Part shown: positions 1 through 43,756 of the stretch, piece after piece
Position numbering within the stretch: the stretch's first letter is position 1
Layout of the letters: each line of letters starts with the position of its first letter
Assembly (NCBI GenBank): GCA_947623805.1
Contig: CANQHZ010000024.1
Span: 1-43,756 of the forward strand
Source of the DNA: an uncultured Lachnospiraceae bacterium
GTDB taxonomy: Bacteria; Bacillota; Clostridia; Lachnospirales; Lachnospiraceae
DNA: 43,756 bases
Reading direction: 5' to 3'
Position numbers and translations under genes: made by a program
Notes under the pieces: generated by a model
The model's database searches: none
Seen by the model: the letters and a program-made list of their open reading frames with translations, nothing else
What the model was told of the DNA's origin: nothing

Positions 1-227
1 TCCCCTGACCATAATGGGGGGCATGACATTAATCAGGCAATGTAGGAATCCCGTTTAAAGTGATGTAGGTTCAAAATAACAAGAGTAATCGCACATTTCA
101 GATTAACTATAGTATAACCTATATTAGCCAAAATATCAACCTGCAAAGCATAATCAACTTTACTAAGATTTGGCTGTAAATTTTTGTTAAATTATATATG
201 AATATTTACAGCAATGTCATAAAGTTG

Positions 228-470
228 TCATTCCCTCTTTAACAGCAAATGATGATACTTAATCATGATACTGGAATTATTCTTTACAAACTCTCTGGGC
301 ATGGTGCATAGCTGGTTTATAAAATAGTCTGTATACCGATATTTGTACCGCAAGGCATGGGGGCTTAGCTCCTTGTCAGGTTTCCAGTTCAACACAACAT
401 GCTTAGGATAGAAAAGCACATCACCAACGCACAAATCATTATCATAACAGTAGAATTTTGTTATTGACAT
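228..470 (-). CDS. Small hypothetical protein (80 aa)
   Basis: I do not recognise this protein. It is an 80-residue soluble ORF, rich in Tyr, Lys and His, with no signal peptide, membrane segment or cysteine motif. The ATG at 470 is preceded by a strong purine-rich ribosome binding site (GGAGGGGGGG) about 7 nt upstream, which is the main reason to accept it as a gene. It lies downstream of, and on the same strand as, the sensor kinase at 601-3219, with a gap of about 130 bp that includes a short direct repeat of CCGTTACTTT near 576-607. No function can be assigned. Confidence 0.5.
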   Translation of the reverse strand: MSITKFYCYDNDLCVGDVLFYPKHVVLNWKPDKELSPHALRYKYRYTDYFINQLCTMPREFVKNNSSIMIKYHHLLLKRE

Positions 471-600
471 AAATTAACCCCCCCTCCATTTAAAGCAAGC
501 ACTGCCTGCCTTAAAAACCTATACGCCTCCTCTTTTCTTTATTTTACTATATTACAGCATACATCGTCAATACAATAATGTCTCCCCGTTACTTTCTCCG

Positions 601-3219
601 TTACTTTTGAACATGCCACTTCAGTATCACCTTGAACAAATCACCGTCGACGTAAATCTCCATCTCACCATTCATCAAATCCATCAGGCTCTTGGCTATG
701 GAAAGCCCAAGTCCGTGTCCCTCCGTGTTTCTTGACTTATCTCCTCTCACAAAGCGCTCCAGCAGCTCATCTCCGTTTACGTTAAGAGGATATTTTGACA
801 TATTTCTAAACGTTATTGAAATATCCTCGCCCGTAGTTTCAAGATTTACATAAACCCTTGAATCAGGCTGAGCGTATTTACAGATATTATTCATTAAGTT
901 GTCAACCACGCGCCACAGATGCCTGCCGTCTGCCGTAATATACACCTTATCGTTGGGTTTGCTGACAATCAGCTCCAAGCCTGCCGCCGAAAGCCTTTCC
1001 TCAAACTCGCCGACTGTCTGAGTCAAAAAAACACCCACCTCAATCTGCTCATTTTCGACTTCAAGATTGCCTGTCGACGCCTTTGACGCCTCGACCAAGT
1101 CCTCTGTAAGCTTTTTGAGCTTTGCAGACTGCCGCTCGAGCACTTCGAGATATTCAACCGCCTTTTCGTTTTCCAAATGCTCTTTTTCAAGCAAATCAAC
1201 ATAATTTATTATGGAAGTCAGCGGCGTCTTGATGTCGTGCGATACATTGGTGATAAGCTCTGTCTTTAAGCGCTCGCTTTTCATGCGCTCATCTACCGCC
1301 TTTGACATTCCGTCGCTGATTTTGTTCAGGTTTTCGGCATGCTTTTTGCACTCCCAAAACATTTTTTCAGTGCTGATTTTGTACTGTAAATCACCGTCCG
1401 CAAGGCGTCTGCTTCCCTCCTGAAGTCCTTTAAGCTGCAGCGCAAGCCATATGAATACCACAAAAATAATCACCTTTTCAATAACCCACAGTATAACTAA
1501 AATATCCATTTCATGCCAGCATATGTTGATAGCAATAAGCTCCACGACTGATATTGCTGCAAGTACGGCGATAACTTTCCAGAGCAGGCTGATATTTCCG
1601 GCAAATATTGACGCTGCTTTTCTCAGCGCCTTGTAGACCGAGTAACATATACTCCCGCGCCACCATTTTCCCGCGCGCACCCTTACTGTCAGGCTGAGCA
1701 GGAAAGCACATAGTATGCCCGCCATAGCAAGCACTGCTACCATTGATAAATCTATCCCAAGCATAGCATATCTGCTGTCAAAATTAAAAGCAATATCTAT
1801 GGCTAAAATGAGTACACTGCCAACCGTTATGACTATCGCGGTCAAAATCTCCAACGGCATGTAATCAATTATCGGTAGCTTTATTACGGTATCGCTGTTT
1901 TTACGATAACCCGCTGAATATATAAGGAAGAAAAATGACGCTAATGTCACAATTATTCCGGCTATAAGCATATATATTGCTGAATATCTCATATTGTATG
2001 CTGTTATCAGTATATATTTCTGCTGTTCGTACTGGCTGTCGCTGTTCAGATTTGCATCAATTTCAGACTCAAGCGGCACTATTGAAACTACCCAATAGTT
2101 TTCACTCTCATCAGCCATATTTACTATCAGCGTGAAATTTTCATCGAGATAATATCCCGGGCTGTCCTTGAAACTCTGCTTTGTGATATTTTTTGCATTT
2201 ATAAACTTAATCCCCGAAACATCGATTCGCCTTATGTTGTCCATAGTCAACACGCCCCAGCATTTATAGTTAAATGATGTGCTGTTTAGCTTGTCAAAAG
2301 TAATCCTGCCATTTTCGTCGCCCATAAGCAGCGCCTCTATTTTGTCACTCTCCTCTTTTTCGCTGTCGCTGTATGCGTCATGTATGATTTCCTCATCGGT
2401 TTCTTCGATTCCTTCCATTTCACCCGGTTCACCATCATAGGTTACTTCTTCTTCAGTTCCTTCACTTTCCCATACATTATTAAATATATATGTTTTTTCA
2501 TCAAAATCATAGCTGTACGCATAATTGCGCGCTATTCCGTCAACAGGGCTCGTATAGGAAAGCGTCACGCTCTGCACCGGATAATACCTCTGTGTAGTTC
2601 CTACATAGTAGTAAAAAATACCGCCTGTCGTGTCATAGCATACGCTGTCCGCATAAAAGCTTTTCCAGTCGCCTGATGTCTCCGCGGCGTTATTCTCCGA
2701 CACGCTTTCACCATCGGGATAAACACCCACCCTGAAAACATTGTTGCTATCCAGATAATCCTCATAATAGCCTCTGCTCTTTATAGAGTAATCACCATTA
2801 TTATTAAAATAGCACCTTATCTGCGTCAGCATCAGCCCGTTTGGATTGTCTGCGATTTTGTCCAAATCAGCCTGCGAAAAGTTTCCTGCCACATAGCTGT
2901 CCTCGCTCGAAAGCTTAATGTCCGCAAGGGTATCCGCCCTGACAATACCGTATTTGAAATTTTTGTCCAAAATCCTGTCTCCCCAACTGTTAATATCACG
3001 CGAAAATGCCCTGTTATTATTCATACTGTTTATAGTGCCATAATTCTCATCTATCACCTGTTTGTATGACTTCGTGTAGCAGTTATTATCAACTGCCATA
3101 CCCGTCAGCACTCCGCCTATAACTGCCACGCCCACTCCCGCAAGAAACACTATCCAAGCGATAAGCTTTGCCATGATTGAGCCTCTTATCTTTTTCATAA
3201 TCCTTTTAACCCCTTTCAT
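601..3219 (-). CDS. Large membrane sensor histidine kinase
   Basis: Sensor kinase of 872 residues, much longer than a typical 450-500 aa kinase. An N-terminal membrane anchor (about residues 15-42) is followed by a region of about 360 residues, probably outside the cell, rich in Asp, Glu and Tyr. About five or more membrane segments follow between residues 410 and 595, then a HAMP-like linker. The HisKA box NVSHDIKTPL (His near 657) and the HATPase boxes DNLMNNICKYA (about 778) and GHGLGLSIAK (about 836) are intact, so it should autophosphorylate. Start: GGAG lies 7 nt before the ATG at 3219; a second ATG lies at 3198. It sits 179 bp downstream of the response regulator and is presumably its partner. 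The ligand is unknown. Confidence 0.93.
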   Translation of the reverse strand: MKGVKRIMKKIRGSIMAKLIAWIVFLAGVGVAVIGGVLTGMAVDNNCYTKSYKQVIDENYGTINSMNNNRAFSRDINSWGDRILDKNFKYGIVRADTLADIKLSSEDSYVAGNFSQADLDKIADNPNGLMLTQIRCYFNNNGDYSIKSRGYYEDYLDSNNVFRVGVYPDGESVSENNAAETSGDWKSFYADSVCYDTTGGIFYYYVGTTQRYYPVQSVTLSYTSPVDGIARNYAYSYDFDEKTYIFNNVWESEGTEEEVTYDGEPGEMEGIEETDEEIIHDAYSDSEKEESDKIEALLMGDENGRITFDKLNSTSFNYKCWGVLTMDNIRRIDVSGIKFINAKNITKQSFKDSPGYYLDENFTLIVNMADESENYWVVSIVPLESEIDANLNSDSQYEQQKYILITAYNMRYSAIYMLIAGIIVTLASFFFLIYSAGYRKNSDTVIKLPIIDYMPLEILTAIVITVGSVLILAIDIAFNFDSRYAMLGIDLSMVAVLAMAGILCAFLLSLTVRVRAGKWWRGSICYSVYKALRKAASIFAGNISLLWKVIAVLAAISVVELIAINICWHEMDILVILWVIEKVIIFVVFIWLALQLKGLQEGSRRLADGDLQYKISTEKMFWECKKHAENLNKISDGMSKAVDERMKSERLKTELITNVSHDIKTPLTSIINYVDLLEKEHLENEKAVEYLEVLERQSAKLKKLTEDLVEASKASTGNLEVENEQIEVGVFLTQTVGEFEERLSAAGLELIVSKPNDKVYITADGRHLWRVVDNLMNNICKYAQPDSRVYVNLETTGEDISITFRNMSKYPLNVNGDELLERFVRGDKSRNTEGHGLGLSIAKSLMDLMNGEMEIYVDGDLFKVILKWHVQK

Positions 3220-3398
3220 CTTTATTCTCCGTAAACATTTGTGAAACTTTATTCGACAACATAGAATTTAGGCATAATATATAAAATAAGCGGCGTCTTG
3301 CTGCATAGCGCCCATGTACTTATCTGTGATACAGTAATAGACGCGATTTTTATATATTTTGACTAAATTCGGACGGTTTAGAAAACCATAATCAATGC

Positions 3399-4115
3399 CT
3401 ATTGTTTTCTATTCTCCGCCTCAATTTTATATCCTCGTCCCCAAACTGATTTCAAATACCTCGGCTCTGCAGGCGAATACTCCAACTTTTCCCTAAGATG
3501 CCTGATATGTACAGCAACCGTATTCTCCGTACCGTATGGATTATCCTTCCATACCTTTTTATAAATCTGCGCGGGCGAAAATACTTCATTGGGGCTTTGC
3601 ATCAAAAGCTTTAATATATCATACTCCGTCGGCGTAAGCGCCACTTTCTCGCCGTCAAGCGTGACCTCCTTCGTCTTGTCGTCAAGCTCTATGCCGCCTA
3701 TGACAAGCACCTCGTTTGAAGCTTTATCAGGATTTGAAGCGCTCCCGCCAAGCTGCATATAGCGCCTTAGCTGAGATTTCACTCTTGCCTGCAACTCTAC
3801 CGGGTTGAAAGGCTTAGTCACATAGTCGTCTGCACCAATGTTGAGCCCCAACACCTTGTCAGTGTCCTCGCCCTTTGCCGTCAGCATTATCACAGGGACA
3901 TTACTCGTCTCCCGCAGTTTCACCATCGCCGAAATGCCGTCCATCACAGGCATCATTATATCCATTATCACAAGATGGATTTCCTCCCTGCCAAGCACCT
4001 CCAGCGCCTCTTTTCCGTCATACGCCTCATATACATTATACCCCTCCGATGAGAGATAAATTCTAAGCGCCGATACTATATCCTTTTCATCATCACATAC
4101 CAGTATGCTGTACAT
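3399..4115 (-). CDS. OmpR-family response regulator
   Basis: DNA-binding response regulator of 238 residues. The receiver domain (1-120) has the acidic pair in VCDDEKD, the phospho-acceptor Asp in VIMDIMMP (about residue 52), the Thr in MLTAKGED and the Lys in VTKPFNP. A winged-helix output domain (about 140-235) ends in the typical SVWGRGYKIE. Such proteins bind direct repeats near promoters as dimers. It is the first gene of a two-gene unit with the kinase at 601-3219. A promoter (4181-4209), a palindrome at the start of transcription and an 11-bp-period direct repeat lie immediately upstream and suggest autoregulation. The regulated genes are unknown. Confidence 0.95.
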   Translation of the reverse strand: MYSILVCDDEKDIVSALRIYLSSEGYNVYEAYDGKEALEVLGREEIHLVIMDIMMPVMDGISAMVKLRETSNVPVIMLTAKGEDTDKVLGLNIGADDYVTKPFNPVELQARVKSQLRRYMQLGGSASNPDKASNEVLVIGGIELDDKTKEVTLDGEKVALTPTEYDILKLLMQSPNEVFSPAQIYKKVWKDNPYGTENTVAVHIRHLREKLEYSPAEPRYLKSVWGRGYKIEAENRKQ

Positions 4116-4163
4116 ATTAACCTCCGTATACGGCTGACCGAGCTCACTGCCAGCCGATTTTCT

Positions 4164-4177
4164 TTTATCATGATAAA
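4164..4177. promoter_or_regulatory. 14-bp perfect palindrome at the regulator transcription start
   Basis: TTTATCATGATAAA is a perfect 14-bp palindrome about 4-17 bp downstream of the -10 box of the response-regulator promoter, so it covers the expected transcription start. That is a typical place for a repressor operator. The binding protein is unknown. Confidence 0.4.
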
Positions 4178-4180
4178 GCT

Positions 4181-4209
4181 AGTATACAGGTATTTTGATT
4201 AATTTCCAA
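4181..4209 (-). promoter_or_regulatory. Sigma-A type promoter for the two-component genes
   Basis: Read on the minus strand, TTGGAA (4204-4209) and TATACT (4181-4186) are separated by exactly 17 bp. Transcription would start near 4174 and run into the response regulator, whose start is at 4115. The -35 box is weak (4 of 6), which fits a promoter needing an activator. Confidence 0.6.
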
Positions 4210-4221
4210 CTGGGAAAATGT

Positions 4222-4240
4222 TTAAGATTTGCTTAAGATT
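4222..4240. promoter_or_regulatory. Direct repeat, likely response-regulator binding site
   Basis: TTAAGATT occurs twice (4222-4229 and 4233-4240) with an 11-bp period, 13 bp upstream of the -35 box of the response-regulator promoter. Tandem sites with an 11-bp period are how OmpR/PhoB-type regulators bind one face of the helix. The assignment to the adjacent regulator is inference. Confidence 0.45.
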
Positions 4241-4244
4241 ATTA

Positions 4245-4299
4245 AAGAAAAACTGCCGCTTTCACCGATTTTTAATTTACATTTCGGCAAAAGCGGCAG
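4245..4299 (-). terminator. Intrinsic terminator of pckA
   Basis: Stem CTGCCGCTTT/AAAGCGGCAG (outer arms 4253-4262 and 4290-4299) with a further CGG/CCG pairing inside. On the minus strand it is followed by TTTTTCTTT. It lies 37 bp after the pckA stop codon. The plus strand is also T-rich after the stem, so it may work in both directions. Confidence 0.8.
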
Positions 4300-4335
4300 A
4301 TTATTTATTTTATTCTAAGCCCTTTATTACACAAA

Positions 4336-6039
4336 TTAGCACTGCTCTACAAGCTTCTTCAAAGCTGCAAGCGCCTCATCAGGAAGCTTGTCATAGCCTT
4401 CCTTCTTTGTAGCGAAGTCCTCAACAGCCTTTACACGGTTCTGCATAGCGTTCTTTAATGCAGCCTTGTACTCAGGATTGTTCAGATCAGGAGTGAAGTC
4501 AGCTGTCTTGCCAGACCAGTCATACATAATCTCGATATCGTCAAAGTTGCCCCACTTCTCGAATTTAGCCTTTCCTTCAACGATAGTCTCAAGAATGCCT
4601 AATGTGTCGGCGGGTTTAACCTTTGTGCCCATGAAGTCGCCTGTATTTACGATATAGCATGCAACGTTCTTCTCCTCAACGAGCTTCTTGAACTTCTCAT
4701 AGTCGTTTACGAGAGGATATGTCCTGAACGGGTTAGCGTAAGGAACGATTCTCAAAGCATTAAGGTCTGTGCCTGCTGCAACACGCTCTGCTGTAGAAGT
4801 CTTTGTCGCAAGCGTAGCGCCCATAACTGATGCAAGAGCAGCGCCCTTTAACTTAACTACAGGAGGGATTGTCGGATCCTTCATAATCCAGAAGATAGCG
4901 TTTACGGGAGCGTCAATCTTGTCTACGCGGTTAGGAGACCACAGCTTAGACTTGATAGCACGTCCATTGCCGTTTCTGATATCCTCTGTTACAAGCTGAA
5001 TCTTGCCGTTCTCGTCAAGAGTAGCTGAGCAGTTCTGAGCTGACAGGAGATACTCATTGTCAGGGCAGCCTGTAGGATAGTCAGCCGTCTTATCAAAATA
5101 AGTAGGCTCAAGTGCTATAGATGCGCAGGTATCTGTATTGATGATAAATGCGTCGTCATGAAGCACAGTGATAGGATACTTGCCGCCATGCTTAGCATGT
5201 GTCAGAGTAGACTTGCCTGAGCCTGAAAGTCCGTAAACTGACGCAACGAACTTAGAACCGTCAGGAAGCGTGTATTCCTTCTGTCCGCCGTGGCATGCCG
5301 CGTAGCCATTTCTGTTTGCAAGCGCCCAAGCCATTGTAAGCGTGCCCTTCTTGTGCTCGCCGAAATATCTCATACCGAGAATTGCTGCGCAGTTCTGGTT
5401 TGTATCGAAATAGCAGAGCGTAAGAGGATCGCTTAAGCAGCTGTAGTCAACATCGGGAGCGTCATGAGGAGCCCACTGGGGATCAGAGAAGATATAGATA
5501 TCAGGCTCTTTTCCGTCGCCTACAGGTCTTGATTTCTTGTACATCTTTACATACTCGTCTGACATATACTGGAAGTTAATCATCCAGTTGTAAAGGATAT
5601 TCTCCTCGCCTTCGGGAATGAGAAGGTGTGCCTTTACCATAAACTCAGGATCAAGTCCTACGAAGCACTCTGCATGATACATTGTCTTCCAGCGTGTCTC
5701 ATATACAGCGTCCATTACGACCTTATCAAGCTTAGCCTCGTCAACGCCAGGCTCGCCCTTGATGCGGCGCGCTGCTGCATAACGGCCTGTTACTGCGCCG
5801 TCGTTGAACAGGAGTACCTTTGCGTCTTTCTCAAGACCGAAAGTTTCGCCGTCTTTTACGGGCATATCTGTAACGATTGTTCCCGGAGAGTTTTTAGCTA
5901 ATTCATACGCCTCTTTCAAGGTGTTTACCTTTACTACGTTATTTCCGTAGAATGCTGCTTCGATGATAGAACGTGTCTTAGAAAATCCTACTTTTCCAGC
6001 ACCAATCTCAGAAATGGGATAATACGCTTTTGTTGACAT
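4336..6039 (-). CDS. pckA: Phosphoenolpyruvate carboxykinase (ATP)
   Basis: ATP-dependent PEP carboxykinase, interconverting oxaloacetate and PEP with CO2 and a nucleotide. In fermenting Clostridia it often runs in the PEP-carboxylating, ATP-forming direction. The P-loop GLSGSGKSTLT lies near residue 270, followed by the metal-binding LHDDAF segment. The length (567 aa) is within or slightly above the family range of about 530-550. The start is set by AAGGAGG just before the ATG at 6039. It is transcribed alone from a near-consensus promoter (6117-6145) and closed by the terminator at 4245-4299, so it is monocistronic. The promoter strength suggests high expression. Confidence 0.97.
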   Translation of the reverse strand: MSTKAYYPISEIGAGKVGFSKTRSIIEAAFYGNNVVKVNTLKEAYELAKNSPGTIVTDMPVKDGETFGLEKDAKVLLFNDGAVTGRYAAARRIKGEPGVDEAKLDKVVMDAVYETRWKTMYHAECFVGLDPEFMVKAHLLIPEGEENILYNWMINFQYMSDEYVKMYKKSRPVGDGKEPDIYIFSDPQWAPHDAPDVDYSCLSDPLTLCYFDTNQNCAAILGMRYFGEHKKGTLTMAWALANRNGYAACHGGQKEYTLPDGSKFVASVYGLSGSGKSTLTHAKHGGKYPITVLHDDAFIINTDTCASIALEPTYFDKTADYPTGCPDNEYLLSAQNCSATLDENGKIQLVTEDIRNGNGRAIKSKLWSPNRVDKIDAPVNAIFWIMKDPTIPPVVKLKGAALASVMGATLATKTSTAERVAAGTDLNALRIVPYANPFRTYPLVNDYEKFKKLVEEKNVACYIVNTGDFMGTKVKPADTLGILETIVEGKAKFEKWGNFDDIEIMYDWSGKTADFTPDLNNPEYKAALKNAMQNRVKAVEDFATKKEGYDKLPDEALAALKKLVEQC

Positions 6040-6116
6040 ATAAAATCCTCCTTAAAATATAATTGTTTATTGATTTATGAGCGGTACATATACTATAAGG
6101 CCGCACATTTGTTAAT

Positions 6117-6145
6117 ATTATCTCAAAGTCGCTGAAAAATGTCAA
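6117..6145 (-). promoter_or_regulatory. Strong promoter of pckA
   Basis: Minus-strand TTGACA (6140-6145, perfect -35) and GATAAT (6117-6122) with a 17-bp spacer. The start point is near 6110, leaving a leader of about 70 nt before the pckA ATG. Confidence 0.8.
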
Positions 6146-6214
6146 TAAAATTAGTGTAAACTAAATTAAAAATTGTGTAATTTTGGTTGTTTTGGATTTT
6201 TTTGCCGTGCAGTC

Positions 6215-6380
6215 GCCCGTTCAGGGTGATATACCCCATTCAGACCCGCTTGCGCTTAGTGGAAAGCGTAGCGGTACTAAGCTCAATGGCGCTGTAAAAG
6301 GAGCTACGCTTTTACAGCTTATTTCGCTAAGTACCGACGCTTTCCAAGGGTCTTCATGGGGTATATCACCCTGAACGGGC
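6215..6380. repeat. 166-bp near-palindromic element between pepP and pckA
   Basis: This fills much of the 376-bp gene-free stretch 6040-6415. The outer arms (about 6215-6247 and 6348-6380) are inverted copies: the first 25 bases match exactly, then there are two or three mismatches before GACCC. Further in, TGGAAAGCGT...GGTACT pairs with its complement in the right half, and a perfect 10-bp hairpin GCTGTAAAAG/CTTTTACAGC (6291-6300, 6309-6318) forms the tip. The whole could fold as one long cruciform or RNA stem. It lies just after the aminopeptidase stop and may stop transcription, but its size suggests a MITE-like palindromic mobile repeat. No copy is seen elsewhere in this window. Confidence 0.75.
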
Positions 6381-6415
6381 TAGTGTATCGTCTTCCTTAT
6401 GCGTTGCAAAATGTT

Positions 6416-8209
6416 TTAAATGTTGCGTGTGGCTGCTTTTAGTTGGGCTAGGTCTTCTCCTTGGAAGTATGGGGAGAGCTTTTCAAATACGAGTTTGTGG
6501 TAGGCGTTTAAAAGCTTGATGTCTGATGGTTCCATGTATTGGGGGTCTATGGCGTCTAGGTCTATGGGGACGTATGTGAGATGCCTGAAACCCATAAATT
6601 GTCCGTCGCCGTTTTTGAGCTCGTTGACGACTTCCAAAATATTTTCTATGCGGATGCCGTGGCTGCCTTCGATGTATACGCCCGGCTCGTCAGATACTAT
6701 CATGCCTGCTTCGAGAGCTACTTCTGTCATTTCAGGTCTGAAACGCCATCTGATGTTCTGCGGTCCTTCGTGGACATTTAAAATATAGCCTATTCCGTGG
6801 CCCGTACCGCATTTGTAGTCTATATAGCACTCCCAGAGGGGCTGTCTTGCCATGATGTCTACATTTCTGCCCGTGCAGCCGTACAGGAATTTTGCGTTTG
6901 CAAGGCGCAGCATTCCGCAGGCGGTCTTTGTAAAATGCTTTTTCATATCATCTGTTATTGAACCGAGGGCTATGGTGCGTGTTACATCTGTCGTGGCGCC
7001 CATGTACTGACCACCCGAATCGACTAGGTACAAGCCCTCCGCCTTGATTTCGGCTTTATTTTCCTCTGTAGCCTCGTAGTGCATCATGGCGGCGTTTGCT
7101 CCGTATGCGCTGATTGTGTCAAATGAAAGCTCGATAAATCCATCTATCTCGCTGCGCATTTTGTCAAGCTTCTGCCCTACTATGTACTCGTCCATGTATT
7201 CTTTGCCGACATTGTTTTTCATATAGAAAAGAAATTTTGTGAGTGTGACGCTGTCGAGTAGATAGTATTTCCTGATGTTTTCAAGCTCTGTCGGATTTTT
7301 GACCGCCTTTAAAAGCTCTGTCGGATTGTCCTTATTTATGAGCTCTGCTCTGTCGCCTGCAAGCTTGTACAGAAGATAGCTTGTATCTGCGCCTGCGCAC
7401 CAGATTTTGCCTTTTATATCGCATTTCTTTAGGAATGGCACTATATCATCATATGGTCTGCACTCAACACCCTGTTTTTTCAAATCGCCCGTTATTTTAT
7501 CTGTAAGTGCCTCTTTCTGAATAAACAATATGGCACCGTCCTCTGAAATAAATGTGTATGAGAGCGCTACAGGATTGCATGCCACATCATTTGCGCGTAT
7601 ATTGTAAAGCCACATAATATCGTCAAGCTTTGATATAAGCAGATGTTTTACTTTCTCCTCTGACATTTTTGCGCGCACCTTGGCAAGCTTTTGTCCTGCG
7701 CTCTCGCCGCAAAGCTCATCAGGTACAGCCCATACATTGCTCAAAGGCATCTTGGGCCTGTCACTCCAAAGCTCGTCTGCTATGTCCTTGTCGCAGGCAA
7801 AGTGCACATCTCTGCCCTCAAAAATTTCCTCAAGTTCTATGCCAAGCTTTGCAGACATCACTCTGCCGTCAAAGCCTATTGTCTGTCCGTTTTTGACCTT
7901 TTTATCAAGGTATTCCTTTATGTCGGGCACGCCCTCCTCGTCCATTCTGTAGAGCACAATGCCCGAGCCCTCAAGCTCGCGCTCCGCCTGCACGAAATAC
8001 CTGCCGTCCGTCCAAAGCCCCGCCTCGTCTTCACTAACGACAAGCGTACCGTTTGAACCCGTAAAACCTGACAGAAACTCCCTCACCTTGAAATACCCAT
8101 CAACGTACTCCGAACCGTGAAAATCCGCTGTCGGCACTATGTAAAAATCAATATTTTCACGCTTTAACAATTTCTTTAAACCATCTATTCTTTCTTTAGC
8201 CTTGCTCAT
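6416..8209 (-). CDS. Xaa-Pro aminopeptidase (M24B, aminopeptidase P)
   Basis: Cytoplasmic metallopeptidase that removes N-terminal residues before proline. Two creatinase-like N-terminal domains (about 1-310) precede the pita-bread catalytic domain. The five metal ligands are recognisable: Asp in LVDSGGQY, Asp in TTDVTRTIAL, His in GTGHGIGY, Glu in VSDEPGVY and Glu in GIRIENIL. The length of 597 aa fits the long three-domain form. The start is the ATG at 8209, with AGGAGAG about 11 nt upstream; a nearer out-of-frame ATG is closed by a stop at once. It lies downstream of the deoC terminator and is probably its own unit. There is no signal peptide. Confidence 0.95.
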   Translation of the reverse strand: MSKAKERIDGLKKLLKRENIDFYIVPTADFHGSEYVDGYFKVREFLSGFTGSNGTLVVSEDEAGLWTDGRYFVQAERELEGSGIVLYRMDEEGVPDIKEYLDKKVKNGQTIGFDGRVMSAKLGIELEEIFEGRDVHFACDKDIADELWSDRPKMPLSNVWAVPDELCGESAGQKLAKVRAKMSEEKVKHLLISKLDDIMWLYNIRANDVACNPVALSYTFISEDGAILFIQKEALTDKITGDLKKQGVECRPYDDIVPFLKKCDIKGKIWCAGADTSYLLYKLAGDRAELINKDNPTELLKAVKNPTELENIRKYYLLDSVTLTKFLFYMKNNVGKEYMDEYIVGQKLDKMRSEIDGFIELSFDTISAYGANAAMMHYEATEENKAEIKAEGLYLVDSGGQYMGATTDVTRTIALGSITDDMKKHFTKTACGMLRLANAKFLYGCTGRNVDIMARQPLWECYIDYKCGTGHGIGYILNVHEGPQNIRWRFRPEMTEVALEAGMIVSDEPGVYIEGSHGIRIENILEVVNELKNGDGQFMGFRHLTYVPIDLDAIDPQYMEPSDIKLLNAYHKLVFEKLSPYFQGEDLAQLKAATRNI

Positions 8210-8252
8210 TGCATTACTTCTCTCCTATCCGCCTGCTTTAACATAATTTTGA

Positions 8253-8285
8253 CAAAAAACTTTAAGGCGGCAAAATATACCGCCT
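8253..8285 (-). terminator. Terminator after deoC
   Basis: Stem AGGCGG/CCGCCT (8265-8270, 8280-8285) with a 9-nt loop, followed on the minus strand by TTAAAGTTTTTT. It begins 18 bp after the deoC stop and closes the thrC-membrane protein-deoC operon. Confidence 0.75.
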
Positions 8286-8303
8286 AAGAGTTTCATAGCA
8301 TAT

Positions 8304-8972
8304 TTAATAGCCTTGCGCCTCTGCGCCTTTAAGCATGCCCACTGCCGAAGATGTGCCAATTCTGTCGCAGCCCGCCTCGAGAAACATTATCAAATCCTCC
8401 TTGGTCTTGACACCGCCCGCCGCTTTCATCTTTACATTAGCCCCGATATGCTGCTTAAAAAGTCTGATATCCTCGATAGTCGCCCCGCCTGTACCAAAGC
8501 CCGTGGAAGTCTTGATGTAATCCGCTCCCACGTTTGTGACCGCCTTGCACATGGCGATTTTTTCCTCCTCCGTCAAAAAGCAGGTCTCGATAATCACCTT
8601 TAAAATATGCCCCTTGCACGCCTTTTTGAGAGTGCGTATTTCTTCCTCTACCTTGTCGTAATCGCCATTTTTGACATCACTGATATTGACAACCATATCA
8701 ATCTCATTGCACCCGTCGGCAAGCGCCTGCTCAATCTCCGCCACCTTTGCCGCCGTCACGCTGTAGCCCAGCGGAAAACCGACAACCGTACAGATGTTTA
8801 TTTTATCCCCGTACTTGTCGTTTACCCTCTTTATGTATGCGGGCGGTATGCAAACCGACGCGGTCTGATACTCTATCGCCTCATCGCAAAGCTTCTCGAT
8901 GTCCTCCCACTTTGCAAACGGCTTTAACAGCGTATGGTCTATGTGGCTCAAAATTTCCTTGTCTGTCATCAT
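8304..8972 (-). CDS. deoC: Deoxyribose-phosphate aldolase
   Basis: Class I aldolase cleaving 2-deoxyribose 5-phosphate to glyceraldehyde 3-phosphate and acetaldehyde in deoxynucleoside breakdown. It is a 222-residue TIM barrel. The Schiff-base Lys lies in DYIKTSTGFG (about residue 153) and the second active-site Lys in MKAAGGVKTKED; VVGFPLGYS is also typical. Two adjacent ATGs exist (8972 and 8969), with GAGAGGAGAG upstream. It is the last gene of an operon with thrC and a small membrane protein (24-bp gap). No deoxynucleoside-use neighbours (deoA, deoB, deoD) are present here. Confidence 0.96.
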   Translation of the reverse strand: MMTDKEILSHIDHTLLKPFAKWEDIEKLCDEAIEYQTASVCIPPAYIKRVNDKYGDKINICTVVGFPLGYSVTAAKVAEIEQALADGCNEIDMVVNISDVKNGDYDKVEEEIRTLKKACKGHILKVIIETCFLTEEEKIAMCKAVTNVGADYIKTSTGFGTGGATIEDIRLFKQHIGANVKMKAAGGVKTKEDLIMFLEAGCDRIGTSSAVGMLKGAEAQGY

Positions 8973-8996
8973 TTCTCTCTCCTCTCATTCGTTTTC

Positions 8997-9353
8997 CTAT
9001 TTCTTTTCATCAATTCCAACCAGATACTTCTTCTGCGCGCGCATAAGCACCATCCCATAGACAATGACAATTCCGACTACCGCGAGGTTCATCAGCGAGT
9101 CAAGCATCGGATGCGTCGCCAGTATGCCAAGCGCGCCGATGCAGCCACAACCAAACAGCACAATTCCAAGCGCAAGCGTAAAAGGAAATGTAAATTTTAT
9201 AAAACCTTTCGGGTCCTTTGCCCTGCTGATTGGAAATCCTTTTCCCACGAGCATCTCAGGAATTTTGCCGCTCATGTTCATCTGCACTGCCCAGTACATC
9301 ATATACACGCCGCACGCCATTATAAGTATCCTAAATATTGTCACAAGGTCCAT
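8997..9353 (-). CDS. Small three-TM membrane protein, unknown function
   Basis: Short integral membrane protein with three hydrophobic segments: about residues 1-23, 55-75 and 85-105. A positively charged loop between the first two contains KGFPISRAKDPKGF, and the C-terminus is charged (KKYLVGIDEKK). The family is not recognised. I chose the ATG at 9353 because GTGAGG lies 9 nt upstream; the open frame extends to a GTG at 9368. It sits between thrC (20-bp gap) and deoC (24-bp gap) and is surely cotranscribed with both, though no functional link is evident. Confidence 0.8.
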   Translation of the reverse strand: MDLVTIFRILIMACGVYMMYWAVQMNMSGKIPEMLVGKGFPISRAKDPKGFIKFTFPFTLALGIVLFGCGCIGALGILATHPMLDSLMNLAVVGIVIVYGMVLMRAQKKYLVGIDEKK

Positions 9354-9373
9354 TATTCTCAACCTCACTTACA

Positions 9374-10861
9374 TTATATCCCAAGGAATTTCATAACAAC
9401 TGCTTTCATATCTTCCTTGTCACAAACCGTATTATGTAAAACGGGGGCCGTCCTTATCTCGTCTATCGCCTTTGGAATTTTGACATTCGCAAGCTTTGAA
9501 AGCTCATCTGCAAGCTCAAAGTCGCCCATTGAGTCATATTTCTTGTCAATCGCGTTCATTACGCTGCGCGTAAACTTAAACGGACTTGCCGTAGACGCAA
9601 CTACAGTCTTTGTATTGTCGCCTGTCGCCGCCTTGTATTTATTCAATACCGTCGCCGCTACAGCCGTATGCGTATCAATGACATATCCTGTCTTTTCATA
9701 AAGAGCCTTTATCGTATCCGCCGTCTCCTGCTCCGTAGCATAGCCGCCGCAAAAATCGGTCATGGCATTTTTCATATCGTGTGTTATTTCATATTTGCCC
9801 TGTTTTGAAAGACTGTTCATAAATGCCGCGTTTTTGTCGGCATCACATCCTGCCGTCATATAGATAAGTCTTTCCAGATTGCTTGAAATCAGTATGTCCA
9901 TAGACGGTGAGCTTGTGAGTATAAACTCCCTGTTTTTGTCATAGATGCCCGTCTCAAAGAAATCGTACAGCACCTTGTTTTCATTTGAGGCGCAGATAAG
10001 CTTGGCGATAGGCACTCCCATATGCTTTGCAAAATAGGCGGCGAGGATATTGCCGAAATTACCTGTCGGCACGACTACGTTGAGTTTCTCGCCGTTTTCA
10101 AGCTTGCCCTCTTTCAAAAGCTGGGCGTAGGCATATACATAGTAAACAACCTGCGGCACAAGCCTGCCTATGTTTATTGAGTTGGCGGAAGAAAACTGAA
10201 AGCCTGCGTCCGCCATCTGCTTTTCAAGCTCTTTGTCGCCAAAAAGCTTTTTTACGCCCGTCTGCGCATCGTCAAAATTGCCTGTAATGCCTACTACAAA
10301 GGTGTTGTCGCCTTTCTGCGTCACCATCTGCTTTTCCTGTATAGGGCTTACACCGTTCTTTGGATAAAATACTATGATTTTCGTGCCCTTTACATCGGCA
10401 AAGCCTGCAAGCGCCGCCTTGCCTGTATCTCCACTTGTCGCAGTAAGGATTACTATTTCATTACTAACGTTATTTTTTCGTGCCGACGTAATCAGAAGAT
10501 GCGGCAGGATAGAAAGCGCCATATCCTTAAACGCTATAGTCGCGCCGTGAAAAAGCTCCAAATAATACGCGCCGTCAGCCTCCACGAGCGGCGTCATAAC
10601 CTCCGTGTCAAATTTGCTGTCATACGCCTTATTGATACAGTCCTTAAGCTCATCCTCCGTAAAATCAGTGAGAAACAGCTTCATTACCTCATACGCCGTT
10701 TCCTGATAGGTCATATGCGAAAACTCCTCGAGCCCCTTGTCCAGTGTCGGTATCGCCTCCGGTACATAAAGCCCGCCATCATCGGCAAGACCTTTCAAAA
10801 TAGCCTGTGATGCCTTTACAGGCTTGCTTTTGCTTCTTGTGCTTTGATAGAACAATTCCAT
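9374..10861 (-). CDS. thrC: Threonine synthase
   Basis: PLP enzyme converting O-phosphohomoserine to threonine. 495 residues, typical of the long (fungal/enterobacterial-like) class. The N-terminal substrate region YQSTRSK, the PLP-lysine motif IAFKDMALSI (about residue 112) and the PLP-phosphate loop region TATSGDTGKAAL and PTGNFGN are all present. It is the first gene of the operon, with GAGGAG just before the ATG at 10861 and the promoter TTGCAG-17-TATACT upstream. The leader holds GGGTTTTACCC but no recognisable T-box or Thr-rich leader peptide. Confidence 0.96.
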   Translation of the reverse strand: MELFYQSTRSKSKPVKASQAILKGLADDGGLYVPEAIPTLDKGLEEFSHMTYQETAYEVMKLFLTDFTEDELKDCINKAYDSKFDTEVMTPLVEADGAYYLELFHGATIAFKDMALSILPHLLITSARKNNVSNEIVILTATSGDTGKAALAGFADVKGTKIIVFYPKNGVSPIQEKQMVTQKGDNTFVVGITGNFDDAQTGVKKLFGDKELEKQMADAGFQFSSANSINIGRLVPQVVYYVYAYAQLLKEGKLENGEKLNVVVPTGNFGNILAAYFAKHMGVPIAKLICASNENKVLYDFFETGIYDKNREFILTSSPSMDILISSNLERLIYMTAGCDADKNAAFMNSLSKQGKYEITHDMKNAMTDFCGGYATEQETADTIKALYEKTGYVIDTHTAVAATVLNKYKAATGDNTKTVVASTASPFKFTRSVMNAIDKKYDSMGDFELADELSKLANVKIPKAIDEIRTAPVLHNTVCDKEDMKAVVMKFLGI

Positions 10862-10909
10862 TTCATTTCTCCTCTTAATACTGCTAATTTGGGTAAAACC
10901 CTTTTTGTA

Positions 10910-10938
10910 AGTATAACATAGTATTTTTGTGACTGCAA
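10910..10938 (-). promoter_or_regulatory. Promoter of the thrC operon
   Basis: Minus-strand TTGCAG (10933-10938) and TATACT (10910-10915) with a 17-bp spacer. The start point near 10903 gives a 40-nt leader. Confidence 0.65.
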
Positions 10939-10962
10939 CAGAGAATACGCGCTATCTTAGCT

Positions 10963-11583
10963 TTATCTCGTATAGAAATCATGTCCACCGTAAGAGAATA
11001 GAAATGTCAGGTTGTCGTCAAACCATTGTGCGTTTTCGGGCGGAGTGTATTTTCGCGCCATAAAAAACAGTGCTCCGTTTGAGACGTCCTCGCCTCTAAG
11101 CGCGCTGTACACTACCTCCTTTGTTTCCGCGGAAACCGCTACCTCATTTATGACGCCGTTCGATACTGGGGAAAATTGCGTGACATTCTGCGACTGCTGA
11201 TAGACAACATCTGTTATGTTATTGGGAAACTGTTTGTTTTTGACGCGGTTTATGACGACATTCGCCACCAAAAGCTTGCCGCGCCTGTCCTCGCCGCCTG
11301 CCTCAGCCTGCACTATTTTCATAAGCGTCTCAATGTCTGCGTCCGATGCTTTCACACAATACATAGGCTTTAGCGTATCATAGCTTATGACGCGCTGGAT
11401 TGAGGCGCGCGGCTCTATTTGCGCTTCATAACTATGAGTGATGCTCTGCGCCGCACTGTTCTGTACATATGTGTATGCCTCCACTGGCTCTATGCCATAT
11501 ACAATATCGCCCCTTGAAAGCATCAGCGCAGACGCGCAGGCTATATTTGCAAGTAACAATAAAAAGAAATTTTTTGAGTACAT
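10963..11583 (-). CDS. Secreted cell-wall hydrolase, SleB/Hydrolase_2 type
   Basis: Secreted peptidoglycan-acting enzyme of 206 residues. Its signal-like N-terminus (about residues 5-22) is followed by a linker and a Hydrolase_2 domain (about 85-206). The family marks are IVQAEAGGEDRRGKLLVANV (the catalytic Glu in QAEA), INRVKNKQFPNNITDVVYQ, then the C-terminal GALFFMARKY...GGHDFY. This fold is shared with the spore cortex-lytic enzyme SleB, but there is no peptidoglycan-binding repeat, so a role in vegetative wall turnover is as likely as germination. The ribosome binding site (AAAGGA) is unusually far (16 nt) from the ATG and lies in a hairpin loop. Confidence 0.88.
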   Translation of the reverse strand: MYSKNFFLLLLANIACASALMLSRGDIVYGIEPVEAYTYVQNSAAQSITHSYEAQIEPRASIQRVISYDTLKPMYCVKASDADIETLMKIVQAEAGGEDRRGKLLVANVVINRVKNKQFPNNITDVVYQQSQNVTQFSPVSNGVINEVAVSAETKEVVYSALRGEDVSNGALFFMARKYTPPENAQWFDDNLTFLFSYGGHDFYTR

Positions 11584-11585
11584 AA

Positions 11586-11619
11586 GCTAATATATTAAGT
11601 CCTTTCTTAATATGCTAAT
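11586..11619 (-). promoter_or_regulatory. Hairpin presenting the SD of the SleB-like gene
   Basis: On the transcript, ATATTAAG pairs with CTTAATAT (8 bp, plus about 3 more pairs after one mismatch). The 6-nt loop AAAGGA is the only visible Shine-Dalgarno sequence. The stem's 3' arm occupies the space between SD and ATG, so folding would shorten the effective 16-nt spacing. This could tune translation. Confidence 0.4.
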
Positions 11620-11735
11620 ATTTGTTTTCAACCTTTATGGTTGTCCATATATTAGTTTATTCGCTTGTACACAAAATAATTCACCATATTTGAAAAAATT
11701 TGGAATTAACGTTGGCGGCATTAAAATCGCACAAT

Positions 11736-11777
11736 AAAAAGAATGTTCCTGCCTTAAAGCTTAGGAACATTCTTTTT
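11736..11777. terminator. Bidirectional-looking terminator hairpin
   Basis: Perfect 15-bp stem AAAAAGAATGTTCCT/AGGAACATTCTTTTT around a 12-nt loop. The T-rich 3' arm serves either strand. It lies about 90 bp after the amidase stop and upstream of the SleB-like gene, so it separates the two units. Confidence 0.85.
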
Positions 11778-11867
11778 ATTAACTAATATTCTATTTGTGA
11801 CAGCACTTCAACGCTTTCGGCAAAATCAGAAATTTTCCATTCGCTTCCGACCATTTCCACTACGTAT

Positions 11868-12989
11868 TTACATCTCTGTGCCAACAATGCCAAATCCCTT
11901 GGCTATGCCGTATGCGTCTGCTCTTGCCCATATTTGGGCCAAATCTTCTGTCATTGCAAGCCGGCGCATTTCCTCGACTGTGTGAAAACCGTGTTCTACA
12001 ATCATTCCAGGCACGCCGATATTTGCCGAGCCTTTTAGCACTCCGTAGTAATCGCCATCATTTCCGATCCTGCAGCATACCGTTCCCAATGCGTTGAGCA
12101 TATCGTTGTAAGTGTCGGTCCACTGCTTTATTGACGATTTGTCAACCGTATCAAATTCATCCGTAAACGTCAGCCCCGCTTCATAACTTGCCTTTGTCAG
12201 TTCCATGCCGATTTGGTTTGCTACGTTTATCGCGACATCCGACTTGGCTGCAATCTGATTTACAATAACGATTGTCTTATTAATTTCCATCGGCTGCTGG
12301 CATGTCGGGCAGCCATTGGCATTTTCATTATTTGCATTTGTATGTATTGAAACAAACAAATCAGCGTCTTTTGCATATTCGCCTCTTAAGCCGATGTGAC
12401 CTTTGTCCAAATCTCCATTTGTGTATCCGCCTATCGTAATGCTGTCCGTTTCACGCGTCAGGTATGAATCTATACCATAATACGCCAGTTCCTGTTTCAG
12501 CGCCAATGCCACGCGCAATGTAAATATTCCTTCCTCATATCCGTAGAAGTTGTCACCGCTTAGGTTTGAGGCGCCTTTATAATGACCTGGGTCGATACAA
12601 ATCACAATGCCTGTCGGCGCGGTTTCTTCGGCTTTCGCAATTTCTTGCGCTTTCGGTTCTGCTGTCGACGCAGTCTCGGGCTCTGTTTTCTGTGTCTCAG
12701 GTTCCGTTTCCTGCGTTTCTGTCATGGTTTCAGGCTCTGTCTCTTGTGCCTCCGTCATGATTTCTGGCTCTGTCTCCTGTGTCTCCGCCATGGTTTCAGG
12801 CTCTGTCTCCTGTGCTTTTCGTGTTTCCATTAGGGTTTCCGTTTCCTGTATTTCTGATGCGATTTCAAAAATGTCAATCGTTTCTCTTTGTTGCTTTTTT
12901 TCATGTATATTTTTTAAAACAAATGTAGCAAGTACAGCTATCAAAATAAATACCGAGACTATAGCCATTATTTTTGTCCCTTTTTTCAA
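11868..12989 (-). CDS. Membrane-anchored N-acetylmuramoyl-L-alanine amidase
   Basis: Zn-dependent amidase that cuts the bond between muramic acid and the stem peptide. Layout: an N-terminal membrane anchor, a low-complexity Glu/Thr/Gln/Pro stalk of about 80 residues made of 11-residue repeats, then an Amidase_3 domain. Zn ligands and catalytic residues are visible in CIDPGHYKGA (His), GYEEGIFTLRVAL (Glu), FVSIHTNANN (His) and MIVEHGFHT (Glu). The start is uncertain: GTG 13016 begins the open frame, TTG 12989 follows AAGGGGG, and ATG 12968 follows AAGGGA. The stalk probably holds the enzyme out into the wall. Confidence 0.9.
   Translation of the reverse strand: MKKGTKIMAIVSVFILIAVLATFVLKNIHEKKQQRETIDIFEIASEIQETETLMETRKAQETEPETMAETQETEPEIMTEAQETEPETMTETQETEPETQKTEPETASTAEPKAQEIAKAEETAPTGIVICIDPGHYKGASNLSGDNFYGYEEGIFTLRVALALKQELAYYGIDSYLTRETDSITIGGYTNGDLDKGHIGLRGEYAKDADLFVSIHTNANNENANGCPTCQQPMEINKTIVIVNQIAAKSDVAINVANQIGMELTKASYEAGLTFTDEFDTVDKSSIKQWTDTYNDMLNALGTVCCRIGNDGDYYGVLKGSANIGVPGMIVEHGFHTVEEMRRLAMTEDLAQIWARADAYGIAKGFGIVGTEM
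12673..12822 (-). repeat. 33-bp tandem repeats encoding the amidase stalk
   Basis: Units starting at 12724, 12757 and 12790 are each 33 bp and closely alike, encoding the 11-residue unit TQETEPETMTE. More decayed copies continue toward 12673. The array is in frame, so copy-number change would lengthen or shorten the stalk without breaking the gene. Confidence 0.75.
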
Positions 12990-13073
12990 TTTATTTATTC
13001 CCCCTTTTCTTAGCACATTTTTTACTTACATGCAAATATTTCTGTTAAATTTAACACGCAGTCTTTTTATCGC

Positions 13074-13379
13074 TTAAATTGCAATGCTGTCCAGCTTGTC
13101 AATAATCTCGTCGTAATTGTATTCTCCACACAAGTCTTCAAAACTTTCTTGCATTTCCACGGAATTATATAAGCCGTATTTTTCTTTTATGGAACTTTCG
13201 TCCAGCTCGTTGCCTTGGGCATCGTAATAATGCGTACCACCTATATTTCCTCTTTCTCGCGGCATATCCCCTGCCGTATTAATAATTGATATCTTGACAG
13301 ATTTACGCACACAAAAAGCCGCCCTGCAAGAAATAGCTTCTGCGCGTGCTTTCTTGAAAGATGCGGCATAAATGCACAT
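13074..13379 (-). CDS. Hypothetical protein (101 aa), start uncertain
   Basis: Not recognised. The open frame starts 4 nt after the stop of the PD-(D/E)XK-like gene, with no convincing ribosome binding site. The first 38 or so residues are Arg/Ala/Cys-rich and look unlike coding sequence. The remainder (from MPRERGNIGG at 13265) is acidic and ends in a helical stretch with EYNYDEIIDKLDSIAI, more like a real protein. It may be the decayed 3' part of another gene or a short ORF coupled to its neighbour. Confidence 0.4.
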   Translation of the reverse strand: MCIYAASFKKARAEAISCRAAFCVRKSVKISIINTAGDMPRERGNIGGTHYYDAQGNELDESSIKEKYGLYNSVEMQESFEDLCGEYNYDEIIDKLDSIAI

Positions 13380-13383
13380 ATAT

Positions 13384-14328
13384 CTAATTTTTTAAATATG
13401 AAAGAGCTTCCTGCTCTGACAAAACGTAATTCTTTTTTAATGCTTCTTTGATTTCGGTATCACTTATGCCCATGCTGCGAAGCATGCCTGCGGCGGCTTT
13501 GATTGTTCTTGCTGTTGTTTCCTTTTCTACGCGTTCGGCGGTTTCCTTGCATTCTTTATTTACTACCGCGTCAATCTCCGGTTTCATTATATCCATCAAT
13601 GCCTGGCACATAGCCTCATCTCCCCTCTTTAATTCCTCGATTATGTCTCTGTTTGCTGCAACACTTACATCAAGCACGGCGTCTATCAGGTTTCTTTCCT
13701 CCTGGCTCTCCACTTTCCTTGAGTATTCTATCACTCGCACCATTTCCTGCTTCGTCACTTTGTCTGACAGCAGGTGCAGCCATTCATGACCTACGCTGTT
13801 TAGCTCATTCCCTACAACTATCTGCGTAGGGATTGTAAAGTCACTTTCTATGTAGTATATGCCGCTGTATGGATTTGATACTTCGTAGCTGTTTCCCGCA
13901 AAATATTTAAACAATGCTTTCGGCTTTGTCTCTCGTATCAGGGTGGCGGTTATCTCATTAAACTTTATTTTGTCAACGCTTTCGCCATATGCCTTGTATA
14001 AATAGGCATATGCCTGTACCTTTGAGACTGTATCTATTGACAGTGTGTCCTTTGCTGACTTGTATTCAATAATATTGTGCGTCTTAAAAAATTTGCCTAT
14101 CTCATTTTCAAGGACGGCGTCCTTTACTTTCTTTATCACAAGACAGTCTATCTGCAGCGGTTTCCTGTTCAGGTTGTGTTCCCTGTCAAAAATAAGGCTG
14201 TCTTTTTCCTTTATAAACTCCATTTCAAGCGCCGCCCCAAACGCGGGATGCCACTGCAGCTTTCTTTGTTTGGTCTCAGCGCCTGTGTTTTTGTCCGTGA
14301 TTGTTTCTTCTGGTTCTTTATCTGGCAT
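13384..14328 (-). CDS. PD-(D/E)XK nuclease-like (Rpn/transposase-associated) protein
   Basis: 314-residue protein whose N-terminal half has a PD-(D/E)XK-like core: Asp 61 in PLQIDCLVIKK, then NIIEYKSAKD giving Glu 88-x-Lys 90. The middle carries a short sequence VGNELNSVGHEWLHLL. The C-terminal part is helical and charged (EEL.RGDEAM...ECKETAERVEKE...GMLRSMGISDTEIKEAL), as in Rpn-family recombination-promoting nucleases common in Clostridia. GGGAG precedes the ATG at 14328, and a promoter lies at 14366-14395. Whether it still cleaves DNA is unknown; such genes are often multicopy and horizontally moved. Confidence 0.65.
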   Translation of the reverse strand: MPDKEPEETITDKNTGAETKQRKLQWHPAFGAALEMEFIKEKDSLIFDREHNLNRKPLQIDCLVIKKVKDAVLENEIGKFFKTHNIIEYKSAKDTLSIDTVSKVQAYAYLYKAYGESVDKIKFNEITATLIRETKPKALFKYFAGNSYEVSNPYSGIYYIESDFTIPTQIVVGNELNSVGHEWLHLLSDKVTKQEMVRVIEYSRKVESQEERNLIDAVLDVSVAANRDIIEELKRGDEAMCQALMDIMKPEIDAVVNKECKETAERVEKETTARTIKAAAGMLRSMGISDTEIKEALKKNYVLSEQEALSYLKN

Positions 14329-14365
14329 TTGTTACTCCCTTGGTAAATATTGTTCTGTCAAGTTC

Positions 14366-14395
14366 ATTATACTGCCATGGTGCTAATGTTGTAAA
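14366..14395 (-). promoter_or_regulatory. Promoter of the PD-(D/E)XK gene
   Basis: Minus-strand TTTACA (14390-14395) and a perfect TATAAT (14366-14371) with an 18-bp spacer. Confidence 0.6.
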
Positions 14396-14447
14396 GAAAA
14401 TTATTTTTACCGCTTAGTTTGCCATTCTGTCAAAAATACAAATTACA

Positions 14448-14476
14448 TTGACAATAAAAATATCCATTGTTATCAT
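14448..14476 (+). promoter_or_regulatory. Promoter of the AP2-like gene
   Basis: Plus-strand TTGACA (14448-14453) and TATCAT (14471-14476) with a 17-bp spacer. The expected start is near 14483, about 35 nt before the TTG start codon. It is divergent from the promoter at 14366-14395. Confidence 0.7.
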
Positions 14477-14517
14477 ATATTTGAACACACTCTTGACTGC
14501 TATAGGAGGGATTTTGC

Positions 14518-15300
14518 TTGAAAGGCGTTTATGAAACATGCAGAAAGGACGGCAGTGTATACTACCGCGCCTCTTTTACTTATAAGAACAAGCACATCAG
14601 CTTGGGCGGTTTTGATACAGATACGGAGGCTAACCGCGCTTATGCCGAAGCCGGCAGGCTTGCCAATGACAAAAGCACATCTATTGAAGACTACTCGACA
14701 GATTCCGCTCTGCCCTTTGAAAAGTGGGTGATTATCATCAACTTCCGCGACAACGGACTTTATTTTTCCACGCCTATCTATGCGCGTCCCAAATTTTTTT
14801 ATTATTATATGTCGCCATCGCTTGTACTGAAATTTGATATAGACGATTTGTTTTATTATTCATCGCACAAGATTATGAAAAGAAACGGGCACCTGTTTGT
14901 CGCGGATTACGGTATGCAGGTGAATGTCCTAAACCGCTACGACATCAGAAGCTTTGCCGTGGCAGGCAGGGATTATGTATTTCTAAACGGCGATGATACG
15001 GATTTTCGCAGACAAAATCTAAAGATAATCAACCGCTACAACGGCGTCCACGCCATCACAACCAAGGGACGCACCAAATATAAGGCAAAGATAAACGTCC
15101 CCGGTTACTACATAATCGGCACATATCACAGCGAGCTTGAAGCCGCAATTGCCTACAACAAAGCAATTGATACCTTAAAAAGAAACGGCGTGAAAAAAAA
15201 TTATACGCAAAACTATATCGACGGACTTTCACCGTCAGCATATGCCGATATTTACTCAAAACTCAAAATTTCCGATAAGATTGTAAATTATAAAAAGTAA
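14518..15300 (+). CDS. AP2-domain protein with a degenerate HNH-like centre
   Basis: The only convincing plus-strand gene. 260 residues in three parts. The N-terminal AP2-like three-strand/helix unit (about 3-50) contains YYRASFTYKNKHISLGGFDT and TEANRAYAEAGRLA. The middle (about 120-175) resembles an HNH core, but with FLNGDDTDFRRQNLKIINR where a His-rich metal site is expected. A second AP2-like unit follows (about 178-222: KYKAKINVPGYYIIGTYHSE, EAAIAYNKAIDTLK). AP2 domains bind DNA and occur in bacterial homing endonucleases; loss of the metal-site His residues suggests a DNA-binding regulator derived from one. The TTG start is supported by AGGAGGG about 8 nt upstream. It converges with the GH25 gene, 5 bp away. 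Confidence 0.65.
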   Translation: MKGVYETCRKDGSVYYRASFTYKNKHISLGGFDTDTEANRAYAEAGRLANDKSTSIEDYSTDSALPFEKWVIIINFRDNGLYFSTPIYARPKFFYYYMSPSLVLKFDIDDLFYYSSHKIMKRNGHLFVADYGMQVNVLNRYDIRSFAVAGRDYVFLNGDDTDFRRQNLKIINRYNGVHAITTKGRTKYKAKINVPGYYIIGTYHSELEAAIAYNKAIDTLKRNGVKKNYTQNYIDGLSPSAYADIYSKLKISDKIVNYKK

Positions 15301-15305
15301 TCCTA

Positions 15306-16595
15306 TTATTTCGCATAATCCACAAAGCTTATGCTCATAGCCACATCTCCGGAAACACCGCTGATACTGCCGTCAGAATCATACTGCCATATGCCAAATT
15401 CATACGGATACTGCGGCTTGCTGCCGTCCTCGGCTATCCAAACATCATAATCCTCAAGCACATCAAGGTCAAGCATCGTGAGCAGCCATTCAAGGTCTCC
15501 GTAAATCATCGGCTTATAGCCCGCGTCAGCTATCTCGTCAAGAAACGCGGTCGCTATCTGCGTCCTGTCCTTTGTGTCAAGCGCCTCGATACGCGCCATG
15601 TCACCGTCTATGTTTTCCATGACGAAGACTACAGGATAACTTATATCATAACCTTCTATCGCGTCAAGCAGCACGTCCGCTTCCTCACGCGCCTCAGCCT
15701 TTGTGACCGCCTGCGAGCAGAAATACACGCCTATATCAAGCTTAGCGTCCTCCGCGTCCTTTATATTATCCTCAAAATTCTCATCCATAACAATATTTCC
15801 GCTGCTGTAACCTCGCGCCCCAACCCTAAGCATGCAAAAATCGCACTTAGCCTTTTTTAACTTTTCAAAATCAACATCTCCATTGTTTGACGAGATATCC
15901 ACTCCAAGCCATGACGCCGCCTTGCCATTTTCATAATATCTCATAATTGACTGGTCAAGTTTAAGATTATCATAATCGTATTTATTGCGCGGCATATCCT
16001 CGTCAATATCTACCCATTCCTTTGTGCCGTCCGAATGAGAAACGCGTATGCGGGTGACTTCTTCGTCTTCGTCTTCCTCATCATTCTCGTCGCTCTCCTT
16101 TGTGTCCTCCGCACTCTCACGCTCCGCCATGTCATACACGGATGTCTTCCCCGACACAAGCTCATCCGCCGTAGCCTTGGATTCACTTTCCTTGCTGTTC
16201 TCCGAGCCATCGCCCGATACAGTCTCGCCCGTAGTCTGATTTGTGACCGTACCGTTGCCGCTACTTGATTTAGAGCTTGTATTGTCCCTCCTGCCCGTAT
16301 CAGGCAGCGTCCAAATATCAAGCTGGTTCGCGGTAAGTCTTCCGCTCGAAGTCAAATCCTCTGATTCATTCTGCGCCGACGCACCGCTCTGCTGCAGCCG
16401 CTCCTCCCTCTGAGCCACAGCCTCCGCATAGCCACGTCCATCCGATTTGCCCCTCGCTCCATTCGCCCAAAAAACAAGCGCCGTCACAGCCAATACAACA
16501 ATTGACATTATCAAAGCCATATATACAAAAGTTATACTCGAATTTGAGCCTCGCTCCTCGTTATTATAATCATCGTCATCATCATAAAGCCTCAT
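15306..16595 (-). CDS. Membrane-anchored GH25-like protein with altered active site
   Basis: Protein of about 429 residues. A short acidic cytoplasmic tail (YDDDDDYNNEERG) and one membrane helix precede a long Ser/Thr/Glu-rich linker (about 60-200), which leads to a GH25 (lysozyme-fold) domain (about 230-429). GH25 marks include GVDISSNNGDVDFEKLKKA, LRVGARGYSSG, IGVYFCSQA, KPMIYGDLEWL and the ending SISFVDYAK. The catalytic strand reads YPVVFVMENID: the Asp of the usual D-x-E is Met. Near the end, GDVAMSISF has Ala where VD(L/M) is usual. It may be a weak enzyme or a wall-binding protein. The start is the ATG at 16595, with GGAGGT 11 nt upstream; the open frame begins at 16613. Confidence 0.8.
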   Translation of the reverse strand: MRLYDDDDDYNNEERGSNSSITFVYMALIMSIVVLAVTALVFWANGARGKSDGRGYAEAVAQREERLQQSGASAQNESEDLTSSGRLTANQLDIWTLPDTGRRDNTSSKSSSGNGTVTNQTTGETVSGDGSENSKESESKATADELVSGKTSVYDMAERESAEDTKESDENDEEDEDEEVTRIRVSHSDGTKEWVDIDEDMPRNKYDYDNLKLDQSIMRYYENGKAASWLGVDISSNNGDVDFEKLKKAKCDFCMLRVGARGYSSGNIVMDENFEDNIKDAEDAKLDIGVYFCSQAVTKAEAREEADVLLDAIEGYDISYPVVFVMENIDGDMARIEALDTKDRTQIATAFLDEIADAGYKPMIYGDLEWLLTMLDLDVLEDYDVWIAEDGSKPQYPYEFGIWQYDSDGSISGVSGDVAMSISFVDYAK

Positions 16596-16656
16596 ATAAC
16601 GAAAGACCTCCATTCTTTAAAAACCAACATTTTAATAAGCACCAATCATACAGCCC

Positions 16657-16685
16657 ATTATAACGTATTCTCTAAATTATATCAA
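16657..16685 (-). promoter_or_regulatory. Promoter of the GH25-like gene
   Basis: Minus-strand TTGATA (16680-16685) and a perfect TATAAT (16657-16662) with a 17-bp spacer. It lies in the 108-bp gap after rnfB. No terminator hairpin is visible after rnfB, so read-through from the Rnf operon is possible. Confidence 0.65.
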
Positions 16686-16721
16686 ATACTTTTTTAGCAA
16701 TCACATAAAATCACATAAAAT

Positions 16722-17519
16722 TCAAAAATCACAAATCGCTTTCCGAGGACACTTCTCCTTACAAGCCCCACACCCCGTACACTTACTCTGGTCTATATGC
16801 GCAATAAAATTCTCCACAGTAACAGCCCCCTCCGGACACACCTTAGCACACAACCCACACCCAATACAACTGCTCTGACAAGCTTTCATAGCTATAGGCC
16901 CCTTATCCATGGAACTGCACGCCACCACAGTCTTTGACTCATACGGTATCAGCTCAATCAACGCCTTTGGACACGCCGAAACACACTTCCCACACGCCTT
17001 GCAACGTTCCTTATCTACCACAGCTATGCCGTTTTTCATATAAATAGCCCCAAACGGACACGCCCTCTTGCAGTTACCAAAACCTACACAACCATAATTG
17101 CAGGATTTCGCACCGCCGTCAGGCACATAAGCAAGCATCGAACAATCGCTCACACCCGTATATTCATAATTCTGCGTAGTTTTCTTGCAGTCGCCCGAGC
17201 ATTTGACATATGCCGTCATTCTTACACTTTCTTCCGCCTCCACGCCCATGATGCCCGCAATAACCTTTCCTACCGCCTCACCGCCTACAGGACAGGCATT
17301 GACCGCCGCCTCACCCTTTGCGATAGCCGCCGCAAGTCCTGAACAGCCGGCAAAACCGCAGCCGCCGCAATTATTTCCCGGAAGCGCCGCCAAAACAGCC
17401 TCCTCCCTCTCGTCAACCTCAACCTTGAACACAATGCTCGCTATCCCCAAAAAAATGCCGAGCAGCAAACCCACAGCACCGACTACCGCCACTGCGGTAA
17501 AAATCGCCGAAATACTCAT
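16722..17519 (-). CDS. rnfB: Rnf complex subunit RnfB (Fe-S protein)
   Basis: Iron-sulfur subunit of the membrane ferredoxin:NAD+ oxidoreductase; it is thought to receive electrons from ferredoxin. 265 residues: one N-terminal membrane helix (1-27), a 4Fe-4S domain with GNNCGGCGFAGCSGL plus the distal Cys in NACPVGG, then several ferredoxin clusters seen as repeated CxxCxxC-type motifs (GFGNCKRACPFGA, CKACGKCVSACPKAL, CIGCGLCAKVCPEGA, CTGCGACKEKCPRKA). GAGAGGA precedes the ATG. It is the last gene of the Rnf operon, 62 bp after rnfA. Confidence 0.97.
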   Translation of the reverse strand: MSISAIFTAVAVVGAVGLLLGIFLGIASIVFKVEVDEREEAVLAALPGNNCGGCGFAGCSGLAAAIAKGEAAVNACPVGGEAVGKVIAGIMGVEAEESVRMTAYVKCSGDCKKTTQNYEYTGVSDCSMLAYVPDGGAKSCNYGCVGFGNCKRACPFGAIYMKNGIAVVDKERCKACGKCVSACPKALIELIPYESKTVVACSSMDKGPIAMKACQSSCIGCGLCAKVCPEGAVTVENFIAHIDQSKCTGCGACKEKCPRKAICDF

Positions 17520-17581
17520 AAAAAATCCTCTCTACCGCCTCATAGCGGTTTTAATCAGTAACAAAAGAGCCATTCCAAAGC

Positions 17582-18181
17582 CTACAGCAACCCCGAAAAA
17601 CCACAGAACGCAATCGCCATAAGCCCCGCCGTTATAAGCACAATAGGCATTCCCTTAAATGATTCGGGTATGTCGTTGTATGCTATCTTTTCACGTATGC
17701 CCGCCAAAATAACTATTGCTATCAAAAAGCCCGCCGCTGTCGAAAATCCACTCACAATGCTAAAACCTATCCCGTATTCCTTTTGCACATTCGTAAGCGC
17801 CACGCCCAATACCGCACAGTTTGTCGTGATAAGCGGCAGATACACGCCAAGCGCCTGATAAAGCGACGATACATATTTCTTCAAAAACATCTCCACAAAC
17901 TGCACCAGCGCCGCAATGACAAGAATAAATACTATCGTCTGCAAATATGTAATGTCAAGCGGCGTTAGAATAAATTTATAGATAACAGCCGTTACTCCCG
18001 ATGCAAGCGTTATCACGAAGATAACCGCTCCCCCCATTCCAAGAGCCGTATCCACTTTCTTTGATACGCCCAAAAACGGACATAATCCCAAAAACTGGCT
18101 AAGCACTACATTACTCACCAAAGACGAGCCTATCATCAAAATCAACAAATCCTGCACTACGCCAAGCATATTTTCCCCCAT
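17582..18181 (-). CDS. rnfA: Rnf complex subunit RnfA
   Basis: Integral membrane subunit (199 residues, about six helices) of the Rnf complex, homologous to RnfE and NqrE/D. Typical sequence: SSLVSNVVLSQFLGLCPFLG at the N-terminus with its conserved membrane Cys, and LPLITTNCAVLGVALTN in the middle, whose Cys pairs with the RnfE counterpart to hold an Fe-S cluster in known Rnf/Nqr structures. An alternative start (ATG at codon 5) is possible. It lies 51 bp downstream of rnfE. Confidence 0.96.
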   Translation of the reverse strand: MGENMLGVVQDLLILMIGSSLVSNVVLSQFLGLCPFLGVSKKVDTALGMGGAVIFVITLASGVTAVIYKFILTPLDITYLQTIVFILVIAALVQFVEMFLKKYVSSLYQALGVYLPLITTNCAVLGVALTNVQKEYGIGFSIVSGFSTAAGFLIAIVILAGIREKIAYNDIPESFKGMPIVLITAGLMAIAFCGFSGLL

Positions 18182-18232
18182 TCTGCCGTTAAAAGTGGCT
18201 AATGTATTCTATCGCTAAAGCGACTGATTATC

Positions 18233-18976
18233 TTAAATATCCAAGAACTTATGATTACATGTGTTATTATCGCAATTCATACAGTCCGAGCCACAGCCTG
18301 ACTGAATTTTATCCGCATTCAGCCCTTTCTCCTCACGCTTGCGCTTTATTCGGTTCTGCGTCGCCGTCAATGCCGCAAGCACGAAAAACGCTCCCGGCGC
18401 AAGCACAAATATACTTATCGGGACATATTCTATCGGTTCTGCGCCAAATACCGAACAAATGCCTGCAAGCACATTGTTTATTACCGCATATCCGAAAATT
18501 TCGCCCGCTCCGAGCAGCTCTCTCACTGCGCCTATTATGGTAAGCGCCACGGTAAATCCAAGCCCCATCCCCAATCCATCAAAAAATGACGGAATTATCG
18601 GATTTTTGGAGGCAAACGCCTCCGCACGCCCCAGTATAATACAGTTTACGACTATCAGCGGTATATAAATGCCAAGCGCCGAATACAGGCTAGGTATAAA
18701 GCCCTCAAGCAGCAGCTCCACTATCGTCACAAAAGACGCGATTATGACTATAAACGCCGGTATTCTCACTCTGTTTGGTATGACATTCCTGAGCAGAGAT
18801 ATTATCACATTGCTTAGGACAAGCACCACTGTAGTAGTAAGCCCCATGCCCATGCCGTTTATGGCGGAAGTCGTCACAGCAAGTGTGGGACACATTCCCA
18901 GCATAAGCACAAAAGTCGGATTTTCTTTGATAAGACCGTTTATAAAAACCTCCATAGGTTTCTTTTCACTATTCAC
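18233..18976 (-). CDS. rnfE: Rnf complex subunit RnfE with Cys-rich tail
   Basis: Membrane subunit of Rnf, 247 residues with about six helices. Conserved segments are NPTFVLMLGMCPTLAVTTSA and YIPLIVVNCIILGRAEAFAS, each with the membrane Cys expected to share a cluster with RnfA. The start is a GTG at 18976 with AGGAG 7 nt upstream. After the last helix comes a charged stretch (IKRKREEKGLN) and a tail with five cysteines and a His in about 22 residues (CGSDCMNCDNNTCNH), absent from short RnfE proteins. It may bind metal or Fe-S. Confidence 0.96.
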   Translation of the reverse strand: MNSEKKPMEVFINGLIKENPTFVLMLGMCPTLAVTTSAINGMGMGLTTTVVLVLSNVIISLLRNVIPNRVRIPAFIVIIASFVTIVELLLEGFIPSLYSALGIYIPLIVVNCIILGRAEAFASKNPIIPSFFDGLGMGLGFTVALTIIGAVRELLGAGEIFGYAVINNVLAGICSVFGAEPIEYVPISIFVLAPGAFFVLAALTATQNRIKRKREEKGLNADKIQSGCGSDCMNCDNNTCNHKFLDI

Positions 18977-19018
18977 GATAACTCCTTTCTGCCTGCTTCC
19001 ACAGACAAATAAAATTAT

Positions 19019-19636
19019 TCAAGAAAGACTACGGAAATATTCCAGTCCCGCATTCACCCCGTTTACAATAGCACGTGTTGTTATTGTCGCGCCGCTTATA
19101 GCGTCAATTTCACTTGCATCTGTCGAGCCTGTCTTCGTGTATGTAAACACATCGACATTTTTATTCTCAAACTGCGGCACAAGCACGTCCCCTGCTTTCA
19201 TGCCAAGCCCCGCCGTCTCCGAAATGCTAAGAAGCGATATGCCGTTTAACGTGCCGTCCAGCGCAACTCCCATCGAAAACTGGATGTCGCCGCCATAGCC
19301 GTCATGGTCAGTCACGGTTATCACATACCCAAGCAGGTTCCCCGCGCCGTCATATGCTCCCGACACCTCATCAATGCTCACTCCGCTTATGCCCGCAGCG
19401 TTTATGACTGCCGCAGCAGCGTCCGCGCTGAAATCCTCATATGCCCTAAAATCCGCCGCATCGGCAAATACCAGCCTGCTCGCCTCAAGCTTTGCCTTTT
19501 CTTTCTGCTGCGTTATAGGCTCTTTTGTGACATCATAGACAAATCCGAGCAAAAATCCCGCAACAAGTGTTATTATAAAGAGAATTGCTGCATCTTTCAG
19601 CATAGCCTTTTTTTCTGTAGCTGTTTCATTATTCAT
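19019..19636 (-). CDS. rnfG: Rnf complex subunit RnfG (covalent FMN)
   Basis: Flavoprotein subunit facing outside the membrane. 205 residues: one N-terminal helix (about 12-32) and an FMN-binding domain. The flavin attachment sequence SGATITTRAIVNGVN (about residues 180-194) has the Thr to which FMN is joined through its phosphate in this family. Its ATG overlaps the rnfD stop by 4 nt (ATGA), so translation is coupled. It needs the flavin transferase ApbE, which is not in this window. Confidence 0.96.
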   Translation of the reverse strand: MNNETATEKKAMLKDAAILFIITLVAGFLLGFVYDVTKEPITQQKEKAKLEASRLVFADAADFRAYEDFSADAAAAVINAAGISGVSIDEVSGAYDGAGNLLGYVITVTDHDGYGGDIQFSMGVALDGTLNGISLLSISETAGLGMKAGDVLVPQFENKNVDVFTYTKTGSTDASEIDAISGATITTRAIVNGVNAGLEYFRSLS

Positions 19637-20577
19637 GCCCTCGCGCCTCCTTTTTTACCCTTGCCAAAAGCAGTCGGTTTCGTAAATCTCTCTATCAAAG
19701 GCACAAGCAGATTGCCGAGGATAATCGCATAAGAAACGCCCTCCGCCGACGGGCCGAAAAGTCTGAATATTCCCGTCATAATGCCGAGGAAAATGCCAAA
19801 CACATACTGCCCGTTTTTAGTAATGGGCCTTGTGACATAATCTGTCGCCATGAAAAACGCGCCGAGCATCAATCCGCCTCCCGCAAGCTGCATCGCAATA
19901 TACTCAATATCAAAGCCTTTTCCGCTAAAAAGCAACAGAAATACGACAAAGCTTACAATATATGAACATGGTACTTTCAAATCAATAACACCTGTAATCA
20001 GTAAAAATGCCGCCCCCAACAAAATCGCTATCACGCTTGTCTCGCCTATGGTACCCGCCGTGCTGCCGATAATCATGTCACTAAGCTTTACCGCACCCTC
20101 ACCGCTTTTCAATACGGCAAGAGGCGTCGCACCCGTATAGGCGTCACACTCAAAATTCGTCATTATCGACGTGAATGAAATCATCAAAAAGCACCTTGCC
20201 CCAAGCGCCGGATTCATAAAATTCTGTCCCAAACCGCCAAAAAGCATTTTCACTACTACAATCGCAAACACTCCGCCTATAATGCCTATCCATAAAGGCG
20301 CCTTGGGCGGCAGGTTGAGCGCCAAAAGCAAGCCCGAAAACGACCGCGAAAAGTCACCTATGCTGTTTTTCTTCTTCATGCATCTGTCATATATGTACTC
20401 TGTCAAAACTGTAGTCGCCACTGTCACAAGCACCAACAAAAGCGCGTTTAAGCCAAAATTAAAAATGCCAAAAAGCGTGGCAGGCAGCAAGGCTATCACT
20501 ACATACTGCATAATCCGCTCCGTAGATGCCTTTGACCTGATATGCGGATTAGATGATACTTTTAATATAGAAGCCAC
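19633..20577 (-). CDS. rnfD: Rnf complex subunit RnfD (covalent FMN)
   Basis: Membrane subunit of 314 residues with about eight or more helices. The flavin site is DAYTGATPLAVLKSGEG (about residues 156-172), with the Thr of the S/T-G-A-T type motif. Other Rnf marks are FGGLGQNFMNPALGARCF and MATDYVTRPITKNGQ. RnfD forms part of the electron path and the ion channel region. It lies 14 bp after rnfC and overlaps rnfG. Confidence 0.96.
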   Translation of the reverse strand: MASILKVSSNPHIRSKASTERIMQYVVIALLPATLFGIFNFGLNALLLVLVTVATTVLTEYIYDRCMKKKNSIGDFSRSFSGLLLALNLPPKAPLWIGIIGGVFAIVVVKMLFGGLGQNFMNPALGARCFLMISFTSIMTNFECDAYTGATPLAVLKSGEGAVKLSDMIIGSTAGTIGETSVIAILLGAAFLLITGVIDLKVPCSYIVSFVVFLLLFSGKGFDIEYIAMQLAGGGLMLGAFFMATDYVTRPITKNGQYVFGIFLGIMTGIFRLFGPSAEGVSYAIILGNLLVPLIERFTKPTAFGKGKKGGARA

Positions 20578-20591
20578 GTATGTGTTCCTCC

Positions 20592-21911
20592 TTACTTTTT
20601 ATTTTTTCTGTTGTTAAGCACAGTTTTTCTCATAGATTTAATTGATTGAGTAAGCTGTCGCTTGGCAGGGCAGATGTAGCTGCAGCAACCGCACTCGCAG
20701 CATTCCATGCCGTCATTTGCGACAAACGCCTCCTCGTCATGTCGCCTCGCCATATCCGCAAGTCTGCTCGGCACTACACGCCCTGGGCACACTTCGACGC
20801 ATCTTCCACAGTTTATGCATGGGCCCTCCTCCGTCTCCGAAACCTCGTCTTTCGTGAGACAAAGCAATGCGGACGCTGTCTTGGTCGTAGGCACATTTAA
20901 GTCAAAGAGTGCAAATCCCATCATGGGACCACCCGAAATTACTTTTTGAGGCTCTGTCTTAAACCCGCCTGCCTCCTCTATAAGGTCATTATAATTCATT
21001 CCGATTTTTACATAAAAGTTCCTCGGTTCGTTTACGGCATCACCGGTCACTGTCACTATCCTATTCATCAGCGGCTTGCCCTCCGCCACGGCATGATAAA
21101 CCGCCACTATCGTATCTACATTGTCCACTACGCATCCGGCGTCCGCGGGCAGCATTGACGAATTTATCTCGCGCCCCGTCACGGCGTAAATAAGCTGGCG
21201 CTCCGCCCCTTGCGGATACTTCGTCTTGAGCGCTTTGACCGTAATCCTCTCCTCATTCGCCACAAGCCCGCTCAAAAGCTCTATGCAGTCAGGCTTATTG
21301 TCCTCTATCGCCAGCACTCCCTGGGCGTTGTCAAATAGCCTCAATATGATTTTTAGTCCGTCCACAAGCTTTTGCGGCTCCTCTATCATTCTTCTGTAAT
21401 CCGATGTGAGATACGGCTCGCACTCCGCGCAGTTTGCGATAACGTAAGTTATTTTTTCAGGTTCCTTTGGCGACAGCTTGACATGCGTAGGAAAACCTGC
21501 ACCGCCCATACCGACTACGCCGGCCTCTTTTATAAGCTCTATAATCTCTTTCTTTTCAAGCTTTTCCGGATTGTGCGAAGTGTACTCCACTTCCTCAAAA
21601 AGCCCGTCATTATCAACTATTATTGAATTTACCATGTCGCCCGTCACCACGCGCCTTGGCCCAATCGCCTTTACCGTACCAGACACAGTCGCATAAATAG
21701 GCGCGGACACAAAGCCGCCCGCATCAGCGATTTTCTGCCCGACAAGCACCCTGTCGCCTTTCTTTACCATCGGCACTGCAGGCGCGCCTATATGCTGGCT
21801 GAGAGGATACACCATGTCGCCTTTTGGAATAATAGTCTTCATGGGCTTATCCTTAGATAAATCCTTGCCGTCATACGGGTGCACGCCTCCCCGAAAAGTA
21901 AGCCTTGCCAT
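20592..21911 (-). CDS. rnfC: Rnf complex subunit RnfC (NADH/FMN, Fe-S)
   Basis: Peripheral subunit where NAD+ is reduced. About 439 residues: an N-terminal barrel-like domain (FRGGVHPYDGKDLSKDKPMK), an NADH/FMN-binding region with GVVGMGGAGFPTHVKL and NCAECEPYLTSDYR, and two C-terminal 4Fe-4S motifs (CINCGRCVEVCPGR; CCECGCCSYICPAKR). The start is the ATG at 21911, preceded by GAGGGG; the open frame reaches an ATG at 21929. First gene of the operon. A TATAAT (21978-21983, minus) lies about 70 bp upstream with no good -35 box. The complete rnfCDGEAB set couples ferredoxin oxidation to NAD+ reduction and ion export. Confidence 0.97.
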   Translation of the reverse strand: MARLTFRGGVHPYDGKDLSKDKPMKTIIPKGDMVYPLSQHIGAPAVPMVKKGDRVLVGQKIADAGGFVSAPIYATVSGTVKAIGPRRVVTGDMVNSIIVDNDGLFEEVEYTSHNPEKLEKKEIIELIKEAGVVGMGGAGFPTHVKLSPKEPEKITYVIANCAECEPYLTSDYRRMIEEPQKLVDGLKIILRLFDNAQGVLAIEDNKPDCIELLSGLVANEERITVKALKTKYPQGAERQLIYAVTGREINSSMLPADAGCVVDNVDTIVAVYHAVAEGKPLMNRIVTVTGDAVNEPRNFYVKIGMNYNDLIEEAGGFKTEPQKVISGGPMMGFALFDLNVPTTKTASALLCLTKDEVSETEEGPCINCGRCVEVCPGRVVPSRLADMARRHDEEAFVANDGMECCECGCCSYICPAKRQLTQSIKSMRKTVLNNRKNKK

Positions 21912-22071
21912 CGCCGTCCCCTCTTTCATCTTAGATTTTATTTTCAGAACATCATTCGCGATTATCTTTTTATGAAAATTATACTATTATTTTATAAAAT
22001 TTACTACTATATTTGAAAAATTTAAGAATATTACGTGTTTCAAAATTATCGCCCTAACACCATGTACCATT

Positions 22072-22197
22072 TTATGTACCATTTTCTTCCACATTTAAAA
22101 TGCACTCAATTTTATTCATCTCCTCAAAACTTATATCATCTATTACATGTACATACCTATCCATCGTTATACTATAACTTGCATGTTCCAAAATCAC
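22072..22197 (-). pseudogene. 3' remnant of a tyrosine integrase
   Basis: A frame not reported as an ORF because it has no start: the minus strand reads ILEHASYSITMDRYVHV and then a charged helix to a stop at 22072-22074. This is the C-terminal end of phage/ICE tyrosine recombinases (L-G-H-A-S...T-x-x-x-Y-x-H-V), with the nucleophile Tyr in DRYVHV. An in-frame TGA at 22201-22203 and the change to unrelated sequence show that the rest is gone. The last codons overlap a repeat of ATGGTACAT. It marks an old integration or deletion junction. Confidence 0.75.
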
Positions 22198-22369
22198 TTG
22201 TCAGTCCGTTCAATGCTGATGACGAAGCATTTGCCGCGTCTGTAATCCAGTCGATTGTAGAGTCAACTCCTGACGCATGAGCTACTAGCGCATCCGCTCC
22301 GCCGTAATAAATGGCAGAAGCCGCAGCGCTTACGCCTTTGATGGCTTTTGAGATTGTTTCTTTTTTCAT
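22172..22369 (-). CDS. Small Ala/Ser-rich peptide (65 aa), fused at the integrase scar
   Basis: 65-residue peptide, not recognised. It has a Lys-rich start (MKKETISKAIKGV), then Ala, Ser and Gly-rich sequence with AIYYGGADALVAHASG. AGGAG lies 9 nt before the ATG at 22369, and a promoter is visible at 22429-22458. The size, charge and small-residue content resemble a bacteriocin or other secreted peptide, but there is no double-Gly leader and no transporter nearby. Its last eight or so codons come from the integrase remnant read in another frame, so the native C-terminus may be lost. Confidence 0.5.
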   Translation of the reverse strand: MKKETISKAIKGVSAAASAIYYGGADALVAHASGVDSTIDWITDAANASSSALNGLTSDFGTCKL

Positions 22370-22428
22370 GTTGTTTCTCCTCGATTGATTATTATTTTGC
22401 TATCCTTTAATGGATACATACAGCGAAA

Positions 22429-22458
22429 ATAATCTTGGAAAAAGCGATGGTAAGTCAA
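22429..22458 (-). promoter_or_regulatory. Promoter of the 65-aa peptide
   Basis: Minus-strand TTGACT (22453-22458) and GATTAT (22429-22434), spacer 18 bp. The leader contains a small stem TATCC/GGATA (22411-22426). Confidence 0.45.
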
Positions 22459-22516
22459 GGGGAAAAAGATAATGAATTTATAACCTGATATTTTTTTAAG
22501 ATAAAAAAAAGATAAC

Positions 22517-22741
22517 CTACCTTATATAAAGTCTAATTTTATGACATGAAAAAAGTGCGCAGTTTTCTACGCACTTCTCCTTTAGATTACTATATTGTAT
22601 TTCTACATAACCTTCTGCCGAATTACTTTGCAAGCATAGCTCGTATTCATTAATCCACTCATGTGGTGTATCCAAATCAACTTCTGCAACAATAACGGCT
22701 TTTTCAATCAGCATACCAATATCCAAAAGCTTATAAGTCAT
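22517..22741 (-). CDS. Doubtful 74-aa ORF crossed by a terminator
   Basis: Open frame of 74 residues, acidic in the middle (EVDLDTPHEWINEYELCLQS), not recognised. The only SD-like sequence (AGAGG) is 14 nt from the ATG. A strong intrinsic terminator (22548-22576) lies inside the frame, so a transcript ending there would lack the last ten or so codons and the stop. The real gene, if any, is probably a decayed one whose 3' end has been replaced. Confidence 0.3.
   Translation of the reverse strand: MTYKLLDIGMLIEKAVIVAEVDLDTPHEWINEYELCLQSNSAEGYVEIQYSNLKEKCVENCALFSCHKIRLYIR
22548..22576 (-). terminator. Intrinsic terminator downstream of the transglutaminase-like gene
   Basis: Perfect stem AAGTGCG/CGCACTT (22553-22559, 22570-22576), 10-nt loop, then TTTTTT on the minus strand. 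It would end transcripts from the transglutaminase-like gene (22804-23487). Confidence 0.8.
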
Positions 22742-22803
22742 GTATACTATTCAAACCTCTTAACTTCTGAACCGCTATACATCATCATTTTTCTAGTATA
22801 TAA

Positions 22804-23487
22804 CTAATAAAAAATCACTCTTATACCGGCTGCCTGTAGAGCTCGTGGATCAGCGGAATATATTGTGGTAGGCTGCGGATCATATGGTATGTACTTGTCA
22901 GGCACTTGGGCATATGTCTTGCAAAAACGGTAGTAAGCTATCGTGCCGCCTTTTGCTATATTGTCCTCTATCTGTGGGTCAAAAACATATTCTATTCCAT
23001 CAATGTTCGCGACTACCCAAGTATGTCCGGTATATCCGCCACTTGCCTTATGTGTCTTTCCTGATACAAGATAGCTGTTTAACCCTATCGCCTTCAGCAT
23101 TTCCGAATATATGTATGAATAATCATCACATACTCCCGTTGCGCTTGCCAGCGCTACATATCCTATATAATCTCCATAAGTTACAAAGCTTAACGGGTCT
23201 GCCGCCACGAGATCAAAACCAGGAGTACCATACTGCATATACGCGATAAGCCAGTCGTAACATGCTTTAGCCTTGTCATATGTAGTCATTTCAGGGGATG
23301 TTAACTGTGACAACAGGTAAGTTATCATTTCATCCAAGGGCTGCGAGCCTGACGGCGTATCTGTCGGTGTAACTACCGCCGCATTGAGAATATCTGCCGC
23401 TGAATTCCCCGCTGCGCATACAGTGACTGAGCAAAGCATCACTGTCGCCATCATTGCTGCTATCATTTTACAAATCCTTTTTTTCAT
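22804..23487 (-). CDS. Secreted transglutaminase-like protein
   Basis: 227-residue exported protein. Signal peptide: MKKR start, hydrophobic core and VCAAG cleavage region (about 26). The transglutaminase/protease-like fold shows the Cys in ATGVCDDYSYIYSEMLKAIG, the His in YTGHTWVVANID and the Asp in YVFDPQIEDN, so the Cys-His-Asp triad is intact. Such proteins in Clostridia act outside the cell as peptidases, cross-linkers or wall-associated enzymes; the substrate cannot be told. GGAGG lies 7 nt before the ATG, and a short GC-rich hairpin (23504-23522) stands just upstream of it. Confidence 0.88.
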   Translation of the reverse strand: MKKRICKMIAAMMATVMLCSVTVCAAGNSAADILNAAVVTPTDTPSGSQPLDEMITYLLSQLTSPEMTTYDKAKACYDWLIAYMQYGTPGFDLVAADPLSFVTYGDYIGYVALASATGVCDDYSYIYSEMLKAIGLNSYLVSGKTHKASGGYTGHTWVVANIDGIEYVFDPQIEDNIAKGGTIAYYRFCKTYAQVPDKYIPYDPQPTTIYSADPRALQAAGIRVIFY

Positions 23488-23695
23488 TTTGTTCCTCCAT
23501 TCTGCCGCCTCTTGTGCGGCGGTTTAAAATAATTAATAGTTTTTGTATTTCCTTACAGCCATTCATTATCTGCACATTCCTTGCATCTAGTACTTCGGAT
23601 GCTTCAACCTTGCCCACAAATCTACATTTTCCGCTAAATGCTATATCAAAAAGTCCTCCCCCTTTCTTGCGTGTGAATGCTTGTGGTTCAGCGAA
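23468..23695 (-). pseudogene. Open frame without a start codon, possible decayed small gene
   Basis: The 323-bp gap 23488-23810 contains no complete gene. On the minus strand a 75-codon frame is open from just after a TGA at 23696-23698 to a TAA at 23468-23470, overlapping the first codons of the transglutaminase-like gene. It lacks ATG, GTG or TTG near its 5' end. Just upstream GGTGGAGAT ATG ATT CGC TGA looks like an SD and start that leave the frame at once. The translation (GGGLFDIAFSGKCRFVGKVE and onward) has ordinary protein composition. A frameshifted small gene or leader is possible; chance is not excluded. Confidence 0.25.
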
Positions 23696-23810
23696 TCATA
23701 TCTCCACCTAATCTAAAAGTGCTGTACTATCATGTCTATAATAATGGCTACTCCTTCTATGTTTTTTGAAAATTTCAAATCTTATAACTCTGTTTATAGG
23801 TTTATATATC

Positions 23811-25610
23811 TTATTGTAATTCAGGAAGCACAGGTAATGTTACATCAATTATACCAAAATTCCCACTTAAAATAGCATATTGAGGAAAAGTTATATGTAT
23901 TTCTTGATCCTTTAGATAAAAATCTATGTCCTCTAATGCATATTCTGCAATCCTATCATGAACAAAAGTTTTGTTAAAATCATCAAGGTCATACTCACTA
24001 TCAATAGCTTGTTCTATCAAATCCTTGATTTTTTCTTCTGTTTCACCAATAATTTCTGTTAGTATAACGCGTTTTCCTGTATCCGTATAAAACAAATAAT
24101 TCTTTTTCCATAACATATCTGTGCCTCCAAACCACTTCGTATATAATAATGATACACTTACCAAATCTGTACTTTGATAAGTCACTTCAGCGGAAACATT
24201 ATATTCTAACGGCATAATATTTCCTTCAGTTTCAAATTCTTCTACTATTCCCCAGAAAGTATCCTCCTCATTCTTATTTTCAAAACTTAAAAAACTATCG
24301 GAAAAAAATTCATTACTCCGCTCCTCAAAAAAACCATTTATTAACTGATACCCTGGTGTAACTTCTTCAAACACAGGTCGTTCAAAATAAACCTCTACAT
24401 AATCATATCCATGTTTATCCCTTTCGTCCTTAACAATCTTATAAGAAGCAATGATTTGAGGTTCAGCCACAGATAAAACATCTGTAACGCTTTCCCAAAC
24501 ATTTGCCTGAATGCCTTTTTGTAAAATATATGTAAGCGGAAGCCCCATATCATGATGACCAAAAGGATTTCCATAATTATAAACTCTCGGTGCTTCTATT
24601 ACATTTCCACCTTTTGCATTAGGAAAAAATGTCGTAAAAATATTATTATCTAAGTTTTCTGCCGATTTGCCCCAGATAACCCGATTGAGTGCAGAAATTT
24701 CATATTTTTTCAAATAATTTTCAAAATAAAATCTTGAAAAAATATTTAAAGTATCAGCATTATACCCCACTGAAAATTCAAGGTCAGTTCCATATCTGGT
24801 GGCGCCGTACCATGGTGGAACATTGGGAACAATATCGTCCACATCCTTTATGTTAAATGCGTTTGACATTACCTGCGGATTCATCCACCAATAATTCTGG
24901 CAGGTATGTGGTGCTTCGAATGTATAAGTGTATATTTTATTTTTATCATTCCTTGCTAGGTCAACAATAGTATCCGTAATAGATAACCTATTTGCAACAG
25001 CTCCACCCAGACTATGTCCAGTAATTAAGAAACGATTATCCTCTTTTTTTAACTGTTCAAGTGTTTTACCTGTAACCGTCTGAGCAAATTCAACAAAATA
25101 ATCACATACATTATATGTTGCATCCTCAAAAAACTGGGTTCCACCATCTAAAATATCTGTAATCCAAAAATCTGACTGTGTTTTTGTTCCCCTTACAATA
25201 ATGGCAAAAACATTTTTCTCTCCATCATTCATATGCCCAAAACAGCATACTGGTTGGTTAGCATTCCAGCCTGGAGCATAATAGAAAGTCGTGCTATCAT
25301 ATCCAAGAGCAATCAATGTATCTTGGACTGGAGATTCATACCCTCCATCCGAAGCAGTTTTTGCCTCATATATCTCTTTTGACAGTACAGCTGCAGTAAG
25401 AGCAAGTTCCCAGTTTATCTTTTCAGATGGCTCATCCAAGAAATTAAAACCTGATTTTATTTTTAGGTAAATATGTTCTCCATCAACGATATAGTCGCTA
25501 GCAAAAGGGGCAATTATAAAATTATCATCTTTGCCGTCTGCATACACTGTAGTGACAGTAACGAAGACTGCCAGAATTACAGTTAATACTACTAATGCTG
25601 TGCGTTTCAT
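23811..25610 (-). CDS. Secreted class 3 lipase with RsiV-like (DUF3298) C-terminal domain
   Basis: About 599 residues after the chosen start. Signal peptide (MKRTALVVLTVILAVF...VYADG), then an alpha/beta-hydrolase of the class 3 lipase family (about 55-390). The nucleophile is in ITGHSLGGAVANRLS, an oxyanion-side IVRGTKTQSDF precedes it, Asp lies in NIKDVDDIVPN and the catalytic His in FGHHDMGLPLTYIL. The C-terminal 170 residues match the DUF4163/DUF3298 pattern: EVTYQSTDLVSVSLLYTKW, TDTGKRVILTEIIG, and FYLKDQEIHITFPQYAI..GIIDVTLP. That domain binds lysozyme in RsiV. The ATG at 25610, 5 nt after the preceding stop, starts a signal peptide matching its paralogues. Confidence 0.88.
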   Translation of the reverse strand: MKRTALVVLTVILAVFVTVTTVYADGKDDNFIIAPFASDYIVDGEHIYLKIKSGFNFLDEPSEKINWELALTAAVLSKEIYEAKTASDGGYESPVQDTLIALGYDSTTFYYAPGWNANQPVCCFGHMNDGEKNVFAIIVRGTKTQSDFWITDILDGGTQFFEDATYNVCDYFVEFAQTVTGKTLEQLKKEDNRFLITGHSLGGAVANRLSITDTIVDLARNDKNKIYTYTFEAPHTCQNYWWMNPQVMSNAFNIKDVDDIVPNVPPWYGATRYGTDLEFSVGYNADTLNIFSRFYFENYLKKYEISALNRVIWGKSAENLDNNIFTTFFPNAKGGNVIEAPRVYNYGNPFGHHDMGLPLTYILQKGIQANVWESVTDVLSVAEPQIIASYKIVKDERDKHGYDYVEVYFERPVFEEVTPGYQLINGFFEERSNEFFSDSFLSFENKNEEDTFWGIVEEFETEGNIMPLEYNVSAEVTYQSTDLVSVSLLYTKWFGGTDMLWKKNYLFYTDTGKRVILTEIIGETEEKIKDLIEQAIDSEYDLDDFNKTFVHDRIAEYALEDIDFYLKDQEIHITFPQYAILSGNFGIIDVTLPVLPELQ

Positions 25611-25615
25611 AATAT

Positions 25616-27493
25616 TCAAACCTGATATATCTCCTGACATTCCACAATCATTCCCGTATCTATGTCAAATATAACTTTGCCGCTAAATTCTATTGTATAG
25701 TTACTGGTTTTTCCGCCTTGAAACCATGTTTCACCATACCAAGCATGTTCTTTTGTTACATATTCTTCAAATGTTTCCGATTCTACAAAATGGGTATCAT
25801 GAACAATACAATCTTTTCTAAAAAACAAGCTGCCACGGTAAATAGCTCCCCCGCAAATCCTATCGTCTTCATAGGACTTTATGACCCTTTTTCCACTGCT
25901 TTCTGTTTGTATATAACGTCCATCGCCGTCTTCCGGATTTCCATCATCAGACAAAATCCAATCACCATTTTGATAGCTTACTACATTATGAATTGTATCA
26001 ACGTTTCCGTTTTGATCATATAAAGACAAATCAAACTCATATCCTTCTTCAAACTGCTCAAATATCTCATCAGGAATAACATAAGGATATGTTATAATGC
26101 AATTTGTAACTTCATAATAATCACCACAGTCAATAATCTCTGTGCCATTACCATATTCGTCCGCATATACAGACCAGTAAATAGAAGCGCTAGTTAAAAA
26201 AGTATCAAAATTAATCGGTTCTATTTTTTCTACTTTGCCTTCCGGATATCTAATCGCCGCCCGATATCCAGCCTTGAATCTTTCCAATTCTTCTTTGGTA
26301 TATCCATAAGTGTTCACCTGGCTCTCGTCAATTTCTGATGTTATGCTGCTTTTGTCTGCGCTATCCCCAGATATTTGCAAAACATCCTCAATACTTTCCC
26401 ATGTTTTTTCCTCAATTCCTTTTTGCAAAATATATGTAAGCGGAATACCCATATCATGATGACCTCCAAAAAAATGATCCCATCCAAATTTTTTTCGTTT
26501 AGGTGCTTCCGTTACACTGCCACCTATCGCTTTTGGAAATAATGTAGTAAAAATGTCGTTGTCCAAATCCTTTACGGAAAATTCAAGGTCAGTCCCATAT
26601 CTAGTGGCACTTGCCCAAGGCGGCATATTCGGGACAGAATCATCTACATCTTTAAAGTTAAAAGCATTGGATACCTTTTTAGGATTTATAAACCAGTTTT
26701 TCATATAGGTACGTGGTGCCGTTTGAAGAAAATATGGTGCTGCAACAGTATTTACCAGCCAATTGCTCGTACAGGTATGTGGTGCTTCAAACGTGTACGT
26801 GTATATTTTGTTTTTATCTCTTCCCGCTAGGTTGAAAATAGTATCTGTAACAGATAGACCATTTGCAACTGCCCCTCCCAGAGAATGACCAGTAATGAAA
26901 AAATAGTTGTCTTCTTTTTGTAAATCTTTTATTTTTTTCCCTGTAACATTTTCCGCATATACTATGAAATCAGCACATACACTATTTATAGCTGACTCAA
27001 AAAACTCTTTTCCGCCACTTTCTATATCTGTATAAATATCCGCAGCACTATGTGTCCCCCTTACTACAATAACAAAAATATTCTTTATATTTCCATTATC
27101 GATATATTGTCCATACCCTAAACATGAGGACGGATGCTTGTATGACCAAACTTCATTTTGATAGCAAGCTTTTATTTTTGTGTATCCAAGGGCTTTCATC
27201 GTGTCTTTTATGTCTATGTCTGACCGAGCCGATTCTGAACTGTTTGTTATATAATAAATTTCATCTGACAACACTGCTCCCGTTAAAGCGAGTTCCCAGT
27301 TCATCACACCCGAACTATTATTCAGAAAATCAAACCCAGATTTTAATTTCAAATAAATAGGTTTATCATCGGGAATATAACCGCCGCCGATGAAAGGGGC
27401 AAAATAATTCTCTTTATCATCGGCATATACTGTAGTAACGGTAATAAATACTGTCATAATCGCAGCTAAAAATACAATTACTGTATGTTTCAT
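25616..27493 (-). CDS. Secreted class 3 lipase with unique C-terminal region
   Basis: About 625 residues. Signal peptide MKHTVIVFLAAIMTVFI...VYADD, then a class 3 lipase domain closely related to its two neighbours: IVVRGTHSAADIYTD, ITGHSLGGAVANGLSVTD, NFKDVDDSVPNMP and HHDMGIPLTYILQKG. The catalytic Ser, Asp and His are all present. An insertion of about 25 residues follows the TYTFEAPHTC segment, where SNWLVNTVAAP precedes a near-repeat of the same motif. The C-terminal 220 residues are acidic and beta-rich, not recognised, and share neither the RsiV-like nor the repeat modules of its paralogues. The start at 27493 has GGAAGGA 6 nt upstream. Confidence 0.87.
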   Translation of the reverse strand: MKHTVIVFLAAIMTVFITVTTVYADDKENYFAPFIGGGYIPDDKPIYLKLKSGFDFLNNSSGVMNWELALTGAVLSDEIYYITNSSESARSDIDIKDTMKALGYTKIKACYQNEVWSYKHPSSCLGYGQYIDNGNIKNIFVIVVRGTHSAADIYTDIESGGKEFFESAINSVCADFIVYAENVTGKKIKDLQKEDNYFFITGHSLGGAVANGLSVTDTIFNLAGRDKNKIYTYTFEAPHTCTSNWLVNTVAAPYFLQTAPRTYMKNWFINPKKVSNAFNFKDVDDSVPNMPPWASATRYGTDLEFSVKDLDNDIFTTLFPKAIGGSVTEAPKRKKFGWDHFFGGHHDMGIPLTYILQKGIEEKTWESIEDVLQISGDSADKSSITSEIDESQVNTYGYTKEELERFKAGYRAAIRYPEGKVEKIEPINFDTFLTSASIYWSVYADEYGNGTEIIDCGDYYEVTNCIITYPYVIPDEIFEQFEEGYEFDLSLYDQNGNVDTIHNVVSYQNGDWILSDDGNPEDGDGRYIQTESSGKRVIKSYEDDRICGGAIYRGSLFFRKDCIVHDTHFVESETFEEYVTKEHAWYGETWFQGGKTSNYTIEFSGKVIFDIDTGMIVECQEIYQV

Positions 27494-27507
27494 AGTTTTC
27501 CTTCCAA

Positions 27508-28443
27508 TCAATCTATCTCTATCCAAAGAACAGGGCGTACCGCTGCCATTCCAGACACGTCTTGAACTTGAATTTCATCTGCCTCATAAGATATTACCGC
27601 TGCGGAGTCATCTGAAACACCCGGAGATCTGAGCCACCAAATACAGAATCCTTCCCCATATTCTTCCTCCATCTCTGCATATTGTTCTCTAATAGCTTCT
27701 TCATCATCATAACCGCTTTCTCTTGCCTGCTCTAAAACGGCTTCCATAAATCTTTCCTTGGCATACTCTGTCAATGGAGGGTATTCAATAATACCAGAGC
27801 CTAAATACAATATTGCTTCATCTGCATTCAGTAGATAAACTTCATCTTTCGTTGCGTTTGAATCGTCCGTTTGATACAATATATCTTCTATGTATTCATC
27901 ACTATTTGTAACTATCCAGCTCCCATCTTCATCCACGCCTGCATAAAGTCCAGGATTTTCTACAGTCTGAGTTATTATCATTTCCTTTTCTTCAGAAGAA
28001 AACGCTTCATCTATAAAGTTATCGTTCAGCCACTCCCTTAGTGCACTGTTTTCCCATGTTACATCTTCGCTGTCAGTGTTATAAGCCCTGTATTCCAGAC
28101 AATATTCACTTATGAGAAATACACAACCATCCTCTTTTTCCAAAACAATCCATTCAATCGGTTCTTTGCCATCAGATTCATCATTATCCTGCTCATAGGT
28201 GCCAAATTCTATCGTGTCACCAATTTCAATTTGCTGTTCCGTATATTCTCTTGAAGGCTTTTTCCTTCTTGAAAGGAACAAAAATGCGGTCAAAAACAAC
28301 AGCGCAATAATAAAACAAATCACTAATATAATAATTATATTAGGAAATTTATTCTTTTTTTTAGCAACTATTGATCCGCAATTGGGGCAAAAAACATCTT
28401 TCTTATACAGTTTTGCTCCACATTCACTACAAAATTTTGCCAT
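27508..28443 (-). CDS. Zinc-ribbon, membrane-anchored DUF6273 protein
   Basis: About 311 residues. An N-terminal zinc ribbon (FCSECGAKLYKKDVFCPNCGS, two CxxC pairs) precedes one membrane helix (about 37-62, IIIILVICFIIALLFLTAF), and then an extracellular DUF6273 domain: EPIEWIVLEKEDGCVFLIS, VTWENSALREWLNDNFIDEAF and CIWWLRSPG. This domain is common in Firmicutes surface proteins, with no known activity. SD GGGAGGAG precedes the ATG at 28443. It lies between two lipase genes on the same strand (about 15-bp and 90-bp gaps), so it is likely cotranscribed and may act with the lipases at the cell surface. Confidence 0.82.
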   Translation of the reverse strand: MAKFCSECGAKLYKKDVFCPNCGSIVAKKKNKFPNIIIILVICFIIALLFLTAFLFLSRRKKPSREYTEQQIEIGDTIEFGTYEQDNDESDGKEPIEWIVLEKEDGCVFLISEYCLEYRAYNTDSEDVTWENSALREWLNDNFIDEAFSSEEKEMIITQTVENPGLYAGVDEDGSWIVTNSDEYIEDILYQTDDSNATKDEVYLLNADEAILYLGSGIIEYPPLTEYAKERFMEAVLEQARESGYDDEEAIREQYAEMEEEYGEGFCIWWLRSPGVSDDSAAVISYEADEIQVQDVSGMAAVRPVLWIEID

Positions 28444-28533
28444 ACAGCTCCTCCCAGCCAAACTCAAAGTTCAAAATCAAACAGTAAAAAACATTTTTGC
28501 TTACATATTTTAAGCTTATTTGTATACAAAATA

Positions 28534-31500
28534 CTAATGCGTGTATTCTTCCATAAAAGACACTGGTGAATAATCATTAATCGAATTTCTATACAAATCT
28601 AAATATGTCAAATTAGTCAAGCCCGATAATGCGCTTACATCACTTATATAATTGTATGATAAATCCAAGTATGTCAAATTAGTCAAGCCCGATAATGCAC
28701 TGATATCACTAATGCCATTCCCTTTCAAACGCAAAATTGTCAAATTAGTCAGCTTTGATAATACACTAATATCAATAGGTGAAAATTGATCACTATTAAT
28801 ATCTGACAAATTCAAATTTTCCAGCTGAGGCAATTCCGATAACACACTAATATCAGAAACTATAGTATATGATAAATTTAGGCGTGTCAGCTTTGTTAGC
28901 CCCGACAATACGCTAATATCGGAAACTGATGAATTATATGATAAATCCAAAAATGTTAAGTTAGGTAATGTCTGTAAAACACTAATATTATTACTATTAA
29001 TTCCACTATGTGACAAACTCAGGATCGATAACTGTGGCAATTCTGACAATATGTTAATATCATCAATGTTATTGAACCCCAAGTTCAAATATGTCAGTTG
29101 AGTTAGATTTGATAACACATCAATATCGCTAATATTATTGAATCTTAAATTCAAATCTGTTAGTTGCGTCAAATTCGACAACGCACTGATATCACTAATT
29201 TCATTACTGCTCAAAATCAAGTTTGTCAACTGAGTTAAATCTGACAACGCACTAATATCAGTGATGTCCTTATTATCCAAATTAAGCTCCTTAATGTCCC
29301 ACACATCACTTAACATAATATTCCTGTCATTAATCCCTGTTATTTCACGCATAGCGTTCTCCAGGTTTATATCTTTCCAATCCATCACATGATCTGATAG
29401 TCCAGATTTCTCCCAAGAAACAGAATCAAACTTATTTTGCATATTTTCTTCAATTTCTGACGCAGTAGTTAAATTTTCCGGGTTATCAACATTACCTAAG
29501 CTATTCCTATCCTCAGCAGCGTCTGTGTCATTCAAAATTTCTGAAAGATATTTATATTCATATCGTTCCTCGGACTTACTGCCATCGCTATTATAAGACA
29601 CATATCTAGTCTTGTTTCCGAAACTGTCATATCCATACTCATATCTCAAAATAAAACTTCCATCACCATTATAACCCGCTTCTTTAATCAAATTACCAGC
29701 GTTATCATATTCATATTCTCCCCTGTAATAAACGTTACCATCTTTGTCATACCGTATATTCTCAATCACATTGCCGGCATTATCATATTTATATTTATCC
29801 TCACCCCCTCCGGAAATGCTTCCATCATCATTATAGGATATATACTTAATCTGGTTTCCAAAACTATCGTACTCACATTCATGCCAATATAAAATACTCC
29901 CATCGTCATTGTAAGTCACATCTTTTATTTCATTCCCAGCACTGTCATATTCATATTCATTCTGTACAGTAATACTTCCATCCGCATTATATAATATGGT
30001 CCTAATCCTATTACCAGCATCATCATATTCATATCCGTGGCAAAAAATACGTCCATTTATGTCACAACTTGTTTCCTTAATTTTGTTACCGATAATATCA
30101 TATTCATATTCATCCCATACAGCAACGCTCCCATCCGCATTATACCGCACTTCTTTAGTCTCATTGCCAGCACTATCATACTCATATTCGTACCACAGAA
30201 TAACATTTCCGTCCGAGCCATATTCTATCGACTTGATTTGATTACCATTGCTATCATAGCTAAACTCCCATTCTATACCAACACTACCATCTGAATTATA
30301 TTCCTCTGTCTTGATTTGATTACCCGCACTGTCATACACATACTTATCTATCCGTTCTGAACCATCATCATAATAATAATTAGTCTGCGCAAGTACTATC
30401 TTATCATCTATATCTGCCCTAGCGCTTTCACTTTCAATCTCATTACTAGATACTTGCAAAACGTCCTCAATACTTTCCCATGTTTTTTCCTCAATGCCTT
30501 TTTGCAAAATATATGTAAGCGGTAGACCCATGTCATGATGACCAAATATATCTCCATAGTTGTAAACTTTTGGAGCTTCTATTACACTTCCGCCTTTCGC
30601 ATTCGGAAATAGCGTCATAAATATTTGATTGTCTAAGTTTTCTACCACCCTGTTCAAAAATTCCTGATTCAGTTCAGAAATTATATACATCCCTGTAATA
30701 CCCTCATATAAGTACCTTGAAATATTATTCCCAACCGAAAATTCAAGATCTGTTCCGTATCTAATGGCTCCAACACCTACTGGAACATTTGCAACAAAGT
30801 CATCTACATCTTTGAAGTTAAATGCATTTGACATCCCCTGTGGATTCATCCACCAATAATTAAAACAAGTATGCGGTGCCTCAAATGTATAAGTATAGAT
30901 TTTATTGTTATCATGTCCTGCCAAGTCAACAATAGTACCTGTTATGGACAACCGATTTGCAATCGCTCCTCCAAGAGAATGTCCTGTGATAAAGAAAAAG
31001 GTGTCTTCGTTCTTTAAATCTACATCTTTCTCTATAACATCTTCCACAAATTTCATAAAATCATCGCGTACATTAAATGTTGCTTCTTCAAATGTTCTAA
31101 AACCTCCATTCAGCACATCCGTCCAAAAATCAGCTCCGCCTTGTGTTCCCCTCACAACTATGGCAAATATATTTTTATACTTTCCATTATCATAGTATCG
31201 CTTATATCCAAAACAAGCAGATGGATGCAGGACTGAATATGGATAATAATAATAGCGTGTTGTATCATATCCCAAATCAATCAATGTAGATTGAGCAGTT
31301 GACCGTTTTGTTTCCGCCTGATATCCTAAATCATCCAATGCAGATTGAACAGCTGACCGGTTCTCTTTCTCCTTATTTGATTTCAAATTAACTGGGTAAT
31401 CATAAACCATAGGCTGATCCAATTCCGAATTGACCGACAGTTTATAAACCTCTTTCGACAACACCGCGCCAGTTAATGCAAGTTCCCAGTTTATCATACT

Positions 31501-31689
31501 TGAATTATTATCTAAAAAATCAAAACCTGATTTTAGTTTTAAATTAATACATTTATCATCAGGAATATATCCACTGGAAAAAGAAGCAGTTATATAATTA
31601 TTCTCTGCAGCATCAACACGTATTGAAAAAGTCATTATGTTAAATAATGTCATAGAAACAGCCAAAATCATTGAAATTACACGTTTCAT
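28534..31689 (-). CDS. Secreted lipase fused to YD repeats and leucine-rich repeats
   Basis: About 1051 residues in four parts. (1) Signal peptide MKRVISMILAVSMTLFNIM. (2) Class 3 lipase (about 50-430) with IVVRGTQGGADFWTD, ITGHSLGGAIANRLSITG, NFKDVDDFVANVP and GHHDMGLPLTYILQKG; the triad is present. It has a short internal duplication near residues 115-150 (ALDDLGYQAETKRSTAQS, LIDLGYDTTRYYYY). (3) About ten YD repeats of roughly 25 residues (EYDSAGNEIKDVTYNDDGSI type, about 440-720). (4) About ten 22-residue internalin-like LRRs (LTNLTYLDLSYNYISDVSAL type, about 800-1040). No sorting signal follows. GGGAG lies 7 nt before the ATG at 31689. I know no standard family with this architecture. 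Confidence 0.88.
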   Translation of the reverse strand: MKRVISMILAVSMTLFNIMTFSIRVDAAENNYITASFSSGYIPDDKCINLKLKSGFDFLDNNSSMINWELALTGAVLSKEVYKLSVNSELDQPMVYDYPVNLKSNKEKENRSAVQSALDDLGYQAETKRSTAQSTLIDLGYDTTRYYYYPYSVLHPSACFGYKRYYDNGKYKNIFAIVVRGTQGGADFWTDVLNGGFRTFEEATFNVRDDFMKFVEDVIEKDVDLKNEDTFFFITGHSLGGAIANRLSITGTIVDLAGHDNNKIYTYTFEAPHTCFNYWWMNPQGMSNAFNFKDVDDFVANVPVGVGAIRYGTDLEFSVGNNISRYLYEGITGMYIISELNQEFLNRVVENLDNQIFMTLFPNAKGGSVIEAPKVYNYGDIFGHHDMGLPLTYILQKGIEEKTWESIEDVLQVSSNEIESESARADIDDKIVLAQTNYYYDDGSERIDKYVYDSAGNQIKTEEYNSDGSVGIEWEFSYDSNGNQIKSIEYGSDGNVILWYEYEYDSAGNETKEVRYNADGSVAVWDEYEYDIIGNKIKETSCDINGRIFCHGYEYDDAGNRIRTILYNADGSITVQNEYEYDSAGNEIKDVTYNDDGSILYWHECEYDSFGNQIKYISYNDDGSISGGGEDKYKYDNAGNVIENIRYDKDGNVYYRGEYEYDNAGNLIKEAGYNGDGSFILRYEYGYDSFGNKTRYVSYNSDGSKSEERYEYKYLSEILNDTDAAEDRNSLGNVDNPENLTTASEIEENMQNKFDSVSWEKSGLSDHVMDWKDINLENAMREITGINDRNIMLSDVWDIKELNLDNKDITDISALSDLTQLTNLILSSNEISDISALSNLTQLTDLNLRFNNISDIDVLSNLTQLTYLNLGFNNIDDINILSELPQLSILSLSHSGINSNNISVLQTLPNLTFLDLSYNSSVSDISVLSGLTKLTRLNLSYTIVSDISVLSELPQLENLNLSDINSDQFSPIDISVLSKLTNLTILRLKGNGISDISALSGLTNLTYLDLSYNYISDVSALSGLTNLTYLDLYRNSINDYSPVSFMEEYTH
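28555..29270 (-). repeat. DNA repeats encoding the leucine-rich repeats
   Basis: About ten in-frame units of roughly 66 bp, with one or two longer ones, encode LT-x-L-x-x-L-x-L-x-x-N-x-I-S-D-I-S-A-L-S. The last two units are almost identical in DNA (GTCAAATTAGTCAAGCCCGA recurs at 28608 and 28674), a sign of recent duplication. Coding, not CRISPR. Confidence 0.8.
29545..30385 (-). repeat. DNA repeats encoding YD (RHS-like) repeats
   Basis: About ten in-frame units of roughly 72-75 bp encode YEYD-SAGN-x-I-K...Y-N-x-DGS. Units vary more than the LRR units. YD repeats are typical of RHS/wall-associated surface proteins and form extended beta shells or strips. Confidence 0.75.
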
Positions 31690-31762
31690 AATCTTACTCC
31701 CAATCAATTTCTGTCCAGACAGCTGAACATACATCAGTATCCGAGTTTTAAATACAGCACTG

Positions 31763-33325
31763 TCAATTAATATATTTTTCTTTCAACTTAACCCTGTCAA
31801 TCTTTCCATTTGCATTCAATGGCAGACTGTCCAAACAAATCACCAAGCTTGGCAACATATACCGAGGCAATAGTGTAGCAAGCTTTTTATTAATTTCACT
31901 GCTTGTATATGATTTTCCTTCCAAAAACAAAACAATAAAATCATACATAGGATTGTATAAACAACAACATGATGCAACACCGTCTATGGTTGAAGCAGCC
32001 GTTTCAATCTCACCAAGTTCGATCCGATGACCAAGATGCTTAATCTGAAAATCTTTCCGTGAGAGGTAAATCAGTTCATGGTATTCATTGTATTTCACCA
32101 AATCACCAGTTCGATATATTTTCTCCTCGTAAGCTTTCTGAAGAGGATTCTGTATGAAAGCTTGTGATGTCCGCTCCGGATCATTGTAATATCCAGCCGC
32201 AAGGCAAGTGCCACGAACACACAACTCTCCTACTATGTCTGGCTCTGTCACTAATCTGTCCTGATCATCAAGCACAAGAATTTCTGTATTACGCATTGGT
32301 CTGCCAATAGGAAGCGGCTCATCATCACTGAATGGACGATCAACGATATAATAGGTGCAAGCATCAGTAATTTCTGTTGGACCATAAAGGTTAGCATACT
32401 GTACATTAGGCAGATGACGGCGCCATAGGTTTAAGGTTTTATTATGCATAACCTCGCCACAAAAAAGTATCCGTTTAAGCGTTTTTGACAAATCTACTGT
32501 TTCAAAAGCTTTAGACCACGCCACCTGAGACAGCGCTGATGGCACCCAAAAAATGGTGCTAATCTTATTATCTGCCAGATATTGCAATAACTGCGGTATT
32601 TGATGGAACAAGTCTTCCGAAATAATGTGAAGCTCCGCCCCTGTTTTTACCGATGAATAAATATCCAAAATAGAATTATCAAAGTAAAACGGTGCTTGAT
32701 TGCCAATCGAATCTTTTTCTGTGATATTAAATTGATCTGTTACCCAATCTATATAATCTATGACACTCCTATGTGTAACTGCCACGCCTTTGGGCATACC
32801 AGTAGAACCGGATGTGAACAGAACATACAACAAGTCTGTGTCAAGAATACGATCAACAAATTGCGCAGCTTCTATACCCCCCCCCTGTATGTTATTATTA
32901 AGTGCAAAGTTTTCGCTCATTTCATTGGTGATATCCTCAAAGCAAAGAACATAACCGCAAAAATCAATTTCTTTCCCCCTGCCGATTTGTTCACTGTTCT
33001 CGCGCGTCGCGATAAACATAATCGGCTGCAGAGTGTTTATAATCTTTTCCACGCGTACAAATGGCATATCTGTCGCAATTGGACAGTAAAAACATCCACT
33101 GTAGGCTACACCCAAATAAGTCAAAAGCATATCTGTTGACTTTTCCATATAAATTACCACAGGGCATTTTCTTCCCGGGACGATTACTTCAATCTGCTTG
33201 GCAATAGATAAAGCCTTTTGGCGGACCTCAGCCCATGTATAAGAACCTTTGTTATCCACGAATGCAATTTTTTCGGGGAAACATCTCGCGGTATATTCAA
33301 GCCATTGAACTACACTGTTTTGCAT
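31763..33325 (-). CDS. Stand-alone amino-acid adenylation enzyme (DltA-like)
   Basis: 520-residue ANL-family enzyme that should activate an amino acid with ATP and load it on a carrier protein. Core motifs: LLYVLFTSGSTGMPKGVAVT (A3), APFYFDNSILDIYSS (A4), ANLYGPTEITDAC (A5), YRTGDLVKY (A7), RKDFQIKHLGHRIELGEIE (A8) and LNANGKIDRVKL (A10 Lys). By alignment to GrsA my manual pocket reading is D-N-L-W-L-C-L-D-A-K, matching no code I can name. It is directly downstream of the free carrier protein (30-bp gap), the arrangement of DltA/DltC-type pairs, and should charge that ACP or serve the NRPS in trans. GGAGG precedes the ATG. Confidence 0.88.
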   Translation of the reverse strand: MQNSVVQWLEYTARCFPEKIAFVDNKGSYTWAEVRQKALSIAKQIEVIVPGRKCPVVIYMEKSTDMLLTYLGVAYSGCFYCPIATDMPFVRVEKIINTLQPIMFIATRENSEQIGRGKEIDFCGYVLCFEDITNEMSENFALNNNIQGGGIEAAQFVDRILDTDLLYVLFTSGSTGMPKGVAVTHRSVIDYIDWVTDQFNITEKDSIGNQAPFYFDNSILDIYSSVKTGAELHIISEDLFHQIPQLLQYLADNKISTIFWVPSALSQVAWSKAFETVDLSKTLKRILFCGEVMHNKTLNLWRRHLPNVQYANLYGPTEITDACTYYIVDRPFSDDEPLPIGRPMRNTEILVLDDQDRLVTEPDIVGELCVRGTCLAAGYYNDPERTSQAFIQNPLQKAYEEKIYRTGDLVKYNEYHELIYLSRKDFQIKHLGHRIELGEIETAASTIDGVASCCCLYNPMYDFIVLFLEGKSYTSSEINKKLATLLPRYMLPSLVICLDSLPLNANGKIDRVKLKEKYIN

Positions 33326-33355
33326 ATTATCATATCCTCCATTTCATCAATATAT

Positions 33356-33583
33356 TTACTCGTACTTTCCATAAGCTTCCAAATAATCTACGATATCTTT
33401 GACACATACAAATTTCGTAATATCTCGATCTGCGATCTCAATGCCAAAGACATCTTCAAACTCGCTAACAATCTCAACAACGTCAAAGGATGACAAACCA
33501 AGGTCAGCCTCTAAAATGGACTGCTCATTAATATCCGTAATTCCCGTATATTGTTCTAAAATTGACTTTATCTGCTCAAACAT
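33356..33583 (-). CDS. Free acyl/peptidyl carrier protein
   Basis: 75-residue four-helix carrier protein. The phosphopantetheine Ser lies in ADLGLSSFDVVEIVSEFED (near residue 36), with acidic helix II as usual for ACPs. Its ATG overlaps the NRPS stop by 8 nt (ATGTTTGA), with GGAGG in the NRPS 3' end, so it is translationally coupled to the NRPS. It is likely to carry the starter acyl or aminoacyl unit to the first condensation domain. Either the FadD-like enzyme (40907-42460) or the DltA-like enzyme could load it. No phosphopantetheinyl transferase is in this window. Confidence 0.92.
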   Translation of the reverse strand: MFEQIKSILEQYTGITDINEQSILEADLGLSSFDVVEIVSEFEDVFGIEIADRDITKFVCVKDIVDYLEAYGKYE

Positions 33584-36500
33584 TTTCTTTTATCCTCCAA
33601 TATCCAATTTTTTCAAAATATGCTGTGTACTTGCGCAGGTACTCTAACCCTATTTCGCCCCAGGTAAATCCTAGCCGCCGTAAATATTCTTCAGTAAATC
33701 GGTTTTCAATACGAATGTTACTGTCATAATTAAGACGGTCATGTTCGTCCAAGTCATTAATAAATAATTCAAGAATGTGTTCCATCCCAGCCTGCCTTGC
33801 AGTTCCACGAAGAGCAGAAGCAAACTCTTTTCCAGAAACAACTTGAATGGGATATCCCAACTCGGAAAAATACTTTATAAGTATGTTTAAATACACTACC
33901 TTTGTACTGTTAATGTGAAACACAGTGCGATTCTGATCAAAGTGCCGTGCCAAGAGCATAATAGCTTTTGCCGCTTCGTCAATAGGAGTAAATTCCACAT
34001 ACATTCCATCTTCAATCAAATAATCAGGCAACATTCCCAGTTCGAGAACACCTTTAATTCGCTGTGCGGCAGCATTAGTTTTATAGTTTATCTGAAAGAC
34101 GCCATCACTGGCACGATTAGTCAAGTTTCCCATACGCATAATACAAGCCTGCACTCCATCCCTGACTGACTCCAACACCAGCTTTTCCGCCTCAAATTTA
34201 CTTCTGGCATAGACATTTTCCAATGGCTGACCTATATATAAACTGTCTTCGTAAAAATGTTTTTCTGTATCACTTACATAGCCATCAAAAACGTCAATGT
34301 TTCCATTACCAGACACGCTTATTGTAGAAATATGAATCAGCCTTACTCCACTGTGCTTACAAAAATCTACTATCCGTCTTGTGGTGTCCACATTTACATC
34401 ATAGAAATACTTATATGATCCATAATGCTTTACACTTGCAGCAGCATTGATGACAGTGTTCGCGTTATCAAGCAGGACTTGGTAATCCCGAGCATTTAAA
34501 TCAAAATTGTCCTTTTGTAAATCTCCGCAGAAAGTCTGAATTCGCACACCCAACAGAGAAATATATTTTTCTCCAAAATAAAATTTCAGTAATTCTTTAA
34601 GACGTTTTTCGCTATCTGCTTGATTTTCCCCACGCACAAGACAATACGCTATACCCTTGTCGTTGTCCAAGTAATCCGCCAGAATATGTATGCCTAAATA
34701 CCCCGTCGCGCCTGCAAGTAAAATGTTTCCCACTTCTGTTCTGTCAGGAATATACTTTATTTCCGCACGGTTCTTAGCCAATACAGCGTTTACTGCCGTA
34801 AAGTCTGTTTCCTTATATGGGACAAGCGACTTATTATCCATTACTGTTGATGATTTTTGATTAGAATTTATCGGATTACTTCCCAATTCTATAAATTCAC
34901 TCAATTCTCGCACGGTAGGGTATTCAAAAATATTTTGAAGCGAAAAATAAATTTCCTCCGTATGTGCCTGCGCCAGAAACTCAATAGCCTTTAAACTGTC
35001 GCCTCCAAGATCAAAAAAGTTATCTTCCCTGCCAACTGGAGAATACTCAAGTACTTTTTCCATTAAAGCTGCCAAACGCCTTTCCAGCTCACTTGCTGGC
35101 GCGACAAACTCTTTGGCAAAAGAGATATCATGCAAATCAACCTCTGGCAACGCTTTACGATCAATTTTTCCGCTGGAAGTGAGTGGAAGCTTGTCCAGTC
35201 TGGTAAATATGTGAGGCATCATATACCGAGGGAGTTTGTTCCGAATGGCGGATTTAATTTCATCCAAAGTAACCAAATCACCAGACACATAGAATGCGCA
35301 GATAAGCTGCCGCCCTTTCTCGTCTTTGCGCACTGATACTACTGCCTGATTGACACCTTCTACACTGACAATTGCGTTTTCAATCTCGCCCAGCTCAATT
35401 CGCAGCCCACGGATTTTTACCTGAAAATCATTCCGCCCCACGTAAATGATATTACCATCTTTCCTCCAATATGCTAAATCACCTGTCTTGTAAAGCTTGC
35501 CTGAACCAAAAGGATTTTGCACAAACTTTTCATCAGTTAATTCAGGGCGATTAAGATATCCTGCCCCTACTCCGTCACCAGCAATGCATAATTCACCAGT
35601 AACACCGACTGGTACAAGGTGCATGTACTTGTCTACAATATAAATTTGAATATTGGCAATTGGACTGCCGATAGTAATATTTCCCGGCTCAACTACCATT
35701 GTAGTGACACAAATGGTGGCTTCAGACGGACCATAAAGATTAATCACCTCTGCTGTTTCATTTACACCACGAATTAAAGAAAGAAGTTCTTCCGGAAACA
35801 CCTCTCCTCCAACAATAAAACGCGTAACATTCTTCCAAACCTTCAGACGAATGCTCCCCCCTATATACTGCTTCAGCTTTGTTGGAGTGGCAAACATAAG
35901 CGTTTGCGGATGACTTTCTAACAATTTTTCCAAGCAAGATTGATTATATATTGCATCCTCATCTGCCAAAACAACAGGAATCCCACGAATTAAAGGAATT
36001 ATTGTCTCTAAAATGGAACAGTCAAATGTATAAATGGTAAAGGCACATGCCGAGCTAATGTCGCGATACCAATTTGCATTAGCTTCGGAGAAATTTAATA
36101 TCCCACTATGCGTCAATGTACTGAGCTTTGGTGTTCCTGTAGAACCCGATGTTGGAATCACGCAATAAAGATTTTCTCCCATAATCGAATGGATTATCGG
36201 TTCTTTTGACAGTAATGCTGTAAGATTTTCTCCCACAATAAAATACTTCGCATTACTTTCCCGCAGTAATGCATCCTTGCGTTGTTGCGGGTAATCCGGA
36301 TCTATTGGAAGATAAGCCGCCCCTGTTTTGAGTATCCCAAACATAGTTGCAATCAGGTGGCTATCCCTCGGCAGGGCAAAACCTACAATATCTCCAGGCT
36401 TCACACCTTTCTCTATTAAACCATTAGCAATGCAATTTGCCTCATCATTCAGCTCTTGGTATGACAAGCTACGATCACAAGCAATAATCGCCGTCTTGTA

Positions 36501-39500
36501 AGGATTTTTTCTCACTTGTTCCTCAAAAATCTGGTGGACATATTTGTCTTTGGGATAATCAACAACACTATCATTGAAATCTATCAACAACATGTGGCGT
36601 TCCGCCTCACTAATGACAGAAAGCTCATAAATTACCTTTCCCTCATCCAACATTTGAGAAAGCAGTAACTTATATCCTTCTATAAATCGCTGAATGGTTG
36701 TTTCATTGAAAAGCGCGGTACAATACTCAATCATCAGTACTACATCGTTTTTGCGCGGCATTATGTTTAAAGTAAAGTCATATTTTGATGTGGCTATTGG
36801 AATTTGAAGCAGCTCTACTGGCGCATCTTCAAAAACCGTCTCTGTCATTTCTTGATTTTGATACGCGAACATTACATCAAATAGCGGATTGTGATTTTCT
36901 GCTGAAATACCAAGTTTTTGTACTAATTCTCCATAAGGGTAACGCTGATGGCTAAGAGCATCCCTTGAAACAATTTTTACTTCTGACAAAAATTGCCCAA
37001 CCGTCTTTTTACCTTCCGGATACGCACGCAGCGCCAGAGTGTTGACAAACATTCCAAGAGCATTTATAAATTTCCCGTTCCTGCCGCTCGCAGGAGTACC
37101 GACTACGATGTCTTCATTCCCGCTAAATTTAGAAAGCAGGATATAGAACGCAGCTAAGTAGTATGCAAACGGTGTGATGCCCAGTTTTCGGCTCTGTCCG
37201 CAAATTCTCTTATGCAGTTCAATGGAAATATCATGATATATTGCCGCACCTTCATAGCTCTGATTTGTCGGTCTTGGATAGTCAGTATTCAACTCCAGTA
37301 CAGGTGGTTTTTCCTTATACATGTTAAGCCAATAATCTTCATCCTCCAGATTATCATGCTCATTCATTGCGAATTCACGATATTGCACAGCGCGGTCTTC
37401 CAACTCACGCCCCATATAAAATTCGTTCAGTTCTCGAAGAAATACAGACAATGAGCCGCCATCGGCAATTATATGGTGCATATCCAACAGGACAGTATTT
37501 TCAAAATAACCTATCCGCAATAATGGCGCAATTTCCAAATTAAATGGACGGATAAAAGCGGAAATATCGTTGCTGGAAAGCTTCTCTATACGGCATCTGG
37601 CGTTATCTTCCCCAACCTGCATAATGGTTCCGTCACGATTCTCAAAATGAGTGCGGAGAATTTCGTAACGGGACACAAGCTTGTCTACGGCATTCTGCAG
37701 CCTTGTGGGATCCAGCTTGCTGACTTTGAATGCACAAGGTATATTATATGTTGTGCCTCCGCTCATACTCTGAGCAATATACACTCGCATTTGCGCCTGA
37801 GTAGCAGGAATATCCCCTTGGATAATTTCCTCCGCAGCCCGAACTTCCGCTAAATCCAGTTTGCCCGACAAAGCGCCTAGGGTTTCCGATTCAAAAATCG
37901 TCTTTACATCCGCAAAGTAGCCCTCTTTCTCTAAAGCGGCAGCTAATTCAATAGCTTTGAGCGAATCTCCCCCTAAGTCAAAGAAATTATCATGCATGCC
38001 TACCCGCTCTAATCCAAGTATATTGGCAACAGCGGCGGATACAATATTTTCTGCGTCCGTAGCAGGAGCAATGTATTCAACATCAGATACAGCAACAGAT
38101 AAATCCACATCAGGCAATGCGTTGCGGTCAGTCTTCCCGCTTGGCGTAGTCGGAAATGCGGTAAGCTTTGTGAATATGTGGGGCATCATATATCGTGGAA
38201 GTCTTTCACGAATGGCATCCTTGACTGCGTCCAATTTTACTGGAGCATCTTCCGTATAAAAAGCACAGATAAGCTGCCGCCCTGTATCATCCTTACGAAT
38301 CACCACCACAGCTTGACTAACCCCATCCACCATGGAAATGGCATTTTCAATCTCCCCAAGTTCAATCCGCAGTCCGCGGATTTTGACTTGAAAATCGTTT
38401 CTGCCTACATAGACGATGTTACCGTCTTCCTTCCAATAAGCCAAATCGCCAGTCTTATAAAACCTACCGGAGCCGAATGGATTTGGCACAAATTTCTCAG
38501 CAGTCAATTCAGGACGGTTGAGATAACCCACTCCGACACCATCCCCGGCAATACAGAGTTCGCCTGTCACGCCAATGGGAACAGGAGCCATATGCTTATC
38601 CATGATGTAAATTTGTGTGTTAGCAATAGGTTTGCCAATTGGAATGTATGAGGCATCCTCAATTTCAAAGGCGGTTGCAGCAACTGTTGTTTCTGTAGGA
38701 CCATACATATTCATGACTTTTGCAGCCAGATTTCTTTGTAATTCTAAAATAAATGTTTGAGATGGGGTTTCCCCGCCGCATACAATTGTTTTTAAATTAC
38801 TGACCCTTGATATCACTTCATCATTTAGAAGTAACGCCTTAACTTTTGTTGGCGGGGCTTGAATCATATCTACAGAGTAACTACATAGCAATTTAGCCAG
38901 CATAGAAGGTTGTTGTGTTTGCTCTTCATTCGCAAGAAGTATTTCCGAGCCGACTAAAAGTGGATACAGGCTCTCTGTTATAAAAATATCAAAACTAACA
39001 GAAGAAACGGATAAAATCTTCTTACAGCCAGCTATTGCATTAAGAGCATGAAAGCCATAAATATAGTTTATAGCATTTTTATGTGTAAGAAGTGTTCCTT
39101 TGGGCTTTCCTGTGCTGCCTGAAGTATAAATACAATAGCAAGAAATATCACTTGCCAAATCTAACTCTGGATTTTGAACATTGTTATTTTCCATAAGGCA
39201 GGCTATTTCCGCCTGTGTCACAAAAACTTTTGCGCTACTGTCCTCCAGCATATATTTAATACGCTCTTGGGGATAATCCATATCAATTGGCAGATAGGCG
39301 GCTCCAGCCTTGAGAATAGCGAACATAACCGGTATCAGGCAACTGTTCCGAGGCAAGGCAAAGGCTACGATGTCGCCTGGCTTTACGCCCCTCTCTATCA
39401 AACCGTGAGCAATTCGGTTAGCCTCGCTGTTCAACTCGCGATATGTCAAAGTACGGTCACAGGCAATGACCGCTGTTTTGTCTGCCATTCTCCCCACCTG

Positions 39501-40838
39501 TTCCTCAAATAGTGTGTGAACACACTTCCCCCGAGGATAATCGGCAGCAGTATCATTAAAGTCCACAAGAAGTTTCTGCTCTTCTTCAGCAGATAAAAGT
39601 TTCAATTCACCAATTTTTTTTGTATCACTCAAAATGGCGTCAGACAAAATATTAACAATATGAGAGTACACTCGCTGAATTTCCTGAGCGGTGAATTTAT
39701 CCGTACGATAGTCTATATGAACACGGAAAGTGCCGACTTTGTCTCGGTCATCAATGTGAACCTGCAGGCTCTCAGTCTGAATGCCACTATGATACCATGC
39801 AGTTTCAACTCCACTCTCGGCATCAGTGACAGTAGCATTCTGATAGCTCAATACTACATCATAAAGCTTCTCAATAAAGCCACACTCATGTCGAATTGCT
39901 GTCAGTATATCATTATAATGGAACTTCTGATGGCGAAACACAGATAAAACTTCTTCCTGCATAATTGCAAGATTTTCCGCAAAAGTACTATCATACCCAA
40001 TATGAACCAATATAGGCGCAGAATTGATGAACATCCCCATTGTATGTTTTTCGCGAAAACCGCCACGGTTGAGAATAGGGGTACCGATGTAAAACCATTC
40101 CGCATTATCCCTGATCCGACTGAAATAAACAGCAAATGCGGTAAGAAACAAAACAAATGGAGATGTATTGTGTTCCTTTGCATAAGTACGGATTAGAGCC
40201 GCATTTTCTATATCAATACAGAATGTTGCCCGGCTGGCAATATAAGAATCACCCGATTTTTCAGAGATATATGTAGGCTCCGGGCATTGTTTAAACTGCT
40301 CCAAGAAAAACATTCTATCCTTCTCCCAGCGCCTGCTATGAGCATAATCCTTTTCACCTTCTATATATTCTGAATACGGAAACGCAGTCGGTTCTTTCCC
40401 GGATATCAGGGCGCAGAGCTGAGAGGCAATCAACGTAAGCGACCAAGCATCTCCCACTATATGATGACACTTGACCAGGAGACCGCACTGATCAGGCAAA
40501 AGGATAATTTGAATTTCGCACAGCGGACCACTAATGAAAACTGGCGTTTTGGCATATTCCTCAGCATAAATAGTGAGGGCATTCTTATTTTCAAAACGCA
40601 GGATATTTACGGGCTGAGGTTGAAAGTCTACAATTTCCTGCCTGATTTGACCATCCTGTTCAAACATGCGGATACGCAATGCTTCATTGCGGCGAAAAAT
40701 TTCATGGACAGCATGAGTAAGCTCATCTGCACTATGCAGTCCATTCAAAAGCACACTGCCACATATTACAGCTACCGCGCCGCCTGCATATTTCTCAGTC
40801 TCATAGATTAGTTTTTGTGAATTTGATAATTGCAACAT
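33576..40838 (-). CDS. Nonribosomal peptide synthetase, C-A-T-C-A-T-R
   Basis: Two-module NRPS of about 2420 residues. C1 (1-430, active site CHHIVGDAWS near 125). A1 (A3 TSGSTGKPKG near 570; A5 MNMYGPTETT). T1 (FFDLGGDSLKAIE near 955). C2 (MHHIIADGGS near 1120). A2 (A3 TSGSTGTPKL near 1563, Leu for the usual last Gly; A5 INLYGPSEAT). T2 (FFDLGGDSLKAIE near 1946). Terminal reductase (NADPH loop LLAGATGYLG near 2046; catalytic Tyr/Lys in VYARSKFEAEK near 2215). There is no epimerase or thioesterase. Manual pocket readings are D-I-T-Q-V-G-M-V-A-K (A1) and D-C-L-F-I-G-L-I-C-K (A2); substrates are not assignable with confidence. An N-terminal C domain implies an acylated N-terminus; the R domain implies release as an aldehyde. 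Start 40838, with AGGAG 8 nt upstream. Confidence 0.95.
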   Translation of the reverse strand: MLQLSNSQKLIYETEKYAGGAVAVICGSVLLNGLHSADELTHAVHEIFRRNEALRIRMFEQDGQIRQEIVDFQPQPVNILRFENKNALTIYAEEYAKTPVFISGPLCEIQIILLPDQCGLLVKCHHIVGDAWSLTLIASQLCALISGKEPTAFPYSEYIEGEKDYAHSRRWEKDRMFFLEQFKQCPEPTYISEKSGDSYIASRATFCIDIENAALIRTYAKEHNTSPFVLFLTAFAVYFSRIRDNAEWFYIGTPILNRGGFREKHTMGMFINSAPILVHIGYDSTFAENLAIMQEEVLSVFRHQKFHYNDILTAIRHECGFIEKLYDVVLSYQNATVTDAESGVETAWYHSGIQTESLQVHIDDRDKVGTFRVHIDYRTDKFTAQEIQRVYSHIVNILSDAILSDTKKIGELKLLSAEEEQKLLVDFNDTAADYPRGKCVHTLFEEQVGRMADKTAVIACDRTLTYRELNSEANRIAHGLIERGVKPGDIVAFALPRNSCLIPVMFAILKAGAAYLPIDMDYPQERIKYMLEDSSAKVFVTQAEIACLMENNNVQNPELDLASDISCYCIYTSGSTGKPKGTLLTHKNAINYIYGFHALNAIAGCKKILSVSSVSFDIFITESLYPLLVGSEILLANEEQTQQPSMLAKLLCSYSVDMIQAPPTKVKALLLNDEVISRVSNLKTIVCGGETPSQTFILELQRNLAAKVMNMYGPTETTVAATAFEIEDASYIPIGKPIANTQIYIMDKHMAPVPIGVTGELCIAGDGVGVGYLNRPELTAEKFVPNPFGSGRFYKTGDLAYWKEDGNIVYVGRNDFQVKIRGLRIELGEIENAISMVDGVSQAVVVIRKDDTGRQLICAFYTEDAPVKLDAVKDAIRERLPRYMMPHIFTKLTAFPTTPSGKTDRNALPDVDLSVAVSDVEYIAPATDAENIVSAAVANILGLERVGMHDNFFDLGGDSLKAIELAAALEKEGYFADVKTIFESETLGALSGKLDLAEVRAAEEIIQGDIPATQAQMRVYIAQSMSGGTTYNIPCAFKVSKLDPTRLQNAVDKLVSRYEILRTHFENRDGTIMQVGEDNARCRIEKLSSNDISAFIRPFNLEIAPLLRIGYFENTVLLDMHHIIADGGSLSVFLRELNEFYMGRELEDRAVQYREFAMNEHDNLEDEDYWLNMYKEKPPVLELNTDYPRPTNQSYEGAAIYHDISIELHKRICGQSRKLGITPFAYYLAAFYILLSKFSGNEDIVVGTPASGRNGKFINALGMFVNTLALRAYPEGKKTVGQFLSEVKIVSRDALSHQRYPYGELVQKLGISAENHNPLFDVMFAYQNQEMTETVFEDAPVELLQIPIATSKYDFTLNIMPRKNDVVLMIEYCTALFNETTIQRFIEGYKLLLSQMLDEGKVIYELSVISEAERHMLLIDFNDSVVDYPKDKYVHQIFEEQVRKNPYKTAIIACDRSLSYQELNDEANCIANGLIEKGVKPGDIVGFALPRDSHLIATMFGILKTGAAYLPIDPDYPQQRKDALLRESNAKYFIVGENLTALLSKEPIIHSIMGENLYCVIPTSGSTGTPKLSTLTHSGILNFSEANANWYRDISSACAFTIYTFDCSILETIIPLIRGIPVVLADEDAIYNQSCLEKLLESHPQTLMFATPTKLKQYIGGSIRLKVWKNVTRFIVGGEVFPEELLSLIRGVNETAEVINLYGPSEATICVTTMVVEPGNITIGSPIANIQIYIVDKYMHLVPVGVTGELCIAGDGVGAGYLNRPELTDEKFVQNPFGSGKLYKTGDLAYWRKDGNIIYVGRNDFQVKIRGLRIELGEIENAIVSVEGVNQAVVSVRKDEKGRQLICAFYVSGDLVTLDEIKSAIRNKLPRYMMPHIFTRLDKLPLTSSGKIDRKALPEVDLHDISFAKEFVAPASELERRLAALMEKVLEYSPVGREDNFFDLGGDSLKAIEFLAQAHTEEIYFSLQNIFEYPTVRELSEFIELGSNPINSNQKSSTVMDNKSLVPYKETDFTAVNAVLAKNRAEIKYIPDRTEVGNILLAGATGYLGIHILADYLDNDKGIAYCLVRGENQADSEKRLKELLKFYFGEKYISLLGVRIQTFCGDLQKDNFDLNARDYQVLLDNANTVINAAASVKHYGSYKYFYDVNVDTTRRIVDFCKHSGVRLIHISTISVSGNGNIDVFDGYVSDTEKHFYEDSLYIGQPLENVYARSKFEAEKLVLESVRDGVQACIMRMGNLTNRASDGVFQINYKTNAAAQRIKGVLELGMLPDYLIEDGMYVEFTPIDEAAKAIMLLARHFDQNRTVFHINSTKVVYLNILIKYFSELGYPIQVVSGKEFASALRGTARQAGMEHILELFINDLDEHDRLNYDSNIRIENRFTEEYLRRLGFTWGEIGLEYLRKYTAYFEKIGYWRIKENV

Positions 40839-40906
40839 TCGACCGTCTCCTAAGATTGGCATTAAACTGTGAATATCTGTCTTTTTTCAATCTTTATGCC
40901 ATATTT

Positions 40907-42460
40907 TTATTTTCTTTTTATTTTCTTTGTTGTAGTCTTCTCAAATGGCGTGTCACGAAATAACACACGCTGTATATGCTGATAAGATGGCAGGCTCTTG
41001 TTAAGTACCATGACGCTTTCCCGAACGCCTTCCTGTTGTTCTGCGTAAATTTCTGCTACCAGGACACCATCTTTTTCTGACACAACTACTTCCAATATAT
41101 TGGGAAGTGCCAACAGTTTGTTCTCCAGCTCCTCTGGAGAGACATTTTTGCCGTTGCTTAGAATGATAAGGTTTTTCTTTCGGCCAGTAATATAAATAAA
41201 GCCGTCATCGTCTATGTATCCTAAATCACCGGTATGAAACCAGTTATCAGACATAACTTCCTTTGTAGCGCCGTCATCCTGATAATATCCCAACATAACA
41301 TTATCACCCTGAACACAGATCTCTCCATCTATAATCCTGACTTCGTTACATGGAATCGCCAGTCCAATACTGCCAGAGCGAATATATCTGTTGCGGTTGA
41401 CCGCCACCACAGGAGCACACTCAGTAATCCCATAACCATTTAAAATCAGAATACCGATATCATCCATACCGTCGATGTATTCCTGACGAATGGCAGCTCC
41501 ACCTGAAATAAGTAAATCAAGATTCCCCCCAAAGTTGTCCAATATGGATTTGAACAGCTTACGGCGCAAATCAATTCCGAACTTTCGGAGGAAATTGCTA
41601 ATGCTTATCATTCGCCGCAGGAGCTTGTCTTTCCCCTGGTCTTTTGCAGTTTTCCATATGGTTTTGTACATCGTCTCCACATACAGAGGGACAAGACACA
41701 TATTTTGTGGGCGAAAGTTCTTCATATCGCCTTGGAAAGTACGCAGGCTGCGATTAATCCAAATAGGAACATGGTAGACCAGCATAACCAATACCCCTGC
41801 GGTAAGGGAAAATGTGTGGTGGAGCGGAAGTGTCAAAAGGGATGAGCCTGAAAAGGTAACATTCTGGCAGGAAGAAATAGCATCCACCATAAGCGCCTTT
41901 TGTGACAGCATAACTCCTTTGGGTTTTCCGGTTGTGCCGGATGTAAATATGATTGCACACATTGCTGATTCGTCTGTCTGAATGTCAACAGAACCGCCAT
42001 CCGCCAAAATCGTTGAAAAAGTATTCAGCGAAAGGATATGCCGTACCACCCCTCCTTGACTTATATGCTTGGCAGTATCGGCATAATTCTCCGCATATAC
42101 AAGAACATCCACTCCGGCAAACTCCAAAAGCTGAATAATGTCCTCATCAGATAGCTCCTTGTCAATGGGAACAATGATATTATCGCTCAAAACAGTGGCA
42201 AAATAGGTAAGAATCCACTCATAACTATTTTCACCCAGCACGGCAATCTTAACGCGCTGAAAGCCTTGTCGTCTGAGATAGGCCGAAAGAGCTTCTATGT
42301 CATGTTTGAATTGGGTATATGTTATGCTGACCACTTCATCACCGCGCTGAAACTGAAACGCAAGCTGAGCAGGAAATTCCTTAGCATTTCGGTCTATCAG
42401 TTGACGTAAGGATGTCAATTTCGGCTGAGGGTAATGAGGGTAAGAATGTTTCGTAGACAT
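40907..42460 (-). CDS. FadD-like acyl-activating enzyme
   Basis: About 517-residue ANL enzyme of the long-chain acyl-CoA/acyl-ACP ligase type: IIFTSGTTGKPKGVMLS, LPLHHTFSL, LLISGGAAIRQEYIDG, NGYGITECAPVVA, WFHTGDLGYIDDDG and GRKKNLIILSNGKNVSPEELE. The C-terminus ends at KTTTKKIKRK with the catalytic Lys region, so it is complete. It should activate a fatty or carboxylic acid as acyl-AMP and pass it to CoA or to the free ACP, giving the starter for C1 of the NRPS 70 bp downstream. The start is the ATG at 42460 with AAGGAG about 10 nt upstream; the open frame starts at a TTG at 42469. Confidence 0.9.
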   Translation of the reverse strand: MSTKHSYPHYPQPKLTSLRQLIDRNAKEFPAQLAFQFQRGDEVVSITYTQFKHDIEALSAYLRRQGFQRVKIAVLGENSYEWILTYFATVLSDNIIVPIDKELSDEDIIQLLEFAGVDVLVYAENYADTAKHISQGGVVRHILSLNTFSTILADGGSVDIQTDESAMCAIIFTSGTTGKPKGVMLSQKALMVDAISSCQNVTFSGSSLLTLPLHHTFSLTAGVLVMLVYHVPIWINRSLRTFQGDMKNFRPQNMCLVPLYVETMYKTIWKTAKDQGKDKLLRRMISISNFLRKFGIDLRRKLFKSILDNFGGNLDLLISGGAAIRQEYIDGMDDIGILILNGYGITECAPVVAVNRNRYIRSGSIGLAIPCNEVRIIDGEICVQGDNVMLGYYQDDGATKEVMSDNWFHTGDLGYIDDDGFIYITGRKKNLIILSNGKNVSPEELENKLLALPNILEVVVSEKDGVLVAEIYAEQQEGVRESVMVLNKSLPSYQHIQRVLFRDTPFEKTTTKKIKRK

Positions 42461-42524
42461 CTTTTTCAATCTCCTTTATCCTACATAATAATAAAAAAGG
42501 TTTACAGTATGCTCTTTTTATTTC

Positions 42525-43403
42525 TTATTTCTCTTGCATTTTTGTTTTCTTTATCCTTCTCTTTGCCAGATAGCTTAAAAACAGTAAAAAGAATAAAGAT
42601 ATATAACCAAGTCCTGCTGTCATATCTGTTGCTTCTGTTCTTGGGATAGTGCTGATTATTGAGATAACTGCTAAAAATGTACTTATTGTTAGACTGTTTC
42701 TGAAAATAACATAATATTTAGCATTATCCAAACATTTGTAATAAGGTATTGTTCTTCGCTTTATAGGACAAATGTCTAAAGGCAGTCCAAATATGTTTGC
42801 AATGATAACAAAGTGTAATAAAATACCGACAATTAACCAAATTTGCGTTATATGGAATATTACCCCAATAAGCGCTACCAATGACTTATCTTCAATAAAG
42901 TTTGTGTTCCCATACCATATGTATTCCATTCCATAATAATAAGGATAAAGCTGTTCTGGAAATGCCAAATATATTACCGCAACAATTATCCATAATATCG
43001 CCACTAATATCAAAAAAAATGAAATAATATAAATTCCGATTGAATGAGACGAAAACCTATGAAGCTTTTTGTCTTGGGATGGCAAAACCATCTGAGGATT
43101 ATACGCTAATTTAACAAAATGAATAGTAATATATGTAAGTCCAGCTATCAATATAGCAGCAAGCCACCTTCCTGCAAACAGTTCTATCAGACAAATAATA
43201 GCGGTCAACGAAATCAAGAGAATGTTTTCCTCTTTATAAGGTTTTAGAAGCATCAAAAGATGTACTGCGGTCATTAAAAAGAACACTAACTTATAAAAAA
43301 ATCCATGTACACTAACTAAAAAAAGAAGGTTAATTGCAATGTTGATAATTAGCCATATGCGGCATCCTTTTGTATAAGAGTGTAAAGGTGGTGTTAATTT
43401 CAT
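42525..43403 (-). CDS. Polytopic membrane protein, unknown function
   Basis: 292 residues with about seven hydrophobic segments (roughly 15-33, 35-52, 60-100 as two, 122-150, 180-205, 235-255, 265-282) and a Lys/Arg-rich C-terminus (AKRRIKKTKMQEK). No family recognised and no transporter signature, so export of the peptide product is only a guess. It is the first gene of the presumed NRPS-lipase transcription unit (55 bp to the stop of the next gene up to its own end), with AAGGAG before the ATG at 43403, and lies downstream of the promoter at 43561-43589. Confidence 0.8.
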   Translation of the reverse strand: MKLTPPLHSYTKGCRIWLIINIAINLLFLVSVHGFFYKLVFFLMTAVHLLMLLKPYKEENILLISLTAIICLIELFAGRWLAAILIAGLTYITIHFVKLAYNPQMVLPSQDKKLHRFSSHSIGIYIISFFLILVAILWIIVAVIYLAFPEQLYPYYYGMEYIWYGNTNFIEDKSLVALIGVIFHITQIWLIVGILLHFVIIANIFGLPLDICPIKRRTIPYYKCLDNAKYYVIFRNSLTISTFLAVISIISTIPRTEATDMTAGLGYISLFFLLFLSYLAKRRIKKTKMQEK

Positions 43404-43496
43404 AATTATATCTCCTTGTATTAATAAGTTTTAGGCAAACCTTTTTGCCATTTTGGAGGAATGGTAAACCCTCTTGAAATTTCTTTTGTAGTTTTA

Positions 43497-43516
43497 TCAA
43501 AAAGTGTACTTTTTGA
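43497..43516. repeat. Near-palindrome, candidate recombinase site 1
   Basis: TCAAAAAGTGTACTTTTTGA: perfect 9-bp arms around the central dinucleotide GT. Flanked by TA on the left and CAT on the right, as at site 2 (43643-43662). It lies between the promoter at 43561-43589 and the membrane-protein gene. Confidence 0.6.
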
Positions 43517-43560
43517 CATTATTCGATTCCTTGAAACAGGAGCTTAATGTTCCCCAAGAA

Positions 43561-43589
43561 ATTCTAAAAATATCCGTCAAAAGTTGCAA
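43561..43589 (-). promoter_or_regulatory. Promoter driving the NRPS-lipase run
   Basis: Minus-strand TTGCAA (43584-43589) and TAGAAT (43561-43566, 5 of 6) with a 17-bp spacer. Transcription would start near 43554 and cross near-palindrome 1 before the gene at 43403. No other promoter this good was found in the 265-bp gap 43404-43668. Confidence 0.55.
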
Positions 43590-43642
43590 AAAATGTTGAT
43601 TTTTACCCCTTATTGTGATAAATTAGCATATGTAATAAACTA

Positions 43643-43662
43643 TCAAAAAGTACACCTTTTGA
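43643..43662. repeat. Near-palindrome, candidate recombinase site 2
   Basis: TCAAAAAGTACACCTTTTGA: arms match in 8 of 9 positions around the central dinucleotide AC. Read in reverse complement, site 1 agrees with it at 19 of 20 positions; read directly, at 17 of 20 but with matching flanks. It ends 6 bp before the recombinase stop codon; centre-to-centre distance to site 1 is 146 bp. Confidence 0.6.
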
Positions 43663-43668
43663 CATCTC

Positions 43669-43756
43669 TCATTCTTTGCGTGTCAGCCTGTATTCCCTCA
43701 ATCTGCGGTAAAATGTTGATTCACTCATACCACATTGTTCTAAAGCTTTTTCAAAT
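43669..43756 (-). CDS. Serine recombinase/resolvase, C-terminal end (partial)
   Basis: The window edge cuts this gene; only the last 29 codons are present, ending at a TGA (43669-43671). The peptide FEKALEQCGMSESTFYRRLR followed by EYRLTRKE is the helix-turn-helix tail of resolvase/invertase-type serine recombinases, where the final helix (S-x-x-T-F-Y-R-R-L) reads the recombination site. Too short for the open-frame length cut-off. It sits directly beside two near-palindromes that could be its sites. Confidence 0.6.
   Translation of the reverse strand, partial: FEKALEQCGMSESTFYRRLREYRLTRKE

Follow-up and report, generated by a model that had tools for sequence, protein, structure and literature searches.

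A predicted lipo-dipeptide aldehyde assembly line with a ligase-linked acyl carrier protein in an uncultured Lachnospiraceae bacterium

Four genes of an uncultured Lachnospiraceae bacterium probably encode, judging from their sequences, an assembly line for a lipo-dipeptide aldehyde, in which a ligase would load a discrete acyl carrier protein (ACP), a first condensation domain (C1) would pass on the acyl group, two A-T modules would each supply a residue and a reductase (R) domain would release the chain. The window, that is the whole stretch of DNA analysed, is 43,756 nucleotides long, and an ORF check placed all four genes on its minus strand. The FadD-like AMP-forming ligase (40907..42469), an AMP-binding protein by Pfam that is ACP-linked in its relatives and is predicted to load a fatty acid onto an ACP, starts with TTG, and an in-frame ATG at 42460 explains the end coordinate given in the first-pass annotation. 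The NRPS (33576..40862; 2428 aa) was read from Pfam domains and motifs as C-A-T-C-A-T-NAD_binding_4, and its gene shares 8 nt (33576-33583) with that of the 75 aa ACP (33356..33583; PP-binding). The stand-alone adenylation enzyme (31763..33325; AMP-binding, pocket code DNLFIFLDA) begins 30 nt past the ACP gene, with a GGAGG site. The codirectional genes, the C-A-T-C-A-T-R order, the 8-nt overlap and the intact reductase motifs reported in the first-pass annotation were all recovered.

Within the NRPS, likewise on the minus strand, C1 (39543..40862, limits approximate) carries the motif HHIVGDA and is followed by A1 (38073..39527, limits approximate; code DITQICMVA) and T1 (37848..38072; FFDLGGDSL). 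A single internal-type condensation domain, C2 (36573..37832; HHIIADG), identified by motif and tree, connects this module with the second, made up of A2 (35133..36542; code DCLFFVLIC) and T2 (34863..35102; FFDLGGDSL). The terminal R domain (33579..34772) matches NAD_binding_4, keeps GATGYLG, STISVS and YARSK, and has 6VTJ and the reductase domain of AusA among its relatives. The codes of the A domains were read from an alignment, with position numbers after gramicidin synthetase.

In the proposed line, the ligase would turn a free fatty acid into acyl-AMP and load it onto the discrete ACP, as its family and genetic linkage suggest, and C1 would move the acyl group from the ACP onto the amine of T1-held aa1, a role to which tree, motif and linkage point. 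A1, whose pocket differs from those of its sisters by a presumed exchange with a presumed effect on selection, would choose aa1; C2 would join acyl-aa1 to aa2, selected by an A2 whose code is the same in three clusters; and the R domain, given its motifs, would release acyl-aa1-aa2-aldehyde with NAD(P)H. Alcohols, too, can be formed by R domains. The product proposed in the first-pass annotation thus stood, at the level of sequence, in its acyl cap, its dipeptide and its reductive release, but not in the accompanying pairing of a DltA-like enzyme with the ACP. Pyrazinone ring closure needs a free amine, so neither a pyrazinone nor an imine is expected if the N-terminus is acylated.

By tree and motif, C1 is a starter-type condensation domain. 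The tree, of a quick type without bootstrap from which C matches shorter than 330 aa were dropped, covered L133-L170 (38 of 80 loci), the window, L025, L038, L071-L090 and L108-L123; in it C1 grouped with N-terminal and C2 with internal C domains. The N-terminal clade takes in 25 of 26 ligase-linked N-terminal C domains (the 26 include five free-standing domains from OAA-like loci) and 18 of the remaining 23 N-terminal domains, and none of the 50 internal domains falls in it. C1 has an HHxxxDA motif, and HHxxxD[A/S] was found in 24 of the 26 ligase-linked domains, which have Gly at the final position in the remaining two, in 16 of the 23 and in 0 of the 50. According to the part of a preprint available to us, this position is enriched in Ser or Ala where the C domain accepts a fatty acid bound to an ACP, and in Gly where it depends on a PCP (PMC13142362). 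Clustering of C1 with domains that do not take acyl donors, which the first-pass annotation would have held against its own proposal, was not what we saw. The N-terminal clade may nevertheless accept other donors, since 18 of its C domains have no ligase within the stretch fetched around the locus, which is what "without ligase" means here, and an ACP is missing from six of the 20 reductase-domain loci that have a ligase.

On the evidence of descent (ACP tree) and of co-occurrence in reductase-domain loci, we assign the ACP to the ligase and not to the DltA-like enzyme with which it had been paired; this pairing was rejected, and L137, L138 and L141 have the matching ligase-NRPS-ACP layout without the stand-alone enzyme in the stretch examined. 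In the ACP tree (30 rows, one of which, L036a, is not an ACP), the nearest neighbours of the window ACP are ligase-linked without exception, while the ACPs adjoining relatives of the DltA-like enzyme group in a clade of their own, which excludes the window ACP. Among 80 reductase-domain loci, 20 have a ligase and 14 an ACP, and all 14 with an ACP also have a ligase. Of 39 ligase loci, 24 have a small ACP no more than 400 bases from the ligase, and 26 have one if the limit is set at 700; for other ORFs in these loci with a length of 430-640 aa the figure is 7 of 272. The ACP model behind the locus counts was built from 29 rows of the ACP tree, many of which come from loci that were themselves counted, and the counts are not independent because some contigs were reached twice (L111/L139, L072/L151, L113/L156 and L073/L169). 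The same genome also carries an OAA-like locus (L038) with a C domain, an ACP and a ligase. The ACP fold predicted from one sequence, a low-confidence model (mean pLDDT 72), resembles fatty-acid ACPs with a best E of 0.0058, and gave no structure match at E <= 0.001.

The main competing account keeps the acyl-dipeptide aldehyde as product and has C1 take acyl-CoA from central metabolism, the ligase being an acyl-CoA ligase and the ACP having a minor or other role. The motifs of the ligase are conserved across an alignment of 15 sequences; no FAAL occurs among its 41 solved relatives or the 50 related folds listed, of which the best are CoA ligases, so that a typical FAAL was rejected and acyl-CoA is to be counted as a possible donor. 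Acyl-CoAs are typical donors of starter C domains in the available part of PMC13142362, and the 18 clade members without a ligase in the stretch fetched fit this account. It is opposed by the presence of a ligase in 14 of 14 ACP-bearing loci and, in the same partly available source, by the free-standing OaaC, from the same clade, which gave no product with oleoyl-CoA. On balance we find it rather improbable, and we prefer loading of the ACP by the ligase.

The layout of the cluster is not a matter of chance, because it recurs in two further genomes. In G076 all four genes recur, again with an overlap of 8 nt, at 80-93% identity except for A1 (69%), and the Lachnospira MAG contig L133 has the ligase, NRPS and ACP together with a broken adenylation gene. 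The relatives are mostly MAG contigs; L138, from Lachnospiraceae bacterium MC2017, probably represents an isolate, as its record bears no MAG label. Values of dN/dS were 0.12-0.15 for the ligase, 0.10-0.11 for the R domain and 0.087-0.108 for the stand-alone enzyme. A close plasmid-borne copy of the cluster was rejected, as a megablast search of 72,556 plasmid records gave nothing close. A lipase query gave no match in the genomes of L133, L135, L138 and L141; the same query gave matches in other searches.

In a comparison with the two sister clusters, NRPS residues 595-727, the aa1 pocket within A1, showed 27% identity, against 89% elsewhere. The divergent stretch (residues about 592-742; 38637..39089 on the minus strand, limits approximate) is a block with sharp ends; thus the pocket was probably exchanged as a block, and aa1 probably differs from that of the sisters, as far as the sequences allow. 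The A2 code DCLFFVLIC is common to all three clusters. In papain-type proteases, specificity is set mainly at P2. The A1 pocket suggests that it is this residue, next to the aldehyde residue, that varies in nature, with the code for the aldehyde residue itself unchanged.

The stand-alone enzyme had been called DltA-like, a label that holds only loosely, because its scores of 292 and 305 bits lie below both DltA cut-offs (559.85 and 476) whereas the general amino-acid adenylation model is passed (331.1 versus 317.4); it is an amino-acid adenylation enzyme, and DltA itself was rejected. It is probably a later downstream addition and probably dispensable for the aldehyde product. We judge it an even call whether the enzyme belongs to a family that aminoacylates surface sugars and rides along as a passenger, charging a carrier encoded elsewhere (a candidate, the ACP-like protein at L024:12457-12687, lies on the contig labelled C1). 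Its pocket code is common to enzymes of surface-sugar loci, DNLF[VI]FLDA being identical in five relatives outside aldehyde clusters of the present kind, and in seven of eight outside loci with this code or its LDV variant an N-acylating enzyme adjoins. A paralogue in the same genome, 65% identical, sits with formyltransferase, ACP-like and MBOAT genes, and the stand-alone gene, as assembled, is unbroken only in the window and interrupted in both sisters, i.e. two of three clusters. Such a passenger is harder to reconcile with its low dN/dS and with its position immediately after the ACP gene, which is kept in 3/3 clusters (window, G076 and L133).

That same conserved place, with the 30-nt spacing, the GGAGG site, the common direction and the dN/dS, would also suit an enzyme that loads an amino acid onto the cluster ACP, so that C1 would be handed an aminoacyl or acyl-aminoacyl group to start with, giving a product with three residues or two alternative caps. 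This appears unlikely: the enzyme's relatives are accompanied by ACPs of another type than that in the window, the gene is interrupted in two of three clusters as assembled, L137, L138 and L141 with their matching layout yielded no such enzyme, and an acyl-tripeptide needs three amide bonds, for which two C domains are insufficient. A further reading has the ligase and the stand-alone enzyme both charging the same ACP, so that C1 could begin a chain from a fatty acid or from an amino acid, which would give a branched set of aldehydes; we hold it to be a distinctly slim prospect. Slimmer still is charging of T1 or T2 in trans on account of an impaired A2. A2 does read TSGSTGTPKLSTLTH in the three sister clusters, with PKL instead of PKG behind the P-loop, but its other motifs, SGKIDR included, are intact, and two of the three clusters have a broken copy of the enzyme's gene. 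Moreover, clusters with the PKM and PKT variants, L135 and L139, yielded no such enzyme (L139 being a 5.5-kb contig), and trans loading owing to a dead A2 was rejected on these similar P-loop changes.

N-acyl dipeptide aldehydes are described from gut Clostridia, e.g. N-octanoyl-Met-Phe-H of Clostridium BGC0001686, and ruminopeptin of Ruminococcus bromii is another gut representative, in the parts of PMC8518294 and PMC12327764 available to us. By these descriptions the likeness lies in the gut bacteria, the NRPS, the N-acyl cap, the dipeptide and the C-terminal aldehyde, and the window cluster is to be regarded as a variant because such compounds are already known (PMC8518294); set beside them, the window has a linked ligase, a discrete ACP, an extra adenylation enzyme and a variable A1 pocket. 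A parallel for the proposed acyl supply is OAA (oleoyl aminovaleric acid) of Coprococcus eutactus, in which, by partial description, the ligase OaaA loads OaaACP and OaaC forms the amide (PMC13142362). Both systems would place a fatty acid on a free ACP through a ligase, OaaA being likened by description, and use a C domain with a non-Gly motif, and C1 shares its large clade with the C domain of the OAA-like L038. However, OaaC is free-standing and uses free amines, DHxxxDS being frequent in its class (PMC13142362), whereas C1, with its HHxxxDA motif, forms one protein with A-T modules and an R domain.

Mutanoclumpin (mcg) of the oral Streptococcus mutans likewise has, in the available part of PMC12403116, a predicted FAAL start with decanoic acid and an aldehyde release by an R domain, but it is made by a hybrid PKS-NRPS with predicted fatty-acid loading on the megasynthase McgA, and its aldehyde reacts on to a lactam. 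Daptomycin shares the three-part initiation logic of FAAL (DptE), free ACP (DptF) and C-III domain (PMC9113097, in part). It differs in its release by a thioesterase instead of an R domain, in that the window provides for only two residues, and in its FAAL, the window ligase having none among its listed relatives. AusA, the aureusimine synthetase, resembles the window NRPS in its dipeptide and R-domain release and was its best whole-protein NCBIfam match, yet the score of 1403.5 bits is far below the cut-off of 2500. The architecture of AusA is A-T-C-A-T-R, and no pyrazinone is expected here, unlike with AusA, because the window NRPS has a starter C domain. The stand-alone enzyme is similar in length to DltA, but the DltA/DltC system differs in the failed cut-offs, in an adjoining ACP that lies outside the clade found beside the enzyme's relatives, and in that a Pfam scan found no MBOAT among 27 window proteins.

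Gut acyl-dipeptide aldehydes are reported to inhibit cathepsins and proteasomes in vitro and, in a line of intestinal cells, to cause ER stress (PMC8518294, in the part available). If the proposed line is correct, the acyl group would be chosen by a dedicated ligase and ACP, and the combination of ligase, ACP and HHxxxD[A/S] in C1 would be a sequence sign for gut aldehyde synthetases that use free fatty acids. One acyl-delivery set would then connect two known gut pathways, those of fatty-acid amides and of peptide aldehydes. What is new here is an aa1 pocket that differs sharply from those of two sister clusters, and if both enzymes did charge the one ACP, two ACP loaders together with a cassette-exchanged pocket beside the aldehyde residue would amount to a natural device for varying protease inhibitors.

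The four genes of the cluster all lie on the minus strand of contig C24, which is the entire window, in a host draft genome of 3.96 Mb and 229 contigs. In minus-strand order they encode a FadD-like AMP-forming ligase (40907-42469), an NRPS (33576-40862), a discrete ACP (33356-33583) whose gene shares 8 nt with that of the NRPS, and a stand-alone adenylation enzyme (31763-33325). ORFs, Pfam and motifs bear out the first-pass annotation of a codirectional four-gene set with this 8-nt overlap and a C-A-T-C-A-T-R synthetase, core motifs being present. No transporter was recognised among the window cluster's four genes; MatE-type transporters directly adjoin other reductase-ended NRPS genes (L082:3047-4747, L087:12981-14672, L090:8578-10344). 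Upstream of the ligase, window 42525-43403 encodes a protein of 292 aa, probably membrane-located, with no Pfam or NCBIfam match at E <= 0.001.

The ACP had been paired with the adenylation enzyme in the first-pass annotation. Of at least 558 related reductase-domain loci, the best 80 were fetched. Twenty of these have a ligase and 14 have a small ACP, each of the 14 being among those with the ligase; the adenylation enzyme is found in one, the Lachnospira MAG contig L133. When the ligase-bearing loci of this set were pooled with those of further searches (n = 39), an ACP lay within 400 bases of the ligase in 24 and within 700 bases in 26; among control ORFs of the same loci (non-ligase, 430-640 aa), 7 of 272 had an ACP nearby. 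The ACP is located across the NRPS from the ligase, not beside it, in the window, in its two sister clusters (genome G076 and contig L133) and in L137, L138 and L141, and these last three loci have the window's gene order ligase-NRPS-ACP, with nothing resembling the adenylation enzyme within the fetched stretch. In the ACP tree, a single clade (99/97) unites the eight true ACPs that adjoin relatives of the adenylation enzyme; the window ACP falls outside it, its closest rows being ligase-linked without exception. Tree and co-occurrence thus place the ACP with the ligase, whose partner it is on sequence grounds, and the earlier pairing is abandoned.

The C-domain tree (99 rows) is divided by a split with an SH-aLRT support of 97. 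One side holds 43 rows, N-terminal only: 25 of the 26 whose locus has a ligase and 18 of the other 23. The opposite side holds 50 internal C domains together with five N-terminal ones without ligase and one with it. The window C1 falls on the N-terminal side and C2 on the internal side. At position 7 of HHxxxDG, Ala or Ser is found in 24/26 ligase-linked and 16/23 other N-terminal domains, and in 0/50 internal ones; the C1 motif is HHIVGDA. Tree side and HHxxxDA motif identify C1, at the sequence level, as a starter-type C domain, in line with the earlier proposal that it adds an acyl cap. According to excerpts of a preprint (PMC13142362), C domains taking ACP-bound fatty acids are enriched in Ser/Ala at position 7 and are placed next to starter C domains, and OaaC of the oleoyl aminovaleric acid (OAA) pathway gave no product with oleoyl-CoA. 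A set resembling that fatty-acid amide pathway, with free-standing C domain, ACP and ligase, is present on contig C2 of the same genome (L038:8567-12349). A SpoVAD gene comes next after it, and OAA-like free-standing C domains with a nearby ligase also occur in L117, L118, L121 and L122.

We propose as the likely route that the ligase would put a fatty acid on the ACP, that C1 would move the acyl group from the ACP to aa1 on T1, that C2 would join aa2 and that R would free the product as an aldehyde. Three-part initiation of this kind is established for daptomycin (PMC9113097, in part). Product class and initiation logic are both already known: the consulted portion of PMC8518294 gives N-octanoyl-Met-Phe-H as a gut acyl-dipeptide aldehyde (Clostridium BGC0001686) and describes ruminopeptin as an N-acylated Leu-Glu aldehyde. 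A ligase-started lipopeptide ending in an aldehyde-releasing R domain has likewise been published, to judge from sections of PMC12403116, for the mutanoclumpin cluster of oral streptococci, a hybrid PKS-NRPS. For a dipeptide aldehyde synthetase fed by a ligase and a free ACP, our partial coverage of the literature returned no publication, and we do not claim absence. By sequence, the closest solved reductase domain is 6VTJ (192.5 bits), from Methanobrevibacter ruminantium (PMC8097023, excerpt), followed by AusA (114.6 bits). A fold search with the ligase model (mean pLDDT 87.5) put CoA ligases and related enzymes first among the matches listed, so that the ligase may also make acyl-CoA.

The stand-alone enzyme scored above the cut-off of a general amino-acid adenylation model and below both DltA cut-offs, so that "DltA-like" is a loose label for it. 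When 16 stand-alone enzymes are aligned, its code, DNLF[VI]FLDA, stands unchanged in eight: three from these clusters and five from outside loci. Another three, again from outside loci, carry an LDV ending, and the remaining five have different codes. At seven of the eight outside loci with an LDA or LDV code an N-acylating enzyme adjoins the gene: a formyltransferase in L024 (L024:9978-14277) and L028, a GNAT in L026 and L027, and an aminoglycoside-NAT-like enzyme in L029, L030 and L031, with none among the scanned neighbours in L033. MBOAT genes occur in L024, L027 and L028 and glycosyltransferases in L026, L031 and L033; an ACP-like gene is often present too. Given the near-constant code and these neighbours, the probable role of the family is to load one particular amino acid onto a carrier for surface-sugar decoration, possibly N-acylaminoacyl decoration at the outside loci. 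Within the NRPS clusters, dN/dS of the gene (0.087-0.108) points to past constraint. As assembled, the gene stops early in G076 and its frame is broken in L133; since both are draft assemblies, assembly error is possible.

All four genes were found again in both sister clusters, with open frames for ligase, NRPS and ACP in all three. NRPS domains other than A1 are 84-94% identical between the window and either sister, and threonine synthase, a core enzyme, is 75% (G076) and 70% (genome of L133) identical to that of the window genome. The same-genus genome G196 has 83% identity in threonine synthase and no reductase-domain match at E <= 1e-30; such matches occur in 41 of 397 family genomes, at 92% in G076 only. 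With this single reference gene as basis, the cluster is likely to have spread by horizontal transfer. Downstream of the G076 cluster, about 4 kb past the adenylation gene, are two adjacent large serine recombinases (L025:1496-4976). Behind the window cluster (23811-31734) lie three class-3 lipase-like proteins, with N-termini that by eye are signal-peptide-like, and a DUF6273 protein; the G076 ligase is preceded by a DUF6273 protein and a single lipase of this type (L070:3781-7244). At E <= 1e-15, 3/397 family genomes have this lipase family; two of the three carry the cluster, which adjoins the lipase in both. The L133 genome gave no match to the lipase.

Between the window NRPS and either sister, identity is 27% in residues 595-727 and 89% elsewhere, the lowest value for any 130-aa segment clear of residues 560-760 being 82%. 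The drop begins just after the P-loop motif (579-589), ends about 20 residues past the A5 motif (718) and spans the A1 substrate pocket (residues about 592-742; window 38637-39089, minus strand). Between G076 and L133, identity is 75% inside the same stretch and 90% outside it. No pocket donor was found among the fetched loci, the best match to the window stretch being 46% (L135). The A1 pocket was probably exchanged; swapping of this part of the A domain is a known route of NRPS evolution (PMC9205934, in part). By alignment, the A1 codes are DITQICMVA in the window, DLSFVMGMG in G076 and DLTLIVGMG in L133, and the A2 code DCLFFVLIC is common to the three. Since the A1 pockets and codes differ and the A2 code is identical, the aldehydes of the three clusters probably share aa2 and have different residues as aa1.
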